Shown: positions 1-64,000 of the stretch, one piece after another
How positions within the stretch are numbered: position 1 is the first letter of the stretch
Layout of the letters: each line of letters opens with the position of its first letter
Assembly (NCBI GenBank): GCA_964023275.1
Contig: OZ029914.1
Span: 38,664,424 to 38,728,423 of the forward strand
Length of the DNA stretch: 64,000 bases
Source of the DNA: Norana najaformis
Lineage: Eukaryota; Annelida; Clitellata; Crassiclitellata; Hormogastridae
Reading direction: 5' to 3'
Notes under the pieces: model-generated
Databases searched by the model: none
The model's input: the letters and a program-made list of their open reading frames with translations, nothing else
Told to the model about the DNA's origin: nothing
Translations under genes and position numbers: made by a program

Positions 1-264
1 GAGAATTCGAGATATTGAACATTTGAAAGAAGTTCTGATCGCATGCTGGGACGAAATCAGCGAGGACACTATCAACCGGGCTATTGGACAGTTTCGCAAG
101 CGATTATCATTGGTTATCACAGCAAACGGAGGACATATTGAACATCACTTTGACTGAAATTTCTTACGCATTCAAAACATTCTGAAATTTTACAGTTCAT
201 TCAATGTTATATTAAATGCCAAACCCAAATGTCACTAGTCCGGTTTTTTTTGCGCCACCCTGTA
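1..264 (+). mobile_element. Tc1/mariner-type transposon, 3' end
   Basis: Bases 2-157 read as the last 51 codons of a Tc1/mariner-type DDE transposase, ending in TGA at 155-157. The pattern is the usual family C-terminus: a W-D-E-I block, an I-x-x-F-R-K-R-L block and a final G-G-H-I-E-H-H-F. About 100 bases later comes a terminal-repeat-like end with a poly-T run and GCGCCACCCTG (about 252-262), followed by TA, which fits the TA target preference of this superfamily. The 5' part lies outside the window. Family assignment is from remembered C-terminal patterns; activity cannot be judged. Confidence 0.7.
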
Positions 265-1525
265 TATATAGAGATTGCTCTTGCAGCGTGTCCTCGATTT
301 GAGTGCCCACCTGTATCGACAGCAGCTGTAGGTGAGATCACATAATTAGTAGATTGACCGCGAATCTCTTCAGTCGGTGCCAAGTTTTCGATGCGGCTAG
401 GTGTTTAAGTAAGATTTGCCGATTTTTGCAAATTTCTGCCTTAAATCGACGATCTGTTCGATAGTTCGATGAAAGATTGTAGTTAAATGACAGTTTAATT
501 TAAGTTGAAACGCATCGAAATTGGATTTAGTTTGCGAGAAACTTCGATTTGATCGCAAACGGGATTTTGGCTGTCCGTGGTTCGTTTGTCGTCGGGCTTG
601 GCCGTGCTTAGTCAAAGTGTTCGCAGAGGACAAGAGTGCGCTCAACGCTGGATTTTTTAAGCCGTCCGTGTGGATCGGTTCGACTTTCTTTGAACAGGGA
701 GTTGAAACATTTCTTTTCTGGTCAAATTTATTGTGCTCCATGTCTGAGTGCCTAGAATTATCTTTAATGTAGAAATCTGACGTAGATAGGGACGTTGTAT
801 AATTAATGTGTAGATTTGTGTACATTGTAATTGAGATAAGTGTTTGCCTTAGATAAGACTAAAAGATAAACATAAAAATATGGCTGCGTCTGAATTTGGC
901 AAGGAACTAGTTGCGACAGATCCCGAATCAGACCTGTAAACATTTGTAGCGTCTTTGGCTGAACCATCACTACGTTGAAAGTCAGTCAGAATCAGTTGAG
1001 ATATGAATTTATACAGCGCCAGAATGAATTGATGCAGCTCCAGAACGAATCAATGGAAAATCAGGCCCTGTTGAAAGAAGAATTGATGCAGTTCCAAACA
1101 GCTCAAATGATGGAGGTAAAGGAAGATTTATTAGCGCACATCTCAGATCAAGCAAGTTTGATGGTGAAGAGTGATCTAACATCCTTCTCCGACTTTATAG
1201 AGCGCCCTATCGTGACTGTAGAGGATGTCTGTCGGAAAGGTCAAATCGAACCCTTGTTCTCTTATGGGGGCAGTTTCCTACTCGGCAACCGCGGACTCCA
1301 TGAAGCCATCTGGTGACGACTTTAAGGCGCTTCCTCCTCTCCGTCGAAGTGTGAGGTTAGGTGAGAAAGCACCAGTCTATTACGGGGAACCTTTAGCGGT
1401 CGATCCACAAATCAGACCGTTTCGGGTTCGAATCCTCAACTTTCGCTTGCCAAACAGACAGCTTCCTCCTCCAAGGCCTTTCGACAGCGCGCCAGAGACA
1501 AAGAGCAACGATTTACCGGCGTAAC
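265..1525 (+). mobile_element. Internally deleted LTR-retroelement derivative, copy 1
   Basis: This stretch is homologous, in opposite orientation, to about 34640-35945. Both copies start next to a TATATA run, share a non-coding leader, then a short ATG-initiated segment (881-940 here, broken by a stop), then a glutamine/glutamate-rich coiled-coil stretch (975-1200) like the start of an LTR-element Gag. Almost directly after it comes a peptide with L-P-P-L-R-R-S-x-R (about 1320-1390), typical of the C-terminal end of LTR-element Pol. The catalytic middle (protease, RT, RNase H, integrase) is absent. Part of the leader also matches about 57840-57960 beside the gypsy relic. Probably a non-autonomous derivative; terminal repeats were not defined. 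Confidence 0.55.
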
Positions 1526-1529
1526 AATT

Positions 1530-1692
1530 CCTCCCTTGGAACTGCCTTCCTCTTGAACTGCGGCTTCAGTTACTTAGTCTCTCTCCTACCCAGTCTCGCA
1601 AACGCCTGAAATCCTTTTTGTTTGTTCAAGTCGGGAGCGCCACTTTTTCCTAAGTGGCGCTTTATAAATGTTCGCTTACAATTACAATTAGA
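1530..1692 (+). mobile_element. LINE 3'-end fragment
   Basis: A short plus-strand reading segment (W-N-C-L-P-L-E-L-R, then S-R-K-R-L-K-S-F-L-F) matches the last residues of CR1/L2-like LINE reverse-transcriptase ORFs. It is followed by a GGCGCTTTATAAATG-type 3' end and a (TTACAA)-like tail. It is severely 5'-truncated and abuts the deleted LTR derivative. Confidence 0.55.
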
Positions 1693-1936
1693 CTAGATTT
1701 AGCAGTTTTAAGTTTAAGGCACAGGAAAAGAAGCTGGACAGTTTTAAGAGCTTTACTGTAGAAAGCAGAAATATATAGCCTCAACTTTAGCGCAAGTCTG
1801 AAGTAGTGAAGCAACACTTGACACCCGCGTTTGTGAGTCTATATTTACTGATTTTCTAGGTATTGACCCGAAAGTGGCTGTCTGGTGCGCCATCTGTTAG
1901 TGTCTCGTGCATTAGTCACCGACGTCATAGAAGTTC

Positions 1937-1937
1937 A

Positions 1938-1999
<62 letters not shown>
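1937..1999. repeat. AAT/ATT trinucleotide microsatellite
   Basis: A run of AAT units switches to ATT units and back to AAT, making a self-complementary tract of about 60 bases. Confidence 0.95.
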
Positions 2000-2000
<1 letters not shown>

Positions 2001-2010
2001 TGGAGAATCT

Positions 2011-2352
2011 GCCTCTGCCTTTATGTTAATTAGCCTCTATGCTAATTAGCCTCTAAGCCTCTGCCTTTATGTTAATTAGCCTCTATGCTAATTAGCCTCT
2101 AAGCCTCTTCCTTTATGTTAATTAGCCTCTATGCTAATTAGCCTCTAAGCCTCTGCCTTTATGTTAATTAGCCTCTATTATAATTAGCCTCTAAGCCTCT
2201 GCCTTTATGCTAATTAGCGTCTATGCTAATTAGCCTCTAAGCCTCTGCCTTTATGTTAATTAACCTCTAAGCTAATTAGCCTCTAAGCCTCTGCCTTTAT
2301 GTTAATTAGCCTCTAAGCTAATTAGCCTCTAAGCCTCTGCCTCTAAGCCTCT
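2011..2352 (+). repeat. 46-bp minisatellite
   Basis: About seven head-to-tail copies of a roughly 46-base unit built from GCCTCTGCCTTTATG, TTAATTAGCCTCTATG and CTAATTAGCCTCTAA blocks. Copies differ by point changes and the last one is partial. Each unit contains two half-unit TAATTAGCCTC motifs, so the array probably grew from a shorter ~23-base ancestor. It ends about 10 bases before a TATA box. Confidence 0.92.
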
Positions 2353-2361
2353 ATGGATGCC

Positions 2362-2369
2362 TATATAAG
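2362..2369 (+). promoter_or_regulatory. TATA-box-like promoter element
   Basis: TATATAAG lies between the minisatellite and a more GC-rich, CAGCAG-containing stretch (2370-2770) that has no ATG before the first SRCR exon. This could be the promoter of a solo LTR (U3 repeats, TATA, then R/U5-like sequence) or a captured promoter for gene A. I found no second LTR or target-site duplication to decide. Confidence 0.4.
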
Positions 2370-2874
2370 AGCAGCAGCACGGAGGACTGGCAGTCAGCAA
2401 GAAGAGTCGTCAGCAGCAGACCGTCAGCAGTAGTCGAGTTCGACTCCGCAGTCGTGGTTTAGCCAGTTAGTCGGTCAAGTTGAGTTTTTAACCTAGTTTA
2501 GTGGAATAGAAGTTAAGTCGTTGGCGTAATTGTACTTCAGTTGTCATAATTGTCGTTTTGAGTTGCGAACAATACACGATTGAAACTTGAAGACTCTGTG
2601 TTCAGCCTCCTGACAGACCACGGGAGCCTTACCCCGCGGACCGACCCCAGAACGGCGCTGGTTAGGTCATCCTGGTGTAGTTTGGACCAACTGCCTTGAG
2701 GAAACACTCGGGGGTCTTTAGTAGCAGCCCCAGAAACGTCACAATAATAATAAGCCCACTGACCCAATCTGTAACATAGTAAGAATTGAATCGAATAAAG
2801 TGTTACTTCGTTCTAAAATCGGACCCCCCAGGTCACCTGTCTTACATTCGTTCATAGAGAAATATTTGTTTTAG
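2370..2874. other. Non-coding stretch after TATA box, possible solo-LTR body
   Basis: The first 400 bases are richer in GC than the surrounding intron and lack plus-strand ATG codons. A minus-strand reading frame of 76 codons (2537-2767) matches nothing I recognise. The last 100 bases carry a T-rich tract leading to the acceptor of the first SRCR exon. Confidence 0.35.
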
Positions 2875-3019
2875 GAACAACTGCGCGGCTTGTCAATTCC
2901 AGGGGAAATCCAAAGGAAGGACGACTGGAGATTTACTATGCGGGTGTTTGGGGAACTGTTTGCGACGACGGTTTCAACAATATCAATGCACAAGTTGCTT
3001 GTACCAGTCTTGGTTTTGG
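2875..3019 (+). CDS. Gene A exon: SRCR domain, N-terminal half
   Basis: This exon encodes the first half of a scavenger receptor cysteine-rich domain, an extracellular ligand-binding module. The reading frame shows R-L-V-N-S, E-G-R-L-E-I-Y-Y, W-G-T-V-C-D-D-G-F and A-C-T-S-L-G-F-G in the standard order. The acceptor is TTTTAG (AG at 2873-2874) and the donor GTAAGT starts at 3020. The exon enters in phase 1 and leaves in phase 2, exactly like the three gene B counterparts. It carries two cysteines; with four in the partner exon this gives six, the group A SRCR pattern, which is also the group normally encoded by two exons. The partner lies 13.6 kb downstream across transposon-filled intron. Upstream exons, including the signal peptide, were not found. 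Confidence 0.9.
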
Positions 3020-3589
3020 GTAAGTTCACATTCTATTACGTCTTTATAAGACTAACATTCATAAACAGTCCCGTAAAATGTTGTTAATATGTATTCTCCA
3101 TATGAACGTCATCCCTTGCGTTAGATCATTTTTCACCGGATCTGACAAAATGAATCTTAATTCCGACTTTTTATAATATCTCTTTCTATTTACTTAAATG
3201 ATGCACTCAGTTTTGTTTAAACTGAGATAACATTTTTATATAAGTTTTTCAAGTGGTTCAGTAAATAATGTCAGTTTTAAATCATGACCATAATATTTAT
3301 AATTGTTAGAATTATGCGTTTTGTGGTTTTCTTCGTAGCAATCAATAACTCTAAAATAAAGCCTGCTTAGCTAGAGTCTGGGAGAATAATTGTGACAGTT
3401 AACTATTTGAAATGGGCAGACAACTACCTTTCAAGAGATTGTAAAATGTCTGTTGTTCTTCACACGAGTGCCAAATTTCGACAAAAAGTGAAAATTTTAA
3501 TCTCGCTCATCACGACAAATGCAACAAAGTCATTTGACTGAAGCATTTATTTTCGTCAAAATGTAAGATTTAAATGAAAACGTGCAGAT
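3020..3589. other. AT-rich intron sequence
   Basis: Start of the long gene A intron. No exon, repeat or RNA gene was recognised here. Confidence 0.5.
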
Positions 3590-4168
3590 TAATCGTATAT
3601 TTTAAGCCAGTGTAGTGATTTAAGAACAGGAGTTATGTGATGGTGTTTGGGGGTTTTGATGACAGCACGAGCAAGAGCATTCTGTATGACTTGAAGGCGG
3701 CTTATTTGGGTGGAGCCTATATTCAGGAACAGTGAATTGCAATAGTCTAATTTATCATAGACTATGGATGTGGCGATGGCTGATGCAGTTTTACAGTCAA
3801 GCATAGGACGGATTCTGCGAAGGTCACGGTTATGCATAAAGCAAGAGTGGGAGAGATGAGTAATGTGATCAGATAAATTGAGGTTTTGGCCGAAGATCAC
3901 ACCTAGGTTACGGACAGAAAAGTTAGTTCTAAAGGTGTGTATTCAGGCAGAGTCCAGGCTGAATAAGATGGAAGAATCTGAAATTTTCTTGAGGTGGTCG
4001 CGTAGGCCTATAAGTTTGAATTCGGTTTTGGATGGGTTCAAGCACAGGAGATTAGTTGTCATCCATGAGGAGATCTGGGTAACCGTACGAAGACGAAGAT
4101 CTATGTAGTCGTTGAAACAGTTCGGAGAAAAAGAGATGAATAGTTGAGTGTCATCAGCATAGAGGTGA
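3590..4168 (-). mobile_element. CR1/L2-like LINE, 3' part, split by a nested LINE
   Basis: On the minus strand this reads, from 4165 downward, as a LINE reverse transcriptase starting at the Y-A-D-D-T-Q-L-F active-site motif. It continues through L-N-P-S-K-T-E-F and the thumb region (D-Y-C-N-S-L-F; L-H-W-L-K). The segment at 7745-8375 on the same strand ends just before that motif (G-V-P-Q-G-S-V-L-G-P-L-L-F-I-L-Y-T). The two therefore look like halves of one copy interrupted by the LINE at 4170-7740. The reading frame is broken at least once, at a stop near 3930. Confidence 0.75.
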
Positions 4169-4997
4169 TGTTATTATTATTATTATTACGAAAATTTGTA
4201 ACACGCGCAAAGTCACGCCGAAGTGTGAATCGGAGGCGCGGATGGTCAGTCGCCAGGTGGAAGAGTTAGATATCCAGATGCTTGAAAGCCAGTTAGAAAT
4301 AATGAGTTTTCAGGCGTTTCTTGAAAGAAGGAAAGGAGTTCGAACTTCGGAGAAACATTGGTAGACGGTTTCATTACTTCGGGGCAGCGGTGTGGAATGC
4401 ACGAGAGCCCAGGACAGTTCTGCATCGTGGCTCAGCCAAGAGACCCGTACCTGAAGAACGTAGGCTGCGGGGAGGGATGTAAGGAGAGATTAGAGACTGA
4501 AGGTAGGTAGGAGTGGTCATAGTAGGAGTTTTGTAGGTCAGACAGGCTAGTTTAAATCTATCTTATCTGGAATTCCACAGGAAGCCAATGGCTTAATAGA
4601 GCTAAGGAATTTGTATGAGGAAGTGCACGCAGCACCACACGATCCAAGGAATTTTGGACGCGTTGAAGTTTTTTGAGTTCAAGATTTGAGATACCTGTGA
4701 AAACCACGATGGCATAATCGAGGCGAGAGCAGACTAGAGAACAGGCTACAGTTTGTGCCATGTCTTTGGTAAGAAGTGACCTGATGTGACGTAATGCCCT
4801 GATATGAAAGAAACAAGATTTGCAGAGGTTTGTTATGTGAGGTCGAAATGTGAGGTTGCTGTCCAAAATTACCCCAAGTGTTTTGACCATGTTTGAAAGC
4901 GGAACAGAAGTGCCAGCGAGGTCAATGCTGGAATGTGAAGGGAGGGAACGCAGACGTTGGCGTGAGCCAAACATGATCGCTTCAGATTTATCATGAT

Positions 4998-5708
4998 TTA
5001 TGGCCAACCATTGAAACAGAACCATGCGTGAATGGAAGAGAGACATTCTTCAAGCTTTGCTTTGCCTGACAGATCAGTGGGTGACAGAGCAATGTAAAGC
5101 TGAGTATCATCAGCGTATTGCTGTAACTTCACTCCAAAGTGGTTGGCTATGCGGCTGACAGGTGATGTGAAGATTGTGAATAATAAGGGGCCAAGGACAG
5201 ATCCCTGTGGAACATCAGCATTGCAGAAAAAAGGATCAGACCGAGCAGAATCAATGCCCACTTGCTGAGACCTACTACAGAGGTAAGATGCCAACCAGTT
5301 TAAGGCAGTCCCAGACACACCAAAGCTTTTACTGATTCTAGAAAGAAGTAGGTGGTGGTCGACATTGTCAAAAGCAGCACTAAGGTCGAGATACACTGAA
5401 AGGCACGCCTGTCCAGTATCGATAGCTGAAAAGGTGTTGTCCATTGTGAAGGTGAGAGCAGTTTCAGTTGAGTAGCCTTCACGGTAAGCTGATTGGTAAG
5501 GACTTAAGTTAGGAGATGAAGTGACATGTTTCTTAATCCGTGCAAGGAAGAGACGTTCAAGAATCTTAGAAATGTTATTGAGATTGGAGATGGGTCTAAA
5601 ATTTGAGAGGTTGTTGGTGTCTAGGTCAGCTTTTTTAAGTAAAGGCGTAACTAATGCTGATTTAAAACATGACGGAAAACAGCCTTCAGCAAAAGATAAG
5701 TTGGCCAA
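4998..5708 (-). pseudogene. LINE reverse transcriptase core
   Basis: A 236-codon frame holds RT motifs in order: L-L-K-K, N-F-R-P-I-S-N, Y-S-T-E-T-A-L, D-L-S-A-A-F-D-N-V-D-H, V-P-Q-G-S-V-L-G-P-L-L-F and Q-Y-A-D-D-T-Q-L-Y. The catalytic aspartates (D in D-L-S-A-A-F-D and the Y-A-D-D pair) are present. The thumb continues in the overlapping frame 5046-4558, so the ORF is frameshifted near 5040. Its upstream linker is in a third frame (5950-5717). Confidence 0.8.
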
Positions 5709-6248
5709 GTGTGCGATCAGATGTGAGAAAACATCAGAGCAAGAGACAATGAGTGATTTGGTATGAAGTCCACTGGAGAGGACTTAGGAACAGTGCGATT
5801 AAGAAGAGACGGGACTTCAAAGTATGTGACAGGTGGAATGTCATTAAAGGCAGTACCAGAGAAGTCAGAGTCAAGTAGCAAGTCATTCCGAGTTAGATAA
5901 CTAGTACATTGGCGCAATTTTACATTTGAGATTGTTAATTTTGTTGGCAAAAAATGAAGCGAAGTCAGCGCATAGTTTCTGGTTTTCTTGTTCTCAGCCT
6001 TGAAAGGTGACAGAATCCTTTGAATGCAGAAGATGCTGAGAGATGCGCCATCGGTCCCGAGAGGTCAAGAGCATTTTTCAGCTGGCTGGAGTAGTAAGAG
6101 CTCCCAGAGTCATTTATGATCTTGTTTGTGAGGCGGCACTGATGACGGTAACGCTGTCTGTCCTCCTCAAGGCCTGAACTTTTCCATCTTCGCTCTAGTC
6201 GATGACGTTCTCTCTTTGCCTCTATTGCCTCTAAGGAAAGCCACCTTT

Positions 6249-6713
6249 TTATAGGTTCAGATGGTCGCCGATGGCAGATTTGACTTTATCCAATGTGAAT
6301 GACACAGTTCTCTTGAGCTGTTCAGCAAAATCGTCTGCAGTGCTTGCTGGCGCAGTGAACAGATCAGAATCAACAAGCGACTGACTGAACTGTACAGGAT
6401 CTACCGCCTTGATGTTACGATAAGTGTGCCTGACATGTTGGCAGTGGCAGAAGGTCGTGAACTTACACAGTATAAGTTTGTGATCTGATACAAGACCAGC
6501 GTCGCTAACCTGGACATCGTACACAGTGGTCCTGTCATCAAAAGATAGGACGTCTAGAAGGTTATCCCCTGGAGTTGGAACGTCGACGTACTGAGGAAGG
6601 CCGTAGCTGGAGAAGATATCAGCGAGATCATCACTGATGTATCCATTAGACCCAGGACAGTTAAGATCGCCACAGAGTAGAAGTCTTTCACCAGCCTCAA
6701 CGTAAACAGTCAT
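6249..6713 (-). pseudogene. LINE endonuclease, C-terminal part (shifted frame)
   Basis: This frame continues the endonuclease. It shows G-D-L-N-C-P near its start and G-L-V-S-D-H-K-L-I, the conserved catalytic aspartate/histidine motifs of APE-like LINE endonucleases. It overlaps the preceding frame by four bases, so a small indel separates the two halves. That makes this copy unlikely to produce an active endonuclease unless by frameshifting. Confidence 0.7.
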
Positions 6714-7738
6714 ATAAGAGTCGACAAGTCGTTATCGAAATCGCCGACTGCACCAGGAGGACAGTAGGTGTTGGGGAGAGTAACTGACGTCGACGATCTG
6801 CCGAGCCCTATCAACTGAACCTCACATGAAGAAAAGCAGAGCATTTCTGCCCGAGGATGGACGTTGATGTCCAGCGAGGACCTGAAGATCACAGCGAGGC
6901 CAGCACCAGCTAGAAGGCGACCTTGGGTTCCACGGCGGTGAACGTGAAGAACGGAGAAGCCATCCGATGCAATATCTCGCTTGATGCAGTCGAGTGTGTC
7001 AGCACCAATCCATGTCTCACAAAGTGTGAGAATGTCCAGCTGTTCATCGATGATGAGGTCGTGAATAATGGCAGAACGACGGATTGCTGACCGGATGTTG
7101 AAGCTGCCGAAGTTATTGGGCGCTTGTTTCGACGTCGCCTTCCTAGTCTGGATTTTGTGGGAAGATGGGCCTGGGTTGCTCTCAATGTCTCCCGACATGA
7201 ACAGTAGAAGAGTAACGAATGCAGAGAACAAGGTACGGCGGCGCTGAGGGCGAAAAGGCCGACCTGCACGAGACCCTAGCAGGACCCCTGTGTCGTGATG
7301 AAGCTCAGGATTAACGCGACCAGAATTCGCTTGCGTAAGCTGACTGAATTCGCTCGATGAACACTTCGTGCTGTTGCCAGGCTTAATTGTGTTGCATCCT
7401 TGACTTGGCCAAGCAAACTGTGTAGATGGCGACCAGTGATAATCAAAAGCGTTTTCTAAACGAATGGAGTCGATATCGTCAGCAAACCAAGTTAGGTAAC
7501 AATCCGCCATTTTGACTTCGTAACGGACGCTTAACGGCAACAGACGACTGGACTGGTTTGTAGAAATAAAGTTACCGTGTTTATGAAATTGAATATCCGT
7601 TGCATTAACGAAGACAGAAGAATAAATCCAGTTCGCCGATATATAATTACAAAATAAAATATAAAATAAACTTGAAATTTTTGAACAATTATCGAACCGT
7701 AAACACGGATAAACTATTTGAGCGTCCATCTTGGCCAC
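6710..7738 (-). CDS. LINE ORF, N-terminal region with 2A-like motif and endonuclease start
   Basis: A 342-codon open frame forms the beginning of the LINE polyprotein. Residues 1-175 match nothing I know. A hydrophobic stretch (F-V-T-L-L-L-F-M) then runs directly into G-D-I-E-S-N-P-G-P, matching the D-x-E-x-N-P-G-P signature of 2A oligopeptides, which make the ribosome skip the final Gly-Pro bond. The endonuclease begins about 25 residues later. 2A motifs just ahead of the endonuclease are known from APE-type LINEs of several invertebrates, so the placement is family-typical. The frame closes near 6710; the endonuclease continues in another frame (6713-6249). Confidence 0.8.
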   Translation of the reverse strand: MAKMDAQIVYPCLRFDNCSKISSLFYILFCNYISANWIYSSVFVNATDIQFHKHGNFISTNQSSRLLPLSVRYEVKMADCYLTWFADDIDSIRLENAFDYHWSPSTQFAWPSQGCNTIKPGNSTKCSSSEFSQLTQANSGRVNPELHHDTGVLLGSRAGRPFRPQRRRTLFSAFVTLLLFMSGDIESNPGPSSHKIQTRKATSKQAPNNFGSFNIRSAIRRSAIIHDLIIDEQLDILTLCETWIGADTLDCIKRDIASDGFSVLHVHRRGTQGRLLAGAGLAVIFRSSLDINVHPRAEMLCFSSCEVQLIGLGRSSTSVTLPNTYCPPGAVGDFDNDLSTLI

Positions 7739-7744
7739 CTGGCG

Positions 7745-8375
7745 ACTAACATCGCCTTTGTTCGACTTTGCTTGCTTTTATAAGTGAACTGAGTGTAGTA
7801 GTGTAAAGGATAAACAGGAGAGGTCCAAGAACAGAGCCCTGTGGGACTCCATAAGTGAGAGGGCAAGATTGGGATGAGGTTTCCTATATTTTGACGGAGA
7901 AAGAGCGGGAGAAGAGATAGGATTGCATCCAGGTTGTAGCAGTGTCAGTAAAACCGAACCTGTTTGAAAGTCTTTGGATCAAGATATTGTGATCAATGGT
8001 GTCAAAGGCTGCTGAAATATCAAGGAGGCAAAAGACAAGATACTTGTTGGTGAGAGGTGGCAGAAACAAGCTTGTTGTAGAGGGAAGTGAATAGGGTTTC
8101 AGTTGAGTGGCGTTTAGTGAAACAGGACTGGCAAGGATTAAAGTGTGAACTTGAAGCTAGATAATCATTGATCCTGGAAAGGGCAATCCTTTCAGTTAAT
8201 TTGGAGATGAAAGACGAGTTCGAAACAGGCCGGTAGTTTGAAAGTATTTCTTTGTCGAGTGATTGTTTCTTGAAAAGAGGGGTAGCAAGAGAGTGTTTGC
8301 AAAGAAGGGGAAAATTACCAGCCGAGAGGGAGAGGCTAACTATTTTGGTAATGATTGGAAGCACAGTCTTTTAGA
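7745..8375 (-). mobile_element. CR1/L2-like LINE, RT N-terminal part (host of nested LINE)
   Basis: Minus-strand frames 8364-8020 and 8069-7884, then 7880-7760, read as RT motifs S-N-Y-R-P-V-S-N, R-H-S-T-E-T-L, L-D-I-S-A-A-F-D-T-I-D-H and G-V-P-Q-G-S-V-L-G-P-L-L-F. A frameshift lies around 8040. The sequence stops before Y-A-D-D, which is found at 4165, the other side of the inserted element. Confidence 0.78.
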
Positions 8376-8950
8376 TTAAGTGGTTTGACCAAAATATGCC
8401 AAAACTCAACATATGTGTATACTGAAAGAAACGCGATCGTTGATGTGCTCGTCTGCGTCGATAAAAGGCTTCACAGGTGAAAGTAATCGTATCTTGATCG
8501 CCAGCGGTGCTAAGATTCAGGGGCTTAATCTTCGCGGACTTGAGCCTTCTGTAACTGGTCGGTCATAAATCGTCCGATAACAATGATATGTGCTTTTGAG
8601 TTTTCGTATATTAATTAAACATGCACTAACATTTTTACAGCGAAACAACATAAACAACATAAAGAGTCTGCGATCCGCTGCGCTAAGTGACTTCGCGTGG
8701 TCAACCCGTTACGAGATGCACGTGTCATTTAACCTTCGGTTCTTCAGGTGTACCCCCTTGAAAGTCACTGTAGTGAATCCCATTCTATCCAGCCTCCTCC
8801 TCTTTCAACTTCTTTCATTCATTTCTCATCTTGTATCTACACCTGTCAATCAACCTTCTCTGCCCAATCCATTCACCGATCATCAGACCTGTCTCCATTC
8901 TACACGTCTTTCTCTCAGTATCGTTTTATGACAGGAGTGTGGAAATTGTC
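8376..8950. other. Unassigned intronic sequence
   Basis: No recognised gene. Short plus-strand frames at 8590-8931 and 8748-9014 are C/T-rich and match nothing I know. The region includes a TCCTCCTC-rich patch near 8785. Confidence 0.4.
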
Positions 8951-8954
8951 ATGC

Positions 8955-9125
8955 CGCTATCATCGTAATCTTAATCGTAAACTCGAGATTTCTACAGCTG
9001 CCAACGATAGCTAAGTCACGAAAATCAGCTTATTTACAGGCGCTCAGTCAAAACAAACTCAATAGGCAGGAGGCAGAAGCGGTTCCAGGTCAAGATCAAG
9101 AGTCAGGGAAGCAGTCAGGCGGCTA
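8955..9125 (-). repeat. Interspersed repeat family R, copy 1
   Basis: The reverse complement carries the block TGACTGAGCGCCTGTAAATA, then AGCTG, a GTGxxxTxGCTxTCGTTG stretch and ...GTAGAAATCTCGAG, ending in GATTA repeats. The same block occurs at about 41690-41855, 49715-49885 and 62185-62335 on the plus strand. Each copy is about 150-170 bases with a GATTACGATTA-like tail, as expected for a SINE or a LINE 3' UTR. Confidence 0.7.
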
Positions 9126-9583
9126 AGATGGACGGTGTTGGAATTGAAGCGGCAAGGTAGATAAGGAGAAGAAGAGGGACCAGGACAGGATCTCTGGAAG
9201 TGACTATGCGCAGATACTGCAAGGGGTGAAGTATTCGTGAGTTCGTATGATGGGTCAGATAACGCTTCTCAACAAGGTTTTTATAACATGATATATTATA
9301 GCTGCCTTTTATTATTTTTGGGTGCTAATTTCCGACCTGGACTTAAAAAGCCAGCGTCAAATTTATATGTTTTAGGTCATTTTATTTCAATATGTGTTTG
9401 TTTCCGTACGGACTGATACGGACACTTTAACATTGCTTACTTATTCCTTACAGGAAGTGGGAGAAAACATATCAACTAACCTCAGTTCTGTTGTACGGTT
9501 GTGGAAACGTGCTGTTAGTTTCATAGTAATTTCAATGCTAAAATGGAAAAGTACAGCTCCGCGGGTGTATTAATTTACCAGAT

Positions 9584-10839
9584 ATGTTTTGCTATGTGGG
9601 TGGAAAGTATGTTATAAAATCTCAAAGCTGTTTTTTGACTGTGAAGCGAAGTACCTACTACTTGTATTTTGGCTGTCATGTTGGTGAACAGTTCAAAAAG
9701 TGGGCTCCCCATGTGTGCTGCGTTTCTTGCTGTGTTAGTTTGACTGAATTGGTAAAAGATAAGAGGAAATCCGCGCCTTTTGCATTTCCAATGTTTTGGC
9801 CTGAGCACACCCAGTTACTTAGATGACTGCTATTTTTGATTAAAACAAAACTCTTTTCAGAAAGAAAAAGCGCAATATCGAGTACCCAAATATTCCTTCC
9901 GGCTATAAGGCCAGTTCCTCGTGGGGTCGTGGGGAAGGTCTTTCCATAACTAAGCCTCCAGAAACTGGGTAGGCATAGATTGGTCCTCATCTGTAGGAGA
10001 CGTTGAGCCACACACTTCCACCTGAAATTGTTTCAGACCTTACAAACACTCCTGAAAATATAAGTGGGTCTCTTCACCTGATACAACAAAATGAACTTAA
10101 TGATCTTGTACGAGATCTGGGCCTATCGAAACAAGAAGCTGAGCTTTTAGGTTCAAGAATTCATGAATGAAATCTTCTGACCAAGGATGCAAAACTGTCA
10201 TTATTTAGAAAGAGAAAAGTGGCTTTGTCATCAGTTTACAATATGCAGGAATATTTGTTTTTCTGTACGGATAATTCTGGGCTGATGAAAGAAATAGGAA
10301 CAACTGACAACCTTAAGGAAGGTTCATCAAAATTCAGGTCGCATGCTGTACTTTTGCGTAAAAAAAACAAAAGCCTTCTGTCCCAGTGTCACATTCTGTG
10401 GGAATGGAAGAAACCTATAAAAGCGTGGAGAAAGTACTCACTGCTATAAAACACGACCAGTACTAACGGAAAATATGTTGTGATTTGAAAGTGTTTGGCC
10501 TGCTGTTTAGGCTTCAAGGTGGCTTCACAAAGTTTTCCTGTTTTCTGTGTTTGTAGAGCAGTAGGGCTATATAAACCCTACAAAAGAAAGGATTGGCCCA
10601 AGACAGATAACTTCATTCCTGGAAAGAGTAGCGTGAAGTATAAGCCTTTAGTTGACCCTTCTAATATGCTGCTTCCGCAAAAACAAATCAAACATGGTCT
10701 TATGAAGAATTGGACAAAACCAGTAATGAGGAGAAATTTCCCAAGTGATACTAAACTCAAAGAAGATATCTTTACTGATCTACATATTAGAAAGCTACTG
10801 AATGACACTGACTTCGATGAAACAGTGGTTGGAAAGTAA
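9584..10839 (+). pseudogene. Decayed copy of a widespread uncharacterised repeat-associated protein
   Basis: Several plus-strand frames (9584-9826, about 9865-9960, 10030-10210, 10219-10449, 10495-10839) together read as one intronless protein. The N-terminus is cysteine-rich: F-C-Y-V, Y-Y-x-Y-F-G-C, W-A-P-H-V-C-C-V-S-C. Then come E-Y-P-N-I-P-S, an L-N-D-L-V-R-D-L-x-L-S-K-Q-x-A-E-L-L-G-S-R block, and near the end P-L-V-D-P-S-N-M-L-L-P with G-L-M-K-N. I recognise this order from a protein family that recurs in many copies in invertebrate and fish genomes and has no established function. At least four stops or frameshifts make this copy dead. It lies in the long intron of gene A. Confidence 0.6.
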
Positions 10840-10914
10840 ATAACTCACGAAGATGGGAGGATTGGGTGGATTCGAGTGTGTTGTAAGAAAGTGATAGGAC
10901 TTCTAACTCTATTC

Positions 10915-11046
10915 GTTCAGGTATTTTAATCCAATGAAGTGATCTCAAACGGGAGTGACATTATGGTGTTTGAAGGCTATGGTGGCAGCACGAGTCAGAT
11001 CATTCTGGATAGTTTGGAGGCGGTTTATTTGGATGATGATGGTCTA
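10915..11046 (-). mobile_element. Short LINE RT fragment
   Basis: The plus strand from 10930 closely parallels 3600-3720: a tract with GATGGTGTTTG, GGCAGCACGAG, CATTCTG and GGCGGTTTATTTGG. It is the minus-strand RT thumb region of the same LINE family as 3590-4168, about 130 bases long and truncated at both ends. Confidence 0.6.
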
Positions 11047-11660
11047 GCGGTATATATGTATACATAATATATTTCGAACATCTAAAAATTATTAGCGTTC
11101 AAACAATCTAAATAATAAAATCTCTACTTTTGTTAAAATATAGTATAATCATCGCTTCACTCGCATTTCACTACAGTGTGATTTCAAAGTAAAACTTCTG
11201 TCTGACCAGTTTCTTAAAAATTGCGTAATCTCACTTAAGATTCAATTTGTGCGTGCGGGTCGCATATATTCGGCGAATCCTACCCATGATCAAATTTTAC
11301 TACAAAATACTTTATGCAAGTTTGTAACGTTCTTCGATGCAGTATCGTGGTACATAAACAAAGAGTTTGAAACAAATTTACTATCATGCCGCCTCTCATA
11401 TTCATCAAAACATAGCATCTAAAGTGTGAAAATTTTATTGCCTATGTTTTCCGAGCCTATGTCTGAGCGAGCGTTTGCATAGAAAATTTTCATGAGTCAA
11501 CGGTCTATTGATTTGTTTTGCACAAATGTATTACGTTTTTGGGCTGGCACACACCAACTATGTGGTGGGAGTGGTATTCTTGAATGACAGACTCCTGCGG
11601 GCAGGCGGGTTGACATCAGCAGTAATTGTTGGTGACGCGTATTTTATCACGTGGACGCTC
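11047..11660. other. Unassigned AT-rich intron sequence
   Basis: No exon, repeat or RNA gene recognised. Confidence 0.4.
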
Positions 11661-11664
11661 GCGC

Positions 11665-11998
11665 AGCCAATATTGTTATGATTTTACCGGGTTTTTGGAA
11701 AAACCCATGATTGTGCAATAACAGAAGGCTCTGACAAAGTAAGAGAAGCCAGGTTGAGATGGTATGGTCGTGTGCTCAAAGGAGAGGAGGAAAGCTGTAT
11801 TAAAAAATTATGAGAGCAGAGGTTAACGGACGCCGCAGTCAGGGACGACAAAAGAAGAGATTGGGTGACATGATTCAACAAGACCTAAAACTCCTCAGAC
11901 TGAAGAAGGAAATTAATGGAGATACAAACAAATTGAAAAGAAGGATCTGTGTGGCTGACCCCTCTCCTGGGAAGGATTAGTACCAAGCAGAAGGAGAG
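11665..11998 (+). mobile_element. RTE-type LINE, 3' end
   Basis: In the plus strand the peptide V-R-E-A-R-L-R-W-Y-G-R-V-L-K-G (about 11740-11785) is the hallmark of the C-terminal region of RTE-like LINE ORFs. It is followed by degraded sequence and the 3' end GTGGCTGACCCCTCTCCTGG...AAGGATTAGTACCAAGCAGAAGG. The same 3' end occurs in reverse at about 63440-63500. Confidence 0.65.
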
Positions 11999-11999
11999 A

Positions 12000-12474
12000 G
12001 GGATAAAGAGGCTGGTCTAAACCAGTTTATACTGGTCTGCTTTGTTGGTGGAAAGGGCCTATAAGAGAGTGCAAAAATGCTGTAAAAAGCGCGAAGATTG
12101 TTTACATTTGGTCTGGCGTGCGCTAAATTGAAAGTTTGAATTTTACTGTGAAAGTTTGAAAGATTTTTGCGTTTAGAAACTGTGATGATACCTCTTGTGA
12201 TCAAAATGTTCATTTTATTATAGTTTTAAGATAATAGACTGTGTCCTTACTTAAGTTTACGCTGCGCTACGAAACGGGCGTAAATGATAAATACGGAAAG
12301 ATCGTCGATATAAAGCTTTCGATATTCCGACAAAGCACATTTTTGGTGTATTTCAGTTTTCAGGGGCAAATGCTTAGTCGCAGTTAACCCACGTAAGTCC
12401 CCGTGTGGTAAAAAAACATTTCATATTCTTCTCAGCTTTTAGCCAGATCTATAGCTAAATATATACATATAAAT
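12000..12474. other. Unassigned intron sequence
   Basis: Nothing recognised apart from short frames without support. Confidence 0.4.
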
Positions 12475-12515
12475 TATTATTATTATTATTATTATTGTTG
12501 TTGTTGTTGTTGTCG
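12475..12515. repeat. TTA/TTG trinucleotide microsatellite
   Basis: Runs of ATT followed by GTT units. It lies about 30 bases from a minus-strand LINE 3' end and may be that element's tail. Confidence 0.9.
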
Positions 12516-12534
12516 TTTATTGTATCATACGTCG

Positions 12535-12640
12535 TATGTATTTGGTAATTTATATAGCGCTTCTTACAGAACAAACTACTCAGAGACGCTTCCAGCGTGA
12601 GAGCCCCTGGGAAATAAGAACGTCTTTCGTAAACGTTAAA
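12535..12640 (-). mobile_element. LINE 3'-end fragment (same family as 46440-47066)
   Basis: The reverse complement matches the end of the LINE at 46975-47050: a CCCAGGGGCTCTCA block, GGAAGCGxxTCxGAGTAGTTTG, TCTGTAAGAAGCGCTATATAA. Extreme 5' truncation leaves only the ORF end and 3' UTR. Confidence 0.7.
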
Positions 12641-12688
12641 TCCGATCATTCCCCGCCCTGGCGCGTCGCGTAGGCACGCCGAAATGGG

Positions 12689-13085
12689 ACCGACAGTTCT
12701 TTAGGACTTCATTGAAGCCTTGGCGGAGAATGATATCATGCGGGTTCTGTTCGCAGTCCATGAATTGTTTCGGTTCAAACTGGTGAGGGTTGTTCTAGTT
12801 CTGTGTGTTTTGGGGTTGACTGTACGCTTGTTCTGTCTGTGGAGCAGAGACAGGCTCTGAATGCCCACCACTGCCTGTCTTCGCAACACCAATTGTGTGA
12901 GCAACAGCTGAACCGGCAACAACACCTGTGGCAGTTGCGGCCATTTGTGCGAAGAGATCCGGCTGCCTTGGTTGGCCGAAAGCAGATGGTGCTGGAGGTG
13001 GTGGGACTGGATCTGCTGGTGGCGTCCATGCTGGTACGCTGGAAACTGGTCGATTAGGTGCACCTCCAGATCTCGTGGTCTTGTC
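12689..13085 (-). pseudogene. CHCHD2: Processed CHCHD2-like pseudogene
   Basis: The minus strand reads as an intronless CHCHD2/MIX17-type protein, a mitochondrial intermembrane-space and nuclear regulator. The proline/alanine-rich N-terminal part is present, followed by [18 protein letters not shown] and G-S-A-V-A-H-T-I-G. The terminal helix-coil block follows: Q-F-E-P-K-Q-F-M-D-C, then G-F-N-E-V-L-K-N-C-R. An in-frame TAG sits before that block, and two of the four CHCH cysteines are replaced (by His and Arg). Lack of introns plus neighbouring LINEs suggests a retrocopy. The family match is strong. Confidence 0.82.
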
Positions 13086-13815
13086 TTTAAGCGCGGTAGT
13101 GAAGAAGCGACCCTGAATCAGCGGTTGCAGAAGTGTGGAACGTTATGCCCGCATGTCTTCGATGGACCGCGAGGTCTTCCGGGTCGGATCGGACGAACAT
13201 CCAGCACCCCTAACTCCCTCCTCTTCGTCGTTGCTGTCGTCTGCTTTGATAGCGCCTGCGTCGTGGGCTTCGCTGATCCGAGCGTCGGCGTCTCCTCGAC
13301 CTTGACTCGCCGGCTGACCTACGTCAGGCGTTGCGGCTCTTTGACCTTGAGGTCCTGTTGGGAGCCGTCTGCTGGGTCTCGTCGACCAGCTCCAGGCTCT
13401 CTCCGCTTCTATAATCTTGTTTACAGGCACCGCCTTCTCTCCTTCTTTGATTTCGGCTGTAGGCGCTGTCTTCTTCTTCATTTTATTCTTGTCGATGAAG
13501 ACCTTAATTTGGGACTGGATACGCTCGCTCGTTGCATCGAGTGTGAGTTTTGAGATGATGAATTCGTCTGACTGCCTCTTCTGAACTAAATTCTTCAGGT
13601 CTCATCCGTCTTTTCTCTCGTTAACCTTTGCTAATGCTTCGTCATGACTGAAGTCAAACGCTTCTTCTTCTATCAATGGAAGGCCGCGCGGAGACACCTG
13701 TTCTCGGTCAGGCAGAAGACAAGAGAAATGACGAGGAAGCGAAGAAGCATGGTCTCTGGGAGAATGTAAGTCACGATGAATTGAGGCTGTCTTTGGGCCG
13801 GTGATTGTTCTCTGG
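13086..13815. other. Unassigned GC-richer stretch with a 112-codon minus frame
   Basis: The minus frame at 13143-13481 (lysine-rich start, then many R, P and D/E) and its upstream extension (S-K-L-T-L-D-A-T-S-E-R-I-Q) match no family I recognise. Base composition resembles the LINE upstream rather than the AT-rich intron, so it may be that LINE's 3' region or part of the CHCHD2 retrocopy's transcript. The opposing plus frame (12945-13553) is an antisense shadow. Confidence 0.3.
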
Positions 13816-13819
13816 AATT

Positions 13820-16560
13820 GTCAGTCTTCGCTTAAATCTGGCTCCAAGAATGTGCCGTTGAAGGCGACTGCATTAAAGCGCTGGATAGCGATGGAGAGGG
13901 GCTGGAACAGAAAAGAAGTCTCCCTTTTGTCTCCCGACACGAGATAAGTAGCGACCAAGTTTTTTATGGGGCTGATGCCTTCATGATTTGTGGGGCCGAG
14001 AGTCTCGAAGGCCAGAGGGACAAAGCAGTGTGTCGAGAAAACATCGGAGTATTTTGCAATCTTTCGTTCTGCTGCAATCTCCGCAGCAGCGCCTGCGATC
14101 ATGGCTGTTCTGGATCGGTACGAGTCTGCCAGAGTGTCAATTATTGTAACATCCCAGGTCAAGCATTTACCCCTTCCCAAGGAATGAGGGTTGCTCCATC
14201 AGGTCGCCGGCCGTCGGACCTAACCAATCCTGCTGGTTCTTTATTTGATGGAAAACCAGCCTTCGCAATTGCGCGCCAAACGATGCCATTGATCCAGGCG
14301 TGTCTTGCTGTTCTACCTGGGCCCAAAGGGCATACTAGGCCGTGAGAGCCGTCCGCAGTGACCAGAACTCCGCAGGGGCATTCATGAGGGGCGCACAAGT
14401 CTATCCCAAGTCTTAGGCCTGTTGCGATGCGAACAGCCTCATCGTCTAGCCTCAAGCCACAAGCACTTATGGGCAGCGCCAAGAGCCAGTCGCCAGAATG
14501 TGGTGAAGAAGCGGCCTTAAATCTAGCTTCGTGGTACTCGGATGTTATTGAGGCTCTGAGGGTTGCCAGACTCTTTTGGATAAGTGGGCGGTCCCAAGTT
14601 GCCTGTTTGTGAGATGTTGGGGCCTCGGGATTGGGGGCATTTGATTCGGTTGACCAGCGGGTCCGGGCCTGTTCCCAAAGGCCATCCGGGGGCAGGTCGC
14701 AAGAGGAAAGAATGGAATCTTGTAGCGCCTGGTACCTGCGGCTGAAGCCAAGGAGGCGGGAAATGCCAGCGAGGACGCGCGACGTATACCAAGACCTCCG
14801 TCTCGAACAGTTAAAGATGCCTGATCCCAGCTCTGATCAGCTAGAGCCAAGTTAAGCATGTTGGTGAGGCCTTTGCGCAGCAGTTGGTCGAATGTGTCGA
14901 GAGCCGGGTTGTACATGCATGGTGTGCAACGAAGTGTCTGAAGCAGGGTGCAAGAGCTTAGTGAGTTGCGAAGAAGAATTAGAGCATCATGGATAGATAT
15001 GGAAGCCAGACGGTCAATCCCTAGTGATAGTTGTGCACATCGCTTCTCCAGCGCATCGCTTAGAGCTCCGGAAAGAGGTGGGCTCAAAAGATAGGCATTG
15101 TCAGAAGGTGTGACCGTGAAACGGTCCAGAGGAGATAGCAGGTTACTAGATTGTATGTGTGTTATGACTTCGCACTTATTGACATTAAGTGTCAGACCCA
15201 TTTCGCCCGCGACCCTGATAATAGATTTGACGTCTGCAGCGGCTACGGATGCTTTCCCACCAAGAGTGAGGTCATACAGGTAGCCAATACGCAGCGGGGA
15301 AGAAAGGCTTGTCAGAAGCGACTGAATGGGTATACAGAAGAGAAGTGGATCTAGGGGATCTCCTTGCTGTGGACCTGTTTGTGAGAGTATTGTAAAATCG
15401 CCGTATTTAAGAGAGTAAGGTCTGGAATAAGGCAAACTGCAGTAGGGGTAGAGCTCCGGAATGACGTCCGATATCGCCGCCAGCATGTGAGTGCGGCTAA
15501 GGCTATTAAAGGCGTTGCTGGAATCAAGCTTGACCAATACTGAGTCGGGGTATAAATCAGCGAGAAAGCACCTGGGGGCGTGCACCGCCGCCTCACAGCC
15601 CCCTGGAGTCCCAACCCCTAGCTGGAAAGGGGCGAAGTTGTCAGATAGTTGAGCAATGGCGAGAGCGTTGGCACATTTAGAAGCCAGGCGTCGCCAATAG
15701 TAACCAATGGCAATCGCCGAACTCCTCCAATCTCTTCCTGAGGGCGAACAAGGTGCCGCCAAACAAATTTCGACTAATATCGACTGGACATATCCCTGCT
15801 AGCAAAAGGTTAGTAAGGGAAGTCAGGGATGTCACAAAGTTAAGGCCAACCTCGTTGTAGTTCACTAAGTCGAGGATGTGCTGGGGGCGAATTCCATCAG
15901 GACCCCCTGCCGAACCCGCCGGGAAAGAACGGACTGCTCGCAAGACCTCACCTTCGGTTACACAAAGAGGGGGCGTGTCTGAAGCTGATGGCAATGTCCC
16001 TTGCGTGCCTCGAGGCGGAAGATGTTTTGCATGCAGTTCCTCTGCATATTCCGAAACGGCCTGAATGGGCATAGAATTCTTACCGTGGCGCGTATGTTAC
16101 CATCCTTAAGTTTCCAGAAACCGCCCTTGCGATACCGTGTGTGTCTGATCTCGCGGTTGCACGTCTAAAGGTTAGTCCTGCCTCCACGGCGGGGATGGAA
16201 AAGCGAGCCCCTGCTGCCATCTTAGACCGAAAGGTGTCCACCCTCTTTTTGATGAGGTGGGTTAGGTTATGTCTCTTGCCCCCTCTTGTTGGATGTGCGA
16301 GAGTACAGCAGCCGAAGACTAGTAAACTAACCCAGGCGTCCCGATCTAGTGGGTTCTGAATAATGTTGTCGATGATTATAATCAGTAGATTAGCTATTGC
16401 CGGCCTTGCCCCTCTATGAGTGTGTTTAATCAGGTTGCCCGGATATCTAGGATGGTCAAGGTGAAAATCCACCGCAAAGAGATTTGATCAGTGTCTACTT
16501 TAGGGGAAGACAGCGATTGACTCTGACTGAGGGCAATGCCCGGCGCCGCAGGTGGGGCAA
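13820..16560 (-). mobile_element. LINE with zinc finger, RT and restriction-like endonuclease (R2-like)
   Basis: Read on the minus strand this gives, from 16560 downward, a C-P-T-C-G zinc-finger-like start and an upstream domain (R-G-G-K-R-H-N-L-T near 16270). The RT follows (15762-14545: G-P-D-G-I-R-P-Q, K-L-D-S-S-N-A-F-N, G-P-Q-Q-G-D-P-L, G-Y-L-Y-D-L-T-L-G-G). The C-terminus (14482-13821) has C-P-C-G..H-G-L-V-C..R-H and then R-P-D-G..P-W-E-G and W-D-V-T-I-I-D-T, the layout of the restriction-like endonuclease of R2/NeSL-type LINEs. The active-site F/Y-x-D-D position reads Y-L-Y-D instead of the expected Y-L-D-D. Frameshifts near 15750 and 14170 and stops near 16500 mark it as dead. Confidence 0.7.
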
Positions 16561-16649
16561 GCGTCGAAAGTAATTATTTATAATAACATCGTTATTATTT
16601 ATAATAACGTATAAATAGTTATTGATAAAGTGATTATTTGTGAAATTAG

Positions 16650-16813
16650 TCGTGTCGGCACCGTCAGCGTGGGTCGTTATCGAAGAGGAAGTGGACAGAT
16701 CTGGTTGGATGAAGTCCGTTGCAAGGGGACTGAAACAAGCCTCGACCAGTGCTCTGCACGGCCCTGGGGCTTTCACAACTGCGATCACAAAGAAGACGTG
16801 TCAATCAGATGTG
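16650..16813 (+). CDS. Gene A exon: SRCR domain, C-terminal half
   Basis: This exon completes the SRCR domain begun at 2875. It reads [12 protein letters not shown], then S-L-D-Q-C, P-W-G-F-H-N-C and D-V-S-I-R-C, with four cysteines in the expected places. It is 164 bases, the same length as all three gene B counterparts, and starts in phase 2 and ends in phase 1 (donor GTAGGG at 16814). The acceptor (GAAATTAG) has a purine-rich, weak pyrimidine tract. The R2-like LINE ends only about 90 bases upstream, so the original tract may have been displaced. Whether this exon is still spliced efficiently cannot be seen from sequence. Confidence 0.88.
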
Positions 16814-16924
16814 GTAGGGTGTGAAGTTTTGGACTTGTCTTCAGTCTGTATTCCTTAAAATCATCTCTCATATGTCAGACCTACTGCATAGAATAGTAGA
16901 TAACGTTAACTCTAGGGACGCTGT

Positions 16925-17240
16925 ATAAATGCTACGAATAAATACGCAAATGAACGAACGAACGAACAAACAAATGAAGGAAAGAACGAACGGATCGACG
17001 AACGAACAAGCGTGCCAGCAAGCAAAAGAACAAAGAAACAAGTGAATGAAAGAAAGAACGAAGTAGTGAACGAAGGAATAAAAGAACGAACGAGTGAATG
17101 ATGTAGCGAACAAGCGCATGTACAGAGGAAATCAGAACGAAAAAAACAGAGGAAGGAAAGAACAAGCGAACACATGAGCGAACGTACGACCAAAGGAACG
17201 AACTGAGGAACGAAGGAACAAACAATGGAACAAAACAGCG
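16925..17240 (+). repeat. Degenerate GAAC-type tetranucleotide array
   Basis: About 300 bases of imperfect GAAC/GAAT/GAAG/GAAA units on the plus strand. Antisense open frames here (rich in Ser, Phe, Val, Arg) are composition artefacts. It occupies the place where a CUB N-terminal exon would be expected upstream of the relic at 17533. Confidence 0.9.
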
Positions 17241-17532
17241 ATCGAATTGAGTCGTTTTTATGTAGAGCGAGTTGTAAATCTCAGATTCATAAGTTAATTG
17301 CCGGTATACACTATATAAAAATATGGAAAAGCTGCTGTCACTAAATTCTAAGTAATGTCGAAAACACAAACCAAATATTTCAAATTTTGGGCGATTTTTA
17401 CATATATGCAAAACTAACAAATTAGGCCTATCCTTCAAATTTGTAAAAATGCACCTTTTCCAGAGTTCTGCGCCAACCTGGGTGCGCGGAACCACTTCAA
17501 CTGACGAGGGTTAACCTTCATTATTTGCTAAG

Positions 17533-17687
17533 TTTCATGTTCTATTCGAAATACTTTAACTCGACACGTTTTTCTGGTTCCGTGTTGCCCTCAATTTTGA
17601 CCATTTTGTCTTGCACCCTTGTAAAATATGATTTTAAACAGATTGGGACCTGTGCATGTTTTAAGCCCTATTGCTACAATACACCAG
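17533..17687 (+). pseudogene. Relic CUB C-terminal half-exon
   Basis: Aligned with the functional exons at 22002 and 25839 this keeps the start TTTCATG, F-S-G-S-V-L-P-S-I-L-T-I, S-C-x-L-V and the GTAAGT donor after CCAG. The acceptor has changed from CTAGG to CTAAG. A one-base loss relative to the homologues shifts the frame between the acceptor and the conserved part. No matching N-terminal CUB exon precedes it in the 720 bases after the SRCR exon. I read it as a decayed third CUB domain, ending about 25 bases before an inserted LINE. Confidence 0.65.
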
Positions 17688-17712
17688 GTAAGTATTTGTT
17701 TCTATATTAGCA

Positions 17713-18795
17713 ATATGTGGTTTATGGCCTATCCTGCTCATCTTGGGTTACTTCCTTGTTTGGATTGCCTCAGAGATCAGTTTTGGGTCCATTGCTTTAT
17801 ATACTGTTTACTGCTGACCTTGGCTCTTTGCTAGCCGCGTGCTCGGCTTCAAGCCAGTCCTATGCCGACGATGTGCAGGCTTATGTTCATTGTTCTGCTT
17901 CTGATGCCGCAGCTGCTGTTCGAGCTATGTGTTGTGCTTCTGACTCCCTTGTGCCTTGGATGTCTTCAAATCGACTGAGATTGAATCCTTCCAAGACTCA
18001 ATATATTTGGTTGGGCACTAGGCAGCAATTGGCTAAAATCAATCTACGTGTACTACATTTAAAGTTTCCTCACATCACCTTCTCAGTCACTGTTTATGAC
18101 CTTGGCATTGAGTTGGATCAGGAGCTCTCTTTTAAGGCTCAGGTACATCGTCTTTGTCGTAGTTGCTACTACCAGCTACGGCAACTTCGTGTTGTCTCAC
18201 GTTCTCTCTCAGTCACCTCATCTAAAACTCTGGTTCATGCATTTGTCACTTGTCGGTTGGATTACTGCTCTTCTTTATATGTTGGACTCCCTGGTGTACG
18301 GCTTTTGTGCCTGGAACGTGTGTTACGGGCGGCTGCACCGCTTACTGGAGCATCTCTAGGTTTGGTCATGTCTCTGATTTCATGCGGGATGAGTTGCACT
18401 GGCTTACTATGAGGCAGCGCATCCACTATAGGGTTATCGTCTTTGTTTGGAACTCCTTGTTGGGTATTGCCCCCTCTTTCTTGAGGGAGCTTTGCCTACT
18501 TGTCCGGTCCAATTTGGGACGTGCTTCTCTTCGCTCCGCTGCTAGTGGTAATCTATTAGTGCCTCGCGCTCGCACCTCGACCATGCAGCGTCGTGCTTTC
18601 TCTGTTGCTGGCCCAACCCTCTGGAATGGACTTCCTGTTACTCTGCGTCTTCTACCTCGGGATTTTATTTCTATCTTCTATTCTTCTCTTAAGACTGTTC
18701 TCTTTCGCCGAGGTTGGTTTGGGAGCGCTTCTGAGTAGTTTTCTTGTAGGGGCGCTATATAAGTGTTCTGAATAAATAAATAAATAAAAATAAAA
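17713..18795 (+). mobile_element. 5'-truncated CR1/L2-like LINE, plus-strand copy
   Basis: The plus strand reads from G-L-P-Q-R-S-V-L-G-P-L-L-Y through S-Y-A-D-D-V-Q-A-Y, N-P-S-K-T-Q-Y and R-L-D-Y-C-S-S-L-Y to R-A-F-S-V-A-G-P-T-L-W-N, ending in an ATAAATAAATAAA tail. It is very similar to the minus-strand copy at 59316-61168. A small indel near 18345 splits the frame in two (17717-18412 and 18250-18738). Truncation begins at TGTGGTTTATGG (17713). High similarity of two dispersed copies suggests fairly recent activity. Confidence 0.88.
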
Positions 18796-20930
18796 TACGT
18801 TTATCGTTGCAATTAACTATCAAATAATAATTCCGAGGTTGGCTTGACTTTTAAAAAATTGTACGAACTTAAAAATATTTCAAGTTTCAGGTCAGTATTG
18901 ATTTAAATGTCACAGATGCGCCTGCAATACGAAAAAAATAGGCAAAAAAGTTTAAATTGCGTAAGTGTTTTCGTTACTGACAATTAAACTGATTTGCAAG
19001 CGCTTTAGTAGAGGTGCGAATATGATCCGAAACTGCACAAAATTTGCTAAAGACTAACTCCAGTAAAGCAAACTCAGGCAAAGACTATCAAATCATGAAC
19101 AAATTTCGAACAAACACCGTATAATTACTCTTCTTGCTCGTCTAAATCGAAGTGCAAAAAGGGCGACCGATAATTCGACTGGCCCTATAGCTTTGTAACC
19201 AAATCGTCGTTTCTTAAATTAGGCAAAGAAAAGAAAACTAGAGTTCAGCAATTCCCAAAAACCTGCTTAATTCATTAATCTCTTATACTCTGCTTATCAA
19301 CAGCATGACCTACATATCTGAGTTACATAGTTATTCACAATTCAAATGGTAACGTATTTTACAATACGGCAAATGATATGTCGTAAATAAGATTGGGGTT
19401 ATATTTGTGAAATGTTTAACAGAGGTCAAATTCTTAGACTGGGACAATAATAGGTTTATCGTCCAAAGTTTTTATTTTTTGAGAATCTAAGGGAATGTGC
19501 TAATATCTTCCAACTGCCTTCAGAGCTGAGCTCACGCTGTCGGTATTGTAAAAGTAGCTTTTAGCAATTTCTATTAAAATTCAACTTTTCAATGGTGATT
19601 TTTGTTAGAACCGATACTCTTAAGAAACAGATTTTGATCGACACTGATATGATTGACTTGCAACGTAGTTACAAGGTGTCTAGAGGAGTTCGGTGATGAG
19701 ATCTCACCGTCAGCGAGTTTAAATGGTATTTTTAGCGTCTCTATTGAAAGCTTAAATTTCGAAAAAACCATTTAGTTAGTTAGTTGTTCAGACGCTTAAA
19801 CAATGTTAAATGCCCAACCGAGGGATTCCCATTCAGAGTTGACAGTTGACAGCATGTTCAGAGTGCCTGGACTGCGTTGCGTTGAAGATGCCGAAAGAAG
19901 CGGCCGATGAAGTCCGCAGCACACGATAGCCTCTCCGTCCAGCAGGATTTAGGAAGCAGAACGTTCGGATATCTATTGAATCAACAGGTCTGTGCAGGAG
20001 AATCATTCGTCGCCGGCCTTCCAGTGAGACAAAGAATCTCTCATCGATTCAAAGACTTTCCCGTCACAAACGGCGTACATAAGTTGCCGGTCTCAGGTTC
20101 AGCTGTTCGACTCAGCATCAGTTTGTCCTTTGAACAAATGAAGTGGACCAATAGCGGTGAGGATTTAGTGATACGTGACCATATGCTATCGAAAACATAT
20201 AAAATCATATCGGTATGCGAAAGATAACACTAAATTCAAAGTCAGTAGCAGTAGAAGTCCGAAAATATTTATAAAAATTGTCAAACAAATTCCGCGTTTA
20301 AAAAAAGAAATTTGCCTAAATTGCAGAAAGGGCAAACATATGACCAGCGTGGCCGTAGACATGTGTATACTTAATGCGTCTTAGTTAAAATAATTACAAA
20401 ACTTTGATAATAATTTTTAGACAATTATAGGCTAATTATTAAAACAGTGGAAATAGAGGTCAACGCTTTGGCCATTTTTTATGGTCTAATGACTCACGTG
20501 ACAGGAATTAGGTAGTCTTCAGCAACCAACCAACAACTTTATAGAAAATGTCTCAATAAACGACCCTAAAGTTACCAAATAAAAGTATATAGGTCGATTG
20601 TCTTTAAATCTAGTCCTTGCCTATACGTCCTTCAGCTAGGAACGATCTTTGAATTATCCGAATTCGATTTTCAACTTTCAGTTTCACTCTTTCAAAAAAT
20701 AATTTATTTTCTGGTAGTTATCCCCCACTGGCCTCTAACTTGCTCGCAGTGAAAACAACCAGTCTTCATTCAAGCAAAATAAGCCTTAAAAGTAAAGCAA
20801 TAAAGCTAGCAGTTTGTTACGAGCAAGATGGAAAGGCAAATTTTAATCTAAAGTTGACGCATTTGTCGCACTATTTGTACACACGTAAAAACGGTTCTGT
20901 GGACATCGGGTCTTTTGCGTTTCGTTGCAG
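18796..20930. other. Long intron segment of gene A
   Basis: Mostly AT-rich with no recognised exon. A 106-codon plus frame (19907-20227), in a GC-richer island, and a 60-codon minus frame (19589-19771) match nothing I know. A pyrimidine-poor TTTCGTTGCAG acceptor closes the interval. Confidence 0.4.
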
Positions 20931-21103
20931 ACTGTGGCAATACGTTGTACTCTGAACTTAGCGGACGAATTTCATCTCCCTATAATCCGGGAGTTCATCG
21001 GTATGCCCTAAATTGTACCCATTCCATCGCAGTACCTGCTGGACATAAAGCCGTTGTTAACTTTTTGACATTCAACATTGAGCTCCGAGATCACTGGACA
21101 GTA
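20931..21103 (+). CDS. Gene A exon: CUB domain 1, N-terminal half
   Basis: Encodes the first half of a CUB domain, an extracellular beta-sandwich module for protein or glycan binding. The exon starts in phase 1 so that the split codon becomes Asp, giving D-C-G-N. Then G-R-I-S-S-P-Y-N-P-G, L-N-C-T-H-S-I-x-V-P-A-G-H and the closing H-W-T follow. The two cysteines are the first CUB disulfide pair. Donor GTAAGT begins at 21104 and leaves phase 0; an in-register alternative donor three bases earlier (GTAGTA) is weaker. The sibling exon at 24860 is clearly homologous. N-C-T is a potential glycosylation site. Confidence 0.88.
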
Positions 21104-22001
21104 GTAAGTATTGAAATACCTAAGGAAGATGTGCCATATTTGCTGCATGCATTTCTAATGAGTGATGGCCCATTTTCCTGTTGGGAACAGAGCTTGGAGT
21201 ACACTGAGTACGACATTTTGATTGCGAATCAAAAGTTGTGAATGCTTACTGTTTAGTCCATTAACGCACCGATATCAATGCAAGTTTTGAAAAAATGTTA
21301 TAATTTAAAGCAATAAATTTATTTCACCTTAAAGGCAGCCATAATGATGCTGAACATAAATGCTCGATATTGATTCTTGTCAGCCAAAGAGCGGTCTGGC
21401 CGATACAGACATCTGTTTATATATGTCCTTCAGCACCTGCGAGTTTTATTTTAAAAAAAGGTTTGGGTGGATGATTTGAGGTATATTGGGTCTGTCAGAC
21501 CTATGGTCCTAGTATACACACCCGTTCCCATTTACAGCGGAATGTACCTATAACTTTATAGGCTGCTTTCATTACTTGTTATATATTTTGTTGTCTTTTC
21601 CTCTTGACTGATTTTATTTCATGTTTTAATATATTGTTATGGCGGAGTATTATGATTGTTATACTGTAATTACTATATTGTGACATAAATCCGCTACTGG
21701 AGGAGAGAACTGAGTAGGAGAACTTGGATTACCGCTGAATGACATCTCGTGGGTTAATGGGTCTCTTTATTTACTGTTATGTAATATATGAAAGCTCAGT
21801 TGCAAGTAGATTGTTCTTGATATCTAAACCAAACCAAATATTTTGAAGCTAGACCTTGTATGGCAGCTTTGTGTAAGCCAAATTTACGCGCTTCAGGTCT
21901 ATTTGATTTGTGGGGTTTCAGAGGTCTGGGCCGAACCGCCACCTTGGTCAAACGCCATGCGCAAAACACTTCGATTGACGAGTTTAATCTTTCTTTGTTA
22001 G
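21104..22001. other. CUB-internal intron
   Basis: Phase-0 intron of about 900 bases. No repeat or exon was recognised; the last 20 bases are T-rich and end TTTGTTAG. Confidence 0.6.
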
Positions 22002-22170
22002 GTTTCATGTGAAAATGGGAATGCCTTTACTTTTAACTCGTCAAGTTTCTTCGGTTCAACTTTGCCCTCAGTTTTGACCATTGCATCTTGCAATCTTGTA
22101 AGAATTTGGTTTTACCTGGGTACATATTATCCCGGATCAGGTTTCAGTCTCGATTATGATATTATACCAG
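22002..22170 (+). CDS. Gene A exon: CUB domain 1, C-terminal half
   Basis: Completes the first CUB domain: V-S-C-E-N, S-T-L-P-S-V-L-T-I-A-S-C, L-V-R-I-W-F, then G-F-S-L-D-Y, the terminal strand pattern of CUB folds. It enters in phase 0 after TTTGTTAG and ends CCA-G with donor GTAAAT at 22171, phase 1. That is compatible with either a following CUB or SRCR exon. Together with 20931-21103 the domain is about 114 residues, the usual CUB size, with four cysteines. Confidence 0.88.
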
Positions 22171-22329
22171 GTAAATATTCGTTCAGCATCAACATTTTTA
22201 GCTGTTACTTTTTTCTTTACTTACACATTATTTCATTAACAAGCAATTCATATTTCAGTCTCATTTATATGATTAGAATAAAATATATGCAAGATATATA
22301 TCGACTTACCTGATAAGAAACCAAAGTAT

Positions 22330-22740
22330 TCACCCGTGTTAATCACCCTGTAATTGTTGTCTATGAGATTCAAGTTGCTGCCACTCTAACTCGAAGTCTG
22401 CATGCCTTGTTCTCGCTAGCTCTTCGGGTTGTTACAGTCTTCTTTATCCGGCCAAGTTGGCTTGTGTTGGCTGTCTTTAGTCGCCTTCCTCTCTTTCTTT
22501 ACTTTCTACCTCGACTTGCTCGTGTATTTTGTGCTCATCCAATGTGGCTTGGTCTAACCTTCTTTGATCGGAAACTGCTTACTCCTATCGAATGTCCAGA
22601 CCTGCAGCTTTAGAAGTGTATTAGTGACAGTGTAGGAGGTTTATTTCATTGGCTTCCACTCTGATTTCACTTAGCCACCAGCTTTTTCAGCTTCGCCTTT
22701 CTAAATAAAGCGTCTCGACTCAATCTATTTATCTCTCAGT
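22330..22740 (+). mobile_element. Probable degraded LINE fragment
   Basis: The plus strand has a 68-codon hydrophobic/arginine-rich frame (22407-22613), then G-L-F-H-W-L-P-L and a TAAATAAAG end, resembling the thumb region of a CR1/L2 LINE. Divergence is high and no RT motif survives. Confidence 0.35.
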
Positions 22741-23224
22741 TTTCCAGTTACACCTAATTAATGACTGCTTCAGCCGTTCTGTATCCAGTTTCTTAATATC
22801 TCTATACATGTTTTCTGTCGAGAATTGTTCCATCATATTGAAATGGGTAACCCTTTGCAATAACATGTTTTACAACATGCAATAAAGCGCAAAATACCGT
22901 AGATTTTAAGCCAGAGTCTCATCCCACCGACCAACTGATACTGATACGCTCGGGACGTTCCAACACTTCTTGACTTGTCATTTCTACGTTGCTTAAACTG
23001 AAAATCGCGCCCACTGTCGCACCCTGTAACTTTCTTCTTACTTACTCTCTGTTACATAATTTACTAAGCTAACTAATTCTACCTCTCGTCGCAGTAAGCA
23101 GAGTTCTACACTACTCTGTGTAATCTCAATGCAAGATCCTTTAAAGGAACTATATGGTTGTAATTCATGCAAGTGCTTGAGCATGGGTGCGTGATTATAT
23201 ACAGTGATCATCTGTTGAGTTTCA

Positions 23225-23485
23225 CGTTAATATGCCTAGTTAGCTACATCGGTAAGTGCGTACGCCAAGGAGCCTCTGTGCGTGAGGATCCCTGGTTCGC
23301 GTTCCGGTCGTGGCTTATTTCAGAGATTTAAATCTCGGGCTAGTACGGTCCGTGCACGGGGACCTTAAATGGCGTGGTGTCCATTCAAACGGGCAGCGGT
23401 GGTGAAGGATCTCACCCGATTAATTCATTGCAGAATGACCAGGGTCGAGGCTATACGATCGCTATATAAAACCTATACATATAAC
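23225..23485 (+). mobile_element. tRNA-derived SINE
   Basis: The head resembles a tRNA gene with RNA polymerase III promoter boxes: an A-box-like TAGCTACATCGGTAAG (about 23239) and a B box GGTTCGCGTTCC (23293). These are followed by about 150 bases of unrelated body. The end CGCTATATAAA is shared with the LINEs in this window (GCGCTATATAAG), as expected if a LINE mobilises it. The cloverleaf is too degraded for a functional tRNA. Confidence 0.6.
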
Positions 23486-24859
23486 CCTTGCCACTTACCT
23501 TACCAAGTGCTTAGCAAAGAATGTTTCTCTGATGTGTCATAGGATACTGAGATTTCAGTTAATTATTTAATACGAATTATTGTCAATCAGTTCATACGAC
23601 AAATGAGATAGGTAATTACACTCTAATCAACCTATCTAAAGCCAGCATTCATTATACGAAAAAATAATACTATTAATACATCCCTCTCTTGTTAGGCGTC
23701 AAGCCTTCTGACTCCCACATCCCGATGTAGTCAGTTTCTCGGATTCACCGCTCTTGTCACCGTATACTTTTCCACACAGACCGTCGTGCAGTTGAAATGG
23801 CGTCTTTCGCATACTATAGGATTACCGCCAAATCTTTCGAACAACGTTAACTCGTTTCTCTTCAGAGAATATGTATAAGTGTTCAACAGTTCGCACAACA
23901 ACCAGTTGACACATGAATTGGCTTATTTTCGAACTACAATAACGTCCAACGCGACGTATTATAAATTGCTTCAGCCAACACGGCCAGCAATGTTAAAGTC
24001 GCCACGTTTCACTCGGATCACCTTTCAAGACCGAAACAAACTAGCGAAGTTTCTCCATCACTCTATTCTCTACACGTTTTAACGAGTCTTTAGTTATTTG
24101 GCTAGCTATAAATCGTCCAGTTTACAGATGAGACTGGGAAATTGCGACTTATCTTTCACAGCGATCCATACACTGACACGCCCAACTCAGAACTGACTAA
24201 ATTAATCGAACGAACTCGCTCAAACGTCCTGAAGAAAGATCGTCTGCTAATTCCGGTCAAAAATCCTTAGTCATTTGCAATAAAGTTTACTGGTAGGTTG
24301 CTTATATTGCAGTCCTTGTCATAGCACAGTTCATACCCATATATCCCAGTTAATATCAATTAACTACCTAAGCTGGCCAAAATTAACACTAAATAATTAA
24401 TCTACATACTGGACTGCTTAATATACTAACAATCGACATGACTATAATCAACACTCGATCTACTAAATTATACCAAAATCTACATAAAAAAACTACATTT
24501 TAAAAATATACATAAGAAATTCGCGTACAAAAAAAGACAAATGCAAATCAACAGAAGGATGGCTACATCCACACATAATACTTATATAACAATTTAATGA
24601 ATCAACTTCCTGACATATATATCGTTCAGACCATATTCACCTAAATCTAGACATAAATTCTAGTCAAAATCTAATCAAAAAAGCTTATTGTTCAATTATA
24701 TTCATTGCTGTTTAGTCTCTACTAATAGCCTTCTCGAACAATTATATACATCTGGCACTCACTTTTAAAATGTTCTAGCAATTGTTGAAAATCTCTCAAC
24801 CATAACAATGTATATGTAATGAAGATGTTCTGTGGTCGTTTTCTTACGTTTATTTGCAG
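23486..24859. other. Intron segment without recognised gene
   Basis: AT-rich intron with a GC-richer patch (23690-24080) holding a 67-codon frame of no known family. The last 60 bases are T-rich and lead to TATTTGCAG, the acceptor of the next CUB exon. Confidence 0.4.
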
Positions 24860-25038
24860 ATTGCAGCAATAAGACCCACTCTGGAGAAATAGGAACAATT
24901 TCATCTCCAAGTTATCAGAATCCCATGCCGTATCGGAATGGCCTAAATTGTACCTATTTCATCTTAGTCCCATCTACTCATAAAGCCGTTGTTACCTTTC
25001 TGGCATTCACTACCGAGTCACCAAATGATTGGCTAACA
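24860..25038 (+). CDS. Gene A exon: CUB domain 2, N-terminal half
   Basis: Homologous to 20931-21103. The split phase-1 codon gives Asp, then C-S-N, G-T-I-S-S-P-S-Y-Q-N-P, L-N-C-T-Y-F-I-L-V-P, K-A-V-V-T-F and N-D-W-L-T. Donor GTAAGT at 25039 leaves phase 0. N-C-T is conserved from CUB 1 as a potential glycosylation site. The two CUB domains clearly arose by duplication of a two-exon unit. Confidence 0.88.
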
Positions 25039-25838
25039 GTAAGTATTGAAACATCAAATGCAGATTTGACTTGCATCCAACATGCATTTCTAATGATTTA
25101 AGGCCACTCGAATAAATCTAACAAGGTTGCGTCAGATTTATGGCCCTCTAATGCACGCCCATATTCCTTGCAACACACAGAGCGACAACTTTGTTTGATG
25201 GACCGTTGCTTTCATACCTTTACATCAATAGTTTGGCAAATTACTGTGATTATTATAATTACTCTATTGTCATCTAATTCCACTACTGGTGAGAAAATCA
25301 CTTGTCTAAATTGGGAGAAGACCAAGCTGCGAAAGAGAAAACTGTACCTGGAAGAGGTGACGTCGTTACCGGTAAAACTTCGCTTGTATAAGAAATAGTC
25401 TTGCCCTGTGCAGCCGCATCATTTAAAAATTGAAACTGTTATATTATAGTATTTCTGTCATTTTTGTAAAGAAATAATGGATTTTGCTTCCATTACACTG
25501 AGACTCTGTTAGCACAGTATAATTTTAAAGCTATTTAAATATTATGCAAACAAATTTAAGCAAACAAATGCAGACTACCGTATTTGCATAGCCTACATTT
25601 TACTGCGTTCACCAACAGTTACCTTTGAACTTCAATTTAGCAAGAGAAATTGCGTATTTAAATCTAAAATACAAAAAGCCTGTTTTATTCAACTGCAAAT
25701 CATATCTAAAACAAATCAAATGCTTCTAAAATCGACATTTTTTTACAACAGATTCAGGGTTTCTAAGGTCTGAACAGAAACTGGAAAAGCTGTTTCCGCA
25801 GGTAGAACCACTTTGACTTAGTCTTTTATGTTTGCTAG
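25039..25838. other. CUB-internal intron
   Basis: Phase-0 intron of 800 bases, similar in length to the 898-base intron of CUB 1. The 76-codon plus frame at 25168-25398 has no known match. Confidence 0.55.
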
Positions 25839-26001
25839 GTTTCATGTACCACTGGAGAAGCCTTCAACTCGTTACGTTTCTCCGGTTCAGATTTTCCCAC
25901 AGATTTGACCATCCCATCTTGCAACATTGTAAGAATATGGTTTCATACAGGACACAATGTGACCAACACAAGTTTCAGTCTTTCTTATAAAATTGTGCAA
26001 G
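25839..26001 (+). CDS. Gene A exon: CUB domain 2, C-terminal half
   Basis: Homologous to 22002-22170. It reads V-S-C-T-T, S-L-R-F-S-G-S, L-T-I-P-S-C-N-I-V-R-I-W-F and then S-F-S-L-S-Y, ending CAA-G in phase 1 before donor GTATAT (26002). Two N-x-T/S sequons sit close together (N-V-T, N-T-S). The next coding exon in compatible phase is the transmembrane exon 3.6 kb downstream. Confidence 0.87.
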
Positions 26002-26762
26002 GTATATATTTATTCACCTTAAATATTATTTTGCTTTAATTTTTCTCTATTTTCTTTAAAACGTACATTATTTACTTATCTATGCTAAATTTTATTATAT
26101 GCAATTAATGAAAATGGATGTCGTAGTCTAGTTTAATAATCAATGTGTCGGCGACCTTCGAAATTATCTATCGATCTATCTATGACTCTTAGAGTCTTCC
26201 GATATCTAGCACCGCCCTCACTTGAGGAAAAGCATAAAGTCTTCGTTATTTGTTTGAAATTAATTAAAAGAGTTCAAATATGACAGTACTTCTATGGCCA
26301 GCATGAAAAGTTCTCTAAATTGTTAATGTCAGCACTATTCAGCGTCATTTGAAACCGAATAAATCAACTGACTGACACAACATGATCTCTATAATTCAGA
26401 TCCTAGACACTGTCTATGCAGTATAGTCGCTCTCTCAATATATGTAGCACAAAACCCGTCGAGTCATTAAGATATAACCGACCATCAATATGACTCATCG
26501 CTGACATCAAACCATTTTAACGCAACAACGCACATAGGATGAACTGTATGCCAGCCGATGTTAGACTAACCATTCACCATCCTTGTGACAAGTCAACAAC
26601 CTGCTAACTCATCCCAAACGTCAACGTTCTTGGCGCTTCAGAGCTTGCGTTACACCTGCGTGTTATTTCGCATACTTGCTTTTTTTCCAAAACTTACTGA
26701 CTCAACACATTTACTGTGTCGGCGAAACAACCACGTTCATACTCAGGTTGCACGGCTGTGCA
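26002..26762. other. Intron segment
   Basis: AT-rich intron with no recognised element; the frame at 26585-26911 runs into the repeat-like region and has no known match. Confidence 0.4.
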
Positions 26763-27090
26763 TTAGGGTGGCCCTAATTTTCTCATTTTCGAAATTTGTA
26801 ACTCTAATTCTCTCAAATGGTTTCATTTTAGTAGAAACATTTTGGGTAAAATTTGAAGCAGATCGATTTGCATTTAGATGTCGCTCACGGGGTCCAAAGT
26901 TTACTATGTAATCAGCATGATACGAACTTTCATAAACTCTTATGCACGATACACACGGCTCTTTTACACAAGGTTCTTTGCACACGAGTCTTTTGCACAA
27001 TCGGCAGTTGCACACGGCTCTTTTGCACACGTGTCCTTTTCCACATGGGTCTTTGCACACGCGACCGACTTCCTATATAAGACGATTAAC
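26763..27090 (+). repeat. Possible transposon terminus and imperfect ~17-bp tandem repeat
   Basis: TTAGGGTGGCCCTAATTTTC (about 26763-26782) looks like the end of a DNA transposon. From about 26945 to 27062 there are six to seven imperfect repeats of a GCACACGGCTCTTTT-type unit, followed by CTATATAAG (27073-27081). A promoter-like arrangement lies directly ahead of the decayed protein at 27330-28215. The matching other terminus was not found. Confidence 0.4.
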
Positions 27091-27329
27091 TAGCCACAAC
27101 AGATGAGATGAACGTCCACTCACCGAGAGATAGTCGGATCCGAAGAAGACGAACGGAGTTCATGAAGATGGTCATAGGCGACACTCACACACCGAGAACG
27201 GTTGGAGCAGCAGACAAAGGAGACGATTTGAGCCGAGTAAGATGGCAACGCGTTCGCAAGCTTACCTAGTTAGCCGTGCAGAAGGGATACAAGGAATCAA
27301 ATTACCGTCAAAAAAGCAGGTCTGTGGCC

Positions 27330-28215
27330 ACTTTATGCATCACCACAGTATATCGAAAGAGTATAACAGCGACCAAGACCATACAGCAAGTCGAAGATTT
27401 CTGGTCCTGCGCTAGAATTCCTACCAAACATCGCTAACACTCGATCAAAAAGCTCCAGCAGATATTCTATGAATGACAGTGGCTGAAGAAGAACAAGGGT
27501 CGTCAGTCTCAGACTCAAACAGCCAAAGAGGCTATGTTTTTAGACAGGTTCGGGGAACTCTTTGATGTTGCGTAAGATAAAGCCATGCAGCTCATCGAGA
27601 ATTAAGGACAAGCTCTTCCTCGAATCACAGTGGAAAAGGTACGACCGACCTACATAACAGGACCCGACAAGGCGCTGCCCCAACAAGAGCAAAAGCAGAT
27701 GGAGAAAGAGGAGACGCTGCAAAGGAGGCGACAGCGATCCAAACTTCAGAAAGACGCCCTTTTGGAGAAAATTATGTTGGAGAGCAGCACTGACTCGGAA
27801 GAATGTGGCCGAAGCAGTGCACAACGAAATACGAGAATGGGGCCTGAAAGGCTTGGTCTAGGGCATGAGTTTCCACACCACCAGCTCTAAGACTGGCCGA
27901 CTATCAAGTGCCTGCGTCATTCTGGAACAGCTACTGGCTGGCCTCTTCTACACTTTGGCTGTCGACACCATATCATGGAACTTGTATTGGCTGCCACCTT
28001 TTGGAGTTTGTATAGGGCCTAGCCACGGACCAGAAGTCCTCGTCTTTAAACGATTTCAAGAACAATGGTCATCCATCGACAAAGAAAGATACGACGATGC
28101 CTTCTCCGATGATTTCGCCTCATCTAAGCTCATCGATGTCAGAAACGAAGTCATTGTATTCTGTTATCAGCAGCTGCAGAATCCGAAGATCTCGCTACCG
28201 ATGAATTTCTAGAAA
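27330..28215 (+). pseudogene. Decayed uncharacterised repeat-associated protein, N-terminal and middle part
   Basis: The plus strand reads, with several stops and frame changes, R-F-G-E-L-F-D-V-A (about 27550), a charged K/E/Q/R-rich helix (27690-27760), and V-C-I-G-P-S-H-G-P-E-V-L-V-F-K-R-F with W-S-S-I-D (about 28010-28080). I recognise this order from a multi-copy invertebrate protein family of unknown function. The expected C-terminal part is not downstream on this strand but at 28629-28988 on the opposite strand. Probably a transposon-encoded or transposon-carried gene; assignment rests on memory of the pattern. Confidence 0.45.
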
Positions 28216-28628
28216 GTCTTGAAATCAAGTATTTTGCTGTCACCTTTTTTACAACTATGACTTTGGCAGAAATCAAAATACACCGAATACAAAGTAGGGT
28301 AGCACTTATTTATATGGCAAAATTAATTCCGAAGCAATATTAAGTCTCACCCCATATCAAGATATTCCTTATAATAAAAAATATTATGTGCAAGTTTTCA
28401 GCGAAATATTTTAGTATTTATAGGTCGCTCAACGACCCTAATATTTAGCCATATAGAGTAAATAGTAGAATTCGAAGATGTTGCCTCCAGTTTGACTAAG
28501 CCATGCAAAAATCATGTTGCAATGAAAACTACTGTTTTGATGTTAATTTAACAGTCTCGAACCGATACAGAATAGTTTTTAAAATAAAATTACTGTATAC
28601 TGAATGTATAGTATGAAAGCTTTCCAGA

Positions 28629-28988
28629 CTATTCGATAACTTGAAGTGCATACTGCAACTGTTCTTCACTCTTAAAACGCTCTGTCTGTGCCGTGTCTTG
28701 GATCATGGCGAGATTTCTCTCAGCATGATCGTTGTTGACTGCTAGTGTGCTGACGATTGCCTCTGCAGCCTTGAATTCATCCACAATGTTCCATGTATCA
28801 GGGTCTTTGGTTAGTAATCCAACCGGCATGCCCAGAGTTACAAACACATTTCTGCTCCGCTTTGTCACGAAATCAACAAGAGTCTTCTGTTGTACCGTCG
28901 CCAAGTCCACTTCTATGCGTTTCAGTGGGTCGTATGCTCCTTTCTCTGTTGATGTTTTCAGCATGGCCCGTTTTGTGGTCAAGTCCAC
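28629..28988 (-). pseudogene. Same uncharacterised family, C-terminal part, inverted
   Basis: A 119-codon minus frame reads L-V-D-F-V-T-K-R-S-R-N-V-F, L-G-M-P-V-G-L-L, then V-N-N-D-H-A-E-R-N-L-A-M-I-Q and E-E-Q-L-Q-Y-A-L-Q-V-I-E. I associate the N-D-x-A-E-R and E-E-Q-x-Q-x-x-L-Q-V-V signature with the C-terminus of the family seen at 27330-28215. The head-to-tail order is broken by an inversion, or two copies inserted in opposite directions. Confidence 0.45.
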
Positions 28989-29607
28989 CTCCGAATCAAA
29001 GGTTGAGAAGGATCAAATCCTCGTAAAGACACCATAGGTGACCGACTAGCTTGCGTGAAGTAGCAGCACTGATATCGCGATCAGGGTAGACATAAGTTGC
29101 TGCAGGAAGAGCTGGTCATTCGTAGCTGCTTTGGAAGCCACAGGTGCCAAGAACCAGAACTTGATGTAAAGTTTTGCGAGAAATATATTCACACGTAGCA
29201 GTCCCCGAGATTCTCATGCCGAAAGTTTGAACTGCGACCTGAAGAGTCAAACTTTGATGCTGTATATTCTCTAGAAAGTCATAGTTTTAAAAAGTGAAGG
29301 CAAATTACTTGGTTTCAAGTTTCTCTAAAAATTCATCGAAAGCGTGGTCCAGAGATTGTCGGATTATTCGGCTGAGATTCAGACATCATCAGTGCAATCC
29401 AACGACATTTGTATCTTTCATCAACAATAGTACGCAGCCTATACGAAAGTTACTTGATAGCCTGAAATTATTGTTACAATTTATAAAACCCACCAACCAA
29501 TTTCTCAAGGTTCGATTTTTGTTCTAGTACCCATTGAATTATTTGATTTGAAAATGATTTGGTAAGTTTTACTGATTTAAACTTATGAAGAAAGTTTGTC
29601 GCAGCAG

Positions 29608-29736
29608 CTACTGCAGATCAAAATCCGAATTCAAGTACGAATGTACTTGTGGTGTCAGTACTTGCAAGTCTACTGGGTCTATGTATTCTTTTCGTGATAA
29701 TGTTCATCATCGGCACTACTTACAAAACTAGACAAG
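29608..29736 (+). CDS. Gene A exon: stalk and transmembrane helix
   Basis: The exon enters in phase 1 and reads a short polar stalk (T-A-D-Q-N-P-N-S-S-T-N). A single hydrophobic segment of about 23 residues follows (V-L-V-V-S-V-L-A-S-L-L-G through F-I-I-G), then the basic stop-transfer T-Y-K-T-R-Q. Donor GTAAGT starts at 29737, phase 1. The helix has no charged residue, so association with a separate signalling adaptor through a membrane charge pair is not suggested. The acceptor is a tandem CAGCAG (29602-29607), so an isoform starting at 29605 with one extra alanine is likely. Type I orientation is inferred from the upstream SRCR and CUB domains. Confidence 0.85.
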
Positions 29737-30030
29737 GTAAGTTTCCCACTAACATATTGTTTATCTATGGTGAGTTCTTGTGCTGCTAGAAAGAAAAATA
29801 TAGTGCAAGAAGGTTAATGGTCGAGTTTCAATCCGATGGCCTTGTACTATTGCAATTTTGGTACGACTGTTTTGTTAATGCTTCTTTTGAAATTCATTGT
29901 TGAACTTTTGGTAGAATTTTTGTCCTGTAAAGGTAACATACTTCAAATATTAATGTTATTGTTTTGTGCGGTACCAACGGTCTGTGTTTTTTATCTTATT
30001 CGTGAGTATAAAAAATGACAAAATATGGAC

Positions 30031-30420
30031 TTACCTTAACGGAAAAATCTCTATACAGGATATCCGAGTATCCTGAGTATTTTCCGACAGGTACGTCCAC
30101 TTTGCGGAAGGTAGCGCCTGCCAGTGACTAAATCCTGTCGGGTCCCATTTCCTCGAAGTATAGCGAGGCCGTCTTCCGAAAGATACGGATGAAGACCTCA
30201 GCGGCAAAAGGAGCGGAGGATCTCCACGAAAGCAACGGTCCTTGCCACCGTAGACCATGCTATTTCAACAGTCGACACACCATAACAAATTCTGACCACA
30301 GTACAGTTAATAATAAATGGAGGAACAATTGAGCAGCGTTTCGGAGAGAGATTTGCTAAATTCGCAGTGGGTGATAGCATCTGAAAGACCTTCCGCGAGT
30401 ACTTCACGGATGCATCCTAG
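30031..30420. other. GC-richer island, unidentified
   Basis: A block clearly richer in GC than the intron around it, with two overlapping minus frames (30031-30258 and 30198-30407). Probably a transposon or retrocopy fragment. I do not recognise the peptide. Confidence 0.3.
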
Positions 30421-30598
30421 AAACATCCGGTTTTAGCAACGAAGCTGAGGAGAGAATGAATCACACGTTACATATAAACTCATTCAGAAGAACGTCAGAA
30501 AAGATTGGATGCAAAGATGGATGAATATACAAAATTACAAATAGCAATAAATGGAAACAAAATCACAATTGCACTGTGGAATAATTATCAAAAATAAT

Positions 30599-30892
30599 TT
30601 AATTACGCCTCTCCGCAACAGTATGCAGTTGACATGCACAATTACTGTGCATTCTAAGGTACATACCTAGTGTGGAAGACACAGCACATTACTGTGCATC
30701 GCATAACTACACAATACCGTGCAGTCATTATACACTCTAGTGTGAAGTGAAGTGTTTCACACAACTTACTAGAGCTGAAGATTATAATTCAACAGAACTG
30801 TATGCAGGTGACAGCCAGTGTGAAGAGAAGTGTGTGAGAAAACGCCACACTTTTACGAGAGTGTATAAGTTCTATGGAGGCGTTATAATAAT
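30599..30892. mobile_element. MITE candidate
   Basis: Both ends carry the inverted motif ACGCCTC (left, TAATTACGCCTC at about 30600-30611; right, GAGGCGTTATAA at about 30877-30888). Between them are about 270 non-coding bases rich in short palindromes such as CACAGTGTGAAG-like blocks and TACTGTGCAT. Size, non-coding nature and terminal inversion fit a miniature inverted-repeat element with an AT-rich target. No second copy was seen here. Confidence 0.4.
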
Positions 30893-31012
30893 TGATAAAG
30901 TGCGTGCTAATGTTAACTTCTAGGTGTAAAAATTAATTGTTACTGGCTAATAGAAAGTTTGGGGCATGCCAGTAGTAAGTAGATTATTGAAAAGCTTTAT
31001 TTCTTATATCAG

Positions 31013-31263
31013 AAAGAGACCGTGTTTTGCCTGGAATTCAGTTGAATACCATTGCACCTTCTGGGCAACATGGAATCAATCTAACTGAAGCCAAAACTGG
31101 AGAAACTGGATATGAAGGTCTTCGATCGTCAGGATTCTACGAACAATACGATGAAATAAATGCTAATGAATATCAAGCAGTAAACGAACTCAGCGACAGC
31201 CCTTGCCACGAAAAACAAAACGACCAATTCTACGACGAAATTGATCCAACTATTTGTTTTTAA
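31013..31263 (+). CDS. Gene A terminal exon: cytoplasmic tail with ITAM-like motif
   Basis: The exon enters in phase 1 (split codon Glu) and encodes an 83-residue tail ending TAA at 31261-31263. The tail has no cysteine-rich module and is rich in acidic and tyrosine residues. Y-E-G-L (31111-31122) and Y-D-E-I (31147-31158) are separated by exactly eight residues, with Glu three before the first tyrosine. This fits the ITAM consensus (D/E-x-x-Y-x-x-L/I, six to twelve, Y-x-x-L/I) that recruits tandem-SH2 kinases of the Syk family. Further tyrosines occur as F-Y-E-Q, E-Y-Q-A-V and a last F-Y-D-E-I near the C-terminus. The ITAM reading is by consensus; function is inferred. Confidence 0.85.
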
Positions 31264-31376
31264 CGAAACTTCTACATGCAGGAACGGAAGATTTCTAAAG
31301 GCAAATGAAATGCACACAAAATTTGGTTAATATTCTAGCAAGTATGTAAATATTATTATATATGTAACACCATGAA

Positions 31377-31382
31377 AATAAA
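31377..31382 (+). terminator. Polyadenylation signal of gene A
   Basis: AATAAA lies 114 bases after the stop codon of the tail exon, giving a short 3' UTR of roughly 135 bases. Confidence 0.65.
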
Positions 31383-31399
31383 TCATCTAATCAAAATTT

Positions 31400-32700
31400 T
31401 GTAACTAGTAGCCTATTCATTAAGGGTTATATGCTTGTTTGTCTCAGACATGATAGAATTTTAAGTAATGATTTAATTTTCTTAGGTCAAGAAATATTAT
31501 GCGCATGAATAATTTAAAACGTACACTGTCAATTCATCAGGATAAAAGACGAGTCCGCAAAAGCGTTATACGACTAGCGTTCTAAAAGCCAAAGCTTAAG
31601 TTCAGCATGATTATATTCGTATTATATTGACCTATTGAAGTGTGCAAATTGTCGTACTAATTTGACGTGTTTATATGCATATGTTCAGAACTTTAAAATG
31701 TTCTTGACTGAATTATTTTGTTCTACTTTGCGGACTATTTGTTTTGAAATGTTATATTAATCAACTGAAAATCGTACAGTTTTGACTGCATTGCCAATTG
31801 CTTAGAGATTTTGTGTTAATAGCATCTGCTTAAGTTTGCCTTCCATTGAGAAGTATCTGATAATCTCGCAAAGATCTAATTTCCATAAAGGAACTCGTTC
31901 TTTGCAATTTTCCTCTTTCGAAGTAGAAAGCTTATTGATTATCCGTATCTAAAATTACACAATTCTTAAGGCTTCTATTTGCCTGTGCGTAAACGGCTGT
32001 ATTGTTTCATACACATGTATATAAACTAAATTCGCATTTATTGTGGGATTTCAATGTAATCTAATCTCTTTTATGTTTATGTTTTCTATAGTGTTATTGT
32101 CATAAGGCATAATATCCTTTGATGATCGCTTTTGGTGAATATAAACTACATCAGTTTACTATAACATGACTGTGTATTGCAGATGTAGGTTTATTTACTT
32201 TAACTTTGAATGTCAGAACGCTCGAACATGCATTTCATTAGGCAAAACAGCTGTTCAAAACTACCAAAGGAAATCCGATGTAACTATGAGCGTCAGTAAT
32301 TGTAGTCTGTCGCGAGTTTTGGAAAACCCTCACAACTAATTAGACTTACTTTCACATGCTGTTTAATAATAGCATCGCCATATTTTGGTGTCTGTATACT
32401 CTTACCGTACTGTAAATGCAATAAATACTGAGTCATTGCGTCCTGTACAATGATCTGAATAAAACATGCTATTAGACTTTTCATCGAACTTAATACTAAT
32501 TTACTTTTCGTGCATTAAAGTTTAATTCTGCCGAGAAAAGGATGCACTTTCCTGCTTTAATCAGTGCTTTTGGAATATACGGATTCTAAATTACATTTAC
32601 AATATGAATTAAGTTATCTGTTTTTCTTATTCGTCTTAGTTTAGGCCTGCTTTTCATGTCACAATATTGACGATGCGCATGGTTTTCAATGTAAAACATC
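31400..32700. other. Intergenic sequence after gene A
   Basis: AT-rich, no gene, repeat or RNA recognised. Short minus frames (for example 32293-32484) have no support. Confidence 0.45.
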
Positions 32701-34639
32701 AAGATCAGCATTTTGTTGTTTATTCGCTCTCTTAGAAATATCCTGAGCTTCTGTTTGTCTTGTTTCATGGAAAATTGGGAATACCCGCGAAATCTGAAGC
32801 TGTTGCAAAATCTTACAGTGAGAATTTCCACTAGCATATGGTTTAAACAGTGCATCCCACTTTTTGATCTTTGGAGTTTTTAAGATATCCAGTCTCACCC
32901 TGTTGTTGACTTCAATTGTAGCTAAGTGATCTATGTAATAAATTGCCGATTGGAATATTTGTACCCCTTAACGAGGTAAACATATAACAAACAAATCCAC
33001 TTTAATATATTTTTAAGCGTAAGTAATTCATACCCATGGCTGCCTCTAGGGGTTGACTTAAAGGACTTTGGTTTTCTTTTTCTTCTTACAGTAATAAAAC
33101 TAGCAAGCTGAAATTTAAGAAATGATCTGCAAGCAAATAAAACATATTCAACTGAGAAGCATTCTGCATTCGATGCTAATGGCCCTAATCATTTACTGCT
33201 CTATTAATATTAAAGATCAAATTATTAATAACAGATAAAACTTCGTCTACAGAAAGTTTATAATCCATATCGGCCTATGTTAACACCTTGCAATATCTCC
33301 GTCTATGTATGTCACCGGTTTTATCTCTTGCGAACGTAAGTCACATGGTTGCATAAAGGCATGTATTACTTAGTAAAAAAAGTAGTGTAAGTTACTAAAT
33401 TAGACTAATGACTACGATGTAATAATCACCATTCGTGTCTATGTCACAGAAAGAGAAGGATATCGACAATGGGATATCGACAATGCTTGTAACAGGCATC
33501 CGGCGACAAATTCCTAACTTCATTCAAGTTTCATGTATCGATCAGTTCTCTTACTTAATTTTATGTAAGTTAAACAGAACTTCGTTTGTAATCGCTAGCA
33601 AAAACTTAGCAATTCATGTGCAAGTCTGCACATCGGGCAACACAGGTTCTCCATTCATCTCCGTCCATCGCCAGTCTTCATGCGGTGATCTCTAGGCTTT
33701 GTTAACAATGGCTTAGAGCGTGAGGCAGGCCCATGCAATAATATAACTAACAGTTACGGTACTCTGAATACAAGTTAGTAGTGCACAGGCTTAAACGAAA
33801 TAAAGGACAAACGTGCATACGTTTGTGAACGTATCGCAATTGTTATCTCGGAATTTCTTTAGCACAGAAAATAAAGCTTACAGGTACTCCAGGGGACAAA
33901 TTGAGAAGACGATTTCACGTTAGTCCATCTCTTTTTTTATTTAAGTAGATTTATCGCGAACTGCTTTCGGAACCTGGCCATATCTCTGTAATATGAATAA
34001 AATTTCATGCAAGAACACATTTGAAGAGCTTTAAAATCGAGATTCGCAGACTGACTGCAGCAAAGTAAGGAATATATAGAATATAACTTATTAAAACCAG
34101 AAGTGCATTAACTGAACCACGGTTGTCATTGTATAAAATGAAGTGACAATATAAAAGTAATATTCCTACTTAAATGGTTACGTAAAACTATAATGTATGA
34201 GCCTGTATATTTATTTAGCGCCATATGTAAATTTATAAGATGCGGCCCGTGCCAACCTACATTATGCTATAGTTCAATAAGAACGGAAACTTCAGCCGCA
34301 CGCAAATGATGCTAAAATAGTAAGAAAATCGACCACAAGAAAAATCTTCATTCGAGTGAAACGTAAGAACAACCACAACAATTTTGCAATAGGGGACCTC
34401 CTCGTCGTACTCATACATCAACCTTCAAAAGAATGCAGCGCTGAGATGGGTCATATGTCCTAGTGTATCGTGAATGGTATTTCAAACATTAATTGAATTC
34501 GATGTTGTATAACTTCAATGTGTTTTAGTGTACCACAAGCAAAGTTCTCCCATTCATCGATCGATTTGGACCTCATCGCGATGAAGGAGAAAATGGCTAA
34601 GCAAGGGAATGTCTGCTAAGGACGTAATATTGTCACGCC

Positions 34640-35945
34640 GTAGGCACTCTGTTCGTGTCCTATTGCGTGCTGTCGGGGAGGCCTTGGAGGAGGAAGCTGT
34701 CCGTTGTGCAAGTGAGAGTTGAGGATTCGAAACCCGAGCAGTTATGTTGCAAATCGACCGTTAAAGGCTTGCTCCCCATAATAAACTAGTGCTTTCTTAC
34801 CCAACCTAGCACTTCGACGGAGAGGGGGAAGTGCCATAAATTCGTCACTAGGTGCTTTTGTGGAGTCCGCAGTTGCCGAGTAGGAAACTCCCCTATAAGG
34901 GAAAATGGTTCGATTTGACCTTCCCGACAGGCTTATCCTCTGCATTTAAAATAGGGCGCTTTATGAAGTCTGAGAAGGACGTTAGATCGCTCTCCACTAA
35001 CCTACTTGTTTGATCTGAGAAGCGCACTAATAAATCGTCTCTTATATCCATCAATTGAACTGCTGGCGCCGCATTAATTCTTCTTTCAACAGAGCCTGTT
35101 TTTCCGAACCTGGTTTTTCATTGTTTCGTTTTGGCGCTGTATTAATTCATCTCTCAACTGATTCTGATGTCCTACTAATTCGTTCTGGCTCTCCATCAAG
35201 GTAGGGATGGATTTCGTCAAAGGCACTACAGTTTTCGACTAAGTCTGATACGGGATCTGGCGCAACTAATTCCATACCAAAATCAGAAGCAGCCATATTT
35301 AAATTTTAATATTTTTATCTTAACTAAGGCACACGCTTATCTCAATTTCAATTTGAGGAAATCTACGCAACCATTATACAGACAAAGTCCCTGTCTTAGT
35401 CACCTACTCTGTTACCGCAAAACTTTATACTAAAAATTATTCTAGCACAGGCACTCAGACATGGAGCACAATAAATTTGACCAGAGAAGAAATGTTTAAC
35501 TCCCTGCTCAAAGAAAGTCGATTCGATCTACACAGACGGCTTCGAAAAAACAGCGTTGATCGCACATCTTGTTCCCTACGGTAGTTTTGACTAAGCACCG
35601 CCACACCTGACGACGAACGAACGACGGTCGGCAGAAACCTCGCTTGGGATTGAAGTTTCTTGATAATCAAATCGAATTTCGATGTGTTTCGACTTACACG
35701 TCCAACTACGATCTTTCATCGACTTAAGGCAAAGATCGTCAATTTAAGGCAGAAATTTACTGAAATCGACGAATCTTACTAGAACATCTCTTGCCGCATC
35801 GAAAACTTGGCGCAAACTAAAGAAATCGCGCTCTTACAACTTATCTCAGGACATCGCCGACGGCTGTCGATATAGGTGGACACCCAGTTTGAAGATACGT
35901 TGCGAGAACAATCCGTGTGTGATATATATATATATATATATATAT
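34640..35945 (-). mobile_element. Internally deleted LTR-retroelement derivative, copy 2
   Basis: Reverse-oriented homologue of 265-1525. It has the same TATATA border (35927-35945), leader, an ATG-initiated M-A-A-S-D-F-G start (35296 downward) that runs further than in copy 1, a glutamine-rich stretch, and the same jump to L-P-P-L-R-R-S-A-R (34805-34835). Because both copies lack the same internal segment, the deletion probably predates their spread. It is inserted into copy 1 of the segmental duplication and is absent from copy 2, so it arrived after the duplication or was lost from copy 2. Confidence 0.6.
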
Positions 35946-36036
35946 AATCTATACATATTCCTTCACATGAAATGTGGGAACGAACAGAAATCCTGGGTGG
36001 TTTAGCCAAATATCGATCGTACTATCATCATTATCA

Positions 36037-36195
36037 CTACCTGCCAGCAACGCATAATACAAGAAGCACTAATACAGCGTAAGCTGATAGAAACTCAGTT
36101 TTCGTAACAATATCAGTAAAAGTATCAACTGAGGTGTCACCTAATGCGTTACACAAGATGAACAGACTCAACAGGAATACTAGACCTAGCTCCAT
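36037..36195 (-). CDS. Short minus-strand ORF with signal peptide (or first exon)
   Basis: ATG at 36195-36193 opens a 52-codon frame. It starts M-E-L-G-L-V-F-L-L-S-L-F-I-L-C-N-A-L-G, a textbook secretory signal peptide, then a polar Thr/Asp segment, then a second hydrophobic run (A-Y-A-V-L-V-L-L-V-L-C-V-A-G). It either stops at TAG 36039-36037 or is spliced at CAG|GTAGTG (exon end 36041). The corresponding place in duplication copy 2 (about 38010-38090) has lost the ATG and frame. No product family is recognised. It is antisense to the flanking receptor genes. Confidence 0.45.
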   Translation of the reverse strand: MELGLVFLLSLFILCNALGDTSVDTFTDIVTKTEFLSAYAVLVLLVLCVAGR

Positions 36196-36479
36196 GCTTT
36201 AAGAAAGAGGACGATCGGACGAAAGTATGCAGATACGTCAGCCAGTAAAGAAACAAACGATGAAAATTCTATGAACATAAACAGAAAAATGCTGCACCAG
36301 GTCGGACTTTTCAAGGATCAACAAAGTACTCGAATCAGATCGTGCGGAAAGTATTGTATTTGTATTGTTAGCATTAACTTAAATATTTACTTTTGCTCCA
36401 TCGAAGTACGAAGCCTATCGATTGTCACTAAATGCATTTGTATGGTTCTTAAGACTGTTCGATTTATATGTAATCTAAT

Positions 36480-38265
36480 CTTGAGCTTTGGTATAGTATC
36501 TTTGTGGCCCAGAATAGGAATCCCCGAGAAACCTTATGCTGTTGCAGAATCAAAAGTGAGAATTGTCACTAGCATGTGGCTTGAACAGTGCATCCCACTT
36601 CTTGATCTTTGCAGTTTGTTTAGCTCTCCAGTCATATCCTGTGGTTGGCTTCTATTATATCTCAGTGAGCAAAGTATTTATTAATCAATTGGAATATTTC
36701 TCTTAAATGAATTAAATACACATATGGCATATGTGGAGTATGAAAATAATGAATTAAGCGTTTTTTAAATAAAATATTCGTTCACCTACAGTAGATTACT
36801 AAATAATCTAATGACTGATTATGCGATTCGGTGCCAGAATTACCATTCGTGGCTAATGCTACAGAAAGAGAAGTGTATCGACATTGCCAGTAGCAGACAT
36901 CCTGCGACAAATTCGTAACCTCATTCAGTTCCATAGATAGAAAACTTTTAAAATTTAATTTCACATAAACAACGCCATGCTTGTAATCTCTAGTACTTAG
37001 TTGGTCCGTAGTACTTCCAATGCAGGTCGGCACATTGAGCAACGCGGCTTCCGTTCATCTCTGTCCATTCCCAGTCTTTATGCCGTGATGTACAGGTGTG
37101 TTAAAATGGCTTTATGTGTGAAGCAGGTTTATGCAATAATACTATGGCTCGTAGCTAAAGGTTACATTGGTCCGAATATAGGTCAGTAGTGCATAGGCTT
37201 AAATGAAATAAAGGACAAAATCACATATGCTTGTATACGTATCAATTCTAGTCTCTGAATTTCTTTAGCACAGAAAATTAAGCTAATTTACAGGCGTTCA
37301 GTTACGACAAATTAAGTATTTGGGTTCATTTCGGTTCATTTCGGTTCATTTCCTGGTGTATTTAAAAATGTCTACATACTTTTGATATGTGCTTATCGCA
37401 CTTCGCCCTCGGGACCAGGCCACATCTCTGTAAGACGAATTAATTTTCATGCAAGATCACATTTGAAGAGGTTCAAAGCCAAGAACCTCAGACCGACTGT
37501 AGCAAAGTAAGGAATGTTACTCATGTTATTAAAACCAAATAGGTGCTTAACCAAACGACAGTTGTTAGTGTGCAAAAGAATGTGAGAAGGTAAAACTAAT
37601 ACACGTATTGATAATTATAGTTACATAAAACTAATATGCATGGATGTGTATATTGCTGTATCACCACATTTAGAGTTATAACAGGCTGGCGTTTTCAGCC
37701 TGCATTATGTTACAGTTCAGTAAGAACGAAAAGTTTAGCCAGAGAGGAATGACTATTAAAATGGCAGACAAATTGAATACCGGAAAAAAGTCTTCATTCA
37801 CGTGAAACATAAGCAAAACCACATCAAATCAACAACAGAGCAACTCTTGCGTGGTACTCACACATCAACCTTCAATAGAATGCAGCTCTTATATGTGTCA
37901 TATGATCACCCACCTAAACATTAATTGGGATCGACAAAGACCGATTTGCACCTTATCGAGGTGAAGGAGTAAATGGCCGTGCAAGGGACTATCTGCGGCG
38001 CACATGCTCTCAGTAAAAGTACCAACTGTTATCTAGGGCGTTACGCGAGATAAAAGGTTCAGCAGGAATAATAAAGCAATTTTCCCGCTTGAATGAAGAA
38101 TAGCATCGGACGAAAGGGTGAAGTTGCGTCACCTTTAAAGAAATCCTATAAAAATGAATAGAAAAAAATGCTACACGGGGTTGGACTTTGCCCGGATCAA
38201 CAATGTCCTCGCCCCCAGTCGTTCGGAAATTTTTAAAGGGCTTTGAGATTTATAGACAACGGAAA
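36480..38265 (-). repeat. Tandem segmental duplication, copy 2
   Basis: Same block order as copy 1, without the LTR-element insertion. Minus-strand peptides K-I-K-K-W-D-A-L-F-K-P (about 36600), D-W-E-W-T-E-M-N-G (about 37060) and N-E-V-T-N-L-S-Q-D-V-C-Y-W-Q-C (about 36890-36935) are retained, while the signal-peptide segment is degraded. The longest frame is 36782-37042. This copy looks like a pseudogene or a diverging paralogue. Confidence 0.55.
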
Positions 38266-38482
38266 TTACTGTCACCATGAGAAACAGTTGCTGCCATGGT
38301 TAATACAACCGACTTCATGATGGCTGTGGTAATAGTATTTGTAGTAGTAATATTGTAATATATATATCAGTAGCAAATCAAGAAATAATAATGCGAAAGC
38401 TGTACAGTTTAAGAATAAGTGCTATCAACAATACAAAGCAAATTAAATAGCGATATAATAAATGCTAAATGTCAGTGATTGT

Positions 38483-38519
38483 TGCACCTTAGGCAACTGA
38501 TTCAGTTGCCTAAGGTGCA
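38483..38519. repeat. Perfect 18-bp palindrome
   Basis: Arms TGCACCTTAGGCAACTGA (38483-38500) and its exact reverse complement (38502-38519) flank a single T. It lies in otherwise featureless sequence. Confidence 0.95.
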
Positions 38520-40920
38520 GGTCAAATGTTCATAATAATAATTGCATTGAATTTGGCGATGGCCGTGTTAACGCGTGCTGTTCATTCGAGCAGATAAGAT
38601 GGCATTTGCGGAATGTTCTGAAAGTTCAGACAACTATCATCATTATTACTAGGTAAGGAGAAGCGCTTTCGAGAGATGCTTAGAAGGTGCAAAAATCTTC
38701 AGTTATATTACAATGCATTGCATTAAATTATATGCACACATAAATATAGGCCTACATTTAAATTTACATTCATTCATACAAATATACATACTTACATACA
38801 TAAATTAATACTATTTTGAGAGAAAATTTAACTAATTTTCGAATTCTTGGTAATAAACAGCGATTGCTATTACTAGAGCAGTTGATCTGAGAAACACTGT
38901 TCAGCATAACATGTTAACTGCACGTGTTAAAATCAGTTGTAGATCTTAGTCAAATATATATAATTTCCAGTGTCCAAATGTGCATGCAAAAAGGCCGATC
39001 AGGATGAAATTGCAATATAATCACCAATAATACACCAAGGCATCAATAACCTCTTAGTCAGGCTCAATCATGATCAAATATGCTTACGATATCTTAAGGC
39101 AATCTGTCGCTGATAGGGAAACTGAAAAAAACAAGTATTTGGCCAGGATATGAATGACACTAGAAATCTTAGCAATAGTTTGAAGTGACAAAAACTTCTC
39201 AAACGTTGAACCGGTTTCTGCCAAGAAACACACGACAAAGCTGGATAGACTTTATAAAAAATTAAGATTAGGGAAAAACACCTGCTCTTACTTGACAAAT
39301 GACCGAAAACAATGGGAATCAATCAACTGGACCTATCATCGCCAATAGACCCTCTCAGCAAATGACAATGATGTTGATTGAAATGAGTTATTGTTCGGTT
39401 TCCGAAGGATACCCTATATACAACTCTAATGTCAGAAACACCAACGCTGGCGTGTTGATTTTGCAGCTAACGTGCCAAAAGATGTGCAATAAAGAATGTT
39501 TGTAAACTGCAACACGGGGCAAAGGGCACGTCCAAAAATTAAGCGCCAGTGCTTTCGAAACCTAATGCTGGTCACCCTTATTGAGTGCGAAGTAAGTTGG
39601 GTCAGAGTTTACGGATTTGCTGAGGTAAAAATTTTGATTTTCTACATCTGTCAATAAGTCACGTTGCCTTTAATACTCCGTCGTGGCAGCTGATTATAGG
39701 CTAAGTCGTCTTTTGGTTTATCCTTTCATTGTTCATCAATTCAATAGCCTATTCGCGGATCCTCAGCGAATCTTATACTTCGCACATGCATGGAATACTA
39801 TTTCTTCAGGGAATGATATATGCATAACGTTATCGAATTTTAGGAAAAAAACAGGTAAGATATAGCTGATGACACATTGCAATGCACTTATTTGAAACAA
39901 CACAGTGAATCACCATTTACACTGTAAGTCAAATTGGTATGTTTTAGGCATGGACCATTAGAATAGACAGTTATTTAGAATGATCTCAGTGAAAGCCTTA
40001 TGGAATCTAATCTGAATTCTTCCACTGTGCCACTGTCATAATTTTAAAGTCATTAATCGATGGTCTCTATTAGGTAAAATTGGTTTGTATGCGAGAAGCC
40101 AGGTTGAGACCATTCGAAAACCAAAAGACGCATAAACACCCTGCAGACGAAATGAATCCACAATGATACGAGTTTAGTGAAGCTCAGTCTGGTTCCGCGA
40201 TCATCACGCTCGGTTACCAGTTGGGATTTTCTGGATTCTCGCTACCTAGCATCGACTCGAAATCGTTGGATTTTACTCTGCATCGGACTTCTAACTGATG
40301 CACTCTTCCTTTCAATATATGTGCTGTTTGGAATGATTCAGATGAACATGTATTTCTCGGTTTATGCAACGCTACACATGTTGAGAGCAATTAGATAGCC
40401 ATGCATGCAGCTCCTTTGAGAGATTCCTAAAGGTGTTGTATAAATGCCATATATTTTGTACTTTTTTCGGAGCGGTTATCGCTCTACCCCGTTGGAGATG
40501 GAAAATTCAACGGGAGACCACCTCCTTAAAATCTTGAGTATATGAATTATGAAGTCACCAGAGAAACACGACAACAGCGTAAACGAATCGAATCGGTCTT
40601 CAACGGGGGTAGTCACGTTCGGCAGGGGAGAGAACAAGGCCCCTTCGGTCGTAAACCAGTGAAATTCTAGTGGAATGATACATCACGTATGAACATGGAA
40701 TGTCCGAAAAAATGTTAAGGCCTGGAAAGCTTGCAAATGCGAAAACTCTGCATAGTCTTGCGTCGGCCCATCGTTTTGGAATAATTTATCTGTGTATACA
40801 CTGTTTCTCCTGATATAGCTCAAGTAACATTCATCTTCTTATATGAACACGCAGTCGCTTAGGTCCTTTAGACAACAATGTTCACAGCGCTTTTCAGAGG
40901 CCCTTAAAATCCGCTAAACA
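38520..40920. other. Intergenic stretch without recognised gene
   Basis: Several frames of 60-80 codons (39299-39505, 39683-39865, 40177-40398) match nothing known. The last has one hydrophobic stretch (C-I-G-L-L-T-D-A-L-F-L-S-I-Y-V-L-F) but no splice or start context. A GC-richer patch at 40460-40690 may be a repeat. Confidence 0.35.
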
Positions 40921-40929
40921 AAAGACCAG

Positions 40930-41185
40930 ATACACATGTACAAACATGCATGCATGCATACATACAAATACATACAGACATGTACAAAAACAAGCAAACA
41001 TGCATGCAAGCATAGGCTACATACATAAATACATATGAACATGCATGCATGTTTTTGTGTTTTGGAATGTTCCGGTACATGAATGAAAGCATACATACAG
41101 GCAGACACACATACATACTTGCAAACATACATTCATGTATTCATGCATGAATGCATGCATACATACATGAGAAACATGATATAAC
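40930..41185. repeat. Degenerate CATA/CATG tetranucleotide array
   Basis: About 250 bases dominated by ACATGCATGCATACATACA-like units with interruptions. Antisense frames rich in Met, Cys, Val and Tyr are composition artefacts. Confidence 0.9.
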
Positions 41186-41253
41186 ACATGACACATTGGG
41201 CTGCTATTTTCAGAGCAAAAACGTTTGAGAATTTGTTTTTCAGATAAATCATT

Positions 41254-41384
41254 TCTACCGTCAACGACACTTTTTCTCATTTTCTGAAAATGGGGCAGTG
41301 ATTTGTATAGCTTGAGTATCTACCGTCAACGACACTTTTTCTCATTTTCTGAAAATGGGGCAGTGATTTGTATAGCTTGAGTAT
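41254..41384. repeat. Perfect 65-bp tandem duplication
   Basis: The 65 bases from 41254 are repeated without change from 41319. Identity of the two copies indicates a very recent duplication or an assembly artefact. Confidence 0.95.
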
Positions 41385-41689
41385 CACTGTTAGTTTTCAG
41401 GTCATGTTACATAGCTGCAGGTCACTGGAATGAATCACTGAATCACTAGCCTAACTGCTGGTATTCATGAGCAAATTCTTCAGGATATGGCGAATGTTTG
41501 CTTTTAAATTAACCTAGTTACTCAAGGACAGAACAAGTGTGTATGTGTTACACAAAACAGGAACACCAGCATATTAGTCTACCACCATGAATCTGGGTTT
41601 AAGCGATTTTGCTAAAGGGCCGAACATAAACCGCTAGTTTTCACTCTCATGCGGGATATATAGGATGCTCGCCCATCCTGATATTCTTT

Positions 41690-41855
41690 ACCTGTCTCTC
41701 CGTCTGACTTTTGGAACTCCATCTGGAACCGAACCCTTTTGCCTTTCGATTTTGTTTTAACTGAGCGCCTGTGAATAAGCTGGTCCCCGCGATGTGGCTT
41801 TTGTTGGGCGCTGTAGAAATTTCGGAATTACGATTACGATTAATAGACGCGTGTC
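41690..41855 (+). repeat. Interspersed repeat family R, copy 2
   Basis: Contains TGAGCGCCTGTGAATAAGCT, a GATGTGGCTTTTGTTG block, GCTGTAGAAATTTCG and a GATTACGATTA end; see the copy at 8955-9125. A CTGACTTTTGGA...CTGGAACCGAACCC block precedes it, shared with copy 3 at 49715. Confidence 0.75.
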
Positions 41856-43170
41856 TGTATATTACATTGCAAATGGATAGGTAGAGACCTATATATGTGC
41901 CATAGATAAATGAATAGACTACTGAGTTTTCATATCGCTTTTCAACCTTTGTATATGATCAAGACTTTCAGGTTTGTCGCATATTTTGTAAAAAGTAGCA
42001 GCCTCAACCATTGGTGCTGAAGAAATGAACTTCCATAGCATCACCATCCTGTGAATCGTATTCTTTGCTATCAGCCGGAAGAAATCCGCGAACCTTTCTC
42101 CACAACTGCTGCTTACAGGCTAAAACTTTAACTTCTTTCTCCAGTTCAACCAGTTCTTAAAACAACATCTTCAGTTCCTTCTGCGTTGAATCTTCTCTGT
42201 CTTCCTGCTGCACGGTCTATCCGTTCTTCAATCTATTGTTCGGTTATGCAGTCGGACAGCAATATACCGGGAAATTGTTACCAGGAACCAGTTTGATGAT
42301 ATTCGTCGTTACGAGGCAGGTTTCTCTGTTACAACATGTAAGAGTTTCGAACCAGCCGTTTTCCACATAAAGCATCAACAACATTTGTCGACGACCACTC
42401 GACGTTGTAAATGATCGAGCTTCGAACCGTCGACTTACCCTATTCGTAACGTAGTGTTAACTCAAGCAAAGATTTTTGATTTTCTCATTTATTATTAAGA
42501 CGAACAATTCAATAATAACAGCACTTGGTTCGTCACAGTTTCTAAACTCACGAATCAATCAACGATATTTGTAACTCAAATTTTTAACTTAGCGCACACC
42601 AGATCAGTGCTAAAAATCTTCGCGCGCTCAAAACAATGAATGTGCGTCAGCTCGAATAGGCTCTTGGGCTCGAATAGGCCAGTGGGCTTACAGACAGGCT
42701 TAGACCAGCTTTCCTCTATTGCGCAATCGTGCTTTTCCCAAATCCCCTTGGTTATTTACTCCACAGGCCGTGCGAGACAATGAGTGACAAAGTTCGGCTG
42801 ATAACAGTCGATGACCTACCCCTCAGGCTCTGCCAGCCAATCACACAACCCCACCACGCGTGCGACACTCGGCAGCCATAAGCACCTGATTAGCGCGTGC
42901 AAAAACAGATAAGAAACCCCATGACTCTTGGAAATTTTCTATGCAAAAGCGCTTTCAAAACTCGCAAATGGAGCATAATGCAGTGTTATGCGATCCACCA
43001 TAAAACACAGGAAATCATGTTCACACACAAAACAACCTAAACTAAGAAACAATCAACAACAAGCGTGAAAGAGAATCTCCCACCACATTCAAATTTTTAT
43101 TACGACATCTCAATTCGAGATCAAAGATTTTTAACGCTAAATACCATCTGACAAGCTTTGCAGATGTACA
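41856..43170. other. Intergenic stretch without recognised gene
   Basis: No supported frame or repeat seen. It may include the far 3' end (LTR) of the gypsy relic that follows, but no terminal repeat was identified. Confidence 0.35.
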
Positions 43171-43179
43171 CATACTAAC

Positions 43180-45660
43180 AGTCAAATATGTCACGGATTA
43201 TGATCAGCATATATAACAATATGCGAACTAAAATGTCTGTTGGCTTAGACAGCACCAATACAACAGAATACGCCTCTTTTTCAACAGTTGCCCATTTTTG
43301 GGTTTCAGTCAGTTTTTGATTAATAAAAGAAATAGATCTTCCCCGACCTTCACTGTCATACTGTGTCAAAACAGCATCAATTAGAACGTACCTGCTGTAA
43401 CAGTACAAATTTATATCAAATACCAACTTCTCCATACCCAGCAACCTGCCTATCTCCGATCTTTAATTGATTTTCATGTTCCTGTTCGTAGCACACGATC
43501 TAGTGATCCTCTGAAGCTGCGACAACCTTATTTGGGCAAAGTTATTGGGGAACGTGCTTTCTGTTCGGCCTCGTCTGTGATTTGGAACAACATTCCATTC
43601 TCTATCCGATCCGCTCCATCAGTCTCATGCTTCAAACGGCTACTTAAAATCTTCTATTTTGCCAACTGACCTATCTCCTAGTTTTCCCTCTTTTGCTACT
43701 GCCTTACTCCCCTGAGCGACTGACGTGTCTCTGATTCAAATAATTTTTGATGTCTGGCACGTTAATCTCTTAATATTCATTCATTCAATCATCATTGCGA
43801 ACACGATTTATAATCAAAACAAAATCTGAACACAAGCAACGTTCAAAAGTTTCATCTCTCTCACAAAAATTCTGTGTCATTTTCTTATAAGCTAAATCTG
43901 ACAACGATTTGCAATCTTTGCCAAGTGAGGTTCAACTGTCGTTAATAGTTAATTTAACAGTTCCTAACTTGCTTAATTTGCTTCTTGCTATGCGGTCTTT
44001 TCATTCTTACCATACTCTTTTTCTTGTCTGGATCCATTTTCAGGTTTCCAGAGCCAAGAACATGATCATTGAATTTAAATGAATTTATGGATTAGCAAAT
44101 TCACATTTCTTTAGTTTCAAAGCCAAATAATATAGATGCATTTGTTGTAAAACAATTCCAGATGTGGTAAACGAGTGATTAATTCATCATTTTATCACTC
44201 CAAACGGTACATGTGTCCACTCAATTTAGCCAGGGTGTGTAACAAATGCCATTTTCTACTGATTTGACTCTTTTACTCGACATGTCCAATGAGCATTTCT
44301 ACAATCAAACACCGGTATAAATTTTGAATTTCCTATCTTGCTTAGCACTTCAGACACTACAGGAATGGAATGCTGAAACTCAACAGTGAAGCTGTTAATG
44401 TGACGATGGTCACTAGCAAGTCGCAAAACACCATCTTTCTTCTTAACAATAGCCAACAGACAAGCCATGCGACTGGTTGATGGATTTTACAATCCCTGCC
44501 TTTACAAGTTCATCTATCTGACGCTCTAGCTCTGGTTGGTATATCACGGGTACTCTTCAAGCAATAAACTGATTCTTTTCAATATCAGGTCGTACCAGGA
44601 TTTCGCGTTCAACAACAGTACACAAACCAAGTTTATCGCAAACATGATCTTCATTTCTACTCAATCTGCAATTGCACAGAGAATAAAAGTTTCGATCCCT
44701 CTTTAGATAAGCAAATTGTGAAGATACTTGCGGCAATGATTCATTCAAACGATGTGTGACCATCAAATCGTACAATATCTTGTAATATTTGTTCACTTCG
44801 GTACTTTGAGCATAGTAAGTGAACAAAATATGCAAACTATCGTTAAAAATTTTAAGGTTTCAACTGGCATTTTCTTTGCTTCAATTATCCTTGCTGTGTA
44901 TTCTCAGGGTGTGCGTTTAAACTCCTTCAAATTGTATTCTTTGACACGGTCTTGGTCATCAAAATCGGTGTAATTCAAACGATTCAAAACAATTCTAGCA
45001 TTCTAATTATTAATGGTAACAGTAATTTAACCCTATACCGTTCTCAATAGCAAAACTGTGTTCAAGCATTCGCTACCGTTTCAAATAACAAGGGAATTTC
45101 TCATAAATTGTCACCCATCTAGGGCAAACAATGTTTCTCCAAGTTTCTTCATTTTTGATATAACAGAATCCCCTTCTTCGATATTCTTGCTCTTTCAGTC
45201 TACTTATTTACCTTTCCACCTATTATTCCCGCACCGTCTCTTTTCTTCTCTTCTTGTCCCTCTTAGTCCTATGACTTTATTTGCCTAATTTCCATCTGCT
45301 GTTTCTCCGCTTCTAATTGTATCGCCATTTCTCTTACTAGCATCTTTTTCATTTCAAGTCTTTGTTGCTCTGATTTTTTATTCTTTTCTTTCTAGCTCCA
45401 ATTGTTGATTTTTCTCAGTTTGTTATTTCGAACTTCTGACTCAGGCTGTCTCGATTTCTCTGCGGCTTCTAATTCAGCCCGTCTTGTTTTCTCTGTGTGA
45501 CTTCTGCTTGTAATCTCTGGACTTCAATTTGCTGTGTCTGCAAATGCAAATCAGCTTGCCCTGTTCTCTCCATCTCTATCGTATGTTATATTCTTTTTTG
45601 TTATGCTCCAGCTCAATCTTTCATTTCCCTCTAGGCCTGTTCTAGCCTTCTTTGTTCAGG
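43180..45660 (-). mobile_element. Ty3/gypsy retroelement relic
   Basis: On the minus strand, 45650-45290 encodes a degraded Glu/Gln/Arg-rich coiled coil like an LTR-element Gag start. At 44560-44256 is the start of a reverse transcriptase (R-Q-I-D-E-L-V-K-A-G-I-V, then V-K-K-K-D-G-V-L-R, E-V-L-S-K-I-G), and 43444-43200 is the RNase H region (V-L-T-Q-Y-D, Q-K-L-T-E-T-Q-K-W-A-T-V-E-K-E-A). The Y-x-D-D core and integrase were not found. A LINE end (43465-43790, plus strand) is inserted between RT and RNase H. Many stops; dead. Confidence 0.65.
43465..43790 (+). mobile_element. LINE ORF C-terminus, 5'-truncated
   Basis: Plus strand reads G-E-R-A-F-C-S-A-S-S-V-I-W-N-N-I-P and F-K-R-L-L-K-I-F-Y-F, the usual end of a CR1/L2 LINE ORF, then a 3' UTR. 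It is inserted in opposite orientation into the gypsy relic. Confidence 0.65.
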
Positions 45661-45984
45661 TCTCAAATCTCTTCACCAGCTAAAAATACCGGAAGGAACG
45701 TACTATGTAATCATCTTACGTACCTACAACTCATCCAACACTATCACATGAAGGTCAAGAATTGTGAACTTCAGGACAAACGGGTTTTAAGGGTGGTAGA
45801 ATTGTTAATACGATACGAAGATATCCAACACTATCTTCGCCTGGTATTGACAATTCTGCCAACCGTTCAACCATTTTCTCCTCCAATTAGACAATTCTTA
45901 GAACTATTGTCTCTTCATGCGTAAATTTTTTAATCTCTAGCATCATCTGTAAGGTTACTATAATCAGTGCCAAACCCGACGACC

Positions 45985-46360
45985 GTGTGTCGACCGTTAT
46001 TTCAAATTTCTTTAATTGGTTTCAGCTATCGTATTTCATGTTATCTGCGATGTACAGTGAAGAGTTATATCAGTGCCTAATATTAGTAACGTTATACCGT
46101 AAGATGTACCTCATGAAGATTACCTCACACTATAAACGAACTGTTTGTGCGTACACTGTAGATCGACGGCTTTTGTGCCAGATGAACATAGCAATGTGTA
46201 AATGCTACCCTCGTTAATGCAAAGGCGATTTATTAAGCAACCAACTCACATGCGTGTTGGCAACGTTTAATAAAATTTCAAGCAAACGTTAGATCAACGT
46301 ATCTGCATACTGCGAACCATCTTTACATTTCAAATATATTATAATCTTTAGACATCTGCT
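45985..46360. repeat. Small tandem duplication, copy a
   Basis: Shares ordered blocks with 47100-47585: TCAAATTTCTTT, AGTGAAGA, TGCCTAATATTA, GTACACTGTAGAT, TTTAATAAAA and CAAACGTTAGATCAACGTATCT. No coding function recognised. The LINE at 46440-47066 lies between the copies. Confidence 0.65.
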
Positions 46361-46439
46361 AACAATTCAGGTAGTTTCTCCTCCACCTTCACAAATATTT
46401 CGTCTTCCTGTCTCCTCAAACATATAATTTGTTAATATC

Positions 46440-47066
46440 TAACATCACCAATTAAGGCGCTTAAGAGTTGTTCGTCGTTCTGTTTCTTCCTCTGTCTTTA
46501 CTACTACGATTCATGCCATGATATGCTGTCGCATTGATTACTGCAACTCTGTACTTGATGGTTTGCCTAAGTATCGGCTGTCTTCCCTTCAATCAGTGAT
46601 AAATTCTGCGGCCAGGTTAATATCACGTCTTCCTCGTTTCTCTCATATCCCTGATTACATTATTCAGCAAATGCATTGGCTCCCTATCCAATCTCGTATT
46701 CAGTTTAAACTATTATCACTGGTAATAATAGCTCGCATGGGCCAGGCTCCAAAATATCTGTGTGACCTTATTCGGCCTCCACACTCTAGTACCTCATCCC
46801 GCCCTTTACCTTCTTTAGATCGTATGGATCTATTTGTTCCTCGTGTTAAGTCCTCTCTTGCTCAGCAGAGGGCTTTTGCTGTTGTTGGCCCATCTCTACG
46901 GAAAGAACTTCCGCTATCGCTTCGTGCTAAGGTCACTGTTGTTAATAGAGCTCAGTCAGCTCGTTGTTTAAAGACTTTCTTATTTCCCAGGGGCTCTCAT
47001 GCTGGAAGCGCCTCCGAGTAGTTTGTTCTGTAAGAAGCGCTATATAAGTTATCAAATACAAATCTG
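46440..47066 (+). mobile_element. 5'-truncated CR1/L2-like LINE
   Basis: A 167-codon plus frame (46518-47021) reads R-I-D-Y-C-N-S-V-L, M-H-W-L-P-I, L-C-D-L-I-R-P, Q-Q-R-A-F-A-V-V-G-P-S and C-L-K-T-F-L-F. The 3' end is AGAAGCGCTATATAAG. It is the RT thumb and C-terminus only. A shorter fragment of the same family is at 12535-12640. Confidence 0.8.
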
Positions 47067-47099
47067 TGGGTTTAATATCAGAAAAGCCAAACCAGACTA

Positions 47100-47590
47100 T
47101 CGTTAGTCAAACGCTATCTCAAATTTCTTTCTTCGGCTTTAACGATGGTTTTCCATGCTAAATGCGACGCATAGTGAAGATTTATCCCATTGCCTAATAT
47201 TACTAACTTTGTGCCCTAAGAAGCTGGAATATGCAGATACAAATTCATAGATCTTCATACAAATCTGCGTCTAAATTAGCATTGCAAAAACTACAAGGCA
47301 AATGGTCTCTCATGTCTAACGCCAGTTAATATAAATACAAAGATTGCAGCACACTTTAGACGACTCGTTTGTACGTACACTGTAGATACCACGTTTTGTA
47401 CCAGGAGAACAGAGCAAAACGTAAATGTAAGTTAGTACAAAGACAACGACTTTTTCAACAATAGACTCACACGCGCGTGTTGGTGACATTTAATAAAACA
47501 TCAGGCAAACGTTAGATCAACGTATCTACATTCTACAACTCATCTTTACAATTTCAATATGGGCCCCTATTGCAATCTTTAAATATCTAA
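47100..47590. repeat. Small tandem duplication, copy b
   Basis: Diverged homologue of 45985-46360 with some extra sequence (47230-47340). Longest shared word is CAAACGTTAGATCAACGTATCT minus its ends. Copies may be remnants of a minus-strand or non-coding unit. Confidence 0.65.
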
Positions 47591-49140
47591 AACGCGGCCA
47601 GCAAATATTCAGACATCAATGGACAGTACATTTGAAGTAAAACTAAGAAAGAGATGCGAAAAGATGCTCATTCTCAACCTGCATGCAATTTTATAAAGCA
47701 GCACAATGATTATAATACAGCTATTCTGTACATAAAAAGCAACTTCAGCTATTTTGAAACAATTTTACTGCTTTTGACAATATTATCATAATTAGAATGT
47801 AAAATTCCTTTGATAAATAAACTATCTGGGCAAACACAAAGTCTTTACCAACGCTCAAGAGGCCGAAGTAATGTGCCACTAGACCTATTCATAGACCACA
47901 CCATTTTAAACTTGTGATCAAGTTTCTTAACAATTTGGAACTCGATAATATTGAAAATTCTCATGGTATTTTCCTATAGCGAATAGCCTTGGCTAGTGAA
48001 ACTGGATCGACGTGATATAGTCACACATGAAGAGATTCATTACTACATTACAGTAAATTATGCCAGCAGCTGCAGTTTATTAGTGGACTTGACACGAGAA
48101 TCAGATCGATGCCAACTTTGAAACCAGAACAGTGGCCATAGAGGTCTCGGAGTTACTGCATGTGATAAGATTCACTGATACAATGATCAAAGATGATCGA
48201 TTCAGTGATCGATTCAGTGGGGCAGTAAACGAATTGAAGTCAAAGCAGTGTGTGTAATTTTATGCACAATCTATAATCATGAAAGAACAAATTCATTTGA
48301 CGATTTAAAACAAAGATCTCCTACTTTCTGTTTAATCATGAGTTCTTAGCATCCTTTTCTCGCGCAACAAAGATTGCACATAAAAAGTTCATAAGTAGCT
48401 GAAATTTTAATAAACACATAAGGCCTAGATTAACCCAACGTCTTGTGAACGTATTTGACTTTTGCCAAAGCCTTGCAAAGCCTTCCTTTTCTCAATATTT
48501 TAATTTGCAGAAAATACTAATTGAATTATTTAACCTAACCTTGTCAGCATGCCCACGAGGGACTCATATTAATGGATTCATTTATATAGTGCTCTTGTAG
48601 CAGTATACTCGTAGCCCAGCTCCGGCGAAGGAGAACAGTTTTCAACTGTTGGTGAAAATGTAACTAGCATCCCTCGTTAGAAGGACACTCATAATGGCAC
48701 GCGATTCAAAATAGAGGGTACAACCACCCAGAAGGTCTAGTTTGCTATTTGAAAGCCCGTAGCTGCTTTCATTATATCTGAATTGCTATCATCGCTCACT
48801 CCAGGTCCTCAAGGGTTTTTCCGTTAACATCCTTGTTTCATATTGCTGGATACCATCATGTTCAGCCATCATATGATTAGGCCGACACATACATTCACAT
48901 TAGACCTATATTAATTAAGCCTGATATATTTCATTTGTAACAGATGAATAAAATGCTGTGCAACAAATCCGACAAACTATGCTATATGAACTACTAGGAA
49001 GTTAATGTTCGATTAAAGCAAAAAGATCAAAAGACATACGTAGCAGGTTGAGACATAGCAGGTTGAGACAGATGTTCTTTTGGAATCATATTAAAGCAAT
49101 ATACGTTGCTTTGTTTGTGTATCTTGTCTGAGGCACTGAA
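47591..49140. other. Region upstream of gene B
   Basis: AT-rich, with a short minus-strand LINE 3' end at about 48575-48660 (TTATATAG...CTCCGGCGAAGGAGAACAGTTTT, like 59340-59415). A 16-base direct repeat GTAGCAGGTTGAGACA / ATAGCAGGTTGAGACA lies at about 49040-49071. No clear TATA box precedes the gene B start. Confidence 0.45.
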
Positions 49141-49222
49141 ATGACGGCAACAAAGGGACAGATTGTTTATTTGTTCGTGCATTTGTCACTGGTGTTGCAG
49201 AGCAATATGACGTCAGCACAAG
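49141..49222 (+). CDS. Gene B first coding exon: signal peptide
   Basis: ATG at 49141 opens a frame M-T-A-T-K-G-Q followed by I-V-Y-L-F-V-H-L-S-L-V-L-Q, a hydrophobic signal core, then S-N-M-T-S-A-Q. The donor AG|GTACAT is at 49223 and the exon ends in phase 1, exactly what the SRCR exon at 50019 needs (joined codon Ala). Cleavage near T-S-A is plausible. This start was chosen because no other upstream ATG in a compatible phase with a hydrophobic segment was seen. Confidence 0.75.
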
Positions 49223-49714
49223 GTACATGGGAATTATAAGCTATATCAAAAATATATTTCTTTAGCTAGGCCTAGATATTTATATAGCGCATTTAAAAAT
49301 AATTCAATTGATTTGTTGTAGAAGATGTTAAATGAAATTTCTAATTGTAATTAATAACTGTAATCTCATATTTGTGGCGCATCTTCAAGGGAAATTCCTT
49401 AGAGGCTCTCATTCCCGACAAAACACGATCGAACGGAATGGTTCTCAAACGCTGACAAAAATGCAAACTAAGCCCAAAAATTTTATATCGCAGGTGGCTA
49501 AGCAAAGCAGCGTATTCCAGAAAGATGGACCCACCACAGCAAAGCATCTGTGCTTCTCCATGTACCTGAAGTTATCACGGGCTAATATATATTTCTCTCG
49601 CATAGTTAAAAGAAATTTTCTTGTGATATAATAATAATATGTAATGTAATAATAATTTGTTGTTTATATAATTTACATCTCCAATCCCAAACACCACCCA
49701 CCGTACCTGCCATG

Positions 49715-49885
49715 CTGTCTCGCTGCCTGACTTTTGGATCTTGACCTGGAACCGAACCCTTTTGGCTAATGATTTTGTTTTGACTGAGCGCCTTTGAATA
49801 AGCTAGTCCCCTTGACGTGGCTTTCGTTGAGCGTTGCAGAAATCTCGGAATTACGATAACGATTACGATTATCTCACATTCATTA
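49715..49885 (+). repeat. Interspersed repeat family R, copy 3
   Basis: Matches 41690-41855 (CTGACTTTTGGA, CTGGAACCGAACCCTTTTG, GACTGAGCGCCT, GAATAAGCTAGTCCCC, GACGTGGCTTTCGTTGAGCG, GATTACGATTA). It lies in the first intron of gene B. Confidence 0.75.
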
Positions 49886-50018
49886 AAATTTATATGCTAT
49901 GAATTGTAACTCTCCAGCACATGCCAATCTAATCAGTGTTAACGTGTTATTGCTACTTTATCGTGCTGGTAATAAGTCTGAACACTCACCGATATTCTTA
50001 CATAAAAATATGTTTTAG

Positions 50019-50184
50019 CAATTACAAGAGATTTCACCGTGCGACTGATTAAATGGCAATCTTTCGAAAGCAATCCAGTGGAAGGACGATTGGAGATCTA
50101 TTACAATGGAATCTGGGGAACCGTTTGCCATGACGGATTTACAAATGCCAGTGCCAGAGTGGCTTGTGCCAGTCTCGGCTTCGG
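50019..50184 (+). CDS. Gene B exon: SRCR 1, N-terminal half
   Basis: Enters in phase 1 after TGTTTTAG and reads F-T-V-R-L-I, S-N-P-V-E-G-R-L-E-I-Y-Y-N-G-I-W-G-T-V-C and H-D-G-F-T-N, then V-A-C-A-S-L-G-F-G, leaving in phase 2 (donor GTGACT). His replaces the usual first Asp of the C-D-D motif. Two cysteines. The partner is at 50829 after a 644-base intron that contains a LINE end. Confidence 0.9.
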
Positions 50185-50334
50185 GTGACTGCACTTTACC
50201 AATTAATTTAATACGATGTAATAGCAAAGTTATATAGCACCTTTAAACAACACATTGTTTGGGAGAGAGTAAGCCAGTAACCTTTATCCTATCCTATGTA
50301 AGATAGAACAGAAGAATAGCAAATCATCTTTGTA

Positions 50335-50645
50335 ATAATAATAATAATTAGCAACTTCTAATGCGCCGGTGTCTGATGCACAAGCAACAACCGATGGCGC
50401 ACCAAAACCAAGCCACAATCGGGTCGATATCCAGAAGGTCAGTCCACACGACAGAGAGGCAGCCTATGGTGAATAAGCAATTTGAAACGTAAGTTTTAAG
50501 TTGAGAACGAATTGACAGGAGCGACTGAGCTGAACGAACAGACACAGGGTGGGAATTCCAGAATTTTAGTCCAGCAACCGAAAAAGCTCGTTTATCCAGA
50601 ACAGTTCTAGCCCAAGGTATGACCAGAGAAAGACAATCAGATGAA
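50335..50645 (-). mobile_element. LINE ORF C-terminus inside the SRCR 1 intron
   Basis: Minus strand reads L-D-K-R-A-F-S-V-A-G-L-K-F-W-N-S and S-Q-L-K-T-Y, typical of CR1/L2 LINE ends, with an AAT-repeat tail at 50335-50348 on the plus strand. Confidence 0.6.
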
Positions 50646-50828
50646 AGCGGTATTAATTAAAATGCCACAACTTTTCCACCTTAGTGCTAGAGTTGGTGAT
50701 CGGTATTAAGATTTAAAAAGTGTCAGTGTTTATTCATTTCTTCATTCTGTTTATTGTATAATTTCATTTGTGACGTCGTTAATAAGTATTCTTAAACTGT
50801 GCAGTGTGTTACTGTTTTAATGTACCAG

Positions 50829-50992
50829 CTACTTCGGTGCATTCATCGGCAATCGTCATGGCGGTGCAACCGGAAAAATCTGGTTGGACGAAGTCAGCTG
50901 TAATGGAAACGAATATGGAATCGACAAATGTCGGCACGGAGTTTGGGGTTCACACAATTGCTACCACAGTCAGGATGTCTCAATCAGCTGTG
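50829..50992 (+). CDS. Gene B exon: SRCR 1, C-terminal half
   Basis: 164 bases, phase 2 in, phase 1 out (donor GTAATA). Reads G-A-F-I-G-N-R-H-G, G-K-I-W-L-D-E-V-S-C, G-I-D-K-C, V-W-G-S-H-N-C and D-V-S-I-S-C, four cysteines, completing a six-cysteine group A SRCR domain. The acceptor is GTACCAG after TTTTAAT. Confidence 0.9.
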
Positions 50993-50999
50993 GTAATAT

Positions 51000-51885
51000 T
51001 GCTATAGAAATATTAGTAATGTTTTCATTAAAATGCGAATAAGTTCCCCTCTGTTGATCTTTGTATGCTTTACATGTAACCTGTTTATGCACTGAGCTTT
51101 GAGAAATGGTTTTTTCCAACAAGTGTACTTATGTCTCATCTATTCAAGAGCCACACAATTATAATTTTCATTCCAATCACCTATACACAATTATCTATAA
51201 TAGACAAGATGCTGTTTTGAAAATAGTATTCTTATTATGAAGATACAAAATAGTATTTTACATGTATTCTAAAATACTTCAGTAAAATTTTCAAACTGCT
51301 TTGATATAAAGTATTTTGAGTAATTAAAATAATTGTTAAGATACTCTTCACAAAAATACTTTCTAGATAGAGACTGCGTGACATGTCTTTCAAGTACAGT
51401 GCTGCACTTCCATAAATAGCACCTTGAATGGCACAATGATTGGCATAGCTAAGCAAAATCGACTTTGCCCAGCGTCGTTTGAAAGTCATGCATTACAACG
51501 GTGTTACTTTATGTCTGCCACTTTTATAGACAGACTGACAAAGACACCTAAATTGGAAGTTTGAGAGAGACTCGCAGCATCATTAGTAGTGACTGTCCCC
51601 TCATTGCACTATAGTTTCAACGTTGGTGATGTAAACTTTGTTGATCGGAATGAGCACTTGTACAGTACTGTTACTCCCAACAGCAAAGACATATGCAGGA
51701 CATAACCAGCCCACGTGCCAATATTCCCAAAATGGGCTTAATACATGCTACATGTCGGCAACATATGTGCTACATGTACTCGGTCCAGGCGATATGTTCA
51801 ACTACCAACATGTATCTAACGCAACATTCTTGTAAAAAAATTATTTAAAAACATGCTGTTTGTGGATTCTAACACTTTGCTGCAG
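51000..51885. other. Intron sequence between SRCR 1 and 2
   Basis: No exon recognised. Includes short AT-rich frames without support. Confidence 0.5.
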
Positions 51886-51889
51886 GTCA

Positions 51890-53150
51890 GTCTGTCAGGT
51901 TTTAGGAAAACCACTCTGCAGAGTCCTTCCTCTTGGTTCACCTGCTTTCAGATAAACATGACGTCATGGCTAGGGCCCAGGTTCCCCTTTTGGTTCTGTT
52001 TGATGTTAGTGTGGTCTTTGACACGGTGGATCACGATATTCTTATTCGCCGATTATCCGTCTCATTCAGTATATCTGACAAGCCGCTCGACTGGCTTCGC
52101 TGGTTGTTGCATGGGCGCACGTCCTGCACATTGTTTCATTCGACCTCGATGGGCTGCCCCTCCCTGTGGCCTGCCGCAAAAGCTCTGTTCTTGGCCCAGA
52201 ATATCCACACATTGTACACTGCAGATATTAGAACTGTTCTGGCCTTCAAGTGTGTTTTGAGCCAGTTGTATGCTGATGTTATTCAGACTTACTTGCATTG
52301 TACGGCATCCGATGCCCTTAATGCAATGACCATAATACAACGGGTTATGGGGCCTAGAGACACTGACATCGCCCAATCAGTTGCACCTCACTGCATTCAA
52401 AAGCAGTTTATGTGGCTGAGTAATAGGCAGCAGCCGAGTAAAATTGACTCTTTGACAATAGCTGCTGACTTCCCTCGCTTATTCTTTTCTACTTCCGCTC
52501 GTAATCTTTGGGTTGTCTTTGACCAACACACACACACACACTCTCTCTCTCTCTTATCACTAAAACTTTTCTGTCGTGCATGCATTTATCAAATGCACCA
52601 CCTGCGAATTATTTTTCGTTCACGTTCGTTGCAATTACCCTTGTCGATCCTTTCTTTAGCATCAGGATGGACTACTGTTGTACAATCTATGCGGGTCTGC
52701 CCTTGAGGTGCATTGGGCAGCTTGAGAGCGACTACAAGGCTCTGTTTGATCACATATCGCATTATATGTGATGTACTTTATTGGCTACAAATTTCGCAGC
52801 ACATCGAATGTAAAATTTCGATTTGGGTCTGGTGATGCCAATCAAAGAATGCGCCTTCCTACTTGCATGAACTTTTTGCCTATCCAGGGTTTGGCTGGAA
52901 GCAGAAATCCTCGCTTCTTGCCCCGCCATGAAATTGTCTTTCGTTTTGCTCGAACTATAACAATGCGGCGCCTTTTCAGTCGTTCAGTCCCTATGTAGAA
53001 TTCGCTCCCTCTGCGTGTATTTCTGGCTATGGATGCTAGATACACATACCACCAATGGTTGAAAACTGTTCTCTTTCATAGGGGCTATGGTGGAAGCCCT
53101 CCTGGGTATTCAACTTGAAGAGGTGCTATATATAAATCATCTTAATGAAT
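51890..53150 (+). mobile_element. Degraded CR1/L2-like LINE
   Basis: Plus frame 51933-52706 reads L-L-V-L-F-D-V-S-V-V-F-D-T-V-D-H-D-I-L, L-D-W-L-R-W-L, then Q-L-Y-A-D-V-I-Q-T-Y in place of Y-A-D-D-V-Q. The thumb continues in other frames (52580-52998) and the 3' end is GAGGTGCTATATATAAATC. The catalytic Y-A-D-D is lost. Same family as 17713-18795 but much older. Confidence 0.78.
52525..52554. repeat. CA/CT dinucleotide microsatellite
   Basis: CACACACACACACACA followed by CTCTCTCTCTCT inside the degraded LINE. Confidence 0.95.
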
Positions 53151-53699
53151 GAATGACTATGTAGGACATGGAAATACCATCATATTCTCAATACATTTTT
53201 CATCGCAGGACGTCGGTGTTGGGATAAAAGGATAATTATTTGTCCCGGTATAATGAACCAGAAATTAACAGCATTATAGTTTGGGTTCGGGTTTGCTTAT
53301 TTCAGCTGTGTAGCCTTTACTTTGCAATTTTAATTCGCTGAATAAAACTTAGGCTAAACCTTTGAGACATTACATGTAGCTAAAAGTTTAGAATTCATAC
53401 GGATCTAAATTCACTTTTTGAGTATTTCATTTTAACCATTTAACGTATATATCACTTAAATCATTGTGTTGTTCTGAACATACCTTAATCCAAATGTCAC
53501 TACTGTAATATTGATTCTCATAATGATTGAAACTATTTCTTGTGTTGGTTTAAATGTTGTGAAGCTTCACTTTATCTCTTTCTTCTTTATTGAAATCAAG
53601 CACATAGTATCAGATGATGCACAGTGGATAGCCTCTTGCATGACAGGATAAAGCGGCAAACACCAAAATTTACAAAACTTTAAGACCTGCTTATTTATT

Positions 53700-53930
53700 A
53701 TTATTTATTCAATAAAACCATGCAATCTTAAACTTAATACTCCATTCTACAAGAAGCCAGTGAAGCTCACAAAAGCAATCTAAAGCAGTTTATGAAGAAG
53801 AATAACAACTCACAGCACCAGACAGAGTTTTGAACTCTTTAACGCCTTTTTACATTGAAAGAGGATATACTATATAGCACCGTATTTGTATAGTCTAATC
53901 GAAAACCGTTAAGTGCACAAGAAATCAGTT
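53700..53930 (-). mobile_element. Probable LINE RT fragment
   Basis: Minus strand near 53905-53870 reads F-D-Y-T-N-T-V-L-Y-S-I, resembling the R-L-D-Y-C-N-S-V-L thumb motif of LINEs, followed by R-V-Q-N-S-V. TTATTTATTATTATTTATTC at 53691-53710 could be the tail. Confidence 0.45.
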
Positions 53931-55573
53931 TTAGTCATGTCATCTTTCAGAGAAAGCTAGATGTAACGAAATACCCTGATATCTTAGAAAAAAGACCTGC
54001 AAAAAGAAGATCCGTGTGAATTCGTGATTAGCGAGTTGTCAATTGTTGCTAGGCACTGAACCTAGCTGCGGTCAATTGTTGGTTGTTGTATCGTGGACAT
54101 GCAGAACAGATGAACCATCCAAAACGATAACAGTTAGATCTAATTGAATCAATGAGGCACTCGTACAGGAAAATAAGCCGCCAACAACAGTCACCCGAAA
54201 TCAAGGACGTCCATTATTGACTGCAATGTCAGAAGAACAAGTGCCATCCACTCCCATACCAGACGATGGATCAGGAAGACCAAATGGTCCCAAAAAGAGA
54301 TCTGTATTTATTGTTGCCTGTGATGTGGTGCGGTATGACAAAGTCGGACATTTTCCAGCTCATTCAGAATCAAAACAGATATGAAGAGTTATGTGCGTAT
54401 GAAATGCATCAACTGTAACTGCAAACTTTGTATAACCAAGGACAAAATATTGCTTCCTTACTTATCACACATGCCAAATTATGACTCTACACTTGTTTAA
54501 GTACTCATGTGTGTCATCTGATAAACTGTGATAAGTTCTTTTGTTAGTCCAGACATTAAGTCCTGTAGACGCCAAATGGAGTCATTTTCAAAAATCCGAA
54601 ATGAAGTTTCTGATTAAACGTTCAATCGGTATTTTTCAAAATATGATATTGATTTTTAAAAAGACAACGAAAGTTGTTTTTGTTCTAAAAATTTTAATCG
54701 GGAACGAAAGGGTTAAAGCGAAACCAAATGTGAAGAGAGGGCATCAGAGATTTAGTTCGTTTTTTGATGAGAGATCTTTTGCAGATACAATAAGGTCATC
54801 AGGTTAATTGTTGCATGCATTATTAATTGTTAGGCCTAGTAAAATTTAATTGTTTGCACGATTTAATGAGCAGCCATGATTTTTTGAACCTGTAATGTGT
54901 GGTAATAGAACTAAGTATTACTAAATAGTAACCTAGTAAGACTTTATATAATAAAAACACTTAGTGGCATACCCTTCACATTTAGTTTAATAAAACGAAG
55001 TTCAGCGTTTACTCCTAGACAGTCCAAAAATATATTTGAAACCAATTACATTGCCACTGGAATATATGAAAAGTTACGACATAGCAATATAAATGTGACT
55101 TAGATGACAAACTTGTGGAATGACCTATAAGAAGCTTAAAACAAAGCCGTAATTAAATGCGATGAACAGCCTAGTTAAAAATGATATATTAGTAATGTAT
55201 AAAATAATTTGCAAGAAAACAAACGTATTTTGAAAAAGTATTTTCACAATAATAAGTCTGTTTTATTATGTATTTTCAAAATGCTTTTTGAAGTATTTTG
55301 CACATCACTGGAGATAATGTCTGCGTTCGCTACAAGGATTACTAAAAAAAGCATATGACCTTCTTCTAAATGGAGAAGTGGAATCTTTTTTGTCTGAAAA
55401 TAAGGAGTAATGTAGCAAAGAAATGGTTTTCTCTTAAAATACGACTGAAACAATTTGAAAATAAAACTTCGTCCTCTTAAGTAGATTTTGTTATGTGACA
55501 TACATTAACTCTAATAGCTGAGCAAATGACGGCACATCATCATTTGGTATGCAACAGTGTTATGTTCTTTTAG
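53931..55573. other. Intron sequence upstream of SRCR 2
   Basis: AT-rich, no exon recognised. The 88-codon lysine-rich plus frame at 54541-54807 has no known match. Confidence 0.45.
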
Positions 55574-55739
55574 GAACTTCTGCCGCTTTTGCCATCCGAC
55601 TTGTCAATTCGCTCTCTCTTGTCAGCAATCCAATGGAAGGAAGATTGGAAATCTTCTACAACGGAATCTGGGGCACTATTTGCAATGATAGCTTCACCAA
55701 TAGCAGCGCCAGAGTCGTATGCGCCAGTCTGGGTTTTGG
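55574..55739 (+). CDS. Gene B exon: SRCR 2, N-terminal half, GC donor
   Basis: Phase 1 in after TTCTTTTAG. Reads A-I-R-L-V-N-S, S-N-P-M-E-G-R-L-E-I-F-Y-N-G-I-W-G-T-I-C-N-D-S-F, V-V-C-A-S-L-G-F-G. At the position where all sibling exons have TTxxGG|GT this exon has TTTTGG|GCAAGC, so a GC-AG intron is the simplest reading. No GT donor in register lies nearby; the frame runs on to a stop at about 55777-55779. Otherwise intact. Confidence 0.85.
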
Positions 55740-57061
55740 GCAAGCTTATTTCTTTTTGTTAATCTTATATTTATGTTAAATTTAAAATGCATCATTCATA
55801 ATTTTATGCGAGTGGCTTTCTCATTCAGTTCATTAGAGCTTAATTGTAAAAATGAGACACCATCTTCAGTCAGAAATTGAGTAATTTTTATTATGGTCAA
55901 GCAACAAGCAGGCCTATGACTAGCCTACATTTTTATGATCAGAATTTCGGATTTTCCTATCTTAGCCTGGATTCTATGTTTAGCTACAAGCAAGTGCTCG
56001 TGAATTAACAATACAATGACAGCGAGGCATTAGAGAGAAGTTATGGACGTCTTACAGTTGTCTTAATGCATGGCATTTATTATGACTAATTGCAGTTTTG
56101 TAGTTCGAATTGAATATGACATTATATATTATGCTTTTGGTGACAGGTTATACAAATACCATCAGAACTTCGATAGTGCCAATGTATTAACGTTCAAAAC
56201 TTCAGTAGATGATCTCTTCTAAGCAGAATAGACGTTAATGTCAAATTTTAAAGTGAGTACGGTCAGAATCCAAGAAAAAATCCGAGAATATGTGGACATG
56301 AGTCAAGGAGTAGACGTGCTTTAGTCGTGTTCTGAAGTCCAACAGAGATTCTAAATAGCTAAAGTTTGCCGGAAGAGGGTGACGGAAAAGGTTCTCTCGC
56401 CAAGAGCTTTCCTTGACTATTGATTTGTTCAATTACAACAGTCCGAGGATTTGGCCTCGAAGAGATAAGTCTTGGGAACCAGCATAGTGACGATAGCGAA
56501 TTAAGAGCCTTTTAATTTTGATGAAGAAGATTAGGGCAGAGTTATTCTGAAAGTTATTCTTAACTTATTAACTTATCAACTAAACTTATTGGAAGTTATT
56601 CTCTTTCCAATGGACAGCCAATGCAATGATCTAGTTTTAGGTGATACATACATTCGTACTCTGAAATTTTAGAGATCGCTCTCCCCGTGGCGTTTAAGAA
56701 TATATAAAGCTTCATCCAGTTAGGCTTTGGAAGCGATTTGCAGTAGGCAAGACGGCATAACAGTCGTTCAATAGCCAAGCAAACCAAGGCTGAAAAATGA
56801 ACATAGTGCCTAATGCTACTGATGTCCATTGTACAATTTCATTTATACCAAGCGTAACATGTTTGAAGTCAAATTGTGTGTTTCGCTGTACTTTCACACA
56901 ACAACAACAATAATAGTAGTAGTAGTAATAATTATAATAATGATAATGATAATAATAATAATAACGGTTGACTATAATACAATGTTTGCCTTTATCTTAT
57001 AACAGACTAAAATATTTATGGTTATACGAATAATTTCTTGATTGCATGTGCGTTCAATTAG
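55740..57061. other. SRCR 2 internal intron
   Basis: Contains a probable minus-strand LINE remnant (56220-56460) and a trinucleotide-rich tract (56897-56966, AAC/AAT/AGT/GAT units). No exon. Confidence 0.5.
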
Positions 57062-57225
57062 ATCTGTTGGCGCATTAATTAATCATCGTCATGGCAATGG
57101 AATTGGTCAAATCTGGTTGGATAATGTCGTTTGCGCTGAAACTGAACAAAGCATAGACAAATGCTCGCATAATGATTGGGGTTCACATAACTGCAACCAC
57201 TCCCAAGATGTCTCGATTAGTTGTG
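57062..57225 (+). CDS. Gene B exon: SRCR 2, C-terminal half
   Basis: 164 bases, phase 2 in after GTTCAATTAG, phase 1 out (donor GTGAGT). Reads G-I-G-Q-I-W-L-D-N-V-V-C, S-I-D-K-C, D-W-G-S-H-N-C, D-V-S-I-S-C with four cysteines. Strong donor and full conservation argue that it is in use despite the GC donor of its partner. Confidence 0.9.
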
Positions 57226-59315
57226 GTGAGTAGAGAAGCTTTTGGGTTCTATATGATCTTTGACTTGAATAAAGATAAGCTACAACGTATTTCGCTTTAG
57301 TTTTTCAGTGGATCAAACTCTGCTACTAAATGTCTTCAAAGCTATAGTTCCCGTTTAAAAAAAGCTCTTAAGCTGAGAATATTCGAAAGATGTAAACTGA
57401 AGAGCAAATTATATATGATTTAAATAAAACGTTCAGGTTATAGCACGCTTTTATATTCAAGAGTCTTTACTCTGGACTACGCATACCATTGTGGCAAGTC
57501 TCCAATAAAAAGGTCTCCAATAAAATTAACTATGCCAACGCTATTTGGTATCCAAAAAACAAAGACAATTTTATATTGCTATTGCTCAGGACATTTTCTT
57601 ACAAAAGAAACAAAACCGAGAGAGATTTTGTTGAAAATCCATTTGAATATATAATTTAGTGGGCATTTGGGTAGGTGTTGCGGTCCACATTGCAGAATAA
57701 ACTGTTGAGTTTCTCCTCTTACACCTTAACAACCGATTGTCTCTAACGCTCTACTCAGAAGACTACTGCCTTCAAACTAACTCCCTAGTCTAATTGGTTC
57801 CCTCTTTTGTAGCCCATCCCCTTGATCTCGAATGTTCCAATATTAAATTTGACCAGAAAAGAAACGTTTAACTCCCTGCTCATAAAAAGTCGATACGATC
57901 TACACGGATGGCTTCGAAGATCCAGCGTTGATCGCACGTCTTGTCCTCTTTCCGATCTTTCCGTTGTGCTATTTGATGCTGATCTATAAGCACGAAGAAA
58001 AGTGTACACTCCTCGTTTCCAATTCTTATTCTCACTCTGCGTTATCTGATGCGATTTCTTTAGATTCCGCATAAATATTTCCACTTCACCGTTTGCTCTC
58101 GGTCAATAAGGAGTTATGCGTCGACGAATAAAACCGGGACTTCTCAGCAAGCTTTCAGAATTGATCACTGTTGAATGGAGGGCCATTATCATTTTTTACA
58201 GTGACTGGTAATCCAAACATTAAGAAAACTCGATGAAATGCTGGAATCACTGCGTTGCCCGACGTAGTAATGACTATCTCAGCGACTGGATACCTTGAAT
58301 AGTCAGTAAGAATAAGTCAGTAAGTCAATAAGTTCATAAGAACAAGTAAGTATTATCCGCTTGGCAATCAACCGCAGAAACCACTCGTCAGCTCTTCCCA
58401 CTGAAGCGGTTCCGAAAACGTTTCCGGTGTGACTGTTTGGCAAGCCGAAGAACTTAACAATATCAAAGTATTGTTGTGTTCTTCGGCTGTGCAACCACAT
58501 ACGATTTTGTATGCAAGCCGAAGAACTTAACAATATCAAACCATTATTGTGTTCTTCGACTGTGCAACCGCATACTATTATGTCGTCGCTAATATGCATA
58601 ACGCCAGGGATGCCATCAAATATCTGCGCTATGGTATTTTGAAGCACCTCGGTAGCCGAAGAAATTCCAAAATTCACTCTCTTTTAGCGAAACAAACTCA
58701 TATGAGTAGAAAACGTTGTGATGCAACGGCTAGAGGATCTAGTTCCAGTTGATGGATCTAACTTTGAAAATTTCCTCGGCCCGTTTAGGTCACAATTGGC
58801 TCGATTCGCTTGACGCATGTCAACACAAATGCGTAATTTATCCGGTTCTTTAAGCATTACCGGCTTTATTTTGGGCGACATCCAATTCGTTGGTCCATCA
58901 AATCGTTCAGTAATGCTTCTTGCTTATGAGGAACGGAACCCTTCCATATTGTTGTGCCGATGGTTTAACACTCTGATCAATGTGAAGTTTTACCTTGAAG
59001 TTGTTCAGCTATTGTCCTATTCCTTTGAAGAGCTGAGTACATTTGTTTGTCAGCCACTCAGTCGTTAATGGTTCCATAAGTTCTATGGCATTGAGGTTGA
59101 TTAAATCTATCCTAATTCCGATGCAGTCTCGAAACTTAACAGCGAACCTTTGTTTCATCGAGCAACATAAAACTCAGCGGTTGTAACGTTTCCTTTATGC
59201 TTCACTTGAGTTTCGAAACAACCTATAATCTCTAGTGGTTATTTAGATGCGTATGAATTTATTCTAGTCTGCGACCGCCTGAGATTCGGATGATCAGGGA
59301 ATATTTGGAACGTAG

Positions 59316-61168
59316 TTTATTTATTTATTTATACGGAACACTTATATAGCTCCCCTTCAAGAAAACTACTCAGAAGCGCTCCCAAACCAACCTCGGCGAA
59401 AGAGAACAGTCTTAAGAGAAGAATAGAAGTGAAGTCCCCGGGTAGAAGACGCAGAGTAACAGGAAGTCCATTCCAGAGGGTTGGGCCAGCAACAGAGAAA
59501 GCACGACGCTGCATGGTCGAGGTGCGAGCGCGAGGCACTAATAGATTACCACTAGAAGCGGAGCGAAGAGAAGCACGTCCCAAATTGGACCGGACAGGTA
59601 GACAAAGCTCCCTCAAGTAAGAGGGGGCAATACCCAACAAGGAGTTCCAAACAAAGACTATGACCCTATAGTGGATGCGCTGACTCATAGTAAGCCAGTG
59701 CAACTCATCCCGCATGAAATCAGAGACATGACCAAACCTAGAGATGCCACCAATAAGCCGTGCAGCCGCCCGCAACACACGTTCCAGGCACAAAAGCCGT
59801 ACATCAGAGAGTCCTACATATAGAGAAGAGCAGTAATCCAGCCGACTAGTGACAAATGCATGAACCAGAGTCTTAGATGAGGTGACTGAGAGAGAACGTG
59901 AGACAACACGAAGTTGCCGTAGCTGGTAGTAGCAACTACGACAAAGACGATGTACCTGAGCCTTAAAAGAGAGCTCCTGATCCAACTCAATGCCAAGGTC
60001 ATAAACAGTGACTGAGAAAGTGACGTGAGGAAACTCTAAACGAAGTACAGGTAGATTGATTTTAGCCAATTGCTGCCTAGTGCCCAACCAAATATATTGA
60101 GTCTTGGAAGGATTCAATCTTAGTCGATTTGAAGACATCCAAGGCACAAGGGAGTCAGAAGCACAACACATAGCTCGAACAGCAGCTGCGGCATCAGAAG
60201 CAGAACAATTGAACATAAGCCTGCACATCGTCGGCATAGGACTGGCTTGAAGCCGAGCACGCGGCTAGCAAAGAGATAAGGTCAGCAGTAAACAGTATAT
60301 AAAGTAAGGGACCCAAAACTGATCTCTGAGGCAATCCAAACAAGGAAGGAACCCAAGGTGAGCGGGATGGGCCATAAACCACACAGAGCATGCGCTCAGA
60401 TAGAAAAGAGGCCAACCAATCGAGAAAGTTGTCAGATAAACCAACAGAAATAGCCAGACGTTCCAAAAGTATAGCATGATCGACCGAATCAAATGCAGCA
60501 CTAACATCAAATAATGCAAGTAAGGTAACTTGAGAACGATCTATGGCATCATGTATATCAGACAGAAGTCGAGTTAAGAGTGTCTCAGTAGAGTGAAATC
60601 TACGAAAGCCAGATTGAGAAACAGGTAGTAGATCATTAGTTTCGGGATAGGTAACTAAATGACCAGATACAATTCTCTCAATGTCCTTGGACAAAAAAGT
60701 AACATTAGATATTGGTCGAAAGTTAGACATGTCCGAGACGTCGAGGCCATCACGCTTGAGAACCGGAATGACGATGGACTTCTTCTGAGACGGAGGTAGA
60801 AGACCCTCTGCCAGTGAGCGATTGCAGAGGAGGGTCAGGAAGGGAAGAAGAACGTCGATATACTGCTGAATGAGGAACGGCGGTAGAGAGTCTAGTTCAC
60901 AGGATTTTGGTCGAGAGGCAAGGATGAGTCGACGCAACTCATCTGAAGAGACTTGATGAAGGACCGAGAGCCGCTTAGCCGTCGGTAGCAGGACAGGCGG
61001 AGGACTACCAGCAGTAGCATCACGACCAGAGCGAATCTTGGCCGCACAGAACTCAACGAAGTCAGCAGCAGTAAAGGACGGTAGTACATCACCAGCGGAG
61101 GAACGTCGACGACCCAATAGGTCGTTAAGAGTAGACCAGAGCCGCTTGTGATCACCAGTGTGGTGATC
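59316..61168 (-). mobile_element. CR1/L2-like LINE inserted in the gypsy relic
   Basis: Two long minus frames (61117-60194 and 60237-59329) overlap by 44 bases and together form nearly a complete RT. They read N-F-R-P-I-S-N-V, F-H-S-T-E-T-L, F-D-V-S-A-A-F-D-S-V-D-H, P-Q-R-S-V-L-G-P-L-L-Y, S-Y-A-D-D-V-Q-A-Y, through R-A-F-S-V-A-G-P-T-L-W-N to an (AAAT)n tail at 59316-59331. A single frame change near 60200 separates them. The endonuclease domain is missing (5' truncation near 61168). Closest relative in the window is 17713-18795. It interrupts the gypsy protease. Confidence 0.9.
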
Positions 61169-62184
61169 ACAAGAGGATCACTTTTGCCAGTTTTTGTCTA
61201 TGATATGACACTAGCACCTGAATCGATCATCATTTCAACTGTGAAACCATTAATAAAAACGCGGGCACAGTGTTATTTCATTCTTATCTTTTCTTCAAGA
61301 GCAAAAGCGTACTCATCTTCTTTGTCTTCATCTCTCATATATTCCTTCATTTCTTCATGGACTCGAAGGATTTGTAAGCTCTTGCAGTGTTCTGAGTACT
61401 GTTTCTTTTACTATGTGATGTAGCTCGTTAAAATTTAGGGATGCTAAGACATAGTCTCTGGAAATGGTTTTGTTTATTGCAAGTTAAGCAGGTTTCACCG
61501 TTCTGGGCACTGTATTTTCCCACCGGTGTGGATACCGAAGACCACAATTACGACATACCTGTTTACTGCTTCTTAGTTTCTTGACCGTATGCTGACGCTT
61601 TGGTTGTCTTGATTGATTAACTACTCCAGCAAATTGTCGATTGTCGGTGTCTCCCTCAAGGAATTCCGTTTCGCTGACTTTTGCCGGTCGCTCAGACGTC
61701 TGCATCGCGCGGGCTGTGTCCAACAAACTTTCAGCATCATTTTCGAGTCTGCAAGTCCCACTTTTGTTGATGTGATGTTTGAATAATATGAGATTTTATC
61801 CTTTCATCTACGTTCGAAAAGTTAGAGTATTTGGTTAGAGAACGAAGCCTTGCGTGATAAATGTCTGTGGTGTCATCAGTATTTTGTCTGACTAAGCGAA
61901 AGTTATATATTTCGAATTCAACGTTTTTCTTTCGACTGAAATGTTCGTCAAGCGCACGTTTCCTCGGTAAGTAAACGTTATTCTCACCTGGGTCTGCATC
62001 GTCTGGTACTACTTTCACGATCAGTCCTTTGAAGATAGATGTCGTATACATTCACTTTATCTATTGCTTCTCAGGTATTCCATTCAAAACTGGTTTCACC
62101 TTTCAACAAATCCCACTCTGATTAGTCTTACCATTTCTCTCAACTTAAATACAACCCACCCTAGTCTCCTCTTCCCTCCCGTCT

Positions 62185-62335
62185 CTGGTCTCCTGGCAAC
62201 CGGGCTTGGTTTTTGACTTGGAATCTTTGGACAACCCAACGTACTTGACAGCGCTCGTTAATAAGCTGGTGTCCTGCACTTAGCTTTTAAGGAGCGCTTT
62301 AGCAATTTTGAGTTTACGACTACGATTACAGCTTC
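62185..62335 (+). repeat. Interspersed repeat family R, copy 4
   Basis: Diverged plus-strand copy (AGCGCTCGTTAATAAGCTGG, TTAAGGAGCGCTTTAGCAAT, GTTTACGACTACGATTACAG) inserted between the gypsy leader and Gag. Confidence 0.6.
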
Positions 62336-62932
62336 TCCCGTAGGTTGTAGGAGGGTTGCACGTTTTTCCATGTTGTCGGTTATGTTGAACGCCGTCTTCA
62401 GATTTTCGAATCTATCAGTCCAGTTCTTCACAGAAGTGCCGCTGACGCCGAATCCACGTCAAGGATACACGGTGCGAATTGGGACGATGTCCCGTGTTTT
62501 GTCATTTTTACTGTTTCAAACTCTCCAGCTGCCTTTCTCCTCGTCGCCAAATGTTGTGATGTCTTACAGCAAAACAATTGCCTTCCTGTTACGCTATGCT
62601 GCTAAAGGCTAGTAACTTCTAGATAACTCGCAAACCCTATTGGTACCATCTTTTGTAGCCATCCTCTTGATCTCCAATGTTCCAATATTAGGTACTGTAA
62701 ACAAAATCAAAACTGACATTAAAATCTACAAAAATTTAGAGTCGAAACGCATCTTCTCGTTTCTGAAGGTCTTATATTTATTATGTTAATGCAGGTTAGG
62801 ATTCATGTTTTGGTGACTGTCTGAATATCTGTCCCATTTGTGTTAGGCTTAAATGTGCTGAATCTTTCCATAACCACTGCTGATGTATGTAAGATACCAA
62901 CCAATTTTTGTGTTGTGTCGTTCATTTTTTAG

Positions 62933-63086
62933 GAGCAACTCCAAGACTCGTCAATTCGCTATCCTCTGCGATCAATCCAGTGGAAGGAAGATTAGAGATA
63001 TATTACGCTGGAGAATGGGGAACTGTTTGCGATGATAGTTTTACAAATATAAGCGCTAGAGTGGCATGCAAAAGCCTGGGTTTCGG
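62933..63086 (+). CDS. Gene B exon: SRCR 3, N-terminal half
   Basis: Phase 1 in after TTTTTTAG. Reads P-R-L-V-N-S, N-P-V-E-G-R-L-E-I-Y-Y-A-G-E-W-G-T-V-C-D-D-S-F, V-A-C-K-S-L-G-F-G; phase 2 out with donor GTAATT. It shares A-G-x-W-G-T-V-C-D-D with the gene A exon at 2875, closer than to SRCR 1 and 2 at that point. Confidence 0.9.
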
Positions 63087-63439
63087 GTAATTCCACACCT
63101 AATAATATGTTTAAGCTTACAAGGCGGGGCTGAGCTTCTTGCAATAAACGTTTTAGTGTACAATCAAAAGTTTAGGAACTAATGCAATACTCAGTTAAAC
63201 ATGAAAATGAACCAATTTGACTGTATTTAGGGGCTACTGTTCAAATAAATGATAGAATTGAGCAATGTTTTACTTTCAATTATATTGTTTAAGTTACACA
63301 ATTACCGTTTTTAGGATGTTTAAAGCTCAAAAAGGTGTTTTCTCTAGAGCGCTGTTTCAGCTTTATTTAATTATAGGCCATAGTGTTTAAGACAATTTTC
63401 ATATCTACGACCTATTATATAAAACCTGACGTGTAATAT

Positions 63440-63500
63440 TGTTCTTCTTCTTCCTTCTGGCTGGAATTAATCCCTCCTAGGGGAGGGGTCAGCCACGTGT
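63440..63500 (-). mobile_element. RTE-type LINE 3' tip
   Basis: Reverse complement reads GTGGCTGACCCCTCCCCTAG followed by GAGGGATTAATTCCAGCCAGAAGG and a GAA-repeat tail, the same 3' end as at 11955-11995. Confidence 0.6.
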
Positions 63501-63704
63501 AATATTGTTTCATTAAGTCCTGGGTCAAGTGTACTACCGATTCTTTGTATTAAATATGTTGGTGAAGGCATCAGTGTGTCAAACTAGTACATTAAGCTTT
63601 TGCGTGCGCCGTTTCCACGCCAGCATCAATTAAACAAATTCTAGAACACTGACTGTTAGCACGAAGAATTTTTTGTTATATTTCTTAATTATGCATCATT
63701 TCAG

Positions 63705-63868
63705 AAATATCGGTGAATTCGTCGGCAGTCGCTATGGAAGAGGAACTGGTCGAATCTGGTTGGGCAAGATCAATTGCACCGGAAAAGAACTTGGCATCGA
63801 CAGATGTGCGCATGATTCATGGGGGACAACTGAGTGCAGCCATGATGAAGATGTCTCAATCAAATGCG
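63705..63868 (+). CDS. Gene B exon: SRCR 3, C-terminal half
   Basis: 164 bases, phase 2 in after CATTTCAG, phase 1 out (donor GTGAGA). Reads G-E-F-V-G-S-R-Y-G, G-R-I-W-L-G-K-I-N-C, G-I-D-R-C, S-W-G-T-T-E-C, D-V-S-I-K-C. Gly replaces the usual Asp after W-L; all four cysteines are kept. The phase-1 exit predicts further SRCR or CUB exons beyond the window. Confidence 0.9.
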
Positions 63869-64000
63869 GTGAGACTCTCGTACAATGAAAAATACGGCTA
63901 GATAATAACGATGATGATAGTGTCGTTTATTGCATATTGATCTTGGCCCCTTCCTGTGAGTCTAGGTTTCGCATGTTAACATACGGTGTTATTTATACCA

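Follow-up and report, generated by a model that had tools for sequence, protein, structure and literature searches.

Does an annelid encode scavenger receptors that carry their own signalling motif? The question is raised by a window of 64,000 nucleotides from Norana najaformis (C2:38664424-38728423), in which an initial annotation had described a receptor with SRCR and CUB domains and a complete ITAM in its cytoplasmic tail. We analyzed the window together with the genome that was searched, 608 Mb in 17 contigs. In keeping with an annelid genome, the annelid erythrocruorin-linker family Eryth_link_C has 29 matches in it, the best at 118 bits against a cut-off of 27, and none in 14 control genomes. 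AGR codons at glycine sites of L039, a nuclear copy of a mitochondrial sequence, at first suggested the ascidian code, but a tunicate origin was rejected, since AGR also occupies several serine sites and the sequence resembles annelid COX1.

In the window gene model, exons for SRCR, CUB, CUB, a transmembrane (TM) segment and a tail join in one frame without stops. The four junctions on which the proposed receptor depends, 16813/20931, 22170/24860, 26001/29608 and 29736/31013, are all exact GT/AG splice sites that leave the frame unbroken, as had been claimed. Four additional SRCR modules, located within the 30 kb upstream of the window, join in frame to these exons, giving a model of 16 exons and 890 codons with no stop, whose 5' end lies further upstream. 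Pfam finds five SRCR and two CUB stretches in the 890 residues (SRCR at 3.5e-137), and SRCR and CUB are the only families in this modelled part, which does not include the 5' end. Phase-1 introns flank the SRCR and CUB modules. A GC donor occurs once, outside the window, and the remaining internal donors are GT. The last SRCR module is split, its N-terminal half lying 13.6 kb upstream of its C-terminal half, and each CUB domain is also made of two exons. The features of the window gene are as follows.

2875..3019, + strand: exon for the N-terminal half of the last SRCR module (ag/gt borders, in frame; Pfam SRCR on the joined protein)
16650..16813, + strand: exon for the C-terminal half of the last SRCR module (Pfam SRCR 2.6e-14; splice borders)
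20931..21103, + strand: exon for the first half of CUB 1 (Pfam CUB 6e-5 on the open stretch; splice borders)
22002..22170, + strand: exon for the second half of CUB 1 (no Pfam match alone; in-frame join, CUB in the joined protein)
24860..25038, + strand: exon for the first half of CUB 2 (Pfam CUB 6.9e-6 on the open stretch; splice borders)
25839..26001, + strand: exon for the second half of CUB 2 (no Pfam match alone; in-frame join, CUB at residues 652-760 of the joined protein)
29608..29736, + strand: transmembrane exon with uncharged core (splice borders; paralogous TM exons)
31013..31263, + strand: cytoplasmic tail exon, 83 residues with four YxxPhi motifs (AG before the exon; stop TAA at 31261-31263)
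31102..31158, + strand: ITAM-consensus stretch ETGYEGL-x8-YDEI (Tyr1 codon 31111-31113, Tyr2 codon 31147-31149)
31171..31182, + strand: third motif, YQAV, with Tyr3 (present in 18/18 aligned tails)
31231..31242, + strand: fourth motif, YDEI, with Tyr4 (present in 15/16 aligned tails that reach this position)
31377..31382, + strand: poly(A) signal AATAAA, 114 bases beyond the stop codon (read from the letters)

Other elements lie between and around these exons. Two reverse-transcriptase-like open reading frames were recognized by eye, at 14545-15798 (-) and 17711-18412 (+), the former within the 13.6-kb intron that divides the last SRCR module. The intron before CUB 1 holds a degenerate CUB second half (17555-17635), perhaps from a lost third CUB. 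A tandem array at 2011-2342 has a 46-base unit in 7.2 copies with 95% matches, and three SRCR exon pairs at 50039-63867 probably belong to the paralogue that follows, with its tail at C2:38767962.

The hydrophobic core of the TM exon contains no Asp, Glu, Lys or Arg, in agreement with the uncharged membrane helix first reported, and a charged core is absent from all ten family TM exons recovered (the window and nine others; the core of L029 has a His). A scan of 294 kb, which stops short of the 5' end of the window gene, showed no signal-peptide-like exon for this gene; one of its two matches, in the intron between the TM and tail exons of the window, is likely due to chance.

The tail was checked letter by letter. 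It reads ETGYEGL-x8-YDEI, the eight intervening residues being RSSGFYEQ, followed by YQAV and YDEI, exactly as first described. The full ITAM consensus is thus present in its strict form, [DE]xxYxx[LI]x6-8Yxx[LI], which 374 of 200,000 shuffled versions of the window tail also contain; the looser form, YxxPhi-x6-12-YxxPhi, arises in 6,215 of 200,000. These frequencies bear on an endocytic explanation, according to which the proteins are scavenger receptors whose YxxPhi motifs act as AP-2 sorting signals for clathrin uptake, and the ITAM match would arise incidentally from having four of these signals within 83 residues. YxxPhi is also the AP-2 endocytosis consensus, but the recurrent acidic form Y[DE]E[LI] suits SH2 docking more than AP-2. 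Similarly, the frequency of the loose pair among the shuffles favors sorting signals, and that of the strict form argues against them. Even with the internalization of ligand by short-tailed CD163, as described in excerpts of two papers (PMC3511184; PMC2681482), we consider the endocytic explanation quite unlikely.

The tail exon is a member of a family. A search of the genome with this exon gave at least 20 matches, all on C2; two of them are one exon, leaving 19 exons, of which 17 are on the + strand at 38.24-39.05 Mb, one is at 38.01 Mb (-) and one at 43.6 Mb. Exon similarity and position indicate that roughly eighteen related receptor genes stand here in tandem. Eighteen tails were aligned; the nineteenth (38013331), which is interrupted by a stop and has neither Tyr1 nor Tyr2, was excluded from the counts. 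An additional partial tail occurs at 38246844.

The ectodomains of the paralogues are predicted from exon matches and their positions rather than from full gene models. SRCR exons lie upstream of at least 13 of the 17 main-cluster tails among the matches listed, and a separate check added a 14th; among the same matches, none precedes tails 38612415, 38949931 and 39047773. First-half CUB exons are found upstream of 11 of the 17 tails, and 10 of these 11 have at least two. Members 38246409 and 38275187 have an SRCR-TM-tail layout with no CUB match, and members 38308184 and 38347425 have degenerate CUB pieces at most. Upstream of the first SRCR exon of member 38246409, by 0.7 kb, is a signal-peptide-like exon, MTATKVLIVYVLVHLLLVLQNNMASAQQ.

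Three of the 18 aligned tails appear decayed or truncated: 38981110, which is frameshifted and was trimmed prior to alignment, 39015653, which has an early stop, and 39047773, which is diverged. The cluster might accordingly be a decaying tandem array containing many pseudogenes, with the window gene itself perhaps silent. Tails 38013331, 39015653 and 38981110, each interrupted by a stop or a frameshift, point in this direction, together with a deletion in one upstream SRCR C-terminal exon and the degenerate CUB piece at 17555-17635. Nevertheless, the window gene reads without interruption through its 16 exons, which have splice sites (one with a GC donor), its poly(A) signal is present, SRCR exons show dN/dS values of 0.31-0.38, and one paralogue has the signal-peptide-like exon mentioned above, all of which makes general decay highly improbable.

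The conservation of the four tyrosines differs between motifs. Every one of the 18 aligned tails has Tyr1 (YEGL), always followed by Leu at +3, and Tyr3 (YQTI), whose +3 residue is Ile or Val. Tyr2, which completes the proposed ITAM, is present in 13 of the 18 and absent in five. The strict ITAM is found in 11 of the 18 tails and the loose form in 12, and the interval from Tyr1 to Tyr3 is free of indels in 18/18. The initial annotation had staked its reading on both ITAM tyrosines being kept among paralogues, which is true of Tyr1 but not cleanly of Tyr2.

This pattern gives room to the main competing explanation, in which the tail is not an ITAM but a multi-site phosphotyrosine docking tail, each YxxPhi motif acting singly and the x8 spacing being incidental. 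YDEI and YEEI would suit Src-type SH2 domains, and the other motifs PLC-gamma, PI3K or Grb2, as in the tails of CD5, CD6, WC1 and LAT. The better conservation of Tyr1 and Tyr3, compared to the Tyr1/Tyr2 pair, is what independent docking would predict, whereas the full strict ITAM in 11/18 tails and the fixed Tyr1-Tyr3 interval are not.

Substitution rates were compared along the tail and between tail and ectodomain. The eight motif columns (each Tyr and its +3 position) change at 0.10, about half the tail average of 0.21 (p 0.011 by permutation against random tail columns), and substitution is lower still in the four Tyr columns (p 0.008); both p values are rough, because the permutation assumes exchangeable columns and the sequences are related. 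Strict invariance gives a weaker signal, with two of the four Tyr columns among the 9 invariant columns of 75 (p 0.068) and three of the eight motif columns (p 0.050), and we therefore rely on the substitution-rate permutation and on P0012, a relative described below. The stretch from the ITAM to Tyr3 has a pN/pS of 0.68 compared to 0.72 in the rest of the tail, indicating no extra constraint overall. Constraint on single motif columns, rather than on the ITAM stretch, again favors docking. With Tyr3 retained more often than Tyr2, and no special constraint on the ITAM stretch as a whole, the ITAM and independent docking are poorly separated by these data.

The median pairwise dN/dS of the tails is 0.65 (153 pairs). 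SRCR exons gave 0.31 between two recent duplicates and 0.38 in each of two wider comparisons, and the tails of the same three pairs gave about 0.33 for the recent duplicates (dN and dS of 0.070 and 0.210) and 1.07 (0.29 and 0.27) and 0.70 (0.19 and 0.27) for the wider pairs. The tail is thus less constrained than the SRCR exons in the wider pairs, though not in the recent duplicates. A tail evolving faster than the ectodomain is thus a pattern of the family which is not true of each pair. The three SRCR comparisons give no sign of a diversifying ectodomain, as in allorecognition, and with SRCR values of this size the self-recognition role that had been put forward as one possibility is unsupported here.

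An independent relative shows which parts of the tail are retained. With a 456-residue part of the window protein as query, 242 proteins matched; among the best 120 of the 242, P0012 alone shows CUB beside SRCR, and the others are often named DMBT1, CD163 or WC1. P0012 is an unnamed 511-residue open reading frame on a contig of 2,589 bases, too short for such introns, which suggests that it is a transcript. It has a signal-peptide-like start, an SRCR-SRCR-CUB-TM layout and a tail with four YxxPhi motifs, and is 51% identical to the window protein over 226 SRCR-CUB residues, although it has two SRCR and one CUB where the window model has five and two. Its motifs, DSGYDKL, IYDEL, NYIDV and IYDEI, occur in the same order as ETGYEGL, QYDEI, EYQAV and FYDEI in the window tail, so that GY[DE]xL, YDE[LI], YxxV and YDEI are all kept; the third motif is only loosely alike, the remainder of the tail is dissimilar, and P0012 also has tyrosines outside YxxPhi. 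Shuffling the P0012 tail 200,000 times yields GY[DE]xL with two Y[DE]E[LI] in 4 cases, for patterns picked post hoc from both tails.

The retention of these motifs in an otherwise unlike tail suggests that the tyrosine motifs are its functional content. The gap between the first and second motifs is 13 residues in P0012, outside the 6-12 range, compared to 8 in the window tail, which argues that the precise ITAM spacing is peculiar to the window's cluster: the eight-residue spacing is fixed in the aligned tails but not in this relative. Motifs retained while their spacing differs are also what independent docking would produce. Residues 764-890 of the window model had no match among 158 candidates in a search of 5.8 billion proteins; the CUB-TM-tail part of P0012 matched only itself in the protein collection (7,994 candidates scored), and the P0012 tail gave nothing at E 1 in the Norana najaformis genome (5 candidates).

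A Syk/Shark-type kinase had been proposed as the partner of the receptor. We searched the genome with a human SYK kinase piece and a SYK tandem-SH2 piece. The kinase piece matched exon pairs, at 62-71% identity, at C1:32.494 Mb and twice at C7:1.217-1.233 Mb, in loci that span C1:32.49-32.51 Mb and C7:1.217-1.240 Mb and have 62-73% identity per exon, and upstream of each of the three kinase loci are both N-SH2 halves and the first part of C-SH2; we term these loci Syk-like from exon similarity. Read from the letters, the three loci have GLYLLR in the N-SH2 exons and SDFGMS[KR]AL and KWPLKWYAPECI in the kinase exons. Two of the three loci are neighbours, on C7, and a fourth, more diverged tandem-SH2 set is on C14. 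Among the best 60 of 792 PDB matches, 24 ZAP-70/SYK entries align with the C1 kinase piece at 178-182 bits, TYK2 at 132 bits and ABL at 108 bits, the top entry being an EGFR-labelled chain with 200 bits in two stretches. The presence of Syk-like kinases argues against docking alone, which also draws on the need for one tyrosine in WC1 signalling, as described in excerpts of PMC3511184 and PMC2681482; on balance, we find independent docking a rather improbable explanation of the tail. The genome also contains a Bcl10-like exon (46% over 81 residues) and a CARD-CC-like exon (35%), each a one-way match.

Taken together, these results favor, with a rough probability of 0.57, self-contained tyrosine-signalling scavenger receptors, probably Syk-coupled at least where the ITAM is full. 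The type I model with its own tyrosine tail, the uncharged membrane segment and the paralogues with the same tail support the proposal that the receptor carries its motif itself. The interpretation first given holds for a coherent type I receptor model that includes a tyrosine tail, in a genome with Syk-like kinases, but less well for the ITAM pair as such. The family would be a germline-encoded tandem set of type I scavenger receptors, in which the SRCR chain, followed in many members by CUB, may bind a microbial or damaged-cell ligand. Clustering could then give Src-type kinases access to the tail and its YxxPhi motifs, of which there are up to four. In members with full spacing, doubly phosphorylated Tyr1 and Tyr2 might recruit one of the three tandem-SH2 Syk-like kinases, which possibly signals onward to CARD-coiled-coil/Bcl10. 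The outcome would be uptake or activation, in a phagocytic or immune role.

In excerpts of a 2018 survey, Syk/ZAP-70 homologues whose SH2 domains bind ITAMs are reported from invertebrates possessing Bcl10 and CARD-CC, a co-occurrence taken there to indicate conserved upstream ITAM receptors (PMC5978004). The cluster provides a concrete candidate class for such receptors, in a genome that also has Syk-like, Bcl10-like and CARD-CC-like exons. A bolder hypothesis, possible but doubtful at present, is that the cluster is the missing receptor layer of the invertebrate Syk-CARD-Bcl10 pathway: polygenic germline SRCR-CUB receptors with built-in ITAMs would act in annelids as WC1 and Fc receptors do in vertebrates, and loss of Tyr2 would yield weaker or decoy receptors.

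Several known receptors share parts of this design. The WC1/CD163 family is defined by an SRCR-only ectodomain without CUB; CD5 and CD6 are SRCR receptors with tyrosine tails, also with no known CUB; Draper, MEGF10 and CED-1 are not known to have SRCR or CUB; and tails such as those of LAT and CD6 serve as docking platforms. DMBT1 resembles the window gene in being SRCR-rich with CUB domains, but it is secreted or ZP-bearing and is not known to have a tyrosine signalling tail. The window gene has two CUB domains between SRCR and membrane, and its SRCR exons are split, for which reasons we do not file it under WC1/CD163; the EMI and EGF-like domains of the Draper/MEGF10/CED-1 group are absent from its modelled part. 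By analogy, the predicted receptor would work most like WC1 and CD5.

The following comparisons draw on excerpts of the cited papers. WC1 is a thirteen-gene bovine family with multiple SRCR domains and signalling tyrosine tails, similar to the cluster described here, but each of its SRCR domains is one exon, whereas in the window gene each is two half exons. Furthermore, WC1 is a vertebrate TCR co-receptor of ruminant and pig gamma-delta T cells with group B SRCR domains, and neither CUB nor a full ITAM is named for it in these excerpts (PMC3511184, PMC2681482). The pseudo-ITAM of CD5, YSQP-x8-YPAL, shares the x8 spacing of the window tail, but CD5 has three SRCR domains and its motif is off consensus, while that of the window is complete (PMC5983667). 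If our reading is right, the pairing of SRCR with an ITAM-like tail, imperfect in CD5, has a complete consensus in a protostome. Draper and MEGF10 are single-pass receptors with their own ITAM that recruit Shark or Syk; the Draper/MEGF10/CED-1 group differs in its EMI/EGF-like ectodomain and NPxY motif (PMC8092387).

The clustered FcoR genes of Botryllus form a multigene set of type I receptors whose tails bear hemITAM, ITIM and YxxI/L/V motifs; they differ in their Ig and sushi ectodomain, their pairing with fester genes and their role in allorecognition (PMC12065747). Receptor clusters of this sort, with hemITAM or YxxPhi motifs in the tails, are therefore already known from invertebrates. 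Together with Hydractinia receptors and the Halocynthia ITAM protein described in PMC5465252, they show that ITAM or hemITAM receptors outside vertebrates extend further than the initial annotation, which named Draper, had suggested. In the annelid Olavius algarvensis, an SRCR repertoire of 25 unigenes has been read as serving microbe recognition, its partner domains being lectin, trypsin, EGF, LDL-receptor and Ig, and the words CUB and Syk each occur 0 times in the main text of that paper (PMC5117596). Among the matches listed in open-licence PMC, by titles and abstract openings, we found neither an SRCR-CUB-ITAM receptor nor an annelid ITAM receptor. What is new is nevertheless less than first claimed: SRCR receptors with tyrosine tails (CD5, WC1) are already known.

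Related exons extend beyond the cluster. Among the matches listed, SRCR and CUB exons are spread over C2:36.3-39.0 Mb; at C2:36566989-36583765 (-), equally scoring SRCR exon matches recur about every 1.38 kb, which suggests a recent or homogenized SRCR array. Beside the CUB exons at C2:36.65 Mb, a 6-kb stretch held no convincing TM and tail. A further CUB exon array, distantly similar to the window CUB, lies at C6:0.69-0.85 Mb. L039 (C15:412 kb) and a second locus at C15:570 kb are nuclear copies of mitochondrial COX1 with internal stops.
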